Below are positions 1 through 64,000 of a stretch of DNA of 64,000 bases, in pieces. The stretch spans positions 69,063 through 133,062 of the forward strand of contig JAHFJM010000003.1 of the NCBI GenBank assembly GCA_023245935.1, given 5' to 3'. This DNA comes from Candidatus Peribacteria bacterium. Lineage in GTDB: Bacteria; Patescibacteriota; Gracilibacteria; Peribacterales; Peribacteraceae. A program made the position numbers and the translations under genes. The notes beneath the pieces are model-generated. The model was not told the origin of the DNA and did not search any database. It saw only the letters and a list, made by a program, of their open reading frames with translations. Positions within the stretch are counted from its first letter, which is position 1, and the number at the start of each line of letters is the position of its first letter.

Positions 1-260
1 TTATGGTCATCATTCTGACATTCAAAAGCTGTTTCAACGTTGCAACTCCCACTGCAACCATCACCGCCTTTCGAGTTGCCATCATCACACTGTTCTCTAT
101 TGCCTTTTGAGTCATAATCTATTCTTCCGTTTCCACATTGCTGCGTGACATCTCCGGTCAGTGAACTGCCGGTGGCACCGAGCGTCGCGACAATCGCAAG
201 CCCTGCCAGGACGGCGATCGATGCGTCCAGAAGGACGCGGTTCAAGATTTTTTTCTCCAT
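1..260 (-). CDS. Secreted Cys-rich repeat protein (Myxococcus-type/DUF4215), partial
   Basis: The gene runs off the left edge of the window, so only the first 86 codons are visible. It is absent from the ORF track. Translation gives a short basic start (MEKKILNR), a hydrophobic stretch of about 20 residues consistent with a signal peptide or anchor, then 'CGNG...EQCDDGN...GDGCSGSC...ECQ'. That cysteine spacing is the Myxococcus Cys-rich repeat (DUF4215-like), known from secreted proteins of deltaproteobacteria and many CPR genomes. The start is ATG at 258-260. A good sigma70 promoter lies upstream (separate entry) and leaves a leader of about 35 nt without a Shine-Dalgarno site. It is divergent from pyrD. 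Function is unknown; surface location is inferred. Confidence 0.75.
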   Translation of the reverse strand, partial: MEKKILNRVLLDASIAVLAGLAIVATLGATGSSLTGDVTQQCGNGRIDYDSKGNREQCDDGNSKGGDGCSGSCNVETAFECQNDDH

Positions 261-300
261 AGGATGAGTTGGAAATGGATATTTGTTTGATTTCTCAAGA

Positions 301-330
301 ATTATATACTATTTCTTGTATGTTTGTCAA
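301..330 (-). promoter_or_regulatory. Promoter of the Cys-rich repeat gene
   Basis: On the minus strand TTGACA (330-325) and TATAAT (306-301) are perfect consensus hexamers with an 18-nt spacer. They sit about 40 nt upstream of the ATG at 260. This is one of the strongest-looking promoters in the window. Confidence 0.75.
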
Positions 331-340
331 CGAGTGCGCA

Positions 341-349
341 TGCTACAAT
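341..349 (+). promoter_or_regulatory. Extended -10 of pyrD, leaderless arrangement
   Basis: TGCTACAAT (TGn plus TACAAT) ends 8 nt before the chosen pyrD ATG at 358. Transcription would therefore begin at or within 1-2 nt of the start codon. No Shine-Dalgarno sequence precedes the ATG. Confidence 0.5.
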
Positions 350-357
350 CACCTCCG

Positions 358-1287
358 ATGAAGCTTGCGCAGACGCTCCTCGGGATTGAATTCAAAAACC
401 CCACAGTGCTCGCGTCCGGTATCTGGGGGATTACGGCAGCGAGTTGGCGGAGGGCTGCAAAGTGCGGAGCGGGAGCGGTGACGACCAAGTCGCTCTGGCT
501 GCATGAACACAAGGGACACCGGAATCCGACGATTCTTTCCACCGAGCACTGGACGCTCAATGCCGTCGGCGTTCCCGACGCGGGTGTGGAAAAAGCGCGT
601 GAAGAGATAGGCAATTTCAATAAAGAGAAGCCGGTTCCGCTGATCGCGAACATCATTGCGGAGTCTGTCGAGAATTACGCGAAAACCGCAGTCAGGATTC
701 TCGAGCTGAAGCCGGAAATTCTCGAAGTGAACATCAGCTGTCCGAATATCGAAGACGAATTCGGTCGACCGTTTGCGTGCAGCATCGGCGACGCGTCTGC
801 CGTCACCAAAGCCGTGAAAGCCGTCAGCGGCAAGACCCCGGTGTTCATCAAGCTTTCGCCGAATGTCGATAGCATTGCAGCAATCGCGATCGCGTGCGCG
901 TCCGCGGGTGCGGACGGATTTACGGTGATCAATACCGCCGGTCCCGGCATGGCGATTGACCTCAAGACCCGCATGCCGATCCTCGCGAACAAAGTCGGAG
1001 GTATCTCGGGTCCGGCAATCAAGCCGCTCGCAGTGCGGTGCATTGCAGATGTGTACAGAGCAACGGAAGGGAAACTGCCGATCATCGGCACGGGCGGTGT
1101 CGAGACAGGTGAAGATGCCATCGAATTTCTCCTCGCAGGCGCAACGCTGATCGGCATCGGAACGGCGCTTGCGGAGCGAGGAGAGACAGTATTCAAGCTT
1201 GTCTGCGATGAGATGAAGGAGTGGGGGAAGAAGAACGGGGTAAAAGATATGAAGGAACTGATCGGCGGCATGCATAAGAACCTCTGA
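358..1287 (+). CDS. pyrD: Dihydroorotate dehydrogenase, class 1B catalytic subunit
   Basis: It oxidises dihydroorotate to orotate in pyrimidine synthesis, as the FMN-containing catalytic subunit of the class 1B enzyme that works with PyrK. The protein (309 aa from this start) shows 'GIEFKNPTVLASG' at the N-terminus, the active-site region 'EVNISCPN' with the catalytic Cys, 'VINTAGPG', and the C-terminal FMN phosphate loop 'IIGTGGVETGEDAIEFLLAGA'-like segment. The ORF track starts at 283, but those extra codons cover the promoter. MKLAQTLLGIEF at 358 matches the family start and follows an extended -10. pyrK follows after 123 nt that hold a hairpin. The pairing with pyrK supports the class 1B assignment, in which electrons pass to NAD. 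Confidence 0.93.
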   Translation: MKLAQTLLGIEFKNPTVLASGIWGITAASWRRAAKCGAGAVTTKSLWLHEHKGHRNPTILSTEHWTLNAVGVPDAGVEKAREEIGNFNKEKPVPLIANIIAESVENYAKTAVRILELKPEILEVNISCPNIEDEFGRPFACSIGDASAVTKAVKAVSGKTPVFIKLSPNVDSIAAIAIACASAGADGFTVINTAGPGMAIDLKTRMPILANKVGGISGPAIKPLAVRCIADVYRATEGKLPIIGTGGVETGEDAIEFLLAGATLIGIGTALAERGETVFKLVCDEMKEWGKKNGVKDMKELIGGMHKNL

Positions 1288-1303
1288 AAAATGCATGCTG
1301 CTT

Positions 1304-1340
1304 CGTCCCGCCTTCGCCTGCGGGCTATGGACGGGCAGGC
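1304..1340. repeat. GC-rich palindromic intergenic repeat between pyrD and pyrK
   Basis: CGTCCCGCC...GCGGG...GGACGGGCAGGC folds into nested arms (CCCGC with GCGGG, CGTCC with GGACG). There is no T-run directly after it, so a classical terminator is not indicated. It resembles dispersed repeat elements in CPR genomes. Copy number outside this window is unknown. Confidence 0.45.
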
Positions 1341-1410
1341 AACTGCGCGAAAATTTTTAGCTTGTTTCCTCGCATCCTGCTATTTTTGAGAGGTTCCTCC
1401 TCCTGTACTC

Positions 1411-2250
1411 TTGATACGGTCAATTCCCCTTCAATCTCGGCTCCCCAGAACCTACCCCATTGCGTCCGTTCGCCGCGAGACGGAAATGGTGCAGACATTC
1501 ACTTTCGATGTCACGCTTGGAGCCAAGCCGGGGCAATTCGTCATGGTGTGGGTTCCGGGCATCGACGAAGTGCCGATGAGCATTGCGAGTGACAACGGGA
1601 AACAGCTGAAGATTACGTTTTTCGCTGTCGGCGATATGACACGAATTCTTGCGGCAATGAAGAAAGGGGACTTGGTCGGGTTGCGCGGTCCGTTTGGGAC
1701 TCACTACCGGTGGAAGCCGAAGCAGCATCTCGCGCTCGTTGCAGGCGGCTACGGTGCCGCACCGATGTACTTTGCCGCTCTGGAAGCGATCAAAGACGGA
1801 TGCACACTCGAGGTGTTCGTTGGTGCGAGAAGCAGTGAACATCTTCTGTATCTGAAGGAATTCAAGAGTCTTCCGAAAACAACATTGCACGTTGCAACGG
1901 ACAATGGCTCGAAGGGCTTTCAGGGTTTCAACGTGCAGAATTTTGATGCGGTTCTGAAGGACAAGAAACATTCGAAGACAAAACCGTTCGTGCATCAGAT
2001 CTTCGCCTGCGGTCCCGAACGTATGCTTGTCTCGGTGTCGGCGCTCAGTGCGAAATGGAAGATCCCGAGTCAGCTCTCTCTCGAGCGCTACATGAAGTGC
2101 GGGTACGGGCTCTGCGGCAACTGCGTCGTCGATCCGCTCGGCATACGTCTTTGCATCGACGGTCCGGTCGTGAGCAATGATGTCTGCAAAAAAATCACGG
2201 AGTTTGGGGTGTATCACAGGGATGCAATTGGGAAAAAGCACACATTCTGA
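1411..2250 (+). CDS. pyrK: Dihydroorotate dehydrogenase electron-transfer subunit
   Basis: This is the FAD and [2Fe-2S] subunit that passes electrons from PyrD to NAD. The ferredoxin-reductase-like fold is visible as 'GAKPGQFVMVWVPG', 'VPMSIAS' (flavin region), 'GLRGPFGTHY', and 'LALVAGGYGAAPMYF' (nucleotide site). The C-terminal cluster CGYGLCGNC followed 10 residues later by another Cys supplies four ligands for the 2Fe-2S centre. Length (279 aa) is normal. The start is a TTG at 1411, chosen because the conserved 'RTYPIASVRRET' segment has no ATG or GTG before it; the start is the least certain part. A bidirectional terminator follows directly. Confidence 0.9.
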   Translation: MIRSIPLQSRLPRTYPIASVRRETEMVQTFTFDVTLGAKPGQFVMVWVPGIDEVPMSIASDNGKQLKITFFAVGDMTRILAAMKKGDLVGLRGPFGTHYRWKPKQHLALVAGGYGAAPMYFAALEAIKDGCTLEVFVGARSSEHLLYLKEFKSLPKTTLHVATDNGSKGFQGFNVQNFDAVLKDKKHSKTKPFVHQIFACGPERMLVSVSALSAKWKIPSQLSLERYMKCGYGLCGNCVVDPLGIRLCIDGPVVSNDVCKKITEFGVYHRDAIGKKHTF

Positions 2251-2252
2251 AT

Positions 2253-2282
2253 AAAAAAACCGCCCTTTCGAGCGGTTTTTTA
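2253..2282. terminator. Bidirectional intrinsic terminator between pyrK and the cold-shock gene
   Basis: AAAAAACCGC...GCGGTTTTTT forms a stem flanked by A and T runs on both sides, right after the pyrK stop. On the minus strand it lies just beyond the stop of the convergent cold-shock gene, so it can serve both. Confidence 0.8.
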
Positions 2283-2298
2283 TCGTTTTGATTGCGTA

Positions 2299-2553
<255 letters not shown>

Positions 2554-2623
2554 CTAAAGAAAGCGTACTGGAAAGGGGGTAGGAAAGCAATGAAGAAGTG
2601 CTTGAAAATAGGTGGGAAAACTC

Positions 2624-2653
2624 TTGACAATTGGTTTAGTACTAAACTAATAT
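2624..2653 (+). promoter_or_regulatory. Strong promoter with a palindromic operator in its spacer
   Basis: TTGACA (2624-2629) and TAATAT (2648-2653) are 18 nt apart. The spacer contains GTTTAGTACTAAAC (2634-2647), a perfect 14-nt palindrome abutting the -10. A regulator bound there would block polymerase. It reads into the short ORF and terminator that follow. Confidence 0.65.
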
Positions 2654-2684
2654 GAGCGCGTCTTAATTCTTTCCCACTCTCATC

Positions 2685-2717
2685 ATGTCTGGTGGACCAG
2701 GATGTGGCTGCAACTAA
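2685..2717 (+). CDS. Possible 10-residue microprotein MSGGPGCGCN
   Basis: ATG TCT GGT ... TGC AAC TAA encodes MSGGPGCGCN. It is framed by a near-consensus promoter 31 nt upstream and a strong intrinsic terminator that starts 10 nt after the stop, so the transcript would be only about 95 nt. The peptide has a CxC pair in a Gly/Pro context, which could bind a metal or be modified. It may instead be incidental to a small non-coding RNA. No Shine-Dalgarno site is visible. I do not recognise a family. The downstream rlmI-like ORF as listed in the track begins inside this ORF, but its real start lies beyond the terminator. Confidence 0.4.
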   Translation: MSGGPGCGCN

Positions 2718-2727
2718 GCAGTTCGAA

Positions 2728-2755
2728 AGGAGACCCCCTCGGGGGTCTTTTTTTT
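2728..2755 (+). terminator. Intrinsic terminator of the microgene transcript
   Basis: GGAGACCCC-CTCG-GGGGTCTTTTTTTT is a GC-rich stem with a tetraloop and a run of eight T residues. It separates the palindrome-controlled transcript from the rlmI-like gene that starts at 2774, or attenuates read-through into it. Confidence 0.85.
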
Positions 2756-2773
2756 GTGATACCCTCTCATCTC

Positions 2774-3958
2774 ATGCCAAGCGCCTATCCCATTCTCACG
2801 CTCAAACCCGGCAGTGAAGTGCACGTGCAGAACCGTCACCATGCGATTTACCGCACATCCGTCCAGACTGCGCCCGTCTGTGACAACGGATCGATCGTCG
2901 AAGTGCGAAGCGCTGAGGGGCAATTCCTATGTTTTGCGACGATCAACAATCGTTCGTACCTCTGTGCGAGAGCCTTCTCGTTTGAAGAAGGGGATCCGAT
3001 GGAGGCACTCCGTCGGCTGATCAAGCGATCGATCGAGTTGCGTCATGCATTGCCGTCGCTGCGTGATACCGATGCGATCCGTCTGATCAATGCGGAAGGC
3101 GACAGCATTCCGGGTCTGATCGTCGATCAGTACGGGGAATTTCTGATCGTCCAGCTGACGACGGTCGGAATGGATAAGGTCAGAGTTTTCATTTTCGATC
3201 TTCTGATGGAACTCCGGAAGCCGAAAGGCATCTACGAAAAGTCGACGGGTTCCGCACGGAAGAAGGAAGCGCTCGGAGACCGTGAGGGCTGGGTGCGGGG
3301 AAAAGGAACCGAGACGATCACCGTTACCGAGCGTGGGCTGAAGTTTCTCATCTCCCCGTCGGGAAGCCAGAAGACGGGACTCTTTCTTGACCAGCGCGAG
3401 ATGCGCTCTCTCGTGCGGGAGAATGCGGCGGGGCTCACCGTGCTCGATGTCTGCAGCTACGTCGGTGGCTTCGCACTCGCGGCACTCAGTGGCGGCGCTC
3501 TTGCAGCGGACTCCGTCGATTACGATCCCGAGGCGATTGAAACCGGAAAGAAGCATGCGGTACTCAACGGATTCAGTGCCGATCAATCGATGATGTATTG
3601 CGAAGATGCGTTCGATTTTCTGCGCAGGAGACCATCGCCTCGTGCGTACGACTTTATTATTCTGGATCCTCCGGCATTTGCGAAGCGCGATACGGAACTC
3701 GATCTCGCAAAGCATGCGTACACGGACTTGAATCGCATGGCGATGGAAATACTTCCGCCGGGCGGGCTATTGCTGACCTGCTCCTGTTCGTATCAGATCG
3801 ATGTGCCGCTCTTCCAGACTATCATCTTCCATGCTGCGAGGCAGGCGAAGAGATCAGTGCGGATTCTGCAGCGGCATCATCATGCGTATGATCATCCGGT
3901 GAATATTTATCACCCGGAAACGGATTATCTGAAGAGTATGCTTCTTTGGATTGAATAA
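2774..3958 (+). CDS. PUA-domain class I rRNA cytosine methyltransferase (RlmI/RlmK-like)
   Basis: It likely methylates cytosine C5 in 23S rRNA using S-adenosylmethionine. The N-terminal ~75 residues look like the PUA domain (LKPGSEVHVQNRHHAIYRTS). The middle domain contains 'LINAEGDSIPGLIVDQYG', typical of the RlmI central region. The Rossmann fold has motif I 'VLDVCSYVGGFALAA', the acidic 'DYDPEAIETGKKH', and the catalytic-site motif 'FIILDPPAFAKRD', with 'LLTCSCSY' holding the second Cys region. Length (394 aa) matches RlmI. The track start at 2702 lies inside the upstream microgene and terminator; MPSAYPILTLKPG at 2774 fits the family. A repeat element lies between this gene and the convergent ABC permease. 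Confidence 0.87.
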   Translation: MPSAYPILTLKPGSEVHVQNRHHAIYRTSVQTAPVCDNGSIVEVRSAEGQFLCFATINNRSYLCARAFSFEEGDPMEALRRLIKRSIELRHALPSLRDTDAIRLINAEGDSIPGLIVDQYGEFLIVQLTTVGMDKVRVFIFDLLMELRKPKGIYEKSTGSARKKEALGDREGWVRGKGTETITVTERGLKFLISPSGSQKTGLFLDQREMRSLVRENAAGLTVLDVCSYVGGFALAALSGGALAADSVDYDPEAIETGKKHAVLNGFSADQSMMYCEDAFDFLRRRPSPRAYDFIILDPPAFAKRDTELDLAKHAYTDLNRMAMEILPPGGLLLTCSCSYQIDVPLFQTIIFHAARQAKRSVRILQRHHHAYDHPVNIYHPETDYLKSMLLWIE

Positions 3959-3988
3959 TTTCTGTTCTAAAATTTTTTCCTGCCTGCA

Positions 3989-4110
3989 GTCCTCACTCCG
4001 GCGCTGATGCGCCACCTCTCTCCATCGGCTGGAGAGAGGAATGTCCGTAATCAGAGAAATACGGGCTCCCCCTTCTCCAGCCGATGGAGAAGGGGTCAGG
4101 GGATGAGGAC
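3989..4110 (-). repeat. Three-hairpin palindromic element, full copy 1 (122 bp)
   Basis: It is bounded by GTCCTCA and TGAGGAC. Read on the minus strand it contains CCTTCTCC...GGAGAAGG, a core TTTCTCTGATTACGGACAT, CTCTCTCC...GGAGAGAG, and GGCGCATCAGCGCC. The same order and core occur at 61629-61747, and a variant occurs at 8082-8251. It lies between convergent gene ends and stops 3 nt from the ABC permease stop codon. MITE- or REP-like; no coding potential. Confidence 0.8.
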
Positions 4111-4113
4111 CGT

Positions 4114-4860
4114 TTACACCTGTATCCTCGCAAACAAAGTACTCCCCAGCCACAGAAAGAACATCGTCATCAGACCGAGGACGGTGATATCGAGTCCGAT
4201 GCCGAAATGACTCGCGCCGATGAGGCTGAAGCGCAGCGCATCCACGCCGTACGAGAGGGGATCGAGCTTCGTGATGATTTCGATGGCTTTCGGCAGCCCC
4301 TCCAGCGGGAAGAGTGCGCCGGAGAGGAAGAACAGCGGCATGACGAGGAAGTTCATGATGAGTTGGAAGCCCTGGAAGTCTTCGAGGACCGACGCGATTG
4401 CCGTACCGATTGCCGTGAAGAGAATGGCGATCAGGAACATGATGAGAATCGCCACCGGAACCATGCTCCAAGATTCGGGATGAAATCCCGCGAGGAAGGT
4501 GATGCAGAAGACGATGATGCCTTGGATCAGCGCGACCGTCGCACCTCCGATCGTCCTTCCGATCATGACAGCGAGACGAGGCACCGGAGCCACGAGTGTC
4601 TCTTTCAGGAAGCCGAACTGCCGATCCCAGATGATCTCGATGCCGGAGAAGATCGATGTGAAGAGCACGCTCATCGCGATCACGCCCGGCGCGAGAAACG
4701 TGATGTAATTGCCGCCTCCCGCTTTTGCGTAGATCGGACCTAAGCCGAAACCGAGCGCGAACAGAAAGAGCAGCGGCTGCCCGAGCGAGCCGATGATCCT
4801 CGACCGCGACCGGAGGTAGCGTTTGATTTGCCGGAGCCAGAGGATATAGATCGTGGACAT
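4114..4860 (-). CDS. ABC-2 type transporter permease (DrrB/NodJ-like)
   Basis: This is the membrane subunit of an ABC exporter. It is 248 aa with about six hydrophobic segments: a cytoplasmic amphipathic start (RQIKRYLRSRSRIIGSL), then 'PLLFLFALGFGLG', 'FLAPGVIAMSVLFTSIFSGI', 'GATVALIQGIIVFCITFLAG', 'ILIMFLIAILFTAIGTAIAS', 'MNFLVMPLFFLSGALFPL', and a last helix near the C-terminus. 'DPLSYGVDALR' near the end is the conserved ABC2_membrane motif. The gene lies 10 nt downstream of the ATPase gene in one operon, with no Shine-Dalgarno site in the gap. The substrate (drug, polysaccharide or lipid) cannot be told from sequence. Confidence 0.9.
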   Translation of the reverse strand: MSTIYILWLRQIKRYLRSRSRIIGSLGQPLLFLFALGFGLGPIYAKAGGGNYITFLAPGVIAMSVLFTSIFSGIEIIWDRQFGFLKETLVAPVPRLAVMIGRTIGGATVALIQGIIVFCITFLAGFHPESWSMVPVAILIMFLIAILFTAIGTAIASVLEDFQGFQLIMNFLVMPLFFLSGALFPLEGLPKAIEIITKLDPLSYGVDALRFSLIGASHFGIGLDITVLGLMTMFFLWLGSTLFARIQV

Positions 4861-4870
4861 GAGAGTGGGG

Positions 4871-5689
4871 TTACCGTTTTCGCCACATGCGGCTGTGGGC
4901 GCGGAGACTGTCGATCGGGCTCGCGTCTTCTTCGCGGATGGAACTGCCGGTCAGTTTGAGGAAGGCGTCTTCGAGATTGGCTGTCTGTGTCTTCGTTTTC
5001 AGATCCTGCGCCGATCCCATCGCAACGATTACGCCGTGGTCGATCACCGCGATGCGGCTTGCAACCCGATCCGCTTCCTCCATGTAGTGGGTCGTGAGAA
5101 AGACCGTGATGTTCTCTTTCTTGTTCAGATCCGTCACGTAATTCCAGAGATGATTCCGTGTCTGCGGATCCAAGCCAATCGTCGGTTCGTCGAGAAACAA
5201 GATCTTCGGATGATGCAGGAGCCCGCGTGCGATCTCGAGTCTGCGTTTCATCCCGCCCGAGAAATGTTTCACGAGATCATCTTTGCGATCTGAGAGACTC
5301 ACGATCTCCAGAAGTTCTTGCATACGCTCTCTCCGCAATTTTTTCGGCACTCCGTAGAGCACGCCGTGCAGTTCGAGGTTTTCCCATGCCGTGAGCTCGT
5401 CATCGAGACTCGGATCCTGAAAGACGATGCCGAACGACTGTCGAACGGATGCCTGATCCTTTGCCGGGTCGAACCCGTTCAGTCGGATCTCTCCGCTTGT
5501 CGGTCTCAGGAGTGTCGTGAGCATCTTGATGGTCGTCGTCTTGCCTGCACCGTTCGGTCCGAGGAATCCGAAGATTTCACCGGTGCGGACGTCGAACGAA
5601 ATATTCTTCACCGCTTTGATCTCACCGAAACTCTTCGTGAGATTCTTGACCGCGATAATCGGTGCCGAAGTGGAAGGGGAAGCAGTCAT
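4871..5689 (-). CDS. ABC transporter ATP-binding protein (DrrA-like)
   Basis: It powers the export system with the downstream permease. Domains in order: Walker A 'GPNGAGKTTT' near residue 44, Q-loop region 'FGIVFQDPSLDDELTAWENL', signature 'FSGGMKRRLEIARGL', Walker B 'ILFLDEPTIGLDPQTR', and H-loop 'TTHYMEEADRV'. The C-terminal tail 'LEDAFLKLTG' is typical of DrrA-type subunits. Length (272 aa) is slightly above a bare ATPase domain. The ATG at 5689 follows a TATAGT box about 14 nt upstream. It is divergent from the DUF2127 gene across a 62-nt gap with a palindrome. Confidence 0.93.
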   Translation of the reverse strand: MTASPSTSAPIIAVKNLTKSFGEIKAVKNISFDVRTGEIFGFLGPNGAGKTTTIKMLTTLLRPTSGEIRLNGFDPAKDQASVRQSFGIVFQDPSLDDELTAWENLELHGVLYGVPKKLRRERMQELLEIVSLSDRKDDLVKHFSGGMKRRLEIARGLLHHPKILFLDEPTIGLDPQTRNHLWNYVTDLNKKENITVFLTTHYMEEADRVASRIAVIDHGVIVAMGSAQDLKTKTQTANLEDAFLKLTGSSIREEDASPIDSLRAHSRMWRKR

Positions 5690-5714
5690 TAGTTGAGAAC
5701 TGAACTATACAGGA

Positions 5715-5728
5715 GGAAAGCACTTTCC
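5715..5728. promoter_or_regulatory. Palindrome GGAAAG-CA-CTTTCC in a divergent intergenic gap
   Basis: Perfect 6-bp arms around 2 nt lie between the divergent ABC operon and the DUF2127 gene. This is the expected place for an operator acting on either or both. No regulator is assigned. Confidence 0.35.
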
Positions 5729-5751
5729 GCTACCATACAGATGCCAGAACC

Positions 5752-6243
5752 ATGCCTACCCCCGATCTCAAGCGGCGTTTCCTGCACTCACTCTTTGATA
5801 TTCTCGTTGTCATCAAAGGGATCGACGGATTCCTCGAGATTATCGGAGGATTCCTCCTCATGAGGATCAGTACCGAACGCCTCAGTGAAATGATCATTTT
5901 TTTGACGCAGTATGAACTATCGAACGATCCGGATGACGTCATTGCACATGCCGTTCTCGGCTTTGCAAGTCATCTGCAGATCGGAACGAAGGTGTTCAGC
6001 ACCATCTATCTTCTCGGTCACGGCTTCCTGAAGGTCATTCTTGTGTACAATTTGCTGAAGGAGCGTATGTGGGTGTTTCCCGTTGCCATCGGCGTGATCG
6101 AGATTTTCGTTCTGTACCAGACGTACCGCTTCTCCGTCCATCAGTCGATCGGGATCGGCATCATCAATATCATCGATATGCTTGCGATCGCGTTCATCTG
6201 GAGCGAGTGGAGGGCGAGGCGGGCAGTTGTGGGGGGGAGGTGA
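5752..6243 (+). CDS. DUF2127 family membrane protein
   Basis: This is a 163-aa integral membrane protein of unknown function. The N-terminal segment 'LHSLFDILVVIKGIDGFLEIIGGFLLM' matches the DUF2127 hallmark (a conserved LFD/KG-x-DG/LEI-GG helix). Further hydrophobic segments are 'VFSTIYLLGHGFLKVILVYNLL', 'VFPVAIGVIEIFVLYQTYR' and 'IGIGIINIIDMLAIAFIWSEW', giving four spans. The C-terminus overlaps the likely start of the PRMT-like gene by 17 nt, suggesting translational coupling. No Shine-Dalgarno sequence is seen before the ATG; TACCAT lies 15 nt upstream. Confidence 0.85.
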   Translation: MPTPDLKRRFLHSLFDILVVIKGIDGFLEIIGGFLLMRISTERLSEMIIFLTQYELSNDPDDVIAHAVLGFASHLQIGTKVFSTIYLLGHGFLKVILVYNLLKERMWVFPVAIGVIEIFVLYQTYRFSVHQSIGIGIINIIDMLAIAFIWSEWRARRAVVGGR

Positions 6244-7228
6244 GGAAAGTACCCTATTACACGTACCCTACCTACCAAACCTCCCCAACCTTCCCCTGAT
6301 CGATCTCCAGCGAAAACTCCTCGGCGATTCCATTCGAAATGATGCGTTTGCGAAGGCGCTTCGGAAGGTGATCAAACCGCAGGAGACGACGGTGATCGAT
6401 CTCGGATCCGGTACCGGATTTCTCAGTTTTCTTGCATCGAGACTGGGTGCGAAGCATGTGACGCTGATTGAGAGCGGAGAAATTTGTGCCGCGAGTTCGG
6501 CGCTCGCGAAGCGAAACGGCATTCGAAACTGCACGATTCTCCGCAAACATTCCACCGAGGTGCACGGGCTTCCGAAAGCGGATGTTCTCCTGTCCGAAAC
6601 ACTCGGGAACTGCGCGCTCGAGGAAAATATTCTCGAGTCGATCGAAGATGCGAAGCGATTTTTAAAACCAACAGGAGTCATTATTCCGGGAAAGATCAGC
6701 CAGTTTGTGTGTCCCGTTGTCACGGATCGAATACAGAAAGAAATCGATATCTGGGAAAATATTGGCTTTAAGCTCAACTTCACCGAAGCGCGAGACATTG
6801 CGATGAACAATATGTACGTAAAAACGGTGCGCACGGATGATCTACTGTCCGGTTCCGATGCGATTCGTCAGTGGGACAGCATCGATTTCGCGAAGAAAAA
6901 TTCCAGTATCCGCAGTGCGGATAGTTCCTGGAATGCATCATCGCCAATCACGGTCTATGGCTTCGTACTGTGGTGGAACGCCGAGCTGACCAAAGGCGTA
7001 GAACTGTCGACGAGCCCCTTCGAGCCACTGACGCACTGGGAGCAGATTTACCTTCCGCTTCTGCAACCGGTTGCGATGCAGAAAGGTTCATCGATCGATC
7101 TGACACTCACGTCGGATACGCGCTGGAAGGTGAAAATCAATCTGACGTGGACGGTTCGGCTTCTCGATGAGAAGGGCAAGGAAGTTTCGAAGCAGGAGTT
7201 GGATATGCGGAAGGGGCATATCAATTAG
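6227..7228 (+). CDS. PRMT-like SAM-dependent methyltransferase
   Basis: This looks like a bacterial relative of protein arginine N-methyltransferases. Motif I is 'VIDLGSGTGFLSFLASR', the acidic post-I residue is in 'VTLIESGE', and the double-E loop equivalent is 'SETLGNCALEE'. It is followed by 'FLKPTGVIIPGK', matching the PRMT segment LxPxGxxxP. The C-terminal beta-barrel part carries 'STSPFEPLTHWEQIYLPL', where THW is the PRMT THW loop. The substrate need not be protein arginine. The start is unclear: the track TTG at 6182 lies deep inside the previous gene, TTG at 6227 (used here) has AGGCGG upstream, and homology begins only around 6296. A short LPNLPNLP repeat-like stretch precedes the domain. 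Confidence 0.75.
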   Translation: MWGGGEESTLLHVPYLPNLPNLPLIDLQRKLLGDSIRNDAFAKALRKVIKPQETTVIDLGSGTGFLSFLASRLGAKHVTLIESGEICAASSALAKRNGIRNCTILRKHSTEVHGLPKADVLLSETLGNCALEENILESIEDAKRFLKPTGVIIPGKISQFVCPVVTDRIQKEIDIWENIGFKLNFTEARDIAMNNMYVKTVRTDDLLSGSDAIRQWDSIDFAKKNSSIRSADSSWNASSPITVYGFVLWWNAELTKGVELSTSPFEPLTHWEQIYLPLLQPVAMQKGSSIDLTLTSDTRWKVKINLTWTVRLLDEKGKEVSKQELDMRKGHIN

Positions 7229-7232
7229 CGCT

Positions 7233-7889
7233 TCATTTCTCGGAAATTTCGAAGACGTACAGGAGCACATCTCCGGTTTCTTCGGGGTAAAATCTATGTC
7301 GGGATGTTTCCAAGAGATCATCAAATTCTCCGTTCTCATCAATACTTCCGCACGATGCATACAATTTTTTAACGGCGGGAGCAGCAGTGATGCTGACAGC
7401 TCTCTGAAACCCAAGACTCTTCATTTTCTCGAGACAAGCATGCAGCAGCGTCCTTCCGAATCGTAAGTTCCTGTGCCCTGGTGCAACGGCGAAACCGCCG
7501 ATCAGCCCCGTGCTCTCATGCTGCTCCAGTGATGTGAAATACAATGTTCCGATGGGATCATCGCGGTGGTAGAGCACCAGGCTCGTCGGAAGTTTCTCCA
7601 GGAGCGCAGATTCGTCCAGAGGCTTCAGGTACGGTGTGCCTTTCTCTGTTTGGAAGTCGGGTCCAGAGCAGTCGAGGCGGATCTGATGGAGCGCTTCAAG
7701 GTCATGCTCGTCTGCAGGAAAACCTATCCTGATGCTTTTCACGGCTTCCGGACACAGTGCGTGATATTCGCTCGCAGCGGATGCCTGCAGAATGCGGCAT
7801 GCAGGATCGTGTTCCGCGCTGAGCGCAGTTAGTCTGTGTTCGAGTCCGACATCGATTGTGTTTTCCGTTCTTGATTCCGGAGAATGCAT
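7233..7889 (-). CDS. GNAT family N-acetyltransferase
   Basis: It transfers an acetyl group from acetyl-CoA to an unidentified amine. The C-terminal half (residues ~100-215) has the GNAT fold with motif A 'GLIGGFAVAPGHRNLRFGRTLL' (the acetyl-CoA pyrophosphate loop is a variant of Q/RxxGxG/A) and 'KKLYASCGSIDENGEF' as the usual Y-G motif. The N-terminal ~55 residues are not recognised. ATG at 7889 is preceded by CATACT 8 nt upstream, so it could be transcribed leaderless. It also lies downstream of a structured leader with a terminator (separate entry). It converges with the PRMT-like gene with a gap of only 4 nt. Confidence 0.8.
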   Translation of the reverse strand: MHSPESRTENTIDVGLEHRLTALSAEHDPACRILQASAASEYHALCPEAVKSIRIGFPADEHDLEALHQIRLDCSGPDFQTEKGTPYLKPLDESALLEKLPTSLVLYHRDDPIGTLYFTSLEQHESTGLIGGFAVAPGHRNLRFGRTLLHACLEKMKSLGFQRAVSITAAPAVKKLYASCGSIDENGEFDDLLETSRHRFYPEETGDVLLYVFEISEK

Positions 7890-7907
7890 GAGAGAGAAGT
7901 ATGGAGT

Positions 7908-8032
7908 ACAAAAAGAAACCCCGAGAGGGGGATGACAACTCTACGTGGGGGGAAAAGTGACTATATCGCCGTACCCCACCTCGTAGAGGTAGTTGTACGC
8001 GGCAGACAACGAAGATTACTGATGAAAGTCAC
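7908..8032 (-). ncRNA. Putative structured leader or small RNA upstream of the GNAT gene
   Basis: From the minus-strand promoter at 8066-8039 a transcript of about 120 nt would contain a long imperfect stem: ACAACT/AGTTGT, CTACG/CGTAG and TGGGG/CCCCA arms pair across the loop with a small bulge. It then ends in a hairpin CCCC-TCTC-GGGG followed by TTTCTTTTTG, 18 nt before the GNAT ATG. Promoter, folded leader, terminator and gene in that order is an attenuator or riboswitch-like layout. A free small RNA is the alternative. No known class is recognised and the terminator stem is short. Confidence 0.4.
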
Positions 8033-8038
8033 GATGTG

Positions 8039-8066
8039 AGGATAGTTGGATATAGTGATGTGTCAA
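8039..8066 (-). promoter_or_regulatory. Promoter of the putative structured RNA
   Basis: On the minus strand TTGACA (8066-8061) and TATCCT (8044-8039) are separated by 16 nt. The next 120 nt contain no long ORF. Confidence 0.5.
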
Positions 8067-8081
8067 ATTTATTTCTGAACA

Positions 8082-8251
8082 GCCCTCACCCCCAGCCCCT
8101 CTCCAACGATTGGAGAGGGGTGACTCAAGTTTTGAAGAGTCAGAGTTTGTACTCTGTGAAGCAGAGCTTCCTTCTCCATATCGATGGAGAAGGACAGGAG
8201 GATGAGGGCTGTTGCCGGAGAGAGATGGCGCATCAGCGCCGGAGTGAGGGC
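8082..8251 (+). repeat. Three-hairpin palindromic element, variant copy 2 (170 bp)
   Basis: The ends are GCCCTCAC and GTGAGGGC, a perfect 8-bp inverted pair that differs from copy 1 by compensating changes. Inside are CCCCTCTCC...GGAGAGGGG, a longer spacer with AGAGT/ACTCT arms, TTCTCC...GGAGAA, and GGCGCATCAGCGCC. It ends 2 nt from the ligA stop codon and fills most of the 364-nt gap between the GNAT and ligA genes. The rest of that gap is the structured RNA described above. Confidence 0.75.
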
Positions 8252-8253
8252 TT

Positions 8254-10413
<2,160 letters not shown>

Positions 10414-10455
10414 TCAATTGCAAAAAAACTGGGTACGGAGAGAATCAGCGCTCAG

Positions 10456-10710
10456 ATGTCGTCGACAGCAGATCTTCGCAGGCAGGTGGACGGAATCGAT
10501 CGTCAAATTGTGGAATTGCTTTCCCGGAGAATGACGGTTGTGCGTCAGGTGTTGCATCAGCTCGATGAGGATGCTCCGGACAAAGAACGCGAAGCGCAGG
10601 TTTTGAGCAACTGGCTTGAAGAAGGATTCGACTACGATCTCGATGAAGCATCACTCGAGAAGGTCTGCAAAGCAGTCATGGAGATGGGGAGAAAAGCGAA
10701 AGACCGCTAA
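10456..10710 (+). CDS. Chorismate mutase type II (AroQ-like) domain protein
   Basis: This is an 84-aa all-helical domain. 'DLRRQVDGIDRQIVELLSRRMTVVRQV' is the first AroQ helix with the conserved D-x-x-I/L-x-x-L-L-x-x-R pattern. It is followed by 'DKEREAQVLSNWLEEG' and a C-terminal helix 'ASLEKVCKAVMEMGRK'. Enzymes of this type convert chorismate to prephenate, but several active-site positions are not certain by eye, so a non-catalytic relative is possible. The track starts 27 codons earlier at 10375; MSSTADLRRQ at 10456 is the natural start, with GAGAAT 10 nt upstream. It is divergent from ligA. Confidence 0.75.
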   Translation: MSSTADLRRQVDGIDRQIVELLSRRMTVVRQVLHQLDEDAPDKEREAQVLSNWLEEGFDYDLDEASLEKVCKAVMEMGRKAKDR

Positions 10711-10715
10711 AGTTA

Positions 10716-10743
10716 TGAGTTCTGAGACGTGAGTGATGAGCAC
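10716..10743. repeat. Degenerate heptanucleotide repeat upstream of pilT
   Basis: TGAGTTC, TGAGACG, TGAGTGA, TGAGCAC are four 7-bp units (28 nt) in the gap after the chorismate mutase gene. Partly complementary ACTCAAAACTCAT lies further downstream, so the RNA could fold. Confidence 0.5.
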
Positions 10744-10832
10744 GGAAGCTTTTGGTTTAGATGAAGAACAAGGATACTCAAAACTCATAGCTTCTCTGCT
10801 TGTTTTTTACCTTCTCCAAGCTCTCAATCTCT

Positions 10833-10846
10833 GGTATACTGCGGAG
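10833..10846 (+). promoter_or_regulatory. Extended -10 of pilT, leaderless arrangement
   Basis: TGGTATACT (TG one base before TATACT) is followed by GCGGAG and then ATG, a 6-nt gap. GGAG is too close to the ATG to act as a normal Shine-Dalgarno site. Confidence 0.55.
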
Positions 10847-11836
10847 ATGTCTTCAAACCTCTTCGAGACCGCTGCCATAAAACGCGCTTCCGATCTTCAT
10901 GTCGTATCGGGACAGCCTGCGATGCTTCGAATCGACGGGCTACTCAAGCCTCTCGGTGAGAAACTGTCCGCGAAGAAAGTAACGGAACTCATACAAAGTT
11001 TTCTTTCCGAGCCACAGGAGAAACGATTTCTTTCCGAAAAAGATTTGGACTGTTCCTTCGTGCTCTCCTCAGGCGTTCGGTTTCGCATCAACTGTCACAT
11101 CGTGTGCGGAGAGCCTGCATTCGCCGCGCGCATCATTCCTTCGAAGATTCCGTCTCTTCAAGAGATCGATATGCCGGAGATCGTGATGGATCTTGCGCGC
11201 AGCCGCGATGGACTTCTCCTCTTCACGGGTCCGACCGGATCCGGAAAATCCACCTCGCTTGCTGCGATTGCGTCGAAGCTTCTCTCGGAATCTTCGTTCA
11301 ATGTCATCACTCTCGAAGATCCGATCGAATTTCAGCTTCCTGCGGGTAAGGGTCTCATCCAACAGCGCGAACTGGGAGCCGATTTCCCCTCGTTCCCCGA
11401 AGGGTTGAAGCATGTTCTTCGCCAGGATCCGGATATCGTGCTCGTCGGAGAGATGCGTGATCTTGAGAGCATCGCCCTTGCACTCACGCTTGCGGAAACC
11501 GGTCATCTCGTTCTTGCGACATTGCACACACCGAACGCCGCACAGACCATCGACCGCATCGTGGATGTCTTCCCTCCGCACCAGCAGTCGCAGGTTCGGT
11601 TGCAGCTGTCACTCTCGCTGCGTGCGGTCATCGCGCAGCGCTTGCTGCCAAGGAAAGGCGGCGGTCGCATCGCGAATCGCGAGATTCTTGTCCGTACTCC
11701 GGCAGTCTCGAATATCATTCGTGAAAATCGCCTCGTGGAACTCAACTCAGTCCTGCAGACCGGCGGCAGTGATGGGATGATCAGCTTCGAGAAGGACCTG
11801 AAGAGACTGGCGAAGGAGGGGGTGGTGGAGGAGTGA
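10847..11836 (+). CDS. pilT: Type IV pilus retraction ATPase PilT
   Basis: This is a hexameric motor at the inner membrane that depolymerises type IV pili for twitching and DNA uptake. It is 329 aa from this start. The N-terminal PAS-like part begins 'AAIKRASDLHVVSGQPAMLRIDG'. Walker A is 'GPTGSGKST'. The Asp-box region 'VITLEDPIEF', Walker B 'DIVLVGEMRD' and His-box 'GHLVLATLHTPNAAQTIDRIVD' follow, with 'AVIAQRLLPRKGGGR' near the end. The AIRNLIRE-type motif of PilT corresponds to 'VSNIIREN'. The 38 codons upstream in the ORF track overlap the promoter and heptamer repeats and are not part of the protein. No other pilus genes are in the window. Confidence 0.93.
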   Translation: MSSNLFETAAIKRASDLHVVSGQPAMLRIDGLLKPLGEKLSAKKVTELIQSFLSEPQEKRFLSEKDLDCSFVLSSGVRFRINCHIVCGEPAFAARIIPSKIPSLQEIDMPEIVMDLARSRDGLLLFTGPTGSGKSTSLAAIASKLLSESSFNVITLEDPIEFQLPAGKGLIQQRELGADFPSFPEGLKHVLRQDPDIVLVGEMRDLESIALALTLAETGHLVLATLHTPNAAQTIDRIVDVFPPHQQSQVRLQLSLSLRAVIAQRLLPRKGGGRIANREILVRTPAVSNIIRENRLVELNSVLQTGGSDGMISFEKDLKRLAKEGVVEE

Positions 11837-11851
11837 GGGATGAAAACCGCT

Positions 11852-13267
11852 TCAGCGTTGGTTGTTCTGTTGAGCGACGGAAGTTGCATCTTTCTGCAGA
11901 CCCGACTCTTTGGCACGAATGAGAACCACACCAAACTCACGATGCTTCTTCAACTCTTTTTCGCATGCTTTCATATATTTTTTCTCACACAACACCATGG
12001 ATCGATCGAGCGAATCTTCCCGATCGATCTTTTCCCGGAGTCCGCGGGCAATGTCATCCGGAGACAGCGGCGGGGAGAGCGGAGTATCCTGCAGGCGATC
12101 CATCGGTATGAGATTCTTCACGCTTTTGTTCGCCGTGCGATTGGCAAAATCCTCGACGATTCTTTCGTCGTTCGTTCCGAGGATTTTCCCGAGGGCAATC
12201 AAGGCTTCCTCGCGTTCTTTCTCGATATTCCTCAAGCCTTTTTCGCTTTCGACGATCGATTGTTGCAGTTCTTTGATCTGAAGAAGCATCGCTTCTGACT
12301 TTGGCAACAACAGAGACTCTTGAAGTCTTTTCTTCTGCACACGAATAAAATATTCCGTTGAATAGATTGAACTATTTATGGAATCACCACCGCTGACGAT
12401 GCGATACGCAAGCAGATTGAGCACAGTACTGCCGTTGCTGCACAGCACATCATCGATACGATGATTGGCGACTGTTTTTCCGATCGCTCTATGAATATCC
12501 GTCTGTTCGGGGATGGGAGGAATGTCTTGTTGCATAGGAACCGGAAGGTCATCCACTTCCACCAGTACCATAAATTTGGAAAGGTGTTCGATATTGTCGA
12601 CACTCACATCGATACCTTGGAATTCCTTCAGCGAAGCGATTAGCTCGCGAACAGTCGTCGCATAACTCAGGTTTGGTTTCTCATCAAGAATCATGGCAAG
12701 CGCTCCTCTCACGATATTGCCGGTCTCTTCTCTCCTTTTCTCATTCGACAAGCCGATGGCAGCCAAGCCGGATGCGACAAGCCCGCTCACCAGAAAATTT
12801 CTGCGGGTGGTTTTGGCGGATGCCGGCGTGTCCACAGATTCCGAAGCCAGAACGCTCGCCGGATCCGGTTTGATTTTTTGGGTACCTGGATCAGGCGGTG
12901 CGGAAATCTCCGTGGCTTTGTCAGGCGGAGGAGGGAGTTGATCGGCAATATCGGCAAGATCCGGTCGCAGTATTCCGTCCGGAAAACATTTGCTTCGAAG
13001 ACCGGAAAAAGCATATCGATTCAGCAGCTCTTTATTCGTCGGATCTTGCTGCAAACTCAGCAATAACTCCGTATCTGGAGTGGAAAATCCGAGCGTGACG
13101 AGACGATTGCGAATTTGAGGATCCGATACGATGGGGAGGGCGGCTCGAGTGCGGGTTTTTGAAATAACACGCTGAATCCAAGTCGTGGCAGGCGATTCTT
13201 GCATGGAGCTTTCGACCCCTCTCTGAGGGTCGAATTTGTCTGCATTTCCAATATCAATTCTTGACAT
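11852..13267 (-). CDS. Unknown protein with internal Tat-like anchor (TRRNFLVSG)
   Basis: I do not recognise this 471-aa protein. An N-terminal region of about 100 residues is followed by a Pro-rich stretch (QLPPPPDK...APPDPG), then 'TTRRNFLVSGLVASGLAAIGL' at about residue 152, a twin-arginine motif followed by a hydrophobic span. The remaining ~300 residues are helical and charged, with a likely coiled coil (LLQIKELQQSIVESEKGLRNIEKEREE), and would be outside the cell if the span is exported. Start: MSRIDIGNADKFD at 13267. The 12 extra codons in the track cover the promoter TGCTTTAAT, 6 nt from the ATG. The plus-strand gene at 26341 has the same promoter and a similar layout (N-region, linker, RRNW, span). 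Confidence 0.6.
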   Translation of the reverse strand: MSRIDIGNADKFDPQRGVESSMQESPATTWIQRVISKTRTRAALPIVSDPQIRNRLVTLGFSTPDTELLLSLQQDPTNKELLNRYAFSGLRSKCFPDGILRPDLADIADQLPPPPDKATEISAPPDPGTQKIKPDPASVLASESVDTPASAKTTRRNFLVSGLVASGLAAIGLSNEKRREETGNIVRGALAMILDEKPNLSYATTVRELIASLKEFQGIDVSVDNIEHLSKFMVLVEVDDLPVPMQQDIPPIPEQTDIHRAIGKTVANHRIDDVLCSNGSTVLNLLAYRIVSGGDSINSSIYSTEYFIRVQKKRLQESLLLPKSEAMLLQIKELQQSIVESEKGLRNIEKEREEALIALGKILGTNDERIVEDFANRTANKSVKNLIPMDRLQDTPLSPPLSPDDIARGLREKIDREDSLDRSMVLCEKKYMKACEKELKKHREFGVVLIRAKESGLQKDATSVAQQNNQR

Positions 13268-13302
13268 TTCTCCATTAAAGCATATCCAGAAGATTTTGAC
13301 CA
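13268..13302 (-). promoter_or_regulatory. Promoter of the 11852-13267 gene
   Basis: TGGTCA (13302-13297), a 17-nt spacer ending in TGC, TTTAAT (13279-13274), then GGAGAA and ATG. It is almost base-for-base the same -10 region as at 26326-26340. Confidence 0.6.
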
Positions 13303-13403
13303 TAGAAACTGAAAAAATGTTCTGGCGGATCAGCTGCCTGCTCAGACAGAATCACGAATTTTTTCAGTGGCGGAAAAAAAGAAGAAGGTATAGAATAGTT
13401 CTC

Positions 13404-14234
13404 ATGTCTCTTCATTATCCAAGCCATTCGCGGATGCATGAGGTTCCGGAGCCGGAAAATTGGGTAGTGAAATCGCTGAAGAAAGGTGCAAGAGATGCGT
13501 TGCTCGCCGTGACGGTTGCTGGCGCAGCTGTTGGAGGCGTACAGGGATACAGGCATGTGCAGTCACAGAGCGCAGCTAGATTTCAGGCATTCAAGGAGGG
13601 GGGCTTCAGCCTGCGACCTGAGGATATCGGCAATACATCTCTGCTCGCCTTTTGTCTCGAAGAAAGCAAGAAACCCGATGCGCCTCTTTCATGTTTCAAT
13701 GCCGTCTGCGGATTGGCAACCATGGAGGAAGCGGATGGTAAGGATGCACTTCTGCAGATTTCCGAAACGGCGAAGGAGAGATTCAAGAATGACCCCGTGA
13801 AACTGAGTGAAATTAATAACAGTATCGGCCAAAGGCTCGCCAGACCGAAGGATGATCTGAAAGGGACCAAGAGCGAACATAGAACGCAGCGGAACAACCC
13901 TGATGTTGCTGCCGCTTTTCGCGTGATGATGGCATCAGCCTTGATCTGCAAAGAAAGGATGGAAACCCCCGATTTGGAACCGAAGCACTATGATGATTGC
14001 GCCGGTTCCATCATCCGCCTTCTCGGTCCCGTACCGTATTGGAAACTTCATGCCAATGATCGCGATGAACTGTTCGACTTCCTGCGCAGTACCGAGGTGA
14101 GAGGAACGTGGAACATTGAGTATGAATTGTATCGGCAGAGCATTCTGCATGCCGATACGATCACCAGTGACGATATCGCAGCAATTCGCAGCGGATCTGT
14201 AAGCAAGCATCAGGCAAGTCGTCTGACGGAATGA
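13404..14234 (+). CDS. Unknown single-span membrane-anchored protein
   Basis: 276 aa, not recognised. A short N-terminal tail is followed by 'KSLKKGARDALLAVTVAGAAVGGVQGY', one hydrophobic span at about residues 27-45, and then a helical domain with four or more cysteines (AFCLEES, LSCFNAVCGL, LICKERM, DDCAGS) likely outside the membrane. The start ATG at 13404 has TAGAAT 7 nt upstream; the track start at 13236 spans the divergent promoter region. It is followed at 34 nt by another anchored protein and then by the first FG-GAP gene, so the three may be one surface locus. Function is unknown. Confidence 0.65.
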   Translation: MSLHYPSHSRMHEVPEPENWVVKSLKKGARDALLAVTVAGAAVGGVQGYRHVQSQSAARFQAFKEGGFSLRPEDIGNTSLLAFCLEESKKPDAPLSCFNAVCGLATMEEADGKDALLQISETAKERFKNDPVKLSEINNSIGQRLARPKDDLKGTKSEHRTQRNNPDVAAAFRVMMASALICKERMETPDLEPKHYDDCAGSIIRLLGPVPYWKLHANDRDELFDFLRSTEVRGTWNIEYELYRQSILHADTITSDDIAAIRSGSVSKHQASRLTE

Positions 14235-14268
14235 TTCCAGAAAAAAGTATTATTTTTTCAATGTAACA

Positions 14269-14970
14269 ATGAAAATGCAATCTACCGAGCACTGGGAAGA
14301 TTTAGAACGTGGAAGCAGAGCAATCCCGATTCCGAGGGGTATCAGGACGATCGGATATACAGTAACAGCCCTGGCTGCCGCTATGCTGATGAACGGCGGT
14401 CTTCGAAAATTTGAAGATCTTTCCCAGGGTGTTCTCGCAACTCGTCAGTCGGATGGAGGGGTCTCCAGAGCTCCCGATGTCGAGCCAAAATTAGAGCAGG
14501 CAGAGAATCAACTTCGTTTGCTGTTGGGGAAATCCGAGGTTCCAAGCGATGTAGAGGTACTGCTTGCATGTCAAAATCTCTCTACCGCTGCCAGTCGGTA
14601 TGTCACCTTTAGCAGTATCGACGGTGTCACACATCGCCCGACGGAAGATCGCCTGCATTCAGTAGCCGCTCTATTTCTTTCTGTGTACAAAGCGACGAAG
14701 ATTGAGCGAGTGAAGGAGTACGCGCTGAGCATGGAGCACCTCGCACACTTGTTGCATGCTGCCGGTTCTCACGGGATTATTCGCGGTCTAGTTACTCCTT
14801 CTTACACGAAAGATGGTATGGGGATTGCCACGCTTCGGATGGAGCATGATTCGGGGCAAGAGTACGAAGTAACCGCTCCATTTGAGCAAGCCGAGGAGGA
14901 AATCGCGAAGCAATTGGGGGAGGTGAATCCTACAGTTTCGGAGTCTGGGCTCAAAAATATTGAAAAATAA
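14269..14970 (+). CDS. Unknown single-span membrane-anchored protein
   Basis: 233 aa, not recognised. A 25-residue cytoplasmic tail (ERGSRAIPIPRG) precedes a hydrophobic span 'TIGYTVTALAAAMLMNGG', and the remainder is helical, with 'VLLACQNLSTAAS' and 'ALSMEHLAHLLHAAGSHG'. It lies 34 nt after the previous gene and 39 nt before the FG-GAP gene. The promoter of that FG-GAP gene overlaps this gene's last codons. A second in-frame Met is 2 codons downstream, so the exact start is uncertain. Confidence 0.6.
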   Translation: MKMQSTEHWEDLERGSRAIPIPRGIRTIGYTVTALAAAMLMNGGLRKFEDLSQGVLATRQSDGGVSRAPDVEPKLEQAENQLRLLLGKSEVPSDVEVLLACQNLSTAASRYVTFSSIDGVTHRPTEDRLHSVAALFLSVYKATKIERVKEYALSMEHLAHLLHAAGSHGIIRGLVTPSYTKDGMGIATLRMEHDSGQEYEVTAPFEQAEEEIAKQLGEVNPTVSESGLKNIEK

Positions 14971-14988
14971 TCAGTTTTGCGCTAGAAT
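14960..14988 (+). promoter_or_regulatory. Promoter of the first FG-GAP gene
   Basis: TTGAAA (14960-14965), 17 nt, TAGAAT (14983-14988), then 21 nt to the ATG at 15010. The segment TTTTGCGCTAGAATA is shared, with one change, by the promoter of the paralogue at 22054. Confidence 0.65.
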
Positions 14989-15009
14989 AACAAGAAATAT
15001 ACATTTTCT

Positions 15010-18000
15010 ATGCAGAAAAAATTCTTCCTACTTGCAGGCGTAGCAATGCTCGTTCTTGCAAGTATTGCTTCTCTTGTTCTTTCGAACCCAAGTACGATCG
15101 TATTTTTCTTGGAAAACTACGGATACATCGCCCTTTTTGCAGGTATCTGCATTCTCCTCATTGTTCTCGGATTTCAGTGGCATGCCATTCTGCGCAGCCA
15201 TCGTACTCATCAAGTTCCTCTCAGGATGATCGAAGAAACGAAGCCCCGATTCATCGGACGCTTCGAGACTGCTACGACAAATCTGCTAACCGTCGCAATT
15301 CTAATTCTTTCCGTTCAGTCTGTGTATGTGGCGTTCGGCTTGCCCCCAAATTTCTGGGCATTGCTCAGTACGACGACGGAGGTCAAAAAAACGATCAGGG
15401 TGATCACGGGTGATTTCGATAATGATGGAGACATCGATTACATCGCTGGAAATACGGATATCGGAGGAGGAACCGACAAAACAGATATTTATCTCAACAA
15501 TGGATCCGGAGTGTTCTCAAATTCTACCTTCGTTGCTTCCCATGCTATGACAGATCTTGATGCTGGAGATGTCGATGGAGACGGTGATCTTGATATCATT
15601 TTTTCGACAGACGGAGGTGAAGGCATCAACAAGTGCGTCAACAATGGATCGGCAGTCTTCACTTGCCAGAGTCTCAATGCAACTCCACTTGATCATATGC
15701 GCCTTCTGGATGTCGATAACAACGGCACGCTTGATCTTGTCGCTTTATCAAGCACATCCAATAGTACACAGGCGGTATACATCAATGACGGTCATGGCGT
15801 CTTCACCGCTGCCAATTCCACATTGCCGAAGACGAACGGGTTTGCAGTGGCGGATTTCAACAGTGACGGATATCTCGACCTTGCTCTCACCGCTACAGCG
15901 GTTGCAAGTACAACGAAGGTGTATCTGAACAGCGGTACCGGAGCATTTGTTCAAGTCACAAGCTTTACGCCCTCAGGTGGCACCCAGACCGCAGTGATCG
16001 CTCCGGATGTTGATGGCGATGGAGATATCGATCTTCTGATTACGGACAATCTCGGAATTATGAGAGTGATGGAAAACAACGGAAATAATACGTTCACGGC
16101 TGGCGGAACGTACGGAAGTATGGCACGCGCAGATGATGTTGCATACGCAGACTTGCAGAATAACAGTAGATTCTACGCTATTATTGGTGGCTGTGACAGC
16201 TCAGCAGTGAATGGTGGAGGTGAGACATGGTCGAATAACGGTGCAGGTGGTTTCACTGTTCTTGCTGCAGCGCTGGATCCGACTGATTGCACAAAAAGCG
16301 TTGCATTCGGAGACATTGATGGCGATGGAGATTCGGACTATGTGCGCGGGAATCGCGATCCCAGCGGAGCTTCCGGACAGGCAAACCGTGTCTATGTTAG
16401 CGCCTACTCTGCGTCAACCGCCAACACCGCACCCACCGCATCCACCGCTTCCACGCTGACGGGAACGATTCTCTCCAGTTCTCCTCCCACAACTGCGACG
16501 GTTCGTCTCTCTTGGGGCTCCGGCTCGGACACCATTAGCGCAACGAGAATGTTGCAGTACCAACTGAAAGTCGGTACGGGAAGTGCCGCAAACAATATCC
16601 TCTCCAGTAAAACCGCAAGCCCGAACTGGACAACCCGCGTGATGCCGAACGGGCAGAGCAGAACCATGCTCCTGAGGAATCTTCCCTGCGGCAACACGTT
16701 CTACTGGAATGTTGCCACGGTCGACACCGGATTCAAATCCACGTGGAGCACGGAACAGTCCTTCACACTCTCTTCTTCCTGCCAACTGACGTTTAGCGGC
16801 GGAGGCGGTGGTGGAGGCGGAGGTGGCGGGGGAAGTACGACTACTGCCCCAAGCGGCGGAAGACTCTGGAGAATCCCCCGCGAGGAACTTCCCCCAAGAA
16901 TTCCAACCGGTACGCTCTCTGTATCCGCCTTCGAAGACATCAATGCCAATGGCAAAAAGGATCTCCGCGAGAAGAACGGCTTTGCCGGTCTCTCTATCAC
17001 CGCTTCCGGCTCCACCGCCTCCGGCGTCACGATCAGGAAAACTCTCACGCTCTCCAAGAAAGGAAAAGTCACCTTCGAGCTCGAGCAGAGCGACAAACGA
17101 GGCTACACCCTCATTGTCGCCAGCGGTTCCACGATCCTCGCCGATTTCGAACCGACCGGCAAAACAACCTCCGGCTCCTACATCGTTCGCGACCAATCGT
17201 CCGCTGCCATTGCCTTCGGCTTCCGCAGAGCGGCACTCCTCGACTATCACCCCTGTCTCACCGTCGCTGCAGCCGATGCGCAGGATCGCGGCAAATCCGA
17301 TGCTCTCATCCTCCTCGGTCAACTGCAGGACGCATTCTTCCATCCCATCGCAGACGGCGTCACCCTCAAGGCAGGGCTCACCAAGCGAGCGGACTTCTTC
17401 ACGCTCCTCGCCCGCACCCAGTGCATCCCTCTCGTCTCACCCCCTCCCCGAAAAAATTCCAAGGGTTCCATCAAATCTCTCATCGATCTCCCTCCTCAGC
17501 CTGCTACTCCGAATGCCGTGCTCCTGTACTCCCTCCTCGCCTCAGATCTTCCGGCTTCCCGTCACACATCGAAAGGGCAAGCCGCAGACCTCTCCGCCCC
17601 CATCACCCGCAGGGAGGCGATCACCCTCATCGCCGCCGCCATGAAGATCCCCAAAGACAAGCAGGTGACCGAAGGCTCTCTCCCCGCCGACCTCTCCTCC
17701 AAAGATCCTCTCGTTCCCGATTTCCTCACGCTCCGTTCCCTCGACATTCTCCCCCTTGGCTTCCTCACCCTTCTCGGATCGGAGCATGGGATGGACAGCA
17801 CGGAAGCAGCCACTCTTCTCACGAGAGCCTCTTTCCAAGCCGGTCACATCGGTCTCCTCCCGATCGTCTTCGATCACTCCGGTCACGCCGCCGCTCCCGT
17901 CGAGGAGAAGAGGCTCGATGTTCTCGATGATTTCCCCGATCTCCCGATCCGTGACTGCCTCCTCACCGATTCCAAACGCGCAGGGAACATCAACTTCAAG

Positions 18001-18750
18001 GATCTTCTCCCCGGGGATCCTCTCGAACCGACGATCAAGAGTCTCCTCTCCCGCGGCACCAAGAATACTGACCAAAAAACCCTCTGGCTCCTTCCCGCAA
18101 CCAAAACTCCCACCGAGTTCGGCATCACCAAAGGAACACCAAAACTTTCTCTCGACGAGCCCGTCTCCCTCTTCGAGGCGCTCAGAACTCTCCTCATCCT
18201 TCGTTGTCTCCCTCCTCCCACTGCCAGAGAATTCGTCCTCTCCAATTTCTCCATCGAAGGCTCCGGCGAGAGCAGAGTGCCGAGGGATCGTCTCGCAAAC
18301 CTCAAACGTGATCAGAGCTTCGTCTCCCGCACGTTCTACAGAGCACAGGACCATGAACGCGCGTTCGATCTCTCGCTCTTCACCTATGCCCAAAATCTCC
18401 TCAGCGGAGATGCCAGAAAAGCAGATTCTTCCCTCAACGTCAGAGACGGCTCTTCCCTCCTCGCCTCAGGATTCCTGAACCTTCTCGTCCACGAATCTCT
18501 CCTCAATCCTCAGGAAGCAGAAACCAAAGCGGAGGGTCTCGCCCTCGATCTCGCGAAGTATTTCCTCGACGACCCCGATCTCGACTGGCGAACCGGTGAT
18601 CATCTCAGAAATCTTCCTCTCACCCGCAGCATGCTTCTCGAATTCCTCGGTGCGGTGCTCGACAAGGAGATTCCCCCGGAAGATGCCCCCGAGACATCAT
18701 CGGTGAAGGAATCACTCGGGGAAGGGTGGTGGAAGAGGTTGAGGGAGTGA
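15010..18750 (+). CDS. Membrane-anchored FG-GAP propeller protein with SLH-like C-terminus
   Basis: 1246 aa. Three hydrophobic spans lie in the first ~115 residues (FFLLAGVAMLVLASIASLVL; YIALFAGICILLIVLGF; LLTVAILILSV). Seven FG-GAP/VCBS repeats follow, of type GDFDNDGDIDYIAGN with DxDxDG calcium loops (about 128-480), one seven-bladed beta-propeller. Next come a fibronectin-III-like domain with WGSGSD and 'CGNTFYWNVATVD' (~490-595), a run of 12 Gly, an SdrD-B-like domain 'AFEDINANGKKDLREKNG' (~635-735), and a 500-residue helical tail with SLH-like segments such as 'ITRREAITLIAAAMKI'. It probably displays a propeller on the cell surface. The C-terminal half is nearly identical to the 22054 protein and uses strongly C-ending codons, unlike the N-terminal half. 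Confidence 0.8.
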   Translation: MQKKFFLLAGVAMLVLASIASLVLSNPSTIVFFLENYGYIALFAGICILLIVLGFQWHAILRSHRTHQVPLRMIEETKPRFIGRFETATTNLLTVAILILSVQSVYVAFGLPPNFWALLSTTTEVKKTIRVITGDFDNDGDIDYIAGNTDIGGGTDKTDIYLNNGSGVFSNSTFVASHAMTDLDAGDVDGDGDLDIIFSTDGGEGINKCVNNGSAVFTCQSLNATPLDHMRLLDVDNNGTLDLVALSSTSNSTQAVYINDGHGVFTAANSTLPKTNGFAVADFNSDGYLDLALTATAVASTTKVYLNSGTGAFVQVTSFTPSGGTQTAVIAPDVDGDGDIDLLITDNLGIMRVMENNGNNTFTAGGTYGSMARADDVAYADLQNNSRFYAIIGGCDSSAVNGGGETWSNNGAGGFTVLAAALDPTDCTKSVAFGDIDGDGDSDYVRGNRDPSGASGQANRVYVSAYSASTANTAPTASTASTLTGTILSSSPPTTATVRLSWGSGSDTISATRMLQYQLKVGTGSAANNILSSKTASPNWTTRVMPNGQSRTMLLRNLPCGNTFYWNVATVDTGFKSTWSTEQSFTLSSSCQLTFSGGGGGGGGGGGGSTTTAPSGGRLWRIPREELPPRIPTGTLSVSAFEDINANGKKDLREKNGFAGLSITASGSTASGVTIRKTLTLSKKGKVTFELEQSDKRGYTLIVASGSTILADFEPTGKTTSGSYIVRDQSSAAIAFGFRRAALLDYHPCLTVAAADAQDRGKSDALILLGQLQDAFFHPIADGVTLKAGLTKRADFFTLLARTQCIPLVSPPPRKNSKGSIKSLIDLPPQPATPNAVLLYSLLASDLPASRHTSKGQAADLSAPITRREAITLIAAAMKIPKDKQVTEGSLPADLSSKDPLVPDFLTLRSLDILPLGFLTLLGSEHGMDSTEAATLLTRASFQAGHIGLLPIVFDHSGHAAAPVEEKRLDVLDDFPDLPIRDCLLTDSKRAGNINFKDLLPGDPLEPTIKSLLSRGTKNTDQKTLWLLPATKTPTEFGITKGTPKLSLDEPVSLFEALRTLLILRCLPPPTAREFVLSNFSIEGSGESRVPRDRLANLKRDQSFVSRTFYRAQDHERAFDLSLFTYAQNLLSGDARKADSSLNVRDGSSLLASGFLNLLVHESLLNPQEAETKAEGLALDLAKYFLDDPDLDWRTGDHLRNLPLTRSMLLEFLGAVLDKEIPPEDAPETSSVKESLGEGWWKRLRE

Positions 18751-18790
18751 ACGAAATCGCCTGCATCCCTTCCAGAAGGGCTGGAAATGC

Positions 18791-18818
18791 TATTGACTCA
18801 TATATTTTTTATAGTAGA
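18791..18818 (+). promoter_or_regulatory. Promoter of the TrmB-like regulator locus
   Basis: TTGACT (18791-18796), 16-nt spacer, TAGAGT (18813-18818), about 32 nt before the upstream ORF. The TTGACT-16 nt arrangement recurs before the genes at 19939 and 21277. Confidence 0.5.
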
Positions 18819-18850
18819 GTGCGAGTTTGTCTCTACGACATTTTCCTGTT

Positions 18851-18946
18851 ATGAATACATCTCTTCCGATTTCGACCCCACTTCGCCCCGCGACGGGGCT
18901 ACGAGGGGCGAGAGGCACTCACTATTCTTCCCTCAAGGTCGGATGA
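18851..18946 (+). CDS. Upstream ORF (31 codons) coupled to the TrmB-like gene
   Basis: ATG at 18851 opens an ORF starting MNTSLPIS that ends in TGA at 18944-18946, overlapping the ATG of the main gene (ATGA). Its first eight residues are the same as the main protein's first eight, yet six of the seven codons after the ATG are synonymous variants. The middle is built from a GC-rich palindrome (CGCCCCG...CGGGGC...GGGGCG). It could couple translation or be the debris of a repeat insertion into the gene's 5' end. Confidence 0.4.
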   Translation: MNTSLPISTPLRPATGLRGARGTHYSSLKVG

Positions 18947-19860
18947 ACACCTCCTTGCCCATTTCCATCGAGGCATACCTGAAAGAAGCGGGGTTTTCGC
19001 AAACAGAAATGTTGGTTCTTCGAAAGCTGCTTGAGAACGACTCGCTTACGATTCGCGAACTCGCAACGAAGATGGGGAAATCCCCGGGACTTGTCGACCA
19101 GGCGGTGAAGAAAATGATGAAGAAAACGATCGTTCGTAGGGATACGATCAACGGTCAGCCGAAGTACCTGATTCATTCGCTGGACGCAGTCGTGCAATGG
19201 GTGAAGACCGACATGAAGGGGAGAAAGGAGATGCTCGAGAAGAGGCAGGAGAACTTCGAATCGTTCATCCAAACGCTGAAGATGGACAAATCCAGACCCG
19301 ATATGGAGCATTTCTCGGGATCGGAGGGCATCCGGAAAGCGTACGATAAAATCATCACCGTCGGCGGGGAGATCCTGACGATGATGCCGATTCTCTTCCT
19401 TGCCGAGGATGATCCTCTCCGTGCGTTTCGCAGCGATCTTTTCCGTCGCAGACAGGTTCGGAGGATCTTCCAACGTGTCCTCGCTCCGGACAGTCCACTT
19501 GCGCGCAGATTCCAGTCGCGCGACATGTTGGAGTATCGAAAGACGGTGCTCGTTCCCGAGTCGGAACTTCCTCTTCCCTTCGAGAAGACGATCGTCGGGG
19601 ACACGATTGCCTACATTGACCATAAGAGTCAGAACGCCTGCTTCCTGAAGTTTCCGGAATTGGCGAAATCCGAGCGTGGAATTTTCGAGTGCCTCTGGGT
19701 GCGGACGCTGAGGAACGAGAAGAACGGCGAGGGGACGGTGTCGGCGGGGGTGACGCACACTGTGGCTCCGCTCCGCGCGGGGATACTCTCACGGAATGGA
19801 TGTGCCATGGGTTTTTGTGCTTTCCTCAGCGGTGCACTCACTATTTTGTTTTTGAAGTAG
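18943..19860 (+). CDS. TrmB-family transcriptional regulator
   Basis: 305 aa. The N-terminal winged helix-turn-helix is 'YLKEAGFSQTEMLVLRKLLENDSLTIRELATKMGKS' with 'GLVDQAVKKMMKK' as recognition region, then the wing 'TIVRRDTINGQPKYLIH'. This is followed by a helical linker (coiled-coil-like, residues ~75-105) and a C-terminal effector domain starting 'HFSGSEGIRKAYDKII', as in TrmB regulators with a PLD-like sensor domain. Such proteins bind sugars or other ligands. The last ~40 residues (VSAGVTHTVAPLRAG...) look unlike the family and may be repeat-derived read-through. The start at 18943 fits the family; the longer track ORF includes non-homologous codons. It lies between the two FG-GAP loci and is a candidate controller of them. 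Confidence 0.7.
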   Translation: MNTSLPISIEAYLKEAGFSQTEMLVLRKLLENDSLTIRELATKMGKSPGLVDQAVKKMMKKTIVRRDTINGQPKYLIHSLDAVVQWVKTDMKGRKEMLEKRQENFESFIQTLKMDKSRPDMEHFSGSEGIRKAYDKIITVGGEILTMMPILFLAEDDPLRAFRSDLFRRRQVRRIFQRVLAPDSPLARRFQSRDMLEYRKTVLVPESELPLPFEKTIVGDTIAYIDHKSQNACFLKFPELAKSERGIFECLWVRTLRNEKNGEGTVSAGVTHTVAPLRAGILSRNGCAMGFCAFLSGALTILFLK

Positions 19861-19864
19861 TTGT

Positions 19865-19874
19865 GGGGGGGGGG
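19865..19874. repeat. Homopolymer G10 tract
   Basis: Ten consecutive G residues lie just after the TrmB-like stop and about 30 nt upstream of the next promoter. Such tracts are prone to slippage. Confidence 0.7.
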
Positions 19875-19902
19875 CTCTGGGTTGCAGTTTGGAAATATGT
19901 AA

Positions 19903-19930
19903 TTGACTAATCTATCTCTAGGAGTAAAAT
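19903..19930 (+). promoter_or_regulatory. Promoter of the 19939 gene
   Basis: TTGACT (19903-19908), 16 nt, TAAAAT (19925-19930), then 8 nt to ATG at 19939, consistent with a leaderless or nearly leaderless mRNA. Confidence 0.6.
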
Positions 19931-19938
19931 GTACTTTG

Positions 19939-20583
19939 ATGTTTGAAAGAACTAATCGATCAGAGCAAGATTCAGCCCGTTCTCAGGAACAGGGAGGATT
20001 TGTGCAGCAGCAAGGCTCGGGAGGCAGATCATTATCCCTCGTTACTGCTGCAGTTATTGCAGGAGCAGCATCGCTTCTTGCAGCACGTCAGTTGCAGACA
20101 TTGCCTGTGGAGACCGGGAAACAATCTGAGAAGAGACTGGATACGCGCGATGTCGATGCCTTCATTCATGCCCAGCAAAATGTCATCACCATGGTTGATG
20201 ACGGAATCCGCGATGCGAGTGTTCTTGAGGCAGTGAAGGCTCTGAATGTTGCAGGGAATAAGCTTCTGCTTTCTCTTGATCAGTGGACCGTGCCGGGAAC
20301 CCCTTTCGATGACGCGCTTGCTTCCATGCGTCTCGCGCTCGGAGATTGTACGGACGAGTCCATTCATTTGGCATTGTCGGAACAGATCGAAACAACCGAA
20401 AAATTTTCGAAAGCGTGGGCTCAATTGATCGCTCATCGGCAAGTCTCCAGCGGCAATCCTCGTCTTTGGTGGGATGCGGATCACTCATGCCTTGCGGCAA
20501 GGACACCTGATGGGAAGCTTGTCCCCATTGACTCTCCGGTTCCATCGAAACAGAAGGAAACTATAGTTATTGGTCAGGAGTAG
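19939..20583 (+). CDS. Unknown single-span membrane-anchored protein
   Basis: 214 aa from the ATG at 19939 (MFERTNRSEQ). The track start at 19903 is the -35 box. A polar, Gln/Ser-rich cytoplasmic tail of 30 residues precedes the span 'LSLVTAAVIAGAASLLAARQL'. The outer part is helical, with 'DVDAFIHAQQNVITMVDDG' and two cysteines (ALGDCTDES, DHSCLAAR). Not recognised. In layout it resembles the anchored proteins at 13404 and 14269, though I see no clear sequence similarity. Confidence 0.6.
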   Translation: MFERTNRSEQDSARSQEQGGFVQQQGSGGRSLSLVTAAVIAGAASLLAARQLQTLPVETGKQSEKRLDTRDVDAFIHAQQNVITMVDDGIRDASVLEAVKALNVAGNKLLLSLDQWTVPGTPFDDALASMRLALGDCTDESIHLALSEQIETTEKFSKAWAQLIAHRQVSSGNPRLWWDADHSCLAARTPDGKLVPIDSPVPSKQKETIVIGQE

Positions 20584-20641
20584 TTGAAGAGGGAAAACGG
20601 GTGCTGATGCTCATTAATTGAGGAAGGATGATTGACATTCC

Positions 20642-21162
20642 TTGACATTTCTCTACGTATCCAGGATTCAGCTTGGGAAGATACAATTCTCTCCTCAGCC
20701 GCTTGATTTGAATGCATTCTTTACCGAAGTTCTGCAGGTGGTGGAGCCGACGGTGCAGCAGAAGAAGCTCAACTTCGTGAAGAGTATGCCGAAGATGCTG
20801 CCGACAGTCCTCCTCGGTAAGCGTTACACCCGCATGACGGTGGAAAACCTGCTCACGAATGCCGTCAAATACACGCCGGACGGTGGTACCGTCACGTTCG
20901 ACCTCACGATCGAGAACGGCATTCTGCACTGTTCGGCCGATACCGGTTGCGGAATCCCGAAGGAGGATCAGGGTAAGATCTTCGGGAAGATGTACCGTGC
21001 GAGCAACGTACGCAATACCGTGGAAGGCAATGGTTTCGGGGTCTCTACGTCGCAAAAGGAGCCATTGAAGGGCAGGGCGGTAAGATGTGGTTTATAAGCG
21101 AGGTGGGGAAGGGGACGACGTTCAGTTTTGAGTTGCCGGTGAAGAAGGCAAAAGAAATCTAG
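20642..21162 (+). pseudogene. Decayed sensor histidine kinase (HATPase domain remnant)
   Basis: The reading frame starts inside the region just after a histidine box ('VSRIQLGKIQFSPQPLDL'), so the sensor and the phospho-acceptor His are missing. The ATPase part is recognisable: N-box 'TVENLLTNAVKYTPDGG', G1 'DTGCGIPKEDQGKIFGKMYRA', and the start of G2 'EGNGFG'. There the frame shifts within a GGGG run (about 21040). The other frame continues 'LYVAKGAIEGQGGKMWF' and 'GKGTTFSFELPVKKAKEI' to a TAG at 21160. The 5' deletion plus frameshift indicate a pseudogene. Its former partner is unknown. Confidence 0.85.
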
Positions 21163-21211
21163 AGTGCTGTTGCAGTTTGTAGCTCAGTGTTGCTGAGAAG
21201 ACTTATGTAGT

Positions 21212-21231
21212 CACCAAATTGAAATTTGGTG
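21212..21231. promoter_or_regulatory. Perfect palindrome CACCAAATT-GA-AATTTGGTG
   Basis: Nine-bp arms around 2 nt lie 9 nt upstream of the -35 of the next gene. No T-run follows, so an operator is more likely than a terminator. Confidence 0.5.
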
Positions 21232-21240
21232 TTGGAATAA

Positions 21241-21268
21241 TTGACTTAATTCTATATACTATTACAAT
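21241..21268 (+). promoter_or_regulatory. Promoter of the 21277 gene
   Basis: TTGACT (21241-21246), 16 nt, TACAAT (21263-21268), then 8 nt to the ATG. The architecture is identical to the promoter at 19903-19930. Confidence 0.6.
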
Positions 21269-21276
21269 ATAATAAT

Positions 21277-21999
21277 ATGAGAGCGCCACAAAGTCACTCT
21301 GATGTAGGCAGAAGTGGGGGTGATCCTGATATTTTGCCACAAGTAATTGAAAGCGACTCCGATTCTGCGCTTTCCAGAAGAGATTGGATAGCGCTCAGTA
21401 CCGGAACGGTGGCGATTGCAGCTCTCGGGCTCGTCGGATTGTCAGGCAGAAAGAAGCAATCTGGAGTAAAACAGGAACAGGAGTATTCATCGGATGTCTT
21501 GGAAGCAATGATTGATTTTGAGAAAACAAGATTATCGCTGAAGGCAGTGGAAGAAAGTTTACGTCGGTCTAGACGATTGGATCGGTCGGAAGAAGCTCTC
21601 AGAGCTGATTTTCAAAGTTTGGCACATCATGGAAGGTATCTCTGTGTTCATCTTCAAATGGAGCCGAATACATCGGCAAAAAGAATGGTTCCGCTTTTTC
21701 TTGATGCTCAAATGTTGCTTGAATCAATCGTAGATTTGCTTCCGGAAGATCCGTCGAACAATGATGTAAGAAAATCTGTTACAGAACTTTCAGAATTGAT
21801 GAACAGCCTGAAAATAGATGCACACGTAACGGGTTTCATCGCAGAAAAAACATTGGATATTGAACGGGACGATGCGAACAACAGCTATGTGCGGATGAGG
21901 GATCCGGCTTCGTCCGGTAGTCCACTTATTCCATTGAAGCAATGGTATGAAGATCATTTGCCTGAATGTGAGAAGAACATGCGCAAGGAAAAGGAGTAA
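21277..21999 (+). CDS. Unknown protein with Tat-like anchor (SRRDWIALS)
   Basis: 240 aa, not recognised. A 32-residue polar N-terminus is followed by 'LSRRDWIALSTGTVAIAALGLVGLSG', an RR motif with a hydrophobic span, then a helical outer domain rich in Arg/Glu (LKAVEESLRRSRRLDRSEEALR) with one central Cys and one near the C-terminus (LPECEKN). The RR-span is of the same style as in the proteins at 11852 and 26341. The second FG-GAP gene starts 54 nt downstream from its own promoter. Confidence 0.6.
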   Translation: MRAPQSHSDVGRSGGDPDILPQVIESDSDSALSRRDWIALSTGTVAIAALGLVGLSGRKKQSGVKQEQEYSSDVLEAMIDFEKTRLSLKAVEESLRRSRRLDRSEEALRADFQSLAHHGRYLCVHLQMEPNTSAKRMVPLFLDAQMLLESIVDLLPEDPSNNDVRKSVTELSELMNSLKIDAHVTGFIAEKTLDIERDDANNSYVRMRDPASSGSPLIPLKQWYEDHLPECEKNMRKEKE

Positions 22000-22004
22000 C
22001 GACA

Positions 22005-22033
22005 TGGCAAGAATCCGTCTTTTGCGCTATAAT
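22005..22033 (+). promoter_or_regulatory. Promoter of the second FG-GAP gene
   Basis: TGGCAA (22005-22010), 17 nt, TATAAT (22028-22033), then 20 nt to ATG. TTTTGCGCTATAATA matches the paralogue promoter at one base difference. Confidence 0.6.
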
Positions 22034-22053
22034 ACTGGGAAAAACACACACCG

Positions 22054-25000
22054 ATGCGCAAGCGATTTCTCTTCGTCACAGGCATCACCCTTCTGCTGTT
22101 TCTCAGCGGTCTGATTCTGCTGCATGCACAGGTTCTGCTTTGGTCGGTCACTGTCATCTCTCCGTTCAAAGCAATCATGATGTTGCATGGCTTCGCGATA
22201 CTGTCGATCGGCATTGCATTTGTTCTGATCGCTCTCATCGCCGAATGGCACGTTATTCTCCGCCATCTCAGGATCAATCGAATGTCGATTGCGACAGTCG
22301 AGCAGACAAAGTCGAGACTCCCCAAATCGTTTGAAATTGTTGCGACGAATGTTCTGACCGTCGCCGTCGCGATTCTTTCCGTACAGTTTGTTGCGATCGT
22401 CTATGCGATGGCGTTCACGTTGAGCAGCTCAACAACGGAGACGAAGAGAACAATCGGCGTTATCATGCTCGATGTAGACGGAGATGGGGATCTCGACTAC
22501 ATCGCTGGGAATTCCACAACGGATAATAGTGTCGATGTGTATAAGAACAATGGGACTGGAACGTTTTCATATTCTTCGACCATTGCCTCAGGAAGTTTTC
22601 AAACTTTCTCTGCTGGGGACATCGACGGGGACGGGGACATCGACTTCGTGACTTCAAATTCGAGTTCTCTAAAAAAATATGTGAATGACGGCAATGGAAG
22701 TTTTACAGCGTCTACCGTAGATTCGATCGGCAATAAAAATATAGTACTTGCTGATTTCAACGGTGACGGCAGTCTTGATATTGTGACTGCCGCTGAGAGT
22801 GCGACAACGGCAAATGCGATCTATCTCAATGACAGTCACGGAAACTTTACCGCAGCACCTTCAACTCTGCCGATGGAGGTTGGCATGGGCATCGCTGATT
22901 TCAACAGTGACGGATATCCGGATCTCGCATTGCTCGATACATCACAGGATCTGAATGTTTACCTGAATAGCGGAACGGGTGCGTTCGTGCGATCATTCCT
23001 CGGTGTTGTGCAAGTGAACTATCCGCTTGCATTCGGAGATTTCAACAGTGATGGAAGTATTGATATTGTGGTCACTAATTATTCCACTCAAAAGATTTTC
23101 ACCTATACCAATAACGGTCTCGGGACATCTTTTACTGCCGGCACGAACGTTACTTCGAATATCGGTTCGCCCAGTAACATTGCTCCTGGAGACATCGATA
23201 ATGATGGAGATTTGGATATCATTATTGCCGGAGGATTCACTTCCGGAGCAGCACGCCTTTTTCTCAACGATGGCAGCGGACTATTTACAGAGAGTGGTTC
23301 GCCAACGGAAGCAGGGGATTGCAATTATGATGTCGCTATTGGGGACATCGATGCCGACGGTGATCTTGATTATATCCGTGGTAACTACGGGTGCGGATCC
23401 GGTGAAGCGAATCGTCATTACAAGAGTGACCAAGCAGCGACAAGCGCGAACACCGCCCCCACCGCTCCCACTGCTTCCACACTCACCGGAGCAGTCGTCA
23501 GCCCACAACCGAAGAGTACGACATCGGCGACCAATGATAACAGCGTGGGGACGAGACCTTTCTTGGCTTCCAATAACGTGTATACGAGTAACGATACGTA
23601 TGCTTCGGCCTCAAGCCTTGTGACCGGAGAAGATTCGTACTACCTGGTCGCGACTGCCTTCAACTTCAATATTCCAAGCAATGCAACCATTCTGGGCATC
23701 AAAGCTGAGGTTGAGGAGAATGGAGGAGACAGCACGATCGTGGATAACAGAGTGCGTATTGTAAAAGGGGGCGCCATCGGATCGACGGATCGAGGCAGTG
23801 CAACTGCCTGGCCCGCGGCAGATGCCTATGTCAGCTACGGCAGTGCGTCTGATCTATGGGGTACAACGTGGACGCCCGCCAACATCAATGCAAGTAACTT
23901 CGGATTCGCCATTTCGGCCCACAGTACGACGACTGTCACATCGTTCCCCAGAATCGACCACATCCGCATCACCGTCTATTACAGCATGCAGGATGTCCGC
24001 CTCCGCTGGGGCTCCGGCTCCGACAGCATCAGCGCGACGAGAATGCTGCAATATCAACTGAAAGTCGGTACGGGCAGCAATGCCAATAACATTCTCTCGA
24101 GCAAAACCGCAAGCCCGAACTGGACAACCCGCGTCATGCCAAACGGGCAGAGCAGAACGATGCTCCTCAAGAATCTTCCCTGCGGCAACACGTTCTACTG
24201 GAATGTAGCCGCGGTCGACACGGGTTTCATGTCGACGTGGAGCACGGAACAATCCTTCACGCTTTCTTCTTCCTGCCAACTTACGTTTGGCGGGGGAGGG
24301 GGAGGAGGCGGTGGCGGCGGCGGAACGACCACAACCGCTCCCAGCGGTGGAAGACTCTGGAGAATCCCCCGCGAGGAACTTCCTCCAAGAATTCCAACCG
24401 GTACTCTCTCCGTCTCCGCCTTCGAAGACATCAATGCCAATGGCAAAAAGGATCTCCGCGAGAAGAACGGCTTCGCCGGTCTCTCAATCACCGCCTCCGG
24501 TTCCACCGCCTCCGGCGTCACGATCAGAAAAACTCTCACGCTCTCGCAGAAAGGACAAGTCACCTTCGAGCTTGAGAAGAGCGACAAGCGGGGCTACACC
24601 TTGATTGTCGACAGCGGTTCCACCATCCTCGCCGATTTCGAGCCGACCGGCAAAACAACCTCCGGCTCCTACATCGTTCGTGACCAATCGTCCGCTGCCA
24701 TCGCCTTCGGTTTCCGAAGACAGGAACTCCTCGACTATCACCCCTGTCTCACCGTCGCTGCAGCCGATGCGCAGGATCGCGGAAAACCCGATGCCCTCAT
24801 CCTCCTCGGTCAACTGGAAGATGCTTTCTTCAATCACGTCATTGACGGCGTCACACTCAAGACAGGGCTCACCAAGCGAGCGGACTTCTTCACGCTCCTC
24901 GCCCGCACCCAGTGCATCCCTCTCATCTCACCGCCTCCACGAAAAAACTCCAAAGGCGACATCAAATCTCTCATCGATCTCCCTCCTCTGCCTGCAACTC

Positions 25001-26244
25001 CGAATGCCGTTCTGCTCTACTCCCTCCTCGCTGCAGACCTTCCTGCTTCCCGTCACACATCGAAAGGACAAGCCGCCGACCTCTCCGCTTCAATCAGCCG
25101 TAGGGAAGCCATCACTCTCATTGCTGCCGCCATGAAAATTCCTCCGGAGAAGCGAACCCTCACGGGATCGACGCTCCCTCCGGATCTCTTTCCAAACGAT
25201 CCTCTCGTCTCCGATTTCCTCACCCTCCGTTCTTTCGACATTCTTCCCCTCGGTTTCCTCACCAAGCTTGGTCCCGCTCAGGGAATCGACAGTAATGAAG
25301 CTGCCATCCTCTTCACCAGAGCCGCTTTCCAAGCCGGTCACATCGGTCTCCTGCCGATCGTATTCGACAAAACCGGTCACAGAGCCGCTCCCGTTGAGAC
25401 GAAGGCGCTCGATGCTCTCGACGATTTCCCCGGTCTCCCGATCCGTGACTGTCTCCTCACCGATCCCAAACGAGCAGGAAACATCAACTTCAAGGATCTT
25501 CTCCCCGGAGATCCGCTCGAACCAACGATCAAGGATCTCCTCTCCCGCGGAACCAAAAACAGCGACGGGAAAATCCTCTGGCTCCTTCCGGCAACCGACA
25601 AACCCACCGAATTCGGCATCCTGAAGGGCTCTCCGAAACTTTCTCTGGACAAACCTGTTTCCCTCTTCGAAGTGCTCAGAACTCTCCTCATCCTTCGCTG
25701 CCTTCCCCCGCCCAGTGCCAGAGAGTTTGTTCTCGCCAACTTCGAAATCGAAGGCTCCGGCGAGAGTCGTGTGTCGAGGGATCGTCTCTCAAACCTCAAA
25801 CGTGATCAGAGCTTCGTCTCCCGAACGTTCTACCGAGCACAGGATCATGAGCGTGCTTTCGATCTTTCTCTCCTTAAATTCTCTCCCAATATTCTGAACG
25901 CAGACACCGAAGCACCCGATGCTCCTCTGAGCGTTCAAGATGGTACCTCTCTGCTCGCCTCAGGATTTCTCAATCTCTATGTTCATGAAGGACTCCTCAA
26001 CCCTCAGGCAGCCGAAACCAAAGCGGAAGGGCTCGCCCTCGATCTTGCGAAGTACTTCCTCGACACTCCCGATCTCGACTGGCGAACCAGCGACCATCTG
26101 AAAAACCTCTCTCTCACCCGCAGCATGCTTCTCGAATTCCTCGGCGCGGTGCTCGACAAAGAGATCCCTCCGGAAGATGCCCCCGAGACATCGTCGGTGA
26201 AGGAATCACTCGGGGAAGGGTGGTGGAAGAGGCTGAAGGAGTGA
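22054..26244 (+). CDS. Membrane-anchored FG-GAP propeller protein, paralogue with an extra domain
   Basis: 1396 aa, paralogous to the 15010 gene. Three N-terminal spans are followed by seven FG-GAP repeats (~140-475) with calcium loops such as DVDGDGDLDYIAGN. Then comes a segment absent from the paralogue (about residues 488-648, 'ASNNVYTSNDTYASASSLV' to 'IDHIRITVYY') that looks like a beta-sandwich. After it come the fibronectin-like domain (WGSGSDSISATRMLQYQL), 12 Gly (~746-757), the SdrD-B-like domain and the SLH-like tail 'ISRREAITLIAAAMKI'. From the fibronectin-like domain to the stop the two paralogues are nearly identical, while the propellers have diverged. This suggests recent conversion of the anchor half and diversification of the exposed half. 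Confidence 0.8.
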   Translation: MRKRFLFVTGITLLLFLSGLILLHAQVLLWSVTVISPFKAIMMLHGFAILSIGIAFVLIALIAEWHVILRHLRINRMSIATVEQTKSRLPKSFEIVATNVLTVAVAILSVQFVAIVYAMAFTLSSSTTETKRTIGVIMLDVDGDGDLDYIAGNSTTDNSVDVYKNNGTGTFSYSSTIASGSFQTFSAGDIDGDGDIDFVTSNSSSLKKYVNDGNGSFTASTVDSIGNKNIVLADFNGDGSLDIVTAAESATTANAIYLNDSHGNFTAAPSTLPMEVGMGIADFNSDGYPDLALLDTSQDLNVYLNSGTGAFVRSFLGVVQVNYPLAFGDFNSDGSIDIVVTNYSTQKIFTYTNNGLGTSFTAGTNVTSNIGSPSNIAPGDIDNDGDLDIIIAGGFTSGAARLFLNDGSGLFTESGSPTEAGDCNYDVAIGDIDADGDLDYIRGNYGCGSGEANRHYKSDQAATSANTAPTAPTASTLTGAVVSPQPKSTTSATNDNSVGTRPFLASNNVYTSNDTYASASSLVTGEDSYYLVATAFNFNIPSNATILGIKAEVEENGGDSTIVDNRVRIVKGGAIGSTDRGSATAWPAADAYVSYGSASDLWGTTWTPANINASNFGFAISAHSTTTVTSFPRIDHIRITVYYSMQDVRLRWGSGSDSISATRMLQYQLKVGTGSNANNILSSKTASPNWTTRVMPNGQSRTMLLKNLPCGNTFYWNVAAVDTGFMSTWSTEQSFTLSSSCQLTFGGGGGGGGGGGGTTTTAPSGGRLWRIPREELPPRIPTGTLSVSAFEDINANGKKDLREKNGFAGLSITASGSTASGVTIRKTLTLSQKGQVTFELEKSDKRGYTLIVDSGSTILADFEPTGKTTSGSYIVRDQSSAAIAFGFRRQELLDYHPCLTVAAADAQDRGKPDALILLGQLEDAFFNHVIDGVTLKTGLTKRADFFTLLARTQCIPLISPPPRKNSKGDIKSLIDLPPLPATPNAVLLYSLLAADLPASRHTSKGQAADLSASISRREAITLIAAAMKIPPEKRTLTGSTLPPDLFPNDPLVSDFLTLRSFDILPLGFLTKLGPAQGIDSNEAAILFTRAAFQAGHIGLLPIVFDKTGHRAAPVETKALDALDDFPGLPIRDCLLTDPKRAGNINFKDLLPGDPLEPTIKDLLSRGTKNSDGKILWLLPATDKPTEFGILKGSPKLSLDKPVSLFEVLRTLLILRCLPPPSAREFVLANFEIEGSGESRVSRDRLSNLKRDQSFVSRTFYRAQDHERAFDLSLLKFSPNILNADTEAPDAPLSVQDGTSLLASGFLNLYVHEGLLNPQAAETKAEGLALDLAKYFLDTPDLDWRTSDHLKNLSLTRSMLLEFLGAVLDKEIPPEDAPETSSVKESLGEGWWKRLKE

Positions 26245-26305
26245 AAAAACCGCCAATTCCGTCTTACCAGACCTTCTGCCCACCAGATCATTTTATCGGA
26301 TTCTA

Positions 26306-26334
26306 TTGTCAATAGATGTATGATGTGCTTTAAT
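26306..26334 (+). promoter_or_regulatory. Promoter of the 26341 gene
   Basis: TTGTCA (26306-26311), 17-nt spacer ending in TGC, TTTAAT (26329-26334), then AGGGAA and ATG, a 6-nt gap. It is a twin of the promoter at 13268-13302. Confidence 0.65.
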
Positions 26335-26340
26335 AGGGAA

Positions 26341-27771
26341 ATGTCAATAACGCATTCTGACGGGCATCTTGCAGGGTTAGAAGGAGACGAAAACCTGCTC
26401 CGTCTCGAGGAAGCACTTGCACGATTCGTTGCTGAAGGAAAGATTTCTGCAGCTGCGGCAAAAGATTTTTGCACATTTGCTTTGCTTGATCCTGCATCCG
26501 CCGAACGCCAGAATTGGCGTTACAATCCAGGAGGAACTGCAAATGAAATCTATGATATGGACACGATTGGGAAAACGGGCGAGTATCCTCCTCCGGTACG
26601 ATTGAGGCAAGGTATGGAATCTATCGGAGCTCTGTTGAATACAGAACTTGAGCGGCGTTTTCCTCCCACTCCTGCGACAGAACATGCTTCTTCTACGGAT
26701 ACTGGTACTTCCGGCTCATCGCTCAACACGGGCAGTCCTGTCATTCCCTCATCTGCACATCTGTCGCAGCAGATTGAAACGGTCATAGGAGAAGACAGAT
26801 CCACACGCAGAAATTGGATGGGGAATGTTCTGAAAACAGCAGGTGCAACTGCTGCGTTGACGGGCTTGGCCACCCTGCATCCGAAAGCACGTCACGTACT
26901 GGGGATCGATCGTGATGTGACTCCAGATCTCGCAGCGATGGTTCGTAATTTCCCGAGGTCATTTCCCGGTACGACCATCACGGTGGAGGGGGATCTGAAG
27001 GACACAAAAACCGTCTCCATCATGATTTCGATGCCTCGACCATTCCCGGATGCAAAGCAACTCTATGATTCCGTTGCAGGTCCATTCTTCCGGGCATCGG
27101 ATGGCTCCTCTCTGTCACACACATCCATCCATCCGACGCAGAGTATTCCCGCATCGTCGTTATCCGGGAATCCTACGGAGGCCATTGCTTTCAGTGTTGC
27201 AAACTGCAAACCGGATAGTCTCTACTGCTCTCGTGATATCGATGCATGGTCCATCCGGAAATTATTGGAATTTATGACGCACGTGGACAAGTCCATACTC
27301 GAAGCAGAGAGAGGGAAAAATGATCCGCATCCCGGCAATCCGAATTTTGTCACTGTGGAGAGAGATCTCGCCGTGATGAAAGCACTGAAGGAAGCGTACA
27401 TGAATGCCCTTCAGAATATCTTTGGCTCGCATACACGTGACATTCTCGAGAAGAAAGACGGAAGAGAGCAGTCACTGCTGAGTCGCTTGCATGTGGGGTA
27501 TCTCTATTCTCATTATTTCAATGATGATGAAGTGCGCGACAAAGATCCCGCCACATGGAGCGAGAATACAAATCCGACACTGGTTGGCATGGAAGCGAGG
27601 AGAGTATTCAAGAACCGTATCGATTCAAAGAAAGCAGGAACCAGTGTGATTCTCTGCGATCCGCGCCATCTGCAGGAGTGTTTGACCGCACTTCGAGAAC
27701 AGATAGGAGACAAGAAAGGAATCGCGACGATTATCATTGATACTGACAAGCATGATTCTATGATCAAATAG
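26341..27771 (+). CDS. Unknown protein with internal Tat-like anchor (STRRNWMGN)
   Basis: 476 aa, not recognised. Residues 1-145 hold 'LLRLEEALARFVAEGKISAAAAKDF' and a Ser/Thr-rich linker (ASSTDTGTSGSSLNTGS). 'STRRNWMGNVLKTAGATAALTGL' follows, an RR motif and hydrophobic span. The outer domain of ~300 residues ends with 'VILCDPRHLQECLTALREQIGDKKGIATIIID'. The organisation parallels the 11852 protein (N-domain, linker, RRN[FW], span, large outer domain) and the promoters are near-copies, so the two may be distant paralogues. MSITHSDG at 26341 is the start; the track ORF extends into the promoter. Confidence 0.6.
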   Translation: MSITHSDGHLAGLEGDENLLRLEEALARFVAEGKISAAAAKDFCTFALLDPASAERQNWRYNPGGTANEIYDMDTIGKTGEYPPPVRLRQGMESIGALLNTELERRFPPTPATEHASSTDTGTSGSSLNTGSPVIPSSAHLSQQIETVIGEDRSTRRNWMGNVLKTAGATAALTGLATLHPKARHVLGIDRDVTPDLAAMVRNFPRSFPGTTITVEGDLKDTKTVSIMISMPRPFPDAKQLYDSVAGPFFRASDGSSLSHTSIHPTQSIPASSLSGNPTEAIAFSVANCKPDSLYCSRDIDAWSIRKLLEFMTHVDKSILEAERGKNDPHPGNPNFVTVERDLAVMKALKEAYMNALQNIFGSHTRDILEKKDGREQSLLSRLHVGYLYSHYFNDDEVRDKDPATWSENTNPTLVGMEARRVFKNRIDSKKAGTSVILCDPRHLQECLTALREQIGDKKGIATIIIDTDKHDSMIK

Positions 27772-27794
27772 ACTACGGTTGCAGGGAAATAATG

Positions 27795-28433
27795 TCAGAG
27801 TTGGGTTGCTTTTTCCAACGGCAGAAGAGTTCCGAAGTAGAAGGAATGTCGAAGCTGAGGGTATTTGAACCAAGCTTCTATTTTTGTTTCGCAAAAGGTA
27901 CGAATGAACTGATCGGGAATTTCTTTACATTGTTCGAGATCATGATTTCTTTCCGCAAAGCTTTCGATGCAGGCGGAAAATTGTTTTGGATTTTTTGCGA
28001 AAGTTTTACAATTTTTACTTTGCAATAATAATTCATCATTCCCATGTCTGCATTCATATATTGTGTCATCTTTTACATTCCATCCGCATCCTTCACCCGG
28101 TGCAGCCTGCAGCCAGAGATTAGAAATACAGGCTAAACCGTATTCGCTTGGCATGAGGAGATTGCAGATTGTCGGGTCTTTGGTGATTCGTGCGTACTCA
28201 TGAATGCATGTCTCCATCTGGTCAAAACTGGATGGTGAAAAAATTTCTCTCCAAGGCATGATCCATATTTTTTTGCAGATTCTCACGTCATGTTTTTCTG
28301 CTGCCGTTTCAGCGATTTTCCACCCCGGTATATTGACGTAAAATCCTGCCGCATCCAGTACGATTGGCACCCATAGCGGTACGAGAACCAGGATGATGAG
28401 TGCCAAGAGTACTTTTTTGAAATGCTTAGACAT
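27795..28433 (-). CDS. Unknown Cys-rich membrane-anchored protein
   Basis: 212 aa. The N-terminus is a signal anchor 'KKVLLALIILVLVPLWVPIVL'. The rest holds ten cysteines in spaced pairs (RICKK, METCIHEYA, PTICNLL, LACISNL, GEGCGW, YECRHG, KNCKTFA, SACIESFA, EQCKEI, TFCETK), suggesting a disulfide-stabilised outer domain of repeated helical hairpins. No family is recognised. It ends 23 nt from the stop of the plus-strand 26341 gene and lies 20 nt downstream of the 1258-aa hydrolase gene on the same strand, so it is probably in one operon with it, although TAATCT 11 nt before its ATG may be an own -10. Confidence 0.65.
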   Translation of the reverse strand: MSKHFKKVLLALIILVLVPLWVPIVLDAAGFYVNIPGWKIAETAAEKHDVRICKKIWIMPWREIFSPSSFDQMETCIHEYARITKDPTICNLLMPSEYGLACISNLWLQAAPGEGCGWNVKDDTIYECRHGNDELLLQSKNCKTFAKNPKQFSACIESFAERNHDLEQCKEIPDQFIRTFCETKIEAWFKYPQLRHSFYFGTLLPLEKATQL

Positions 28434-28453
28434 AGACGTTCGTTAGATTAGTC

Positions 28454-31400
28454 CTAAAAATACACCTTTTCTTCCAAAGCGGTATCGGGTTTCTTCAGTG
28501 TCATCATCGTGGGGATGGCTTGATAGTAGGTGCCATCATCTTTTGGAACCTCTACGATGCCCACATCGATGACGCCCTCGAAGCATCCGTCGTAGGCATT
28601 CGGACTATATTGTTTCGCATTGTCCTGCGCAGACCCCATCATTTTCTGGAGTGATAGGTAGGATGAGAAATTGCTCGATGACTGTCTCTCATGGTTGAGG
28701 ATTTCGGTGAAAGCCGTGACTGCGAGGCGGTGTCTGACGAGTGGATTGATCGATGAGCTTCGCACTTCGAGAGACACGTCTGCCGTGCTTGAGAGAGCGT
28801 TGTCACCGGCGATGATAGAGCTGTCGAATGCGAGAGAATTTCTAGACACAGCTGCAAAGTTGATCGGCATTTGGTCGTAACCACTGATGATGGGATAGTT
28901 ACGAGCCGCATCCAGTGCAACAAGCGTGTTGATCTGGCTGCCGGTCATGCGTTCTACTTCTCTTGCTGCTTCAAAAGCAGCGTACGAGCCATGGCTCCAA
29001 CCTGCGAAGTTGATCTTCGAAGGATCAAATCCTGCTCCAATCAATCGTCGTGCGACCCATTGTCCCACGGCCGGTGTCCAAGGTGCATCTTGTGTCAGTA
29101 ATGTTCCATCTTGAGCCGCATCCTTCCAATCAATGGTGGCTACTTGTATGTCGCTCGTTGCTGCGTATCCATACAGTGCCTTCGCGAGTTCATTGATCGT
29201 ACTGTCGTTTTCCGAGCTATCCATCCCATGGATCACAATCCATACCGGTTTTGATGGATCGAGAGTCAGTGGTTGTTTTGTAATCGGATCAAGATCCACT
29301 CTGTTTCCTTTTGTATCAAAAGCAGCAACACTCATCCCCACCGGCATCACTTTTTCATTTCCTTCGATACTGATGAGGCCTTCGATTTTGGCTGAGTGAT
29401 AAGGTTTTATGTTGGTTTCAACCATTACGGGGAATGACTCATCTGCAAGCGGTGCGTGGACGAGATCGGAATAGTCAGTGTTGTCTTGGATGACGAGACT
29501 GTAGTCACCTTTCGGAAGACGAAGGCTGATGGATTCCCCCGTGATTCCCGCTTTCTCCGATGCGTAGGTTGTGTCTCCAAGCCCCGTACCGGAGATTCGC
29601 AGTGTCAGATTTCTCCCGAAGATTCCCGGAGTGCCGAAGCTAACCATCTTTTCTTCATCGATGTGAAATTCAATGACTGAACTTTTCTTCGGTTGCACGG
29701 TTAGTTGCAATGGGTCTGTTAATTCCTTTCCCGTACCGAGTGAGAGATAGAGATGCTCTTTTGAGAGTTGAGTTTGGGTATTGAAAATGTCGGCAACAAG
29801 CGTAGTGGGCGTTTGTGTACTGAAATTCTGCCCTTGTTCTTGCGGTAGAATCGTTAAACGTCCTTGTGAGTCCGTATGGTAGATAAGCCCTGTCGTTGCT
29901 CGCGGATCGGTGGCTGCGACCATCGTTCCGTCTGCAGCCTGTACGAATCCGTTGGCGACAAGCTGTTCGCGGTAGCGTTGCTGTGCGGCGATTTTCGTCT
30001 CCCCCGCCTTCAGCTCAATCATCTCCTCACACTTCACGGTCCACACCGACTTCACCGCTTCCAGAAGCGTATTCGCATCCGCTATTCGGATGCCGATACT
30101 CGAGAGCTGATACATCGGAAGACTCGTAGCGTATTGGTCGACGAGGATCGCGAAGTTGCGCCTGATGTCCGGCTCGTTCCCGCCACCACGAACCTCCGAG
30201 AGGACGGTGATTCCCTGCTGCAGCAAATCGCCGAGCATGCTGTGAAACCTGCTGTAGGCATCACGCAGGATGCTCATCGTGTCATTCCTCTGCGTCACGA
30301 TGCTGTTAAAAATCTGTGTGACAGAATATTGAGATGTCTGCGTATTGAATTGCCGCATCGCCATCTCATGCATCGCATCATCTTTCCATTCGGGATGCGC
30401 GTTCCAGAATGAAGTCTCAAAATCCGGAGCCATCCCGCACATGGGAGAGGGGAGGGATTTCAGACCGTCGATCAGCGATTCCTGTTGCATCGCAGCGAGC
30501 ACACCGCTGCCCGTCGTCGGATTATTGGCAAGGGCAAGCACTTCCTGCATTTGCTCATTGATGGCTTTCCCTTGCGCTTCCTGACATTCCCAAAGTGTTG
30601 TTCCATTGCAGAGTGACAACTTCTTTGCGTCATAGTCCCAGTGCACGCGGATCGAACTCAGTGTCTTTCTGTCCGGTCCTCCGATGAGGACGATCGAATA
30701 ATCGCCGGTCGGATTCGCCGCGTTCATGCCGAGCGACACCGGAGTGACGGAGCCGTCCGTCGTTCCGTCGATGATGGCATTTGTGAAGAGTCCGTCATCG
30801 TGCAGACCCGCAAACATCACGGTGTTCCCGCCAACCATCGGCGATGAAACGGCAAGGGTGATATTCGAACCTTGAACAGAAACTGCCCGGAGAAACGGTG
30901 CATGCGGATCGGTCTCCGGAGCGAGAGGTATCGCCTGTGCGATGGTGGTGAGCGTTTCCGCACTCACAGTCGAGATCGTTGCAGCAGAAGATTGGCTTAC
31001 TACAGCCACTTCTCTCGTCTTGATGCTATCCATAGTCACGCCGAGAAGCGCACCGTCGTGACGTTCGAGTGCCATCAAAATTCTCTTGATCGGTCCCTGC
31101 ACGGGGATGTCGCCTTGCTCCGAAATGCCGATCACTCTGTTCGTGTCATCCTCCGACAACACGCTGAGTGTTCCCTGCGCGATGCCGCCGCTCGGGCTGT
31201 AACGCACTCGAACGGAAGAGATGAGAAGCGGAGTCTGTCCGTCGGCGAGACTGAGGTGAATCCAATCGTTTCCGCTGCCGATGTTCGGAGTGATCACGCC
31301 TCCGCTCACGGTGAAATTGTCATCGCTGTAGAGACGGATTTTCACCTCCGGCGTGAGGTTCACGGTATGAAAAATTCCTTTGGAGTACGTTCCGTCCGGT

Positions 31401-32230
31401 ATGTTACTGAATGAGACAAATTGGTGTTCCGTGTAGGTTTCCGTTTGAGTTTTCGGCACTGTCTGAGGAATGCTCGTCGCGATTGTGGTGGTGACTACAG
31501 GGCTGACAGAAGCCACTTCTCTTGTCTTCACCACTGCCAGTTCGATTCCGGCGATAGCCGTCCCTCGATGCTCGAATGTTTCGATGACTGCGCGCGTGAA
31601 GAGTTGGTTGACCGGGAAGAGCCCCGATCCCGTGAGAGGCAATTTTTGCTGATCGTCATCATTCGATCCGAAGGTGATTTTCGGCTGCGCACTCCCGCCG
31701 GAGTTCGGATCGTATCGCATGTCCAGAGCGCTCACTGTTCTTGCCGCTCCGTCTTCGAACCCCACCCAGATCCATGAGGAGTCGCCGTTGCTTTTCTGCG
31801 TTCGAATCGTTCCGTTGTCCACGATGACATCCGCTTCGTCATTGAATGTTTTGATCTTCGTGCCGTCCTGCAGCGAGAAGACATGCCACTGACCTTTCGG
31901 ATACGTGCCGTTTGGGAGTCCTGCAAACGACAACATCTGATGATCGGTATACGTTTCCGTATGCATCTGCGTATCCGCAACCACTGCCGACGGCACCATT
32001 CTGCTTTCGAGAGATTCGAGTGCGGTGCCAAGCGAATCTGCACGATGCATGTTCGATTGTCTCTTCGAAAGCGCATGGGAAATCCGCCCGTGAGTGCTTG
32101 TTACAATCGTCAATTCTCCGAATGCCGACTCCGGAAATTCGGTCATCACGGCATCGATCGCATCGAGGTCTTGAAGAGCATTGCGCTGCATGAAAGTGGG
32201 GGAAAGGACATGCTCATTCCACACTTGCAC
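28454..32230 (-). CDS. Large protein with lipase-like alpha/beta hydrolase domain
   Basis: 1258 aa from a GTG; a Met 13 codons further in (MQRNALQDLD) may be the true start. Near residue 90 is 'LESLESRMVPSA', similar to the LEPRxLLSA/LExRxVPSA N-terminal motif of exported planctomycete proteins. Two tandem copies of a ~150-residue beta domain follow, each beginning 'TETYT(D/E)HQ.(L/V)SF' and ending 'KTREVA'. The centre is helical with possible coiled coil. The C-terminal ~260 residues form the hydrolase: oxyanion region 'VWIVIHGMDSS' (~996), nucleophile elbow GWSHG (Ser ~1079), candidate Asp in 'VALDAARN' (~1107) and His in 'VRHRLAV' (~1167). A secreted lipase or esterase is likely. There is no classical signal peptide. 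Confidence 0.65.
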   Translation of the reverse strand: MQVWNEHVLSPTFMQRNALQDLDAIDAVMTEFPESAFGELTIVTSTHGRISHALSKRQSNMHRADSLGTALESLESRMVPSAVVADTQMHTETYTDHQMLSFAGLPNGTYPKGQWHVFSLQDGTKIKTFNDEADVIVDNGTIRTQKSNGDSSWIWVGFEDGAARTVSALDMRYDPNSGGSAQPKITFGSNDDDQQKLPLTGSGLFPVNQLFTRAVIETFEHRGTAIAGIELAVVKTREVASVSPVVTTTIATSIPQTVPKTQTETYTEHQFVSFSNIPDGTYSKGIFHTVNLTPEVKIRLYSDDNFTVSGGVITPNIGSGNDWIHLSLADGQTPLLISSVRVRYSPSGGIAQGTLSVLSEDDTNRVIGISEQGDIPVQGPIKRILMALERHDGALLGVTMDSIKTREVAVVSQSSAATISTVSAETLTTIAQAIPLAPETDPHAPFLRAVSVQGSNITLAVSSPMVGGNTVMFAGLHDDGLFTNAIIDGTTDGSVTPVSLGMNAANPTGDYSIVLIGGPDRKTLSSIRVHWDYDAKKLSLCNGTTLWECQEAQGKAINEQMQEVLALANNPTTGSGVLAAMQQESLIDGLKSLPSPMCGMAPDFETSFWNAHPEWKDDAMHEMAMRQFNTQTSQYSVTQIFNSIVTQRNDTMSILRDAYSRFHSMLGDLLQQGITVLSEVRGGGNEPDIRRNFAILVDQYATSLPMYQLSSIGIRIADANTLLEAVKSVWTVKCEEMIELKAGETKIAAQQRYREQLVANGFVQAADGTMVAATDPRATTGLIYHTDSQGRLTILPQEQGQNFSTQTPTTLVADIFNTQTQLSKEHLYLSLGTGKELTDPLQLTVQPKKSSVIEFHIDEEKMVSFGTPGIFGRNLTLRISGTGLGDTTYASEKAGITGESISLRLPKGDYSLVIQDNTDYSDLVHAPLADESFPVMVETNIKPYHSAKIEGLISIEGNEKVMPVGMSVAAFDTKGNRVDLDPITKQPLTLDPSKPVWIVIHGMDSSENDSTINELAKALYGYAATSDIQVATIDWKDAAQDGTLLTQDAPWTPAVGQWVARRLIGAGFDPSKINFAGWSHGSYAAFEAAREVERMTGSQINTLVALDAARNYPIISGYDQMPINFAAVSRNSLAFDSSIIAGDNALSSTADVSLEVRSSSINPLVRHRLAVTAFTEILNHERQSSSNFSSYLSLQKMMGSAQDNAKQYSPNAYDGCFEGVIDVGIVEVPKDDGTYYQAIPTMMTLKKPDTALEEKVYF

Positions 32231-32383
32231 GACGTGTCCTTCGATGTGTTTTTTGGCACCTGAACGACGTGAATCTATATTTTGGCTTCAGGAAGCGCTG
32301 AGGTGTGTTCTTCTCCGCAAAGGAACATCGAAAATCACTCATTGACAAAAAGAAAGTAATAGAACGTATTGATACCTTCCAAC

Positions 32384-32413
32384 ATGTCAAAAACCGCATA
32401 AATATGCTAAAAT
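32384..32413 (+). promoter_or_regulatory. Promoter of giant gene 1
   Basis: ATGTCAA (-35 region, 32384-32390), 17-18 nt, TGC-TAAAAT (32408-32413), then a 22-nt A/C-rich leader to the ATG at 32436. TAAAATAACAAGA resembles the start of the leader of giant gene 2 and of the FG-GAP gene at 15010. Confidence 0.5.
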
Positions 32414-32435
32414 AACAAGATTTTGAAAAACACAC

Positions 32436-35400
32436 ATGAACACCGTTCGCCGATCACTGGCATCGATCCTCCTTGCGGCATTGGTCCTGTCGATTGTGTC
32501 ATCGGATGGGCAGAGCATTCGGGCTGCCGCTCCTTCCTTCGTTTCGGTTCCGCGGGGAGTGCGAATGGGAGGCTATGATCCGCTTGGTCCAACCGCGAAG
32601 GATTTCGTCGCTGCCACTTCGTCGCTTTCCGAGAGCCCGTTCTTCGGACCTGCGGAAGTCACTCTTGATGCAGGGAAATCAGGCAAAGTTTCGAGAGTCG
32701 GTGCGAAATCCGAAATGGCTGCGATGAGAGTGCGGATACTCGAGAGGGCGAAAGTCCGTCTCAAGTCTGTTCTCGCTACCTTCCTCGCCTTCTCCGGCGG
32801 AGAGAAGTACGCCCTCGGTCCCGCGAAGAACAATCAGGTTCTCACCTTCATCGACGGCAAGATCGTGTGGAGAGACCCTGGTGTCCTTCACTCTGCGGCA
32901 GGCGGTTCTTCCGACTCTGTTCACGAACCGGGTTCCGGACGCATGCCTGCCTCCGACACACTGACACGTCACATGGGCGGAAACCCCGTGCAGACCGCTA
33001 CAACCACGACAACCTCCGACGGCATATCTCAAGCCACAGCCGACTCCCGCTACGTGAATATCTCCGGCGACACCATGGATGGCGCTCTCAGCATCACGAG
33101 TAACGGCCTCGGCCTCACGATCTCCGGCACCGCTTCGGGCAACGCTCTCCACGCAGAGCGTCTCCTCACCGTCTCCGGTTCTTCCGTCTTCGACTCTAAT
33201 GCCAGATTCAATTCCACCGTCACGCTCAACAACGTCACCTACACCTTCCCCGCTTCCGACGGAGCAGGCTCCGGAAAAGTTCTCAAAACAAACGCAGCCG
33301 GTCAGCTCAGCTGGGCGGATGACAATGCCGTCGGCACCGGACTCTCTCAAGCATCCGGAGATTCCCGCTATGTGAACACCTCAGGCGACACCATGACTGG
33401 AGCACTCACGATCAACTTGAGCAGCGGTTATCTTGGACTCAAAATCCTCAACACCGCTTCCGGCAATATTCTCCACGCTGAGAAGGATCTCACGTCTTCC
33501 GGAACTCTCACTGTCAACGGAACTGCACGATTCAAATCCAATCTGAACACCGTTGGAACAATCTCCGGTGCCGCACTCGCGATTATGAATGGCAACACGA
33601 ATTACATTCTTGGATCGCTTGGCATCGGTACCACCTCCCCCAAAGCAAAACTTGATGTCACCGGCACCATCTCAGGAACAACGCTGACTATCTCCCGAAA
33701 CGGCTCGTTCTCAGGTTCTCTCATCGTTCAGAACAATATCGTTGCCAGAAGCACTATCTCCGGCTCCACGATCAACGGTTTCAATCTCGGTTCATGTAAC
33801 GGCTCTTCCCAGAAACTTCTCTACAACAACTCGACGCAGAAATTCGAATGCGGCTCCGATCTCAACTCAGGAGGAACCGGCACCTTCGGCACGGGCAACG
33901 TCATCACGATCGGCGACGGCAGATATGTGAACACAAGTGGCGATGCGATGACCGGGGCGCTCACGATCAATCTCAGTTCCGGTTTCATCGGACTCAAAAT
34001 CCTCAACACCGCTTCCGGAAACATTCTTCATGCTGAGAAGGATCTCACTTCCTCGGGAACACTCACGGTTAGCTCTACCGCACGATTCAAATCCAATCTG
34101 AACACCGTCGGAACAATCTCCGGAGCAGCTCTTCAGATCATGGCAGGCAGCACAAACTACATTCTTGGATCTCTTGGCATCGGCACCACCTCCCCCAAAG
34201 CAAAACTGGACATCGCAGGCACCATTTCCGGAACCACTCTGACCATCTCCCGAAACGGTTCCTTCTCCGGTTCTCTCATCGTCCAGAACAATATCACCGC
34301 AAGAAACACCATCTCCGGTTCCACGATCAACGGCTTCAATCTCGGTTCATGTAACGGTTCCTCACAGAAACTTCTCTACAACAACTCGACGCAGAAATTC
34401 GAATGCGGCTCCGATCTCAACTCAGGAGGAACCGGCACCTTCGGCACGGGCAATGTCATCACGATTGGTGATTCTCGTTATGTGAACACCTCAGGAGACA
34501 CCATGACAGGAGCACTCACGATCAATCTCAGTTCAGGTTTCATCGGACTCAAAATCATTCAGACAGCATCAGGCAATATTCTGCATGCGGAGAAAAACCT
34601 CACTTCCTCGGGAGGCTTGGTCTTCGAGGGTGCAGCGTCGGGATCGTCTCTCTACGTTGCAACGTCGATTCGTGGAGCAGGGCTTTCCGACTGCACAGGA
34701 GGCAACAAGCTGCTGTGGAATGCAACGACCGGTAGGTTCTCCTGTGTGCAGGATCAAACGGGATCAGCTCTCTCGGTCTCATCAGGCGATGCTCGTTACG
34801 TGAACACCAGCGGCGACACGATGACCGGAGCACTGACGATCAATCTCAGTTCCGGTTTCATCGGACTCAAAATCCTCAACACCGCTTCCGGAAATATTCT
34901 GCATGCGGAGAAATCTCTCACGTCTTCCGGAACTTTGACCGTGAATGGCATCGCGAGGTTTAAGAACAACGTGAATGTCGTTGGCACTGTTTCCGGAGCT
35001 GCACTCACCGTCATGAACGGAGTGTCCTCTATCCTCGGCTCTCTCGGTATCGGCACCACTTCACCCAAAGCGAAACTCGAAGTCCTCGGTTCGTTCTCCG
35101 GTTCCAGACTCTATGCAGCCTCCGCATTCTCGGGAGCGGGGCTTACATCCTGTTCTGGAGCCGGGCAGAAACTTCTCTGGAACAGCACGACCCAGCAGTT
35201 CTCGTGTTCGACCGATCTTACGACCGGTTCCTTCAGCTCCGGCAACGTCATCACGATCGGCGACTCACGCTACGTGAATGTCTCCGGTGACACCATGACC
35301 GGCGCACTCACGATCAATCTGAGTTCCGGTTTTCTCGGACTGAAAATTCTCCAGACCGGATCCGGAAATATTCTGCATGCGGAGAAAAATCTCACATCGT

Positions 35401-38400
35401 CTGGAACGATCATCGCGAGAAACAACATCGTAACCGAGCAAGGAACACTGATCACACGTTACGGTCTCACGTTCTTGTCGGGCAGTTCGCTCGCTGAAAT
35501 CAGCGGGTTCAGTAATTATGTGAACTTCCGGGAAGGCATCGGTACGGATTCTTCGATTCGTCTCACATCGCAGGGCAATCTCCGGAACATCGGTTCGATC
35601 CAGGCAGGGGAGACGCTGCTGACGGCGGGAGGGACGTTTGCGGCGAGGGTCAATTACGGAGCTGGTACGCTTCCGTCCTCCGTTGCAATCGGAGACCTCA
35701 ATGGTGACGGGAGAAGCGATATCGTCATTGCAAACAGCGGTGTGAATTCAATCTCCGTTTTCATCAATACGGGAACCGGAAGTTTTGCGACGAAGGTCAA
35801 CTATACGACCGGATCCGCTCCGCGCTCGGTTGCCATCGGGGATCTGAACGGTGATGGGAAGCCCGATCTTGCGGTGGCAAATCAGAACGGTGCGTCGGTC
35901 TCGGTCTTCAGAAATTTGGGCAGCGGCACGTTTGCGGCGAAAGCGGATTACGGCGCAGGCACGACTCCGTACGGAGTTGCCATTGCGGATTTCAACGGTG
36001 ACGGCAGAACCGATCTCGCCGTCGTGAATAACGGCGCCGATTCCGTCTCGATTCTTCTGAATATCGGAAACGGCGTCTTCGCTTCCAAAGTCGATCTTGC
36101 AACCGGTTCGCTGCCGTCGTCCGTTGCATCGGCGGATCTGAACGGCGACGGGAAACAGGATCTTCTCGTCACGAATGTCGGAACCGATACGGCATCGGTG
36201 TTCTTTGGCATCGGTGACGGAACATTCGCATCAAGTGTCAATTATTCCACGGGTTCCGCGCCGTATTCCGTTTCCGTCGGCGATCTGAATGCGGATGGAA
36301 AACCGGACGTCGCCGTTGCGAACTTCGGCAGTGACACTGTCTCGGTGCTCTTGAACACCGGCACGGGTTCCTTTGCATCCAAAACCGACTATGCCACGGG
36401 TTCCGCACCGTACTCGGTTACAATCGGCGATCTCGACGGAGACGGCAAAGGCGATCTCGCGGTGACAAACAGCAACGGGAATTCCGCCTCAACGTTCTTG
36501 AACAGAGGAAACGGGACATTCCTTTCGAGAACGGATCTCACGACCGGATCTGTTCCGCAGTCCATCGCGATTGGCGATCTGAATGCCGACGGAAAGGGCG
36601 ATCTTGCCGTTGCCAACAACAGCAGCGCGTCGGTCTCTGTACTTCTCAGCAGACCGCGCACCATCCTCTTCGCTGCCGCTTCTACCGGCGGAGTCGTCGG
36701 CATCGGTACATCGACGCCGGGAGCCAAACTCTCGATTTCCGGTGCGGTGATCATCAGTGCGCGCGGCGATCTCGCAAATGCACGCACGGACAGCGGCATA
36801 GTACTCGAAGTTGCAGGAACGATCTCCGGAACGGCACTGAAGCTGATGAATAACTTGTCGGTCTCAGGAAGCATTCTCTCTCTTCGTGGGATCACGAGTC
36901 GCGGCACGGTCTCCGGAAACAACTTAATCGTTTCTCATAGCGCATCCATTTCCGGCACGCTCCTCGTCAAAACATCGATTGCTTCGAAGGGCTCCTTGTC
37001 CGGCACAACGATCGGGGGCTTCGGCTTCGGTTCGTGTACCGGTCAGTATCAGAAACTTCTCTACAACAACACAACCAATACATTCGTTTGCGGCACCGAT
37101 GCCCTGAATCCGGTCTACGGCAGCGGAAACATGCTCACCGTGACCAATGCGCGTTACGTGAACACTTCCGGCGATACGATGACCGGATCCCTCACGATCA
37201 ACCTCAGTTCCGGCTTCATCGGACTGAAAGTGTTGCAGACCGCTTCCGGAAATATTCTGCATGCCGAGAAAGATTTGAGCAGTTCGGGAACACTCACGGT
37301 AAACGGCATTGCGAGATTTAAAAATAACCTGAACGCCGTCGGCACCGTCTCAGGAGCTGCACTCACGGTCATGAACGGCACGAGTACCATTCTCGGATCT
37401 GTCGGCATCGGTAATAGTTCTCCGAAAGCGAAGCTCGATGTCTCAGGAACAATTTCCGGAACGACGCTGACCATCAGCAAGAACGGTTCATTCTCGGGAA
37501 CGCTTCTCGTTGTCTCGGATATCACGGCACGCGGGACGTTATCCGGAACCAATCTGACGGTCTCGAAGTCCGCATCGATCTCGGGTGCACTCCTCGTGAA
37601 AACATCGATCACCTCGAAGGGCTCTCTCTCCGGCGTCACAATCGCAGGCTTCTCGCTCGGCTCTTGTAGCGGCGTCTCGCAGAAGCTCCTCTATAACAAC
37701 TCGACGCAGACATTCGAGTGCGGCGACGACATCGGGCTTCTTGACAATACGAACTCCGGAAATGTGCTGGCAATCGGCAATGCCCGCTATGTGAAGAAGC
37801 AAGGCGACACGATGACCGGAGCGCTGATCATCAATCTCTCGTCCGGGTATTTGGGACTCAGGATTCTGCAGATGGCATCGGGCTCCATCCTCCATGCCGA
37901 GAAATCTCTCACGAGTTCAGGACTCCTGATGGTGGTGCAGTCGACCGCGAGAGGTTCGGGAGCACTCGTGGTCGAGCAGCGAACGAACTCGACCGGAGCG
38001 TACATCACGTCACGCTCACAGTTTAACCCCGTCCTTGCGCTCGACAGTTCGACGGGTTCATTCAAGGCTCCGCATATTCTCTTTGGAACGAATGGATTCT
38101 TCGATGTCGCGCTCTGGCGGACTGCGGGTGCGCTGAACTTGTCCGGTCATCTGCTTCCCGGACTCACGAACAAATTCGATCTCGGTTCGTCGACCAAGCG
38201 TTGGAGATCGATCTACTTGTCGGGTGGAACGATGTTCATCGGTACGGCTGGGAATGAAGCATCGATCAGCTATAACACTTCCGCCTCCCGCTTCGGTATT
38301 GATGCGAACACGGATGGCACGAATGAACTGAGTATTCTCAGCACCGGGAATGTCGGCATCGGCACTTCTATTCCGAAAGCAAAACTGGACGTCCTCGGCA

Positions 38401-41400
38401 CGATCTCGGGAACAACACTCGTGATCAGCAAGAATGCCTCGTTCTCCGGTTCGCTGACGGTGAGTAGCAGCATCACGTCTCGCGGATCCGTATCCGGATC
38501 GACGATCAGCGGCTTCTCGCTTGGATCCTGCAACGACAGTTCCACCAGCAAGCTCCTCTACAACTACTCGACGCAGAAATTCGAATGCGGTACCGACAGC
38601 AACCCCGGTGCCGGATTCGGACTGCTTAATCTCTACGCCATCGGTGACGCGCGCTATGTCCTGAAACAGGGCGACACGATGACGGGAACGCTCAAGAGCA
38701 GGGGATACTTACTTGCCTCCGGCACGACACTGTCTGAAATGTCCGGCTGGAACGAGTATCTGAATTTGCCTCACTCGGGCATTGGAACAAATTCAGTCAC
38801 TCGTCTGACGAACCAAGGAGATCTCACAAACATTTCTACGATTCAATCAGGCGAAGCAAATTTCACGAGAGGAGGAACGTTTGCTGCCAAGGTGGATTAC
38901 AGCACGGGTACCACTCCACATTCTGTTGCTATTGGAGATATGAATGGTGATGGAAAGCAGGATCTTGCAACGGCAAACTATACCAGCAATACCGTCTCTG
39001 TTTTCCTAAATACAGGTACAGGTTCTTTCGCTACGAAGGTGGATTATATGACGGGAACCAATCCTTACGGTGTCGCTGTCGGTGACGTGAACGGGGACGG
39101 AAAGGCAGACATTGTAGTGGCAAATATAACTAGCAACTCCGTCTCTGTCTTCCTGAACAACGGCAACGGTACCTTCTCTGCAAAAATCGATTATACGACG
39201 GGATCAAATCCCTACTCCGTTGCCATCGGTGATCTGAATGGTGATGGCAAGGCTGATCTTGCAGTTGCTAACTACAATAGTACCTCCGTCTCCGTTTTCC
39301 TGAATACCGGCAACGGTACCTTCTCTGCAAAAATCGATTATACGACGGGATCAAATCCCTACTCCGTCGCCATCGGAGACCTGAACGGGGATGGGAAAGC
39401 GGATCTTGCGGTTGCAAATAATCAGAGCACCTCCGTCTCTGTCTTCCTGAACAACGGCAACGGTACCTTCTCTGCAAAAGTCGATTACACGGCTGGTTCC
39501 AATCCAGCCTCCGTTGCCATCGGTGATCTGAATGGTGATGGTAAGGCTGATCTTGCAGCAGCGAATTCTCAAAGTACCTCCGTCTCTGTCTTCCTGAACA
39601 ACGGCAACGGTACCTTCTCTGCAAAAGTCGATTACACGACGGGAAATTATCCCTTTTTCGTTGCCATCGGAGACCTCAATGGCGATGGAAAGGCAGACTT
39701 GGCGGTTGCCGTAGCTGGCAGTGACTCCGTCTCCGTCTTCCTGAATAACGGCAACGGCACCTTTTCACAAAAAGTGGATTACGGAGCGGGTTCCAATCCT
39801 CACTATGTCGTCGTCGGTGACGTGAACGGGGACGGGAAGCCCGACCTTGCAGTTGCAAACTACAGCAGCGACACCGTCTCCGTTCTCCTCAACCAATCCA
39901 AAACGATCCTCTTCGCCTCCTCCGGCACGGGCGGAGCCGTCGGTATCGGGACACCCACGCCTGGTTCCATCCTCGCTGTTTCCGGTGCGATGCTGATCAA
40001 CGGCAACGGAGACATTCTGAATTCCGGTGTGAATGCCGGAGTCGCACTCGAAGTTGTCGGCACCGCGTCCGGTCGTGTGCTACGTGCATCGACGAGGCTC
40101 GAATCTTCGGGGTCTCTCATCGTCGAAGGGACGATTTCCGGTGCGACGCTCAGGCTTGGGAACCTTGGAATTTGCAATACAAGTGTGAAGAAGCTCACCT
40201 ATAACAGCACGACGAACAATATCGAATGTGCGTTTGATTCGTACGCTCAGGCGTTCGGCACAGGCAACGTGCTCGTTATCGGCGACGGCCGCGCGCTCAA
40301 GAGAGCAGGCGGGACGATGACCGGAGCACTGACGATTAACCTGTCTTCCGGATATCTTGGGCTCAAAGTTCTTCAGACCGCTTCCGGAAATATTCTGCAC
40401 GCAGAGAAAGACCTTACGAGTTCCGGAACACTCACTGTAAATGGCGTCGCAAGATTCAAAAACAACGTGAATGTCGTCGGTACGGTATCGGGAGCAGTGC
40501 TCACCGTCATGAACGGCACAAGTTACTTCCTCGGTTCTCTCGGCATTGGAAATACTTCTCCGAAAGCAAAGCTCGATGTGCGAGGCGCAATCTCGGGTAC
40601 TACACTCACCGTCTCGGGCAACGGTTCGTTCTCGGGATCTCTCATTGTCAAAAACAACTTATCCGGCAGCAGCTTCTACGGTGCCGGGCTTGGAGACTGT
40701 AACAATGCGACATCCTCGAAACTTCTCTACAACAACGCAACCGGAAAATTCGGCTGTGCCGCTGATACAGGAGGAACGGCGTACGAGTACCAGAATGCTG
40801 CGGGTACGTTCGTGAATCAAGCAGGCGATACGATGACCGGAGCACTCACGATCAACTTGAGCTCCGGTTTCATCGGTCTGAACGTTCTGCAGACAGCTTC
40901 CGGAAACATTCTGCATGCAGAGAAAAGTCTCACGTCTTCGGGCAGCCTCACGGTGGTCGGCGTTGCGAGGTTCAAAAACAATCTGAACGTCGTTGGCACT
41001 ATCTCAGGCGCAGCACTGACGGTCATGAACGGCACGAGCTACATGCTCGGTTCCGTCGGTATCGGTAATACCTCACCGAAAGCAAATCTCGATGTCTCCG
41101 GAACGATTTCCGGCACAACGCTTGTGATGAGTAAGAACGGCTCGTTCTCCGGTTCGCTCATCGTCAAGAACAACTTATCCGGCAGCAGCTTCTACGGTGC
41201 CGGGCTTGGAGACTGTAACAATGCGACATCCTCGAAACTTCTCTACAACAACGCAACCGGGAAGTTCGGCTGTGCGAGTGACCAGGTCGGAGTGGCAACT
41301 TTTACCTATGCTTCCACTGTCGGGACGTTCGTGAATCAATCCGGTGACACGATGACCGGAGCACTCACGATTAACTTAAGCAGCGGTTATCTTGGACTGA

Positions 41401-44400
41401 AAGTCCTGCAGACCGCTTCCGGAAATATTCTGCACGCAGAAAAGAATCTCACATCGTCCGGAACAATCGTTGCTGCCGGAGATATTCTTTCGAAAAACGG
41501 AACTGCGAAAACCAAAGGCTATGTTCTCTTCTCGGGTGCAACGCTTTCGGAAATGTCAGGCTTCAACGAATACCTCAACATCATCCATTCCGGACTTGGC
41601 ACAAACTCCGTCACTCGTCTCACAAATCAGGGTGACCTCAAAAATATCGGGACGATTCAATCCGGAGAAGCACACATGCGAAGGGGAGGGACGTTTGCGA
41701 CAAAGGTTAATTATGCGGCAGGGGTAGCTGCTTACGGAGTTGCTGCAGGAGACCTCAATGGTGATGGAAAAGCAGACTTTGCAGTCGTGAACTATGGGAT
41801 AATAAATACCTCTGCAAACAGCTCTCTCTCTATCTACATCAATACCGGTACGGGTTCCTTTGCAACAAGAGTGAATTATACAACCTTACAAAATCCTAAA
41901 TCAGTTGCTATAGGAGATCTCAATGGTGATGGAAAGCCTGATATTGCCATAGGCGGTGATTCGGGATATGTTTCGATTTACATAAATAAGGGCAATGGCA
42001 CGTTCGCTACAAAAGTTGATTACGCGGTGGGCAGCAATGGTCACGTTGCAATCGGCGATCTGAATGGCGATGGAAAGGCGGATCTCGCTGTTGCAAATGG
42101 CTATAGTAGTGCCTCTATCTCCATCCTCCTCAATAACGGCAACGGAACCTTTGCTGCAAAAGTTGATTACACTGCGGAAGCGTCCATCAGCTCTATCGCC
42201 ATCGGGGACATTAATGGCGATTCGAAAATAGATATTGCAGTGACGAACGAAAACGCCGATAGTCTCTCTATTTTCATGAATAACGGCAACGGCACTTTTG
42301 CTACCAAAGTCGATTATGCAACCGGAGTATATCCGCGATCCGTTTCGATTGGAGATCTTAATAATGATAATAAGGCCGATCTTGCAGTCGCAAACTATAC
42401 GACCGAGGCTGTATCGGTATTTATGAACAATGGTGATGGAACGCTTGCGACAAAAGTTGATTATGATGCGCTTGCTGCGGGGGAGGAAGTTGTCATTGGA
42501 GATCTGAATGGTGATGGTAAACAAGATCTTTCCGTTTTATTTCAGACAGCTGGATTGTCTATTTTCATTAATAATGGCAATGGCACCTTCGCAGCGCAGA
42601 GCCTATTTTCTACAGAAAGCAATTCAGGGGTTCATGCCTTGGCTGACTTCAACGGCGATGGAAAATTGGATGTGGTTGTTCCCACATACCAATTGAATCT
42701 CGTTTCCGTCTTAATGAACCAATCCAAAACCATCCTCTATGCCTCATCCGGCACAGGTGGCGCCGTCGGTATCGGCACACCGACGCCGGGCTCGGCACTT
42801 GCGGTCTCCGGTGCCGTGCTCATCAATGCAAACGGCAATATTGTGAATACCAAAGCCGATGCAAGACTTGCTCTTGAGGTGATCGGTACGATGTCGGGTC
42901 GAGTGTTGCATGCGCAGGATGTGCTCCGCTCCAGCGGCTCACTGATTGTCGAAGGGAATATGTCCGGAGCAACACTGCAAGGCGCAGGGCTTGCGAGTTG
43001 TAATGCTTCGACGAAGAAACTTCTCTACAACAATTCCACCAAGAAATTCGAGTGCGGAACGGATCAGGGGGCTTCCTTTGCATTTGGATCCGGAAATGTC
43101 ATCACGATCGGCAACAGTCGTTACGTTCGCACCTCGGGCTCGACGATGACCGGCGCACTTACGATCAATCTCACCTCCGGCTACCTCGGACTGAAAGTCT
43201 TGCAGACCGCTTCCGGCAATATTCTCCATGCGGAGAAGAGCCTCACGAGCTCCGGAACCATCATCGCAGGAACCGATATCATCGCGAAGGGAACGATAAA
43301 GAGCGATGCGTACGTCTTCAGCTCCGGCACAACCCTTGCGGAGATGTCCGGTTGGAACGAGTACGTCAACATCGTGCATTCCGGACTCGGCACGAACTCC
43401 GTCACCCGTCTCACGAATCAGGGTGATCTGAAAAATATCGGAACGATACAATCCGGAGAAGCGAACTTCAGGAGGGGTGGGACGTTTGCACCGGCGTTGG
43501 ATTATACAACGGGATCAAATCCCGAGTCTGTTGCCATCGGTGACCTGAACGGTGATGGGAAGGCGGATCTTGCAGTCGCGAACAATGACGATTCCTCCGT
43601 CTCTATCTTCCTCAACAACGGCAACGGTACCTTCGCCACAAAGGTCGATTACACTACGGGTACGGATCCTTATTCCGTTGCCATCGGTGACCTGAACGGT
43701 GATGGAAAGCCGGATCTTGCTGTTACCAACGACGACATGCTCGGCTTAAACTATTCTGTTTCCATCTTCCTCAACAAGGGCAACGGCACCTTCGCCACAA
43801 AGGTCGATTACACTACCGGCAACCGCCCCTTCTCTGTTGCCATCGGAGACCTGAACGGTGACGGGAAGGCGGATCTCGCAACGGCAAACTATGACTCGAC
43901 TTCGGTTTCCGTCTTCTTGAATAATGGCAATGGCACTTTCGCTGCAAAAGTCGATTACGCAACGGGGGGCGCTTCAGCCTCCGTTGCCATCGGAGACCTG
44001 AACGGTGACGGGAAAGCAGATCTTGCTGTTACTAGTGCTGGCTACGTCTCCGTTCTCCTTAACAAGAGCAATGGTACCTTTGCCGCAAAGGTCGATTATA
44101 CGGCAGGAACCTTTCCCTGGGGCGTTGCCATCGGCGATCTGAACGGTGATGGCAAGGCGGATCTTGCTGTTACGAACTATCAAGGTGAATCCATATCCGT
44201 TTTCATGAATAACGGTAATGGCACCTTCGCAGCGAAGGTCGATTACACAATCGGCAGCCAGGTATTCTCTGTCGCAATCGGAGACCTAAATGGCGATGGG
44301 GCAATGGACATTGTTACGGGGAATGGTTCCCTCTCCGTTTTCATGAATAACGGTAACGGTACCTTTGCTACGCAGGCTTACTACGGGGGAAATATCTATC

Positions 44401-46550
44401 TTTCGGTTGCCATCGGAGATCTGAATGGTGACGGAAAAGCAGACCTTGCAGGAGTGAAGAATAACAGTAACACCGTCTCTGTCTTCTTAAACCTCTCCCG
44501 CACTATTCTCTTCGCCTCCTCCGGCACAGGTGGCGCCGTCGGTATCGGCACGCCCACTCCCGGTTCCGCACTCGCGGTCTCCGGTGCCGTGCTCATCAAT
44601 GCAAACGGGAATATCAGGAATACTGCTGCCGGTGCGAGCAGTGCACTCGAAGTGATCGGCACTGCGTCCGGAAGAATTCTTCATGCGCAGGATCTCCTCA
44701 GATCTTCCGGTGCTCTTGCCATTGAAGGTGTCTCATATTTCGGTTCCGGTGTCACGATCAAGTCGACACATACGAAAGCAGGCGCGAGCGAATTCACGAT
44801 CATCACCGACTACTCAAGCAGCTCCAACAAAGTCTTCAGAGTATCCGCCTCCGGTGCGGTGTATGCAGACGGAACATATAACAGCAACGGTGCGGACTAT
44901 GCGGAGTGGTTTAGGGTGACCCCCGCCGCCTCACCCCCGGCCCCTCTCCCTGATGGGAGAGGGGAGACCCTGGAACCAGGTGAAGTCGTGTGTATCGACA
45001 TCCTTCACAACAACTCCGTCTCTCGCTGCACTCGTTCCGGCGATCCCAATGTTATGGGCATCGTCTCCACGAATCCCGCCTTCGTCGGAAATGTCATCAG
45101 TGGCGCCGAAGGCATCATTCCTCCCGGCTACGCTCTCATCGGACTCATCGGTCAGGTTCCGGCAAAACCAAGCCTTGAAAACGGTCCGATACGTCCCGGG
45201 GATTCCGTCACATCTGCCACCGAACCCGGCTTCGTTCGCAAAGCTTCTGCCGGAGAATCCACCGTGGGTGTTGCTCTCGAAGGATATGACGGTTTGGATT
45301 CAGTTATTGCAACTGACTCAAAGCTCAAAGCTCAAAGCTCAAAGCTTATTAATATTTTAATCTCCCGCAAAAATCAGTCCCTCACGGTCGAAACGATCGA
45401 GCAGAAAGTTCTTCAGCAGATCGCTTCGATGAATCTCAGTGATGAAGTCAGTCGTCTCGTGAACCAAGCGTCCACCAATCTGAATATCGACGATCGGGTG
45501 ACGCAAGCTCTGAGCCGGCAACTTCAAGCACTCGATCTTGCTTCGCAGATCAACGGCATTGTTGATCAGAGGCTCTCTCACCTTAACTCATCTGGACATA
45601 TCCTTACCTTCGGTACGTCACTGAGCGGTGCAGCGCTTGCAGATCTCGTGAAAGCTATCGTTGCAGAACTTTCGCAGACGACGGCAACGGGATCTTTTGC
45701 ACAGAATCAGGAATCAGGAATCAGGAATCAGGAATTGCAACTCTCCGAACTTCGGGATCAATTCCTCATTCTCACAGCTCACAGCTCACAGCTCACAGCT
45801 TCTCTGGGCTCTGGACACACGCTGCATGCCGCAGCCCTGAACCTCTCCTCCGGTGCCACTATCTCCGGCTCTCTCCGCCTCATGAGTTCCATGGTTGTTC
45901 CTCATCAATTCTCAATTATCAATTCTCAATTATCAATTCTGTCCGTTTCCGGTTCCGCCATCGATATCGGCTCTCTCTTTGCATCAGGATCGCTCAAAGT
46001 CATCGGCAACATCACGATCACCGGACTTGCTACGTTCCTCGGCGACGTTCACATCAAGGGCGACCTTGTCCTGAGTAGCAGGCAAGCAGGCTTCGCAGTC
46101 ATTCCTGTTTCTAGCACTGCTGTCACTGTTACCTTCTCAGGTGCCATGGCAACCCGACCGATGGTGATTGCGACGCCGAACGCACTCGTGAAATTCGGCA
46201 TTACCGCAGTGTCGGCAACCGGCTTTACGATTCGATTGAAAGAACCTGCGACTGAGGAAGTGAGATTCTCATTTGTCGCTTGGGGTAGCGATAATCCAAT
46301 GACGACGCAGGGAGTGATTGCGCCTGCAGCCGTTCCGACTACCGTTGACGTACCGTCGATTTTGCCGCTGCTTCAGACATTGTCCGGCACGTTGCAGTCG
46401 GTCGATCATGCGATGATGCAGACGGAAAGCGGTGTTTCGGTGGTTCCTGAGAGTGAACCAAGTGCGGTGCCGATAATGGATTCGGGGACGGTTCTCAGTC
46501 CCGATCCAATCCTCACCCCCGTCCCCTCTCCTTCGGCAGGAGAGGGGTGA
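32436..46550 (+). CDS. Giant surface protein 1: four FG-GAP propellers on tail-fibre-like repeats
   Basis: 4704 aa. A signal peptide (RRSLASILLAALVLSIVSS, cleavage near RAAA) and the conserved head 'AFSGGEKYALGPAKNNQVLTF' come first. Then follow 13 'GDTMTGAL' fibre repeats, each with 'ILHAEK..TSSG', 'IGTTSPKAKLDV' and 'C...QKLLYNNSTQKFEC' cysteine pairs (11 pairs). Four blocks of exactly seven FG-GAP repeats (GDLNGDGKADLAVAN) are inserted. The C-terminal part has a Peptidase_G2-like module ('DYAEWF', 'PGEVVCID', 'VMGIVSTNPAF', 'NGPIRPGDSVT'), helices, and a beta domain. There is no LPXTG or membrane anchor. It is probably a fibrous adhesin. In-frame palindromic and heptamer insertions lie in the last 600 residues, and the stop codon lies inside a palindromic repeat. 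It is colinear with giant gene 2. Confidence 0.85.
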   Translation: MNTVRRSLASILLAALVLSIVSSDGQSIRAAAPSFVSVPRGVRMGGYDPLGPTAKDFVAATSSLSESPFFGPAEVTLDAGKSGKVSRVGAKSEMAAMRVRILERAKVRLKSVLATFLAFSGGEKYALGPAKNNQVLTFIDGKIVWRDPGVLHSAAGGSSDSVHEPGSGRMPASDTLTRHMGGNPVQTATTTTTSDGISQATADSRYVNISGDTMDGALSITSNGLGLTISGTASGNALHAERLLTVSGSSVFDSNARFNSTVTLNNVTYTFPASDGAGSGKVLKTNAAGQLSWADDNAVGTGLSQASGDSRYVNTSGDTMTGALTINLSSGYLGLKILNTASGNILHAEKDLTSSGTLTVNGTARFKSNLNTVGTISGAALAIMNGNTNYILGSLGIGTTSPKAKLDVTGTISGTTLTISRNGSFSGSLIVQNNIVARSTISGSTINGFNLGSCNGSSQKLLYNNSTQKFECGSDLNSGGTGTFGTGNVITIGDGRYVNTSGDAMTGALTINLSSGFIGLKILNTASGNILHAEKDLTSSGTLTVSSTARFKSNLNTVGTISGAALQIMAGSTNYILGSLGIGTTSPKAKLDIAGTISGTTLTISRNGSFSGSLIVQNNITARNTISGSTINGFNLGSCNGSSQKLLYNNSTQKFECGSDLNSGGTGTFGTGNVITIGDSRYVNTSGDTMTGALTINLSSGFIGLKIIQTASGNILHAEKNLTSSGGLVFEGAASGSSLYVATSIRGAGLSDCTGGNKLLWNATTGRFSCVQDQTGSALSVSSGDARYVNTSGDTMTGALTINLSSGFIGLKILNTASGNILHAEKSLTSSGTLTVNGIARFKNNVNVVGTVSGAALTVMNGVSSILGSLGIGTTSPKAKLEVLGSFSGSRLYAASAFSGAGLTSCSGAGQKLLWNSTTQQFSCSTDLTTGSFSSGNVITIGDSRYVNVSGDTMTGALTINLSSGFLGLKILQTGSGNILHAEKNLTSSGTIIARNNIVTEQGTLITRYGLTFLSGSSLAEISGFSNYVNFREGIGTDSSIRLTSQGNLRNIGSIQAGETLLTAGGTFAARVNYGAGTLPSSVAIGDLNGDGRSDIVIANSGVNSISVFINTGTGSFATKVNYTTGSAPRSVAIGDLNGDGKPDLAVANQNGASVSVFRNLGSGTFAAKADYGAGTTPYGVAIADFNGDGRTDLAVVNNGADSVSILLNIGNGVFASKVDLATGSLPSSVASADLNGDGKQDLLVTNVGTDTASVFFGIGDGTFASSVNYSTGSAPYSVSVGDLNADGKPDVAVANFGSDTVSVLLNTGTGSFASKTDYATGSAPYSVTIGDLDGDGKGDLAVTNSNGNSASTFLNRGNGTFLSRTDLTTGSVPQSIAIGDLNADGKGDLAVANNSSASVSVLLSRPRTILFAAASTGGVVGIGTSTPGAKLSISGAVIISARGDLANARTDSGIVLEVAGTISGTALKLMNNLSVSGSILSLRGITSRGTVSGNNLIVSHSASISGTLLVKTSIASKGSLSGTTIGGFGFGSCTGQYQKLLYNNTTNTFVCGTDALNPVYGSGNMLTVTNARYVNTSGDTMTGSLTINLSSGFIGLKVLQTASGNILHAEKDLSSSGTLTVNGIARFKNNLNAVGTVSGAALTVMNGTSTILGSVGIGNSSPKAKLDVSGTISGTTLTISKNGSFSGTLLVVSDITARGTLSGTNLTVSKSASISGALLVKTSITSKGSLSGVTIAGFSLGSCSGVSQKLLYNNSTQTFECGDDIGLLDNTNSGNVLAIGNARYVKKQGDTMTGALIINLSSGYLGLRILQMASGSILHAEKSLTSSGLLMVVQSTARGSGALVVEQRTNSTGAYITSRSQFNPVLALDSSTGSFKAPHILFGTNGFFDVALWRTAGALNLSGHLLPGLTNKFDLGSSTKRWRSIYLSGGTMFIGTAGNEASISYNTSASRFGIDANTDGTNELSILSTGNVGIGTSIPKAKLDVLGTISGTTLVISKNASFSGSLTVSSSITSRGSVSGSTISGFSLGSCNDSSTSKLLYNYSTQKFECGTDSNPGAGFGLLNLYAIGDARYVLKQGDTMTGTLKSRGYLLASGTTLSEMSGWNEYLNLPHSGIGTNSVTRLTNQGDLTNISTIQSGEANFTRGGTFAAKVDYSTGTTPHSVAIGDMNGDGKQDLATANYTSNTVSVFLNTGTGSFATKVDYMTGTNPYGVAVGDVNGDGKADIVVANITSNSVSVFLNNGNGTFSAKIDYTTGSNPYSVAIGDLNGDGKADLAVANYNSTSVSVFLNTGNGTFSAKIDYTTGSNPYSVAIGDLNGDGKADLAVANNQSTSVSVFLNNGNGTFSAKVDYTAGSNPASVAIGDLNGDGKADLAAANSQSTSVSVFLNNGNGTFSAKVDYTTGNYPFFVAIGDLNGDGKADLAVAVAGSDSVSVFLNNGNGTFSQKVDYGAGSNPHYVVVGDVNGDGKPDLAVANYSSDTVSVLLNQSKTILFASSGTGGAVGIGTPTPGSILAVSGAMLINGNGDILNSGVNAGVALEVVGTASGRVLRASTRLESSGSLIVEGTISGATLRLGNLGICNTSVKKLTYNSTTNNIECAFDSYAQAFGTGNVLVIGDGRALKRAGGTMTGALTINLSSGYLGLKVLQTASGNILHAEKDLTSSGTLTVNGVARFKNNVNVVGTVSGAVLTVMNGTSYFLGSLGIGNTSPKAKLDVRGAISGTTLTVSGNGSFSGSLIVKNNLSGSSFYGAGLGDCNNATSSKLLYNNATGKFGCAADTGGTAYEYQNAAGTFVNQAGDTMTGALTINLSSGFIGLNVLQTASGNILHAEKSLTSSGSLTVVGVARFKNNLNVVGTISGAALTVMNGTSYMLGSVGIGNTSPKANLDVSGTISGTTLVMSKNGSFSGSLIVKNNLSGSSFYGAGLGDCNNATSSKLLYNNATGKFGCASDQVGVATFTYASTVGTFVNQSGDTMTGALTINLSSGYLGLKVLQTASGNILHAEKNLTSSGTIVAAGDILSKNGTAKTKGYVLFSGATLSEMSGFNEYLNIIHSGLGTNSVTRLTNQGDLKNIGTIQSGEAHMRRGGTFATKVNYAAGVAAYGVAAGDLNGDGKADFAVVNYGIINTSANSSLSIYINTGTGSFATRVNYTTLQNPKSVAIGDLNGDGKPDIAIGGDSGYVSIYINKGNGTFATKVDYAVGSNGHVAIGDLNGDGKADLAVANGYSSASISILLNNGNGTFAAKVDYTAEASISSIAIGDINGDSKIDIAVTNENADSLSIFMNNGNGTFATKVDYATGVYPRSVSIGDLNNDNKADLAVANYTTEAVSVFMNNGDGTLATKVDYDALAAGEEVVIGDLNGDGKQDLSVLFQTAGLSIFINNGNGTFAAQSLFSTESNSGVHALADFNGDGKLDVVVPTYQLNLVSVLMNQSKTILYASSGTGGAVGIGTPTPGSALAVSGAVLINANGNIVNTKADARLALEVIGTMSGRVLHAQDVLRSSGSLIVEGNMSGATLQGAGLASCNASTKKLLYNNSTKKFECGTDQGASFAFGSGNVITIGNSRYVRTSGSTMTGALTINLTSGYLGLKVLQTASGNILHAEKSLTSSGTIIAGTDIIAKGTIKSDAYVFSSGTTLAEMSGWNEYVNIVHSGLGTNSVTRLTNQGDLKNIGTIQSGEANFRRGGTFAPALDYTTGSNPESVAIGDLNGDGKADLAVANNDDSSVSIFLNNGNGTFATKVDYTTGTDPYSVAIGDLNGDGKPDLAVTNDDMLGLNYSVSIFLNKGNGTFATKVDYTTGNRPFSVAIGDLNGDGKADLATANYDSTSVSVFLNNGNGTFAAKVDYATGGASASVAIGDLNGDGKADLAVTSAGYVSVLLNKSNGTFAAKVDYTAGTFPWGVAIGDLNGDGKADLAVTNYQGESISVFMNNGNGTFAAKVDYTIGSQVFSVAIGDLNGDGAMDIVTGNGSLSVFMNNGNGTFATQAYYGGNIYLSVAIGDLNGDGKADLAGVKNNSNTVSVFLNLSRTILFASSGTGGAVGIGTPTPGSALAVSGAVLINANGNIRNTAAGASSALEVIGTASGRILHAQDLLRSSGALAIEGVSYFGSGVTIKSTHTKAGASEFTIITDYSSSSNKVFRVSASGAVYADGTYNSNGADYAEWFRVTPAASPPAPLPDGRGETLEPGEVVCIDILHNNSVSRCTRSGDPNVMGIVSTNPAFVGNVISGAEGIIPPGYALIGLIGQVPAKPSLENGPIRPGDSVTSATEPGFVRKASAGESTVGVALEGYDGLDSVIATDSKLKAQSSKLINILISRKNQSLTVETIEQKVLQQIASMNLSDEVSRLVNQASTNLNIDDRVTQALSRQLQALDLASQINGIVDQRLSHLNSSGHILTFGTSLSGAALADLVKAIVAELSQTTATGSFAQNQESGIRNQELQLSELRDQFLILTAHSSQLTASLGSGHTLHAAALNLSSGATISGSLRLMSSMVVPHQFSIINSQLSILSVSGSAIDIGSLFASGSLKVIGNITITGLATFLGDVHIKGDLVLSSRQAGFAVIPVSSTAVTVTFSGAMATRPMVIATPNALVKFGITAVSATGFTIRLKEPATEEVRFSFVAWGSDNPMTTQGVIAPAAVPTTVDVPSILPLLQTLSGTLQSVDHAMMQTESGVSVVPESEPSAVPIMDSGTVLSPDPILTPVPSPSAGEG
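35628..36650 (+). repeat. Giant 1, propeller block A (7 FG-GAP blades)
   Basis: Seven repeats of about 46 residues (138 bp) with D-x-N-x-D-G calcium loops (GDLNGDGRSD, GDLNGDGKPD, ADFNGDGRTD, ADLNGDGKQD, GDLNADGKPD, GDLDGDGKGD, GDLNADGKGD). It is the most diverged of the four blocks. Confidence 0.9.
38871..39894 (+). repeat. Giant 1, propeller block B (7 blades)
   Basis: Seven blades. Blades 3-6 share long identical DNA stretches such as GGTACCTTCTCTGCAAAA, which points to recent blade-to-blade conversion. Confidence 0.9.
41685..42723 (+). repeat. Giant 1, propeller block C (7 blades)
   Basis: Seven blades with more AT-rich codons than neighbouring sequence (GDINGDSKID, GDLNNDNKAD among the loops). 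Two calcium loops deviate from the consensus. Confidence 0.9.
43476..44500 (+). repeat. Giant 1, propeller block D (7 blades)
   Basis: Seven blades. Blade 2 has a short insertion (DDMLGLNYS) and blade 6 has lost the usual loop end (GDLNGDGAMD). Confidence 0.9.
44929..44967 (+). repeat. Palindromic element inserted in frame in giant gene 1
   Basis: CCTCACCCCC followed by CCCCTCTCC...GGAGAGGGG is the first hairpin of the dispersed element. It encodes 'SPPAPLPDGRG' between 'DYAEWF' and 'LEPGEVV'. In giant gene 2 the same linker site holds a heptamer repeat instead. Confidence 0.75.
45317..45344. repeat. Heptamer tandem repeat CTCAAAG x4
   Basis: Four perfect copies (28 nt) inside giant gene 1, encoding 'SKLKAQSSKL'. 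The colinear site in giant gene 2 lacks the repeat. Confidence 0.9.
45705..45732. repeat. Heptamer tandem repeat AATCAGG x4
   Basis: Four perfect copies (28 nt) in giant gene 1, encoding 'NQESGIRNQE'. Giant gene 2 has only 'DQNYELQ' at this place. Confidence 0.9.
45771..45798. repeat. Heptamer tandem repeat CTCACAG x4
   Basis: Four perfect copies (28 nt) in giant gene 1, encoding 'TAHSSQLTA'. Giant gene 2 has three degenerate heptamers at the colinear position (60499-60519). Confidence 0.9.
45906..45940. repeat. Heptamer tandem repeat CAATTCT/CAATTAT x5
   Basis: Alternating CAATTCT and CAATTAT units (35 nt) in giant gene 1, encoding 'QFSIINSQLSIL'. The paralogue has a degenerate version in the colinear segment. 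Confidence 0.85.
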
Positions 46551-47028
46551 CGCATGCTTTTCTGAAAATGAAGAGGGTGGAAATGTCTGATAGACTCATC
46601 CTTATGGGTACCAGTGAGGCTCTGAGGCATAGAGAAAAACTGAAATTTAAGAGAGATTTACGGAAAAATCTGACACCAGCAGAACGTGTTCTATGGCAAG
46701 AGCTACGGAACAGAAAGTTGCTCGGAACAAAATGGAAGAGACAGGATACTATCGGACAATTCATCGCAGATTTTCTTTGCAAAGAACACAAGCTGATTAT
46801 TGAAGTCGACGGTGGGATTCATGAAACTCAGCAAGAATACGATCGACTACGCACCGAGATCATCAATGTGTACGGATATCGTGTGATTCGTTTCAAAAAC
46901 GAAGAAGTCCTTGGAGAATTATCGAATGTTTCACGTAGAATCTCAGAAGAGATTGTGCATATTCCCAAAACTTCAGAAGCTCAAGTCACCCCTTCTCCAG
47001 CCGATGGAGAAGGGGACGGGGGATGAGG
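46511..47028 (+). mobile_element. Putative 518-bp unit: DUF559 gene between inverted palindromic repeats
   Basis: The left arm (46511-46551) and right arm (46985-47028) are inverted copies of the same hairpin. Both read CCTCA(C/T)CCCC...TCTCC, loop, GGAGA...GGGGTGAC from the outside in. Between them lies a single DUF559 gene. The arms are the first hairpin of the dispersed three-hairpin element. No target-site duplication is obvious. The left arm supplies the stop codon of giant gene 1, and the right arm supplies the last ~13 codons of the DUF559 gene. Confidence 0.5.
46604..47026 (+). CDS. DUF559 family endonuclease-like protein
   Basis: 140 aa from the chosen start (MGTSEALRHREKLKFKRDLR); the track start at 46547 lies in the left repeat arm. 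'LTPAERVLWQELRNRKLLGTKWKRQ' and 'IGQFIADFLCKEHKLIIEVDGGIHE' are the DUF559 hallmarks. The E-V-D triad, with the Lys/Gln region around 'YDRLRTEIINVYGYRVIRFKNEEV', places it in the PD-(D/E)XK (Vsr-like) nuclease superfamily. TGATAGACT lies 7 nt before the ATG, so it may be leaderless. The C-terminal 'VTPSPADGEGDGG' is encoded by the right palindromic arm, so the natural terminus has been replaced. Confidence 0.8.
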   Translation: MGTSEALRHREKLKFKRDLRKNLTPAERVLWQELRNRKLLGTKWKRQDTIGQFIADFLCKEHKLIIEVDGGIHETQQEYDRLRTEIINVYGYRVIRFKNEEVLGELSNVSRRISEEIVHIPKTSEAQVTPSPADGEGDGG

Positions 47029-47036
47029 ATCGTACG

Positions 47037-47061
47037 AGGGGCTGGGGGTGAGGATTGGGAT
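47037..47061 (-). repeat. Partial copy of the palindromic element
   Basis: On the minus strand this reads ATCCCAATCCTCACCCCC followed by AGCCCC, matching the outer end of the left arm at 46504-46524 including a few bases of its flank. It lies 8 nt beyond the right arm. Confidence 0.6.
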
Positions 47062-47170
47062 GGATTATTACCATTTTACTTCATTTTTCATACAAAAATA
47101 ATATTATTATAAAACTTTAAATTTAAAATAACAATTACTTGCAATAATAAGAAAAAGTGCAGTGGCACTC

Positions 47171-47226
47171 CTGACCAAACTCGATTTTTCTGGTAAAATA
47201 AGAAGATTCTTTATGCGCTAGCGCAT
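47171..47226 (+). promoter_or_regulatory. Promoter and leader palindrome of giant gene 2
   Basis: CTGACC (47171-47176), 17 nt, TGG-TAAAAT (47194-47199). The 56-nt leader contains the perfect 14-nt palindrome ATGCGCTAGCGCAT (47213-47226), which could bind a regulator or form a hairpin near the 5' end. Giant gene 1 lacks it. The remaining upstream gap (47062-47170) is AT-rich with nothing else recognised. Confidence 0.5.
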
Positions 47227-47255
47227 GCGCAAAAGCATGAAGAACAAATACCAAC

Positions 47256-50200
47256 ATGAATACACTGAAACAACTTCTGGCACGAGTGCTGCTTGGCACA
47301 CTTTTCCTCGGGATGTTCCCGACGGAACTGAGTGCCGCGGTTCCCGTTGGTAAAAAGATTTCTTCAGTCGTTTCTTCTTCGAAAACCGCAGCGACGCATC
47401 CCACGATCTTCAGCCCGACAGCGCGCGATTTTTCTCCTTCGAAAATCACAAAAGTGAACAACGCTGTCGGAGCATCGCAGATTGATTCTGCGAGACTGCG
47501 GAGACTTGCAGCGGCAAAAGCCGTTGCATCATCCGTCCTCGAAACCTTCCTCGCCTTCTCCGGCGGAGAGAAGTACGCCCTCGGTCCCGCAAAGAACAAT
47601 CAAGTCCTCACCTTCATCGACGGCAAGATCGTCTGGAGAGATGTCGATGCATTGCACTCTGCGGCAGGCGGTTCTCCCGATGTTGTTCACGAACCCGGCA
47701 GAGGCAGAATGCCTTCCTCCGATTCCGGTGGTGACTCCCGTCACATGGGTGGAACCCCGGTTCAGACCGCCACAACCACGACAACTTCCGACGGCATCTC
47801 TCTGGCAACAGCCGACTCCCGCTACGTGAATGTCTCCGGCGACACCATGGATGGCGCTCTCAGCATCACGAGCAACGGTCTTGGTTTGATTATCTCCGGC
47901 ACCGCTTCGGGCAACGCTCTCCACGCAGAGCATCTCCTCACCGTCTCCGGTTCTTCCATCTTCGACGGAAGCGCTCGATTCAACTCCAGCGTCACGCTGA
48001 ACAACGTCACCTACACCTTCCCCGCTTCCGACGGAGCAGGTTCCGGAAAAGTTCTTAAAACCAATGCAGCCGGCCAGCTCTCCTGGGCGGATGACAATGC
48101 CGTCGGCACAGGGCTCTCTCAAGCATCCGGTGATTCCCGATATGTGAATGTCTCCGGCGATACGATGACCGGAGCTCTCACAATCAATCTCAGCTCAGGA
48201 TTCATCGGTCTCAAAGTTCTCAACACCGCTTCCGGAAATATCCTTCATGCGGAGAAGGATCTTACTTCCTCGGGAACACTCACGGTCAGCTCCACCGCAC
48301 GATTCAAATCGAATCTCAACACCGTCGGAACAATCTCCGGAGCAGCTCTTCAGATCATGGCAGGAAGCACCAATTACATTCTTGGATCGCTTGGCATCGG
48401 TACAACGAATCCCAAAGCAAAACTTGATGTCACCGGCACCATCTCAGGAACAACGCTGACTATCTCCCGAAACGGCTCGTTCTCAGGTTCTCTCATCGTT
48501 CAGAACAATATCGTTGCCAGAAGCACTATCTCCGGCTCCACGATCAACGGTTTCAATCTCGGTTCATGTAACGGCTCTTCCCAGAAACTTCTCTACAACA
48601 ACTCGACGCAGAAATTCGAATGCGGATCCGATCTTAACTCCGGAGGAACCGGCACCTTCGGCACCGGCAACGTCATCACGATCGGTGATTCACGTTATGT
48701 GAACACGAGTGGCGATGCGATGACCGGGGCACTCACGATCAACTTGAGCAGCGGTTATCTTGGATTGAAAGTCTTGCAGACCGCTTCCGGCAATATTCTC
48801 CATGCGGAGAAATCTCTCACAAGCTCAGGAACTCTCACCGTCTCAGGAATCACCAGACTCAAATCCAATCTCAATGTCGTCGGAACAATCTCCGGAGCAG
48901 CTCTTCAGATCATGGCAGGCAGCACAAACTACATTCTCGGTTCCCTCGGAATCGGTACAACGAATCCCAAAGCAAAACTTGATGTTCTTGGCACGATCTC
49001 GGGCTCTACGCTCGTCATTTCCAGAAACGGTTCTTTCTCAGGTTCTCTCGTCGTCCAAAACAATATCACCGCTCGCGGTACCATCTCCGGTTCCACGATC
49101 AACGGTTTCAACCTCGGTTCTTGCAACGGATCTTCTCAGAAACTTCTCTACAACAACTCGACGCAGAAATTCGAATGCGGTTCCGATCTCAACTCCGGAG
49201 GAACCGGCACCTTCGGCACCGGCAATGTGATCACCGTCGGTGACGGTCGTTACGTGAATACTTCCGGCGACACCATGACCGGAGCACTGACCATCAATCT
49301 CAGCTCAGGCTTCATCGGACTCAAAATCATCCAGACTGCTTCCGGAAACATTCTTCATGCGGAGAAAAACCTCACTAGCTCCGGTGGTTTGGTCTTCGAG
49401 GGTGCCGCATCGGGATCGTCTTTGTACATTGCGACTTCTCTGCAGGGAGCGGGACTCACGAATTGCACCGGCAGCAATAAACTTCTCTGGGACTCTGCAA
49501 CCGGCAGGTTCTCCTGCGGAATCGATCAGACATCGGGATCGGGGCTTGATCAGAACTCCGGCGATGCACGGTACGTGAATGTCTCCGGTGACACGATGAC
49601 CGGCGCACTCACGATCAATCTCAGTTCTGGTTTCATCGGACTGAAAGTATTGCAAACTGCTTCCGGCAATATTCTGCATGCGGAGAAAGATCTGACGTCT
49701 TCCGGAACACTCACTGTCTCCGGCATTGCGAGGTTCAAAAATAACGTGAATGTCGTCGGAACCGTTTCCGGCGGCGCTCTCACCATCATGAACGGTGTGT
49801 CTTCCATCCTCGGTTCCCTTGGCATTGGCACATCTTCGCCCAAAGCAAAACTCGAAGTGATCGGATCTTTCTCCGGTTCCAGACTCTACGCCGCTTCCGC
49901 ATTCTCGGGAGCAGGGCTGACCTCTTGTTCCGGTGCGGGGCAGAAACTTCTCTGGAACAGCACGACCCAGCAGTTCTCCTGCGGGGTTGACCTGAGTTCC
50001 TTCGGTTCGGGGAATGTTCTCACCGTTGGCGATTCCCGCTACGTGAATGTCTCCGGCGACACCATGACCGGCGCACTCACGATCAACCTGAGTTCCGGTT
50101 ATCTTGGTCTCAAAATCCTCAACACTGCTTCCGGAAATATTCTGCATGCCGAGAAAAATCTCACCTCGTCGGGGACGATCGTTGCCAGAAACAACATCGT

Positions 50201-53200
50201 GACTGAACAGGGAACACTGATCACACGCTACGGACTCACATTCCTCTCCGGCAGTTCACTGGCTGAAATCAGCGGGTTCAATAATTACATCAACTTCCGG
50301 GAAGGCATCGGTACCGATTCCACGATGCGTCTCACGAATCAAGGCAATCTCCGGAACATCGGGTCGATTCAGGCAGGGGAGACGCTGCTCACGGCGGGAG
50401 GAACGCTTGCGGCGAAAGTCGATTACGCGGCGGGTACCAATGCGTATTCCGTCGCGGTCGGAGACATCAACGGCGACGGTAAGGCAGATATGGCAGTTGC
50501 CAACTATGGCAGTGATTCTGTTTCTGTCTTCATCAATACGGGCACGGGAAGTTTTGCGACGAAGGTCGATTACACAACCGGAACCAGTCCGTACTCCGTT
50601 GCGATCGGTGACCTCAACGGTGATGGAAAGCCCGATCTCGCAGTGAGCAACAATGGCAGTTCTTCCGTTTCCATCTTCCTGAATAAAGGCAACGGAACGT
50701 TTGCTGCGAAGGTCGATTACACCACCGGTTCCGGTCCGCGCTTCCTTGCCATCGGTGACCTGAATGGCGATGGCAAGCAGGATGTTGCCGCTGCGAGTTT
50801 CGGCGGTAATTCCGTCTCCGTTCTTCTGAATAACGGCAACGGTACCTTCGCTGCAAAAGTGGATTACACGGTGGGGAGTGCCAATCCATATTCCGTTGCC
50901 ATCGGCGACCTCAACGGTGACGGCAAACCGGATCTTGCCGTTGCGGTTCTCAACAGTACCACGATCGCCATCTTCCTGAACAATGGCGACGGCACCTTCG
51001 CCGCAAAGGTCAATTACACGGTGGGTTCCGATCCGACCTCCATTGCCATCGGTGATCTCAACGCTGACGGCAAACCCGATCTCGCCGTTTCAAACAGCAG
51101 TAGCAGCTTTATCTCCATTCTCATCAATAACGGCAACGGAACCTTCGCAACAAAAGTCGATTACACCACGGGGAATAATCCTTATTCCGTTGCCATCGGT
51201 GATCTGAGTGGCGACGGCAAGCCGGATATTGCAGCTACGAACATCAATGGTTTCGTCTCCATCTTCATCAATAACGGCAACGGCACCTTCGCCGCAAAAG
51301 TGGATTACACCACCGGTTCTTCTCCGCTGTCAGTTGCCATCGGTGATCTGAATAGTGATGGCAAGGCAGATCTTGCCGTTTCTAACTACGGCAGTGACTC
51401 CGTCTCTGTTTTCCTCAACCGGTCCCGTACCATTCTCTTCGCTTCCGCCTCGACTGGAGGTGTCGTCGGTATCGGTACACCCACGCCTGGAGCCAAACTC
51501 TCGGTTTCCGGTGCGGTGATTATCAGTGCCAGAGGCGACCTTGCGAATGCGCGCACGGACAGCGGTATCGCACTCGAAGTGGCAGGCACCATCTCCGGTT
51601 CCGCGCTGAAACTCATGAACAACTTGTCGGTTTCCGGGACGATTCTCTCCGTTGGAACGATCACCACTCGAGGCACGCTGTCCGGAAATAATCTCATCGT
51701 TTCCCACAGCGCATCGATCTCCGGTGCGCTTCTCGTTCTCACAAGCATTACGTCGAAGGGTTCGCTCTCCGGTGCCACATTCTTCGGTGCGGGACTTGGC
51801 AGTTGCACGAACTCGAATCAGAAGCTTCTCTATGACCCTGCAACGGGAAAATTCAACTGTTCGACGGATTACGCCGGTTCGACATTCGGTTCCGGGAATA
51901 CGATCACGATTGGTGATGCGCGGTACGTGAATGCCAGTGGCGACACGATGACCGGAGCACTCACGATCAATCTGAGTTCCGGCTTCATTGGGCTGAAAGT
52001 ATTGCAGACCGCTTCCGGAAATATTCTGCACGCGGAGAAAGATCTCACGAGTTCGGGAACACTGACTGTCAGTGGAATCGCGAGATTCAAGAACAACGTG
52101 AACGTTGTCGGAACGGTCTCCGGAGGCGCACTCACGGTCATGAACGGCACAAGTTACTTCCTCGGTTCTCTTGGCATCGGAAACACGTCTCCAAAAGCAA
52201 AACTTGATGTTCTGGGCACGATTTCGGGCTCTACGCTCGTTATCTCTAAAAACGGTTCGTTCTCCGGTTCGCTTGTCGTTGTCTCGAACATCACGACTCG
52301 CGGCACACTCTCCGGAACCAATCTAACGGTCTCGAAGTCCGCATCGATCTCGGGTTCACTCCTCGTCAAAACATCGATCACCTCGAAGGGCTCTCTCTCC
52401 GGTGTGACGATTGCAGGGTTCAATCTTGGCTCCTGCAACGGCGCCTCTCAGAAACTGCTCTACAACAACTCGACGCAGAAATTCGAGTGCGGATCGGATG
52501 TCGGTGCGAATTCCATCGGTTCCGGCAACGTGCTGGCCATTGGCGACGCTCGCTACGTCAAGAAGCAAGGCGACACGATGACAGGCGCACTCATCATCAA
52601 CCTCAGTTCCGGTTTCCTCGGACTTCGCATTCTGCAGATGGCATCCGGATCGATCCTTCATGCCGAGAAATCTCTCACGAGTTCAGGTCTTCTGATGGTG
52701 ACGCAGTCGACGGTTCGAGGATCCGGAGCACTCGTCGTCGAGCAGAGATCCAATTCCACCGGTGCCTACATCCGCGGTTCCGGCGCACACATCAATGCAC
52801 CGCTCCTCGTCCTCGACAGCTCGACGGGTTCGTACAGGGCTCCGCACATCCTCTTCGGATACAAAGGAACATTCGACGTCGCACTCTGGCGCACAACGGG
52901 TGCGGTCCTCAACTTATCGGGTCATTTGCTTCCAAGTCTCACGAACAAATTCGATCTTGGTTCTTCCGCCAATCGTTGGAGGTCTCTCTACCTCTCCGGT
53001 GGAACGATGTACTTAGGCACTGCAGCCAATCAGGCGAGCATCAACTTCAACACCTCAGCCTCCCGCTTCGGGATCGATGCGAATGCGGACGGAACGAATG
53101 AACTCTCGATTCTCAGTATCGGAAACGTCGGCATCGGCACCGGTAGTCCGAAAGCAAAACTCGATGTAGCGGGAACGATCTCCGGCACAACGCTGACCAT

Positions 53201-56200
53201 CAGCAAGAACGGTTCGTTCTCGGGCGCTCTCGTCGTGAAGTCGAGTATTACGTCGAGAGGATCGCTCTCCGGTGTGACGATTGCAGGGTTCAATCTTGGC
53301 TCCTGCAACGGCTCAAGCCAGAAACTTCTCTACAACAACTCGACACAGAAATTCGAGTGCGGCTCCGATCAGTCGGGAGGTTCTGCAAACAGCGGCACGG
53401 TGCTCTCGATCGGCAATGCTCGCTATGTGCTGAAGCAAGGCGACACGATGACCGGCACACTCAAGAGTCGCGGCTTCCTCCTCGCCTCGGGTACGACCCT
53501 CTCCGAGATGTCGGGTTGGAACGAATACCTGAATTTGCCTCACTCGGGCATTGGAACAAATTCAGTCACTCGTCTCACGAACAACGGTGATCTCGTGAAC
53601 ATCGGTACGATTCAATCCGGCGAAGCGCACTTCAGGAGGGGAGGAACGTTTGCGGGGAAGGTGGATTACACGTCTGGGACACCTTATTCCGTTGCCATCG
53701 GTGACCTCAACGGTGACGGAAAACAGGATCTTGCAACCGTCAACGTTGACGGCAACTCCGTCTCGATCTTCATCAATACCGGCACGGGTTCATTTGCTAC
53801 AAAAGTCGATTACACAACTGGAAGTGTTCCAGAAAGCGTTGCAATCGGCGATCTGAATGGTGATGGGAAACCAGACCTTGCAGTAGCCAACTACACCAGC
53901 GCCTCAGTCTCTGTCTTCCTGAACAACGGCAACGGCACATTTGCTTCAAAAGTTGACTACACAGCCGGATCGAATCCGCACTCCGTCGCAATCGGCGATC
54001 TGAATGGAGATGGAAAACAGGATCTTGCAGTAGCGAATTACTTCGGTAATTCTGTCTCCGTCATTCTGAACAACGGCAACGGAACCTTCGCTGCAAAAGT
54101 CGACTATACAACCGGATCGAATCCGTACTCCGTTGCCATCGGTGACCTCAATGGTGACGGAAAAAAGGATCTCGCCCTCGCAAACGGTGGCAGTGATTCC
54201 GTCTCCGTCTTCCTGAACAACGGCAACGGCACCTTTGTCGCGAAGGTCGATTACACGACGGGGATTGTTCCTTATTCTGTTGCAATCGGTGATCTGAACG
54301 GCGATGGGAAAGCAGACCTTGCAGTAGCCAATTACACTAGTTCTTCCGTCTCCATCTTCCAGAACAACGGCAATGGCACCTTCGCTACAAAGGTAGATTA
54401 CACAACGGGAAATAATCCTTATTCCGTTGCAATCGGTGATCTAACCGGTGACGGAAAACCTGATCTTGCCGTTGCAAACGGCAATGCGAACACCGTCTCC
54501 ACATTCCAGAATAATGGCAACGGTACCTTTGCCGCGAAGATCGATTACGGGGCGGGCACCAATCCTTCCTCCGTTGCCATCGGTGATCTGAACAATGACG
54601 GTAAGGCGGATATGGCAACGGCAAACTACGGCACCACCGTTTCCATCTTCCTCAATCTCTCCCGCACCATTCTGTATGCCTCCTCCGGCACCGGTGGAGC
54701 CGTTGGTATCGGTACACCCACACCGGGTTCCGCACTCGCCGTCTCCGGTGCCGTGCTCATCAACGCAAACGGCAATATTCTGAATACCAAAGCAGACGTC
54801 GGGCTTGCACTCGAGGTGATCGGCACGATGTCCGGTCGTGTGCTCCATGCGCAGGATTTGATCACATCATCCGGTTCGCTCATCGTCGAAGGAACGATCT
54901 CGGGAGCGACACTCAGAGGAGCAGGTCTTGCAAGCTGCAACGGTGCAAGCCAGAAACTTCTGTACAACAACTCCACGAACAAATTCGAATGTGGAACCGA
55001 TCTCACCGGAGCATCCGGTACGCCGTTCAGTTCCGGCAACGTTCTCACCATCATCGACGCGCGGTACGTGAAGAAGCAAGGAGACACGATGACCGGAGCA
55101 CTCACGATCAATCTCTCCAGCGGTTTCCTCGGACTCAAACTCCTCAACACCGCTTCCGGAAACATTCTCCACGCCGAGAAAGATTTGAGCAGCTCGGGAA
55201 CACTTACTGTGAATGGCATCGCGAGGTTCAAGAATAACCTCAACGTCGTCGGCACGGTTTCCGGAGCCGCTCTCACAATCATGAATGGCACATCGTACAT
55301 GCTCGGTTCCGTCGGCATCGGGAACACTTCTCCGAAAGCGAAGCTGGATGTCTCGGGCACGATCTCAGGCACAACGCTGACGATTTCCAGAAACGGTTCC
55401 TTCTCCGGTTCACTCATCGTCAAAAACAACCTCTCCGGCAGCAGTTTCTACGGCGCCGGGCTCGGTGACTGTAATAATTCCACCAACTCCAAACTGATCT
55501 ACAACAATGCAACCGGAAAGTTCGGCTGTGCGACGGATCAAACTGCGGTGGGTATTTCATACACTGCCGCCTCAAACATCTTCGTCAATCAGTCCGGCGA
55601 TACGATGACCGGCGCACTCACGATCAACCTCAGTTCCGGTTACCTTGGGCTTAAAGTTCTCCAGACCGCTTCCGGAAATATTCTCCATGCCGAGAAAGAT
55701 CTTACGTCTTCGGGCACCCTCACGGTGGTCGGAGTCGCAAGATTTAAGAATAATGTGAACGTCGTTGGCACGGTCTCGGGTGCAGCACTGACCGTCATGA
55801 ACGGAACGAGCTACTTCCTCGGTTCTTTGGGTATAGGCAACACATCGCCGAAAGCGAAGTTGGATGTGCGCGGAACAATCTCTGGTACAACACTCACGAT
55901 CTCGGGCAACGGTTCATTCTCCGGTTCTCTCATCGTCAAGAACAACTTGTCCGGTAGTAGCTTCTACGGTGCCGGGCTTGGTGACTGTAACAATTCGACA
56001 TCCAACAAGCTCATCTACAACAATGCAACCGGCAAGTTCGGCTGTGCGACAGATCAGACAGCGGCAGGACTATCCTTCACGAATGCCGATGGGATCTACG
56101 TTAATCAGGCAGGAGACACAATGACCGGAGCGCTCACGATTAACTTGAGTAGCGGCTATCTTGGATTGAAGATTTTGCAGACCGCTTCCGGAAACATTCT

Positions 56201-59200
56201 CCATGCAGAGAAAAATCTCACATCGTCCGGAACAATCGTCTCCGTTGGAGACATTGTTTCCAAAAACGGAACCGCAAAAACCAAAGGCTACGTTCTTTTC
56301 TCCGGTGCAACACTCGCTGAAATGTCCGGATGGAACGAGTACCTCAACATCATTCATTCCGGACTCGGCACAAACTCCGTCACTCGTCTCACGAATCAGG
56401 GTGATCTCGTCAATATCGGTACGATACAATCGGGCGAAGCACACATGCGAAGGGGCGGGACGTTTGCACCGAAAGTAGATTATACGACAGGTTCAGGTCC
56501 TTACTCCCTTGCCACTGGAGACCTGAATGGTGATGGAAAGGCAGATTTGGCAGTTGCCGTATCCAGCGGAAACTCAGTCGCGGTTCTCCTCAATACTGGT
56601 ACTGGCTCCTTTGCAACGAAGGTCGATTACACAACCGGAAGCGGTCCTATATCCGTTGCCATCGGTGACCTCAATGGTGACGGAAAGCCGGATCTCGCAG
56701 TTGCGAATCAAAGCGATTCCTCCGTTTCCATCTTCCTCAATAACGGTAACGGAACGTTTGCTACGAAGGTGGATTACACAACAGGAACAAGCCCACATTC
56801 CGTTGCCATCGGAGATCTGAACGGCGATGGCAAGGCAGATTTGGCAGTTACCAAAAACGGCAGTGCCTCCGTCGCAATCTTCCTCAATAACGGTAACGGA
56901 ACGTTTGCTACAAACGTGGATTACACGACAGGAACAAGTCCATTTTTCGTTGCTATTGGTGATCTGAACGGCGATGGCAAGGCAGATTTGGCAGTTGCCA
57001 ACAACGGCAGCACCTCCGTTTCCGTTTTGATCAATAGCGGCAATGGTACCTTCGCTGCAAAGGTCGACTATACAACCGGTACTCAGCCTCAATCCGTTGC
57101 CATTGGCGATCTGAATGGAGACGGAAAGTCCGATCTTACGGTAGCGAACGAAGGTAGCAATTCCGTCTCCGTCTTCATCAATAGCGGCAATGGTACCTTC
57201 GCTGCAAAGGTCGACTACGCGACTGCAACCCTTCCAGACTCCGTTGCCATTGGTGACCTGAACGGAGATGGCAAGGCAGATTTGGCAGTTGCCAACAACG
57301 GCAGCACCTCTATCTCCATTTTCCTCAATAATGGTAACGGAACCTTTGCCACGAAGGTGGATTACACGACAGGAACAAGTCCATATTCCGTTGCCATTGG
57401 TGACCTGAACGGCGATGGCAAGGCAGATTTGGCAGTAACCAACATCAACAGTTCCTCCGTCTCTATCCTCCTCAACGTCAGTAAAACCATCCTCTATGCC
57501 TCCTCCGGCACAGGCGGAGCCGTTGGTATCGGCACGCCGACTCCCGGATCCGCACTCGCCGTGTCCGGTGCGGTGATCATCAACGCGAACGGCAATATCG
57601 TGAATACGAAAGCCGATGTAGGGCTTGCGCTTGAAGTGATCGGTACAGCATCCGGTCGCGTGTTGCATGCGCAGGATGTGCTCCGCTCCAGCGGCTCACT
57701 GATCGTCGAAGGGAACATGTCCGGAGCGACACTGCAGGGTGCGGGGCTTGCGAGCTGCAACGGTGCAACGCAGAAACTTCTCTACAACAATTCGACGAAG
57801 AAATTCGAGTGTGGCAGCGATTTCCTCGGTTCCTTCGGTTCCGGAAATGTGGTGACGATTGGCGATTCCCGCTACGTCCGCACCTCCGGCTCGACGATGA
57901 CCGGAGCACTCACGATCAACCTTACCTCCGGCTACCTCGGGCTCAAAATCATGCAGACAGCCTCCGGAAATATTCTCCATGCGGAGAAGAGTCTCACATC
58001 GTCGGGAACCATCATCGCAGCGCTCGATATCATCGCGAAGGGAACGATGAAGAGTGACGGCTACGTCTTCAGCTCCGGCACAACACTTGCGGAGATGAGT
58101 GGCTGGAACGAATACACAAACCTCATTCACAGCGGTCTTGGCACAAATTCTGTTGTACGTCTCACAAACCAAGGCGATCTCGTGAATATCGGGACGATTC
58201 AATCCGGAGAAGCACACATGCGCAGAGGCGGAACGTTTGCTGCGAAGGTCGACTACATAACAGGAACAAGCCCTTATTCTGTTGCCATCGGAGACCTGAA
58301 TGGCGATGGGAAGGCTGATCTTGCAGTAGTCAATCTTAACAACTCCGTCTCCGTCTTCATCAACACCGGCACAGGTTCTTTTGCTACGAAGGTCGATTAC
58401 ACGACGGGAACGAGCCCTCAGTCTGTTGCTATCGGTGACCTCAATGGCGATGGAAAACCAGATCTGGCAGTCGCAAACGAAAATAGTGACTCCGTTTCAG
58501 TCTTTATGAATAACGGCAATGGTACCTTTGCGACGAAAGTCGACTACATAACGGGAAGCCTTCCTTATTCCGTTGCGATTGGAGACCTGAACGGCGATGG
58601 TAAGGCGGATCTTGCGGTGGCGAATTACATCAGTAACTTCGGCAGTTCCTCCGTCTCCGTCTTCATCAATACCGGCAATGGTATCTTCGCAGCAAAGGTC
58701 GATTACACAACGGGAACCGCTTCTACTTACGTTGCCATTGGAGATCTCAATGGCGATGGGAAGGCTGATCTTGCAGTGACGAATACTCTAAGCGACACCG
58801 TCTCCGTCTTCCTGAATAATGGCAACGGCACCTTTGCGACGAAGGTCGATTACACGACTGGAAGTCAGCCTTTCTCCGTCGCCATCGGAGACCTGAATGG
58901 CGATGGGAAGGCTGATCTTGCAGTAGTCAATCTTAACAACTCCGTCTCCGTCTTCATCAACACCGGCACAGGTTCTTTTGCTACGAAGGTCGATTACACA
59001 ACGGGAGCCGGTTCTTATTTCCTTGCCATCCGAGACCTCAACGGTGATGGGAAGCTGGATCTCGTTTCAGCAAACTATTATGACGACTCCGTTTCCGTCT
59101 TGCTCAATAATGGTAACGGCACCTTCGCGACAAAAGTCGATTACACAACGGGGGATGGTCCGAGTGGAGTTGCCATTGGAGATCTCAATGGCGATGGGAA

Positions 59201-61622
59201 GGCGGATCTTGCAGTGACGAATACTCTAAGCAACACCGTCTCCGTCTTCCTCAACCTCTCGCGCACTATCCTCTACGTTTCCGCGGGCACCGGTGGTGCC
59301 GTCGGTATCGGCACACCGACTCCGGGCTCAGCACTCGCTGTGTCCGGTGCCGTGCTCATCAACGCAAACGGAAATATCGTGAATACCAAAGCCGATGCGG
59401 GCCTTGCGCTTGAGGTGATTGGCACCGCATCCGGAAGAACACTCCATGCGCAGGATCTTCTCAGGTCTTCAGGCGCTCTCACAATCGAAGGTGCTTCGTA
59501 TTTCGGTTCCGGCCTCACGATTCAGACAAGCCATAGCAATGCCGGTGCAAGCGAATTCACCATCATCACCAATTACTCGAGTACCAGTAACAAAGTCTTC
59601 CGTGTCTCTGCGTCCGGTGCCGTGTACAGCGACAGTCGCTATAACAGCAACGGCGCAGACTATGCGGAGTGGTTTAAAGATAGTGGTCAGTGGCTAGTGG
59701 CTAGTGGTCAGTCCGCTGCTCCACTCGAACCCGGTGAAGTCGTGTGTATCGATACCACGCAGAATAATGCAGTGAAACGTTGTGAAAATTCAGCTGATCC
59801 CAATGTCATGGGTATCGTTTCCACAAACCCTGCTTTCGTCGGAAACGTGATTTCCGGTGCCGAAGGCATCATCCCTCCCGGCTACGCTCTCATCGGTCTC
59901 ATCGGTCAGGTTCCGGCGAAGCCAACCCTCGAGAACGGTCCGATCCGTCCGGGGGATTCCGTCACGTCTGCCACTGAACCCGGCTTCATCAGAAAAGCGA
60001 AAGCAGGGGAGTCTACCGTTGGTGTGGCACTGGAAGGTTTCGATGGTTCGACTTCGCTCACCACAGGTGGATCGCAAAAGTCCATCAATATTCTTATCTC
60101 ACGCAAGAACCAATCTCTTACCGTCGAGACTCTTGAACAGAAAGTCCTCGATCAAATCAATGCCATGAATCTCACCGCTGAGGTTAGCACTCTCGTCAAT
60201 CAGGCATCCGTCAATCTGAATATTGATGATCGAGTGACGCAGGCACTGCATGAGAAAATGGCAGCCTTCGATCTCGCATCCGAGATCAACGCCATTCTCG
60301 ATGCTCGTCTCTCCGCTCTCGGCACATCGTCCGGCGCTCTCATTGGAAATAATTCTCTCACCGGCTCGGCTCTTGCAGCCCTTGCCAAAGCGGTCTCGAA
60401 GGAATTGACCAAGAACACTGTTACGGCAACAGGTTCGACGGATCAGAATTATGAATTACAACTTTCCGAGCTTCGGGATCAATTGCTCGTTCTCAGCACT
60501 CAAAGTTCAGAGCTCAGAGCTTCTCTCGGTTCCGGACACACGCTCCATGCCGCGGCTCTCAGCCTCTCTTCCGGTGCAACGATCTCCGGATCACTTCATC
60601 TCAACGGTTCTCTCATTGTTCCCGATCAATTCTCCATTCTTCACTCCTCTGCAACCACGATGTCCGGTACCGGATTCCCGATCCTCTCCGTTTCCGGTTC
60701 CGCCATCGAGATCGGTTCTCTGATGGCATCAGGATCGCTCAAGGTCATTGGAAACATCACGATCACCGGACTTGCCACGTTCCTCGGTGACGTGCACATC
60801 AAAGGTGAGCTCGTCCTCAGCAATCGTCAGGCGGGCTTCGCCGTCATTCCCGTTTCCGGCACCGCCGTCACCGTTACCTTCTCCGGTGCCATGATGACGA
60901 TGCCGATCGTGAACGTTTCACCCGATACGCCGATTCTCTTTGCCGTCACCAAAGTGACTTCAACCGGCTTCACGATTCGCATCGGCGAGCCGACGCAGAG
61001 CCCGATCACGTTTGCCTACGTCGCGCTCTCGGCGGATCAGCCGGGGACAACGCTCGGTCATGCTTCCGCAAACGGAGCTCCTGTTCTCATTCCTTTCACG
61101 GTGAATGCACTCGGTCAGCCGGTGTCCTCCGATGCCGTGTGGAACGGCTGCATCCAGGGCAGACCGCTCACCGACAGTGACGGCATTCCGTTCAGCTGCA
61201 GTCGATACCACGATGGCATGACATGGGATCATCCGGATCTCCATATCAGCTTCATCTATAACCCGAATCACGATCCTGCGATTCTGACGATTCCGGAAGG
61301 ATATCAGGTTGTCGTCGTCGACGGTCAGGGCGTTTCGACTCCGGTGGAGTCAGCACCCGAGCCGGTCACGTCTCCGGAACCCGTACCGGTCAGCGACTCG
61401 GGCTCCACGGTTATCTCCGATCCTCCTGTCGCACCGCTTATTGTGCCTGAGATTGTCCCCGCCTCGACCGGGAGTGTTCCTGCGACTGCTCCTGTGGAAA
61501 CGCAGACAGAGCCGACTGTGAATACTCAAACCGAAGCAGGTTCCGGTTCGATTCAGCAGTTCATTCTGCAACTGCTGCAAAACTCAAACACGGCAACAGG
61601 AAGCAGCGTGAGTGAGGAGTAG
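47256..61622 (+). CDS. Giant surface protein 2: four FG-GAP propellers on tail-fibre-like repeats
   Basis: 4788 aa. Signal peptide 'LLARVLLGTLFLGMFPTELSAA'. From 'TFLAFSGGEKYALGPAKN' on it is colinear with giant protein 1: 13 GDTMTG-type fibre repeats, 11 'C...KLLYNNST..FEC' pairs and four seven-bladed propeller blocks at the same relative places. The Peptidase_G2-like module is 'DYAEWF', 'PGEVVCID', 'GIVSTNPAFVGNVISGAEG'. The C-terminus is longer than in giant 1: a Cys-containing domain (VWNGCIQGRPLTDSDGIPFSC), then a Pro/Ser/Thr/Val-rich tail (EPVTSPEPVPVSDSGS) ending without an anchor. Together the two genes fill 45 percent of the window. The pair arose by duplication of a ~14-kb gene. A fibrous adhesin or host-contact role is inferred. 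Confidence 0.85.
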   Translation: MNTLKQLLARVLLGTLFLGMFPTELSAAVPVGKKISSVVSSSKTAATHPTIFSPTARDFSPSKITKVNNAVGASQIDSARLRRLAAAKAVASSVLETFLAFSGGEKYALGPAKNNQVLTFIDGKIVWRDVDALHSAAGGSPDVVHEPGRGRMPSSDSGGDSRHMGGTPVQTATTTTTSDGISLATADSRYVNVSGDTMDGALSITSNGLGLIISGTASGNALHAEHLLTVSGSSIFDGSARFNSSVTLNNVTYTFPASDGAGSGKVLKTNAAGQLSWADDNAVGTGLSQASGDSRYVNVSGDTMTGALTINLSSGFIGLKVLNTASGNILHAEKDLTSSGTLTVSSTARFKSNLNTVGTISGAALQIMAGSTNYILGSLGIGTTNPKAKLDVTGTISGTTLTISRNGSFSGSLIVQNNIVARSTISGSTINGFNLGSCNGSSQKLLYNNSTQKFECGSDLNSGGTGTFGTGNVITIGDSRYVNTSGDAMTGALTINLSSGYLGLKVLQTASGNILHAEKSLTSSGTLTVSGITRLKSNLNVVGTISGAALQIMAGSTNYILGSLGIGTTNPKAKLDVLGTISGSTLVISRNGSFSGSLVVQNNITARGTISGSTINGFNLGSCNGSSQKLLYNNSTQKFECGSDLNSGGTGTFGTGNVITVGDGRYVNTSGDTMTGALTINLSSGFIGLKIIQTASGNILHAEKNLTSSGGLVFEGAASGSSLYIATSLQGAGLTNCTGSNKLLWDSATGRFSCGIDQTSGSGLDQNSGDARYVNVSGDTMTGALTINLSSGFIGLKVLQTASGNILHAEKDLTSSGTLTVSGIARFKNNVNVVGTVSGGALTIMNGVSSILGSLGIGTSSPKAKLEVIGSFSGSRLYAASAFSGAGLTSCSGAGQKLLWNSTTQQFSCGVDLSSFGSGNVLTVGDSRYVNVSGDTMTGALTINLSSGYLGLKILNTASGNILHAEKNLTSSGTIVARNNIVTEQGTLITRYGLTFLSGSSLAEISGFNNYINFREGIGTDSTMRLTNQGNLRNIGSIQAGETLLTAGGTLAAKVDYAAGTNAYSVAVGDINGDGKADMAVANYGSDSVSVFINTGTGSFATKVDYTTGTSPYSVAIGDLNGDGKPDLAVSNNGSSSVSIFLNKGNGTFAAKVDYTTGSGPRFLAIGDLNGDGKQDVAAASFGGNSVSVLLNNGNGTFAAKVDYTVGSANPYSVAIGDLNGDGKPDLAVAVLNSTTIAIFLNNGDGTFAAKVNYTVGSDPTSIAIGDLNADGKPDLAVSNSSSSFISILINNGNGTFATKVDYTTGNNPYSVAIGDLSGDGKPDIAATNINGFVSIFINNGNGTFAAKVDYTTGSSPLSVAIGDLNSDGKADLAVSNYGSDSVSVFLNRSRTILFASASTGGVVGIGTPTPGAKLSVSGAVIISARGDLANARTDSGIALEVAGTISGSALKLMNNLSVSGTILSVGTITTRGTLSGNNLIVSHSASISGALLVLTSITSKGSLSGATFFGAGLGSCTNSNQKLLYDPATGKFNCSTDYAGSTFGSGNTITIGDARYVNASGDTMTGALTINLSSGFIGLKVLQTASGNILHAEKDLTSSGTLTVSGIARFKNNVNVVGTVSGGALTVMNGTSYFLGSLGIGNTSPKAKLDVLGTISGSTLVISKNGSFSGSLVVVSNITTRGTLSGTNLTVSKSASISGSLLVKTSITSKGSLSGVTIAGFNLGSCNGASQKLLYNNSTQKFECGSDVGANSIGSGNVLAIGDARYVKKQGDTMTGALIINLSSGFLGLRILQMASGSILHAEKSLTSSGLLMVTQSTVRGSGALVVEQRSNSTGAYIRGSGAHINAPLLVLDSSTGSYRAPHILFGYKGTFDVALWRTTGAVLNLSGHLLPSLTNKFDLGSSANRWRSLYLSGGTMYLGTAANQASINFNTSASRFGIDANADGTNELSILSIGNVGIGTGSPKAKLDVAGTISGTTLTISKNGSFSGALVVKSSITSRGSLSGVTIAGFNLGSCNGSSQKLLYNNSTQKFECGSDQSGGSANSGTVLSIGNARYVLKQGDTMTGTLKSRGFLLASGTTLSEMSGWNEYLNLPHSGIGTNSVTRLTNNGDLVNIGTIQSGEAHFRRGGTFAGKVDYTSGTPYSVAIGDLNGDGKQDLATVNVDGNSVSIFINTGTGSFATKVDYTTGSVPESVAIGDLNGDGKPDLAVANYTSASVSVFLNNGNGTFASKVDYTAGSNPHSVAIGDLNGDGKQDLAVANYFGNSVSVILNNGNGTFAAKVDYTTGSNPYSVAIGDLNGDGKKDLALANGGSDSVSVFLNNGNGTFVAKVDYTTGIVPYSVAIGDLNGDGKADLAVANYTSSSVSIFQNNGNGTFATKVDYTTGNNPYSVAIGDLTGDGKPDLAVANGNANTVSTFQNNGNGTFAAKIDYGAGTNPSSVAIGDLNNDGKADMATANYGTTVSIFLNLSRTILYASSGTGGAVGIGTPTPGSALAVSGAVLINANGNILNTKADVGLALEVIGTMSGRVLHAQDLITSSGSLIVEGTISGATLRGAGLASCNGASQKLLYNNSTNKFECGTDLTGASGTPFSSGNVLTIIDARYVKKQGDTMTGALTINLSSGFLGLKLLNTASGNILHAEKDLSSSGTLTVNGIARFKNNLNVVGTVSGAALTIMNGTSYMLGSVGIGNTSPKAKLDVSGTISGTTLTISRNGSFSGSLIVKNNLSGSSFYGAGLGDCNNSTNSKLIYNNATGKFGCATDQTAVGISYTAASNIFVNQSGDTMTGALTINLSSGYLGLKVLQTASGNILHAEKDLTSSGTLTVVGVARFKNNVNVVGTVSGAALTVMNGTSYFLGSLGIGNTSPKAKLDVRGTISGTTLTISGNGSFSGSLIVKNNLSGSSFYGAGLGDCNNSTSNKLIYNNATGKFGCATDQTAAGLSFTNADGIYVNQAGDTMTGALTINLSSGYLGLKILQTASGNILHAEKNLTSSGTIVSVGDIVSKNGTAKTKGYVLFSGATLAEMSGWNEYLNIIHSGLGTNSVTRLTNQGDLVNIGTIQSGEAHMRRGGTFAPKVDYTTGSGPYSLATGDLNGDGKADLAVAVSSGNSVAVLLNTGTGSFATKVDYTTGSGPISVAIGDLNGDGKPDLAVANQSDSSVSIFLNNGNGTFATKVDYTTGTSPHSVAIGDLNGDGKADLAVTKNGSASVAIFLNNGNGTFATNVDYTTGTSPFFVAIGDLNGDGKADLAVANNGSTSVSVLINSGNGTFAAKVDYTTGTQPQSVAIGDLNGDGKSDLTVANEGSNSVSVFINSGNGTFAAKVDYATATLPDSVAIGDLNGDGKADLAVANNGSTSISIFLNNGNGTFATKVDYTTGTSPYSVAIGDLNGDGKADLAVTNINSSSVSILLNVSKTILYASSGTGGAVGIGTPTPGSALAVSGAVIINANGNIVNTKADVGLALEVIGTASGRVLHAQDVLRSSGSLIVEGNMSGATLQGAGLASCNGATQKLLYNNSTKKFECGSDFLGSFGSGNVVTIGDSRYVRTSGSTMTGALTINLTSGYLGLKIMQTASGNILHAEKSLTSSGTIIAALDIIAKGTMKSDGYVFSSGTTLAEMSGWNEYTNLIHSGLGTNSVVRLTNQGDLVNIGTIQSGEAHMRRGGTFAAKVDYITGTSPYSVAIGDLNGDGKADLAVVNLNNSVSVFINTGTGSFATKVDYTTGTSPQSVAIGDLNGDGKPDLAVANENSDSVSVFMNNGNGTFATKVDYITGSLPYSVAIGDLNGDGKADLAVANYISNFGSSSVSVFINTGNGIFAAKVDYTTGTASTYVAIGDLNGDGKADLAVTNTLSDTVSVFLNNGNGTFATKVDYTTGSQPFSVAIGDLNGDGKADLAVVNLNNSVSVFINTGTGSFATKVDYTTGAGSYFLAIRDLNGDGKLDLVSANYYDDSVSVLLNNGNGTFATKVDYTTGDGPSGVAIGDLNGDGKADLAVTNTLSNTVSVFLNLSRTILYVSAGTGGAVGIGTPTPGSALAVSGAVLINANGNIVNTKADAGLALEVIGTASGRTLHAQDLLRSSGALTIEGASYFGSGLTIQTSHSNAGASEFTIITNYSSTSNKVFRVSASGAVYSDSRYNSNGADYAEWFKDSGQWLVASGQSAAPLEPGEVVCIDTTQNNAVKRCENSADPNVMGIVSTNPAFVGNVISGAEGIIPPGYALIGLIGQVPAKPTLENGPIRPGDSVTSATEPGFIRKAKAGESTVGVALEGFDGSTSLTTGGSQKSINILISRKNQSLTVETLEQKVLDQINAMNLTAEVSTLVNQASVNLNIDDRVTQALHEKMAAFDLASEINAILDARLSALGTSSGALIGNNSLTGSALAALAKAVSKELTKNTVTATGSTDQNYELQLSELRDQLLVLSTQSSELRASLGSGHTLHAAALSLSSGATISGSLHLNGSLIVPDQFSILHSSATTMSGTGFPILSVSGSAIEIGSLMASGSLKVIGNITITGLATFLGDVHIKGELVLSNRQAGFAVIPVSGTAVTVTFSGAMMTMPIVNVSPDTPILFAVTKVTSTGFTIRIGEPTQSPITFAYVALSADQPGTTLGHASANGAPVLIPFTVNALGQPVSSDAVWNGCIQGRPLTDSDGIPFSCSRYHDGMTWDHPDLHISFIYNPNHDPAILTIPEGYQVVVVDGQGVSTPVESAPEPVTSPEPVPVSDSGSTVISDPPVAPLIVPEIVPASTGSVPATAPVETQTEPTVNTQTEAGSGSIQQFILQLLQNSNTATGSSVSEE
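50397..51423 (+). repeat. Giant 2, propeller block A (7 blades)
   Basis: Seven blades, starting at GDINGDGKADMAVAN. Blade 6 has 'GDLSGDGKPD' and blade 7 'GDLNSDGKAD'. Confidence 0.9.
53640..54660 (+). repeat. Giant 2, propeller block B (7 blades)
   Basis: Seven blades. The first blade is one or two residues shorter (TSGTPYSVAIGD) and the last has no residue pair before 'TVSIFLNL'. Confidence 0.9.
56454..57480 (+). repeat. Giant 2, propeller block C (7 blades)
   Basis: Seven blades, unusually uniform (five carry GDLNGDGKAD). This uniformity generates the long spurious antisense ORF at 56574-57668. Confidence 0.9.
58227..59262 (+). repeat. Giant 2, propeller block D (7 blades)
   Basis: Seven blades. 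Blades 1 and 5 are identical over 119 nt (58284-58402 and 58881-58999) and blades 4 and 7 are nearly identical. Blade 6 has 'IRDLNGDGKLD' in place of the usual IGD. Confidence 0.9.
59682..59709. repeat. Heptamer tandem repeat AGTGGCT/AGTGGTC x4
   Basis: AGTGGTC, AGTGGCT, AGTGGCT, AGTGGTC (28 nt) in giant gene 2, encoding 'SGQWLVASGQ' in the linker after 'DYAEWF'. Giant gene 1 has a palindromic element at the same linker. Confidence 0.85.
60499..60519. repeat. Degenerate heptamer repeat x3 in giant gene 2
   Basis: CTCAAAG, TTCAGAG, CTCAGAG (21 nt), colinear with the CTCACAG x4 tract of giant gene 1. Confidence 0.6.
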
Positions 61623-61628
61623 GCACGG

Positions 61629-61747
61629 TCCTCACCCCCAGCCCCTCTCCAACGGCCAGAGAGGGGTGACTTGCATTTCTCTGATTACGGACATCTTCTC
61701 TTCGCCGCAGCGGAGAGAAGTGGCTCCGCAGAGCCGAAGTGAGGATC
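61629..61747 (+). repeat. Three-hairpin palindromic element, full copy 3 (119 bp)
   Basis: It starts GTCCTCACCCCC with CCCCTCTCC...AGAGAGGGG, contains the core TTTCTCTGATTACGGACAT, then TTCTCT...AGAGAA and GGCTCCGCAGAGCC, and ends GTGAGGATC. It begins 6 nt after the stop of giant gene 2. The third hairpin keeps its pairing with different bases from copies 1 and 2. Confidence 0.8.
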
Positions 61748-61777
61748 GTCGGAGGAAGCAAGTACTTGCCTCTTTGT

Positions 61778-61993
61778 TTATGTTTCCGTCAGTCTATGCA
61801 GTAGCCGTGCCGCATCTTCCCTTGTTTCTCTTATCGCAATCTTATTGACTCTCTCCCGAATCGTCTGCTCTTCCGCACTATGCGGAGTGATGTGGAGCAT
61901 GCCTTGAAGCTTGTCTAAAAGCTGTGTATCGCTCATTTGGGTATAGCGTTCTTTCATGACGTTCTCGCCGTCGACGTGCTCGAATTTAGGCAT
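61778..61993 (-). CDS. Small unknown protein coupled to the methyltransferase gene
   Basis: 71 aa (MPKFEHVDGENVMKERY...). Charged and helical, with 'MSDTQLLDKLQGMLHITPHSAEEQTIRERVNKIAIRE' split over two helices; no membrane span and no recognised domain. Its ATG overlaps the stop of the upstream gene by 8 nt (AATGCCTAA), a standard sign of translational coupling. The track ORF starting at 62089 adds 32 codons that lie inside the upstream gene. Confidence 0.55.
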   Translation of the reverse strand: MPKFEHVDGENVMKERYTQMSDTQLLDKLQGMLHITPHSAEEQTIRERVNKIAIRETREDAARLLHRLTET

Positions 61994-62504
61994 TGGCGCG
62001 CATTGTAAGCGCCGTTTGCGTTTGCGCAAATTTTTTCTCATGCTCCAGCAGCCACCGCTTCTTTTCCAGTCCTCCGCTGTACCCTCCAATTCCGCTACCA
62101 GATGCGATAATCCTGTGACAGGGGATCAGGATCACGATCGGGTTTCTTCCACAGGCGCTTCCTGTAGCACGCATTGCTTTCGGTTTCCCAATTCGCTTCG
62201 AAAGCTCTGAATAACTGATGGTTTTTCCGTACGGTACGCGCAGCATTTCTCTCCAGATAATCCTTTGAAAATCCGTGCCTTGCGGTGAGATTGCGACGGA
62301 GAATTTTTGTCTTCTACCACCAAAATATTCTTTCAGCTCTTTTCTGCATTGCAGAAGAACCTTGTCAGTTTTTTCCTTCGAACTTTTTTGCTTCCCGAAA
62401 GCAACACTGGTGATCGCTTGTCCGTCACTCGTGATCGTGAGAACGCCGAGGGGGGAGGGGAGAGTGAGGGAAGGCATCATCGACAGCTTAGTCCGTTCTT
62501 CCAT
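61986..62504 (-). CDS. ogt: Methylated-DNA-protein-cysteine methyltransferase
   Basis: It repairs O6-alkylguanine by transferring the alkyl group to its own Cys. The active-site motif is 'ILIPCHRIIASGSGIGGYSGG' (PCHR). The helix-turn-helix with the Arg finger is 'VPYGKTISYSELSKRIGKPKAMRATGSACGRNP'. The N-terminal domain 'PSPLGVLTITSDGQAITSVAFG' has the usual fold start. 172 aa, normal length. The ATG overlaps the end of the citramalate synthase-like gene by 17 nt; a Met pair at residues 9-10 may be the true start. It is the middle gene of a three-gene minus-strand operon. Confidence 0.92.
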   Translation of the reverse strand: MEERTKLSMMPSLTLPSPLGVLTITSDGQAITSVAFGKQKSSKEKTDKVLLQCRKELKEYFGGRRQKFSVAISPQGTDFQRIIWREMLRVPYGKTISYSELSKRIGKPKAMRATGSACGRNPIVILIPCHRIIASGSGIGGYSGGLEKKRWLLEHEKKFAQTQTALTMRANA

Positions 62505-64000
62505 CAGCTGCCATTTGCTTTCTCATGCAGTACCACTCAAAACCTTCTTTGAGCGCCGTCCAACTTGCCTGAAGCATGTCGCTGCTCACGCTTGTGGTGG
62601 ACCATTGGTCGGCATCATTTGCGAATTCGATGGACACCTGCACAAGCGAAGCGGATCCTTCGGCGCTGATTGGAAGTTTATCGACATGGAAGTCGACAAG
62701 TGAAACATGGGAAGTTTCAGGAAGCCTACCCGCGAGAGCTTTGCGAAGCGTTTGAAACAAGGCATCGATAGTTCCATTGCCTTCGGCAACCGTGTGTTCA
62801 ATGGTGCCATGCACGTTCATTTTCATGCTCGCCTCCGATCGCAGCCCGAGAGTGTCGATCACTTTGGGGGCGCTTACTTCGGTGAATGTCGGTGCCAGAT
62901 TTTCTTTCACTTGGGCAAGAAGCAGGAGATCCAAAGATCCCATTCCTGCTCCGAAGTTGATTCCATTGCCTGATGCGGATTTGATGGCATCGGCAGCTCG
63001 TACTTGCAGTGCAGGTTCATGGAGGAACCGATCACGGAGCTCAGGACTTAGGAGTCTCGAAGATTTTGCGATTTCAACAACCAAACTGCGACCACCCTGT
63101 TTCGATGCGACGATGCTCCTCTCGTTTCCGAGGGTCGTCGGATCGAAGAACTCGTATGCATTTCCACGAGGATTCTCTCCGTTTGTTCGTGCAACAGCGG
63201 AGATATGCATGCCACCGCTGTGGCTTGCGACACGATCGCCGAGGAAGGCTTGCCTTGGATCCAACGGTTGTCTCTGAATGCGGGAAATCTGACGACTCGT
63301 CGGGGTGAGTGTTGCGAGTGATTCTTTCGAGAGTGTTTCGTATCCGGAATGGTGAAGATTGGCGATTGCGACACCGAGATCAAGATTCCCGACACGCTCG
63401 CCGTGCCCGTTCCATGTGCCCTGTACATGACGAGCTCCCTCCTGCACTGCCGCGAGCATATTTGCCATCGCGAGATTGCGATCGTCGTGAGGGTGGATGC
63501 CGATGAGAGCGCCGCTGAAGGAGCGGCGGACATCCGAGACCGCTCGTCCCACCAAGTCGGGGGTCCTTCCTCCATTGGTATCGCAGAGGACAATGCGCTT
63601 CGCACCCGATTCCAGCGCCGTTTGCAGCGTGCGAAGGGCGTACTCGGGATCCTCACACCATGCGTCGAAAAAATGTTCGGCGTCGTAGGTGACATCGTTT
63701 GATTTCGAGGACAGCAATTGAATGGAATCTCTGATCATCGCGATATTCTCATTCACGGTTGTGCGGAGCACTTTCTCCACCTGGTAGCGTGAACTTTTTC
63801 CAACCACCGTGAGTGCAGGCGCCCCGCTTCCGATCAATGCCCGGAGACCGGGATCTCTTTCGGCTGCAACCCCTGCACGGCGGGTCATGCCGAATGCGGC
63901 GTGCTTGGTTCCCTGCAGCGGATGTGCTTTCAGTTCTTGAAAGACGGCTCTGTCCACGTCATTGGACTCCGGGAAACCTGTTTCGACGAAGGGAATACCG
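62488..64000 (-). CDS. cimA: Citramalate synthase-like (CimA/LeuA family), 5' end cut by the window
   Basis: A DRE-TIM metallolyase that condenses acetyl-CoA with a 2-keto acid. The reading frame continues past the track start (GTG 63957) to the window edge as 'GIPFVETGFPESND', the family's N-terminal GxP/E segment, so the gene is partial. The barrel shows 'HLRT'-adjacent 'TTVNENIAMIRDS', 'DVTYDAEHFFDAWCEDPEYAL', 'RIVLCDTNGGRTPDL', 'IGIHPHDDRNLAMANMLAAV' and 'VQGTWNGHGERVGNLDL', closer to the CimA (TIGR00977-type) than to the LeuA subfamily. The C-terminal part ('MNVHGTIEHTVAEGNGTIDALF') is the LeuA allosteric domain. Citramalate leads to isoleucine; 2-isopropylmalate synthase remains an alternative. 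Confidence 0.85.
   Translation of the reverse strand, partial: GIPFVETGFPESNDVDRAVFQELKAHPLQGTKHAAFGMTRRAGVAAERDPGLRALIGSGAPALTVVGKSSRYQVEKVLRTTVNENIAMIRDSIQLLSSKSNDVTYDAEHFFDAWCEDPEYALRTLQTALESGAKRIVLCDTNGGRTPDLVGRAVSDVRRSFSGALIGIHPHDDRNLAMANMLAAVQEGARHVQGTWNGHGERVGNLDLGVAIANLHHSGYETLSKESLATLTPTSRQISRIQRQPLDPRQAFLGDRVASHSGGMHISAVARTNGENPRGNAYEFFDPTTLGNERSIVASKQGGRSLVVEIAKSSRLLSPELRDRFLHEPALQVRAADAIKSASGNGINFGAGMGSLDLLLLAQVKENLAPTFTEVSAPKVIDTLGLRSEASMKMNVHGTIEHTVAEGNGTIDALFQTLRKALAGRLPETSHVSLVDFHVDKLPISAEGSASLVQVSIEFANDADQWSTTSVSSDMLQASWTALKEGFEWYCMRKQMAADGRTD

Follow-up and report, generated by a model that had tools for sequence, protein, structure and literature searches.

Does a reading frame of ten codons, with a promoter in front of it and a terminator behind it, constitute a gene, and if so, what would its product do? 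The question is raised by a locus of a Candidatus Peribacteria genome. In the 64-kb window (the whole stretch of DNA that was analysed) the initial annotation had described a promoter, a palindrome, a ten-codon ORF with a CxC motif and a terminator, and all of these elements were recovered in the sequence (Table 1). The ORF starts with the ATG at 2685 and its TAA stop ends at 2717. The promoter shows a 10/12 match to the sigma-70 consensus with a spacer of 18 nt, and the terminator hairpin (about 2726-2755) has a folding energy of -17.9 kcal/mol (z -3.2). The 14-nt palindrome, GTTTAGTACTAAAC (2634-2647), is the only match at up to 2 mismatches in the window, where 0.03 are expected, and has no second copy in the 1.2-Mb genome. 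It is present as described, but the dyad is longer, and the operator spans about 20 bp (2631-2650). The earlier argument that such a unit is unlikely to arise by chance does not hold for the promoter match alone, which is not above chance (6 found versus 4.1 expected). It holds for the unit as a whole, because the whole unit is conserved in eight genomes.

Table 1. Coordinates (window positions) of the microgene unit and of the second predicted operator with its exporter genes.
Feature	Position	Strand	Remarks
-35 element TTGACA	2624..2629	+	invariant in 8/8 homologues
20-bp operator TTGGTTTAGTACTAAACTAA, with the 14-nt palindrome at 2634-2647, located in the spacer from -35 to -10	2631..2650	.	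matrix score 29.5, best in window
-10 element TAATAT	2648..2653	+	TATACT in the two other genera
5' UTR, short, pyrimidine-rich, without Shine-Dalgarno sequence	2660..2684	+	putative transcription start
Microgene MSGGPGCGCN, 10 codons plus stop	2685..2717	+	indels in frame and third-position changes synonymous in 8 homologues
Intrinsic terminator	2726..2755	+	hairpin and T-run; kept in homologues
ABC-2 permease, DrrB type	4114..4860	-	PF01061 3.9e-37; TIGR01247 narrowly below cut-off
ATPase of the ABC exporter, DrrA type, predicted member of the regulon	4871..5689	-	TIGR01188, 9e-101, above cut-off
Second operator TTAGTTGAGAACTGAACTAT at promoter/start of DrrAB-type ABC exporter	5689..5708	.	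matrix score 28.6, second best in window

A search of 74 genomes of Ca. Peribacteraceae with a pattern consisting of the promoter and the palindrome returned nine matches, eight of which are the microgene unit. The carriers (8/74) belong to three genera and comprise every genome in the set from each of them (3/3, 3/3 and 2/2). The initial annotation had proposed a check for the peptide and the palindrome in relatives; both are conserved, in eight genomes. Among 85,462 species the pattern was found in Ca. Peribacteria records only, and viral contigs gave no match. A class-wide search of 353 genomes with a second pattern (promoter, start and GG...CGC codons) retrieved the same eight carriers and two further matches (G246 and G318), which have no operator and appear to be due to chance. 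The ninth match in the family, in genome G003, is not the microgene unit either and belongs to the promoter of a different, unrelated MarR gene. At this locus (L012, about 1501-1526) the promoter holds TACTTGAGTACTCAAGTA, a perfect palindrome that looks like the operator of that unrelated MarR, and a gene for an SRPBCC-type protein lies next to the MarR gene.

The eight homologous peptides (MSGGPGCGCN, MFGGGCGCGK, MTGGCGCK, MIGGGSCGC, MFGGGSCGCGH, MFGGGACGCGN, MTGPGCGC and MTGPGCGCGA) are 8-11 amino acids long and follow the form M-x-G-(G/P)-...-C-G-C-(0-2 residues). Over the aligned Gly, Cys, Gly and Cys codons, the pairwise differences at the first, second and third codon position number 0, 0 and 42, respectively. 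The distance from ATG to CGC is 12, 15 or 18 nt, so that every indel within the ORF is in frame, whereas the 5' UTR shows single-base, frame-breaking indels among the homologues. Differences confined to third positions together with in-frame indels indicate purifying selection on the encoded peptide. The microgene is therefore very probably a translated and conserved gene, and the CxC ORF of the initial annotation appears to encode a real micropeptide, with eight homologues, within a complete unit of operator, promoter, ORF and terminator. A Shine-Dalgarno-like sequence is present at 1 of the 27 long ORFs in the window, a rarity which suggests that initiation independent of this sequence is the rule in this organism.

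In the relatives the operator reads ATTAGTTYAG-TA-CTAAACTAAT and the 20-bp dyad is roughly WTRGTTYAGWWCTRAACYAW. A first search for further sites, allowing 3 mismatches, did not find more secondary sites than the reversed control, and the sites were settled only by a symmetric degenerate pattern (TNGTTNAGWWCTNAACNA, up to 1 mismatch) and by gene context. With this pattern 22 sites were found in the eight carriers versus 0 in eight non-carrier members of the family, and the reversed pattern gave 2 and 3, respectively. The pattern was chosen after the first sites had been seen, and the contrast with the non-carriers and the repeated gene context outweigh the raw count. Fourteen sites lie outside the microgene, at genes for UvrA (4), NfsB-like nitroreductases (4), EmrB-type MFS exporters (2), RibBA (2), the DrrAB exporter (1) and an SRPBCC protein (1). 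Thirteen of them are located directly at a promoter or start; the site of the SRPBCC-protein gene is about 200 bp off. The most conserved co-regulated gene is uvrA, with operators in two genera and two further sites at 2 mismatches in the third; the EmrB-type sites come from two genera. Judged by the sites found, the microgene alone among the regulon members has an operator in each of the eight genomes, and its full -35 element with the operator in the spacer is the strongest promoter-operator arrangement in the regulon. Apart from the microgene and uvrA, regulon members have a patchy distribution over the genomes. A matrix built from the found sites scored the two operators of the window, both part of its training set, at 29.5 and 28.6, followed by 8.0 for the third best site. 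This third site (283-302), close to the pyrD start, is probably due to chance. The predicted operator and regulon are well supported by these comparisons.

The dyad of 20 bp at promoters is the palindromic operator expected of a MarR-type regulon. Of the 74 family genomes, the eight carriers and no others encode a MarR protein with six invariant cysteines. The cysteines lie in ACCER, CQA and CCHKSN and near residue 114 (CC...C...CC...C). The protein has the winged-helix domain (PF01047, 3.6e-11, above the cut-off) and a MarR homologue in the PDB (3bja, 5e-17). Six of the 8 genomes have a weak operator over the start codon of its gene, at an identical position (per-site p about 3e-5); genus g19 has none. 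The one-to-one co-occurrence of microgene and MarR is well supported, and the Cys-rich MarR, which would bind the 20-bp operator, is probably its regulator, the link being correlative. An HxlR/DUF24 (YodB/QsrR) regulon was also considered and rejected: HxlR regulators (PF01638) were found in none of the eight carriers and in 14/14 controls.

One genome, G022, is nested in the carrier clade (UvrA tree, 100/100; 100/97 with genera g1 and g46), and lacks both the MarR and the microgene. Upstream of its uvrA the sequence is CTATGGTCGCACCATAG, versus CTATGGTTTAGATATGAACCATAG in G065; the outer arms of the operator remain and its centre is gone. About half of the G022 genome, sampled as stretches, contained no convincing operator site, and the pyrD/relA locus, with the empty site expected there, did not turn up in the half that was covered. 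The joint loss of regulator, microgene and operator supports a functional link among them. The co-occurrence lies mostly in one clade and counts largely as one gain and one loss.

In the regulon, nitroreductases stand for reduction, RibBA for flavin supply, the MFS and ABC proteins for export and UvrA for the repair of bulky DNA lesions. We propose that the microgene is a stand-alone micropeptide gene of 8-11 codons with a strong sigma-70 promoter, and that the inverted repeat between -35 and -10 would serve as operator for a repressor, the Cys-rich MarR being the most likely one. Xenobiotic or electrophilic compounds (quinones, nitroaromatics or drug-like molecules), the putative inducers, would inactivate MarR. 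Upon derepression the micropeptide would be made together with the EmrB-type MFS and DrrAB-type ABC exporters, nitroreductases, RibBA and UvrA. The Gly-rich Cys-Gly-Cys peptide would then act as a ribosomally made low-molecular-weight thiol, which traps electrophiles or reduces disulfides. A MarR-repressed xenobiotic/electrophile-stress regulon with such a dithiol peptide is the best overall explanation and may be correct; for the micropeptide itself, a role as thiol scavenger or in redox reactions is possible. We infer both the accumulation of the peptide and its chemistry, the latter from the peptide sequence alone, and a product of ten residues may be degraded fast. It is a rather doubtful extension that in some Peribacteria a ribosomally made dithiol peptide of 8-11 residues replaces an enzymatic thiol such as glutathione, with a thiol-sensing MarR inducing it as the core of the xenobiotic-stress response.

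The same CGC dithiol could make the peptide a tiny ligand of soft metals (Cu(I), Hg, As or Zn), like a minimal metallothionein or chaperone, with the MarR, rich in Cys pairs, as the metal sensor. This is unlikely: no metal pump, reductase or metallochaperone was found at the regulon sites, and nitroreductase, uvrA, drug exporters and ribBA as co-regulated genes speak for xenobiotic or electrophile stress more than for metal. The peptide might also be a regulator, either feeding back on the Cys-rich MarR by re-reducing or blocking it, or acting as a signal, and so switch the regulon off again. The invariable presence of the operator at the microgene and the disappearance of the microgene together with MarR in G022 would suit such a role, but no secretion signal is present in a peptide of 8-11 amino acids, and we consider the role quite unlikely.

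A small regulatory RNA whose pyrimidine-rich 5' part pairs with mRNAs, with the ORF incidental, is an improbable reading of the transcript. The compact transcript with its terminator and the conserved C/U-rich 5' UTR are compatible with it. Against it stand the variation of the ORF at third positions only and its in-frame indels, and an RNAalifold analysis of the homologue set found no conserved RNA structure apart from the terminator stem; an Rfam search gave no match. That the operator belongs to LexA is very improbable. LexA homologues are present in the carriers, and uvrA, which leads the co-regulated genes in conservation, is a classic SOS gene; however, LexA was also found in 8/8 non-carriers tested, which have no operator sites. 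LexA normally autoregulates, and none of the found sites is near lexA. A LexA/SOS regulon was rejected for these reasons. The suggestion of the initial annotation that the unit is a regulatory RNA for the following rRNA methyltransferase gene fitted genus g1, where the short ORF and terminator lie between cspA and rlmI, but a leader or attenuator of that gene is extremely unlikely. The two other genera have the unit between pyrD (pyrK) and relA, and no alternative antiterminator helix is conserved. All three genera retain the terminator although the downstream gene differs, which argues for an independent microgene.

The predicted MarR-repressed regulon resembles the MhqR, YodB, CatR and QsrR regulons, which answer quinone and electrophile stress in Bacillus and Staphylococcus and in which a palindromic operator overlaps promoters and nitroreductases are targets (PMC6798810). 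MarR proteins bind pseudo-palindromes of 16-20 bp, and nitroreductases belong to the MhqR, QsrR and YodB regulons (PMC6798810). Cys-based sensing, known from YodB and QsrR (PMC6798810), would be a further shared feature. The MhqR operator, TATCTCGAA-aTCGAaATA (PMC6798810), differs from the 20-bp operator of Peribacteria. Unlike MarR/DUF24 systems, the carriers have no HxlR/DUF24 protein, and compared with the MhqR, YodB, CatR and QsrR regulons the Peribacteria regulon adds uvrA, ribBA, exporters and the micropeptide gene. The xenobiotic response of enterobacteria through SoxRS, MarA and Rob likewise brings together nitroreductase, flavin synthesis, efflux and DNA repair, but relies on AraC-type activators and is not known to include a micropeptide, whereas the Peribacteria regulon would follow repressor-operator logic. 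The literature searched describes no MarR regulon that has uvrA, nitroreductase and EmrB together.

Small thiols that would act against electrophile or disulfide stress have counterparts in the low-molecular-weight thiols glutathione, bacillithiol and mycothiol and in synthetic Cys-Gly-Cys, a disulfide-isomerase mimic. The Peribacteria peptide would differ from these in that a dedicated gene encodes it and the ribosome makes it. Like mccA of microcin C, which has 7 codons, the microgene has fewer than 12 codons and a product that would be a functional peptide; unlike mccA, it has no adjacent gene for a modification enzyme or immunity, and it is the CGC that is conserved and not the C-terminal Asn. 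Annotation pipelines, to our knowledge, do not call genes of 8-11 codons. The comparative evidence indicates that a gene of this size can be conserved and central to a regulon in bacteria that are uncultured and little understood. If the proposal is true, few dedicated protein-coding genes on record would be as short as the microgene, and should the peptide serve as a thiol cofactor, it would represent a directly coded alternative to glutathione-type metabolism.

Two further features of the window were observed. A perfect 12/12 sigma-70 promoter lies at 330-301 on the minus strand and is directed out of the left window edge. Two neighbouring giant ORFs on the plus strand (32436-46547 and 47256-61619; 4704 and 4788 aa) each contain more than 20 FG-GAP repeats and are probable giant surface proteins.
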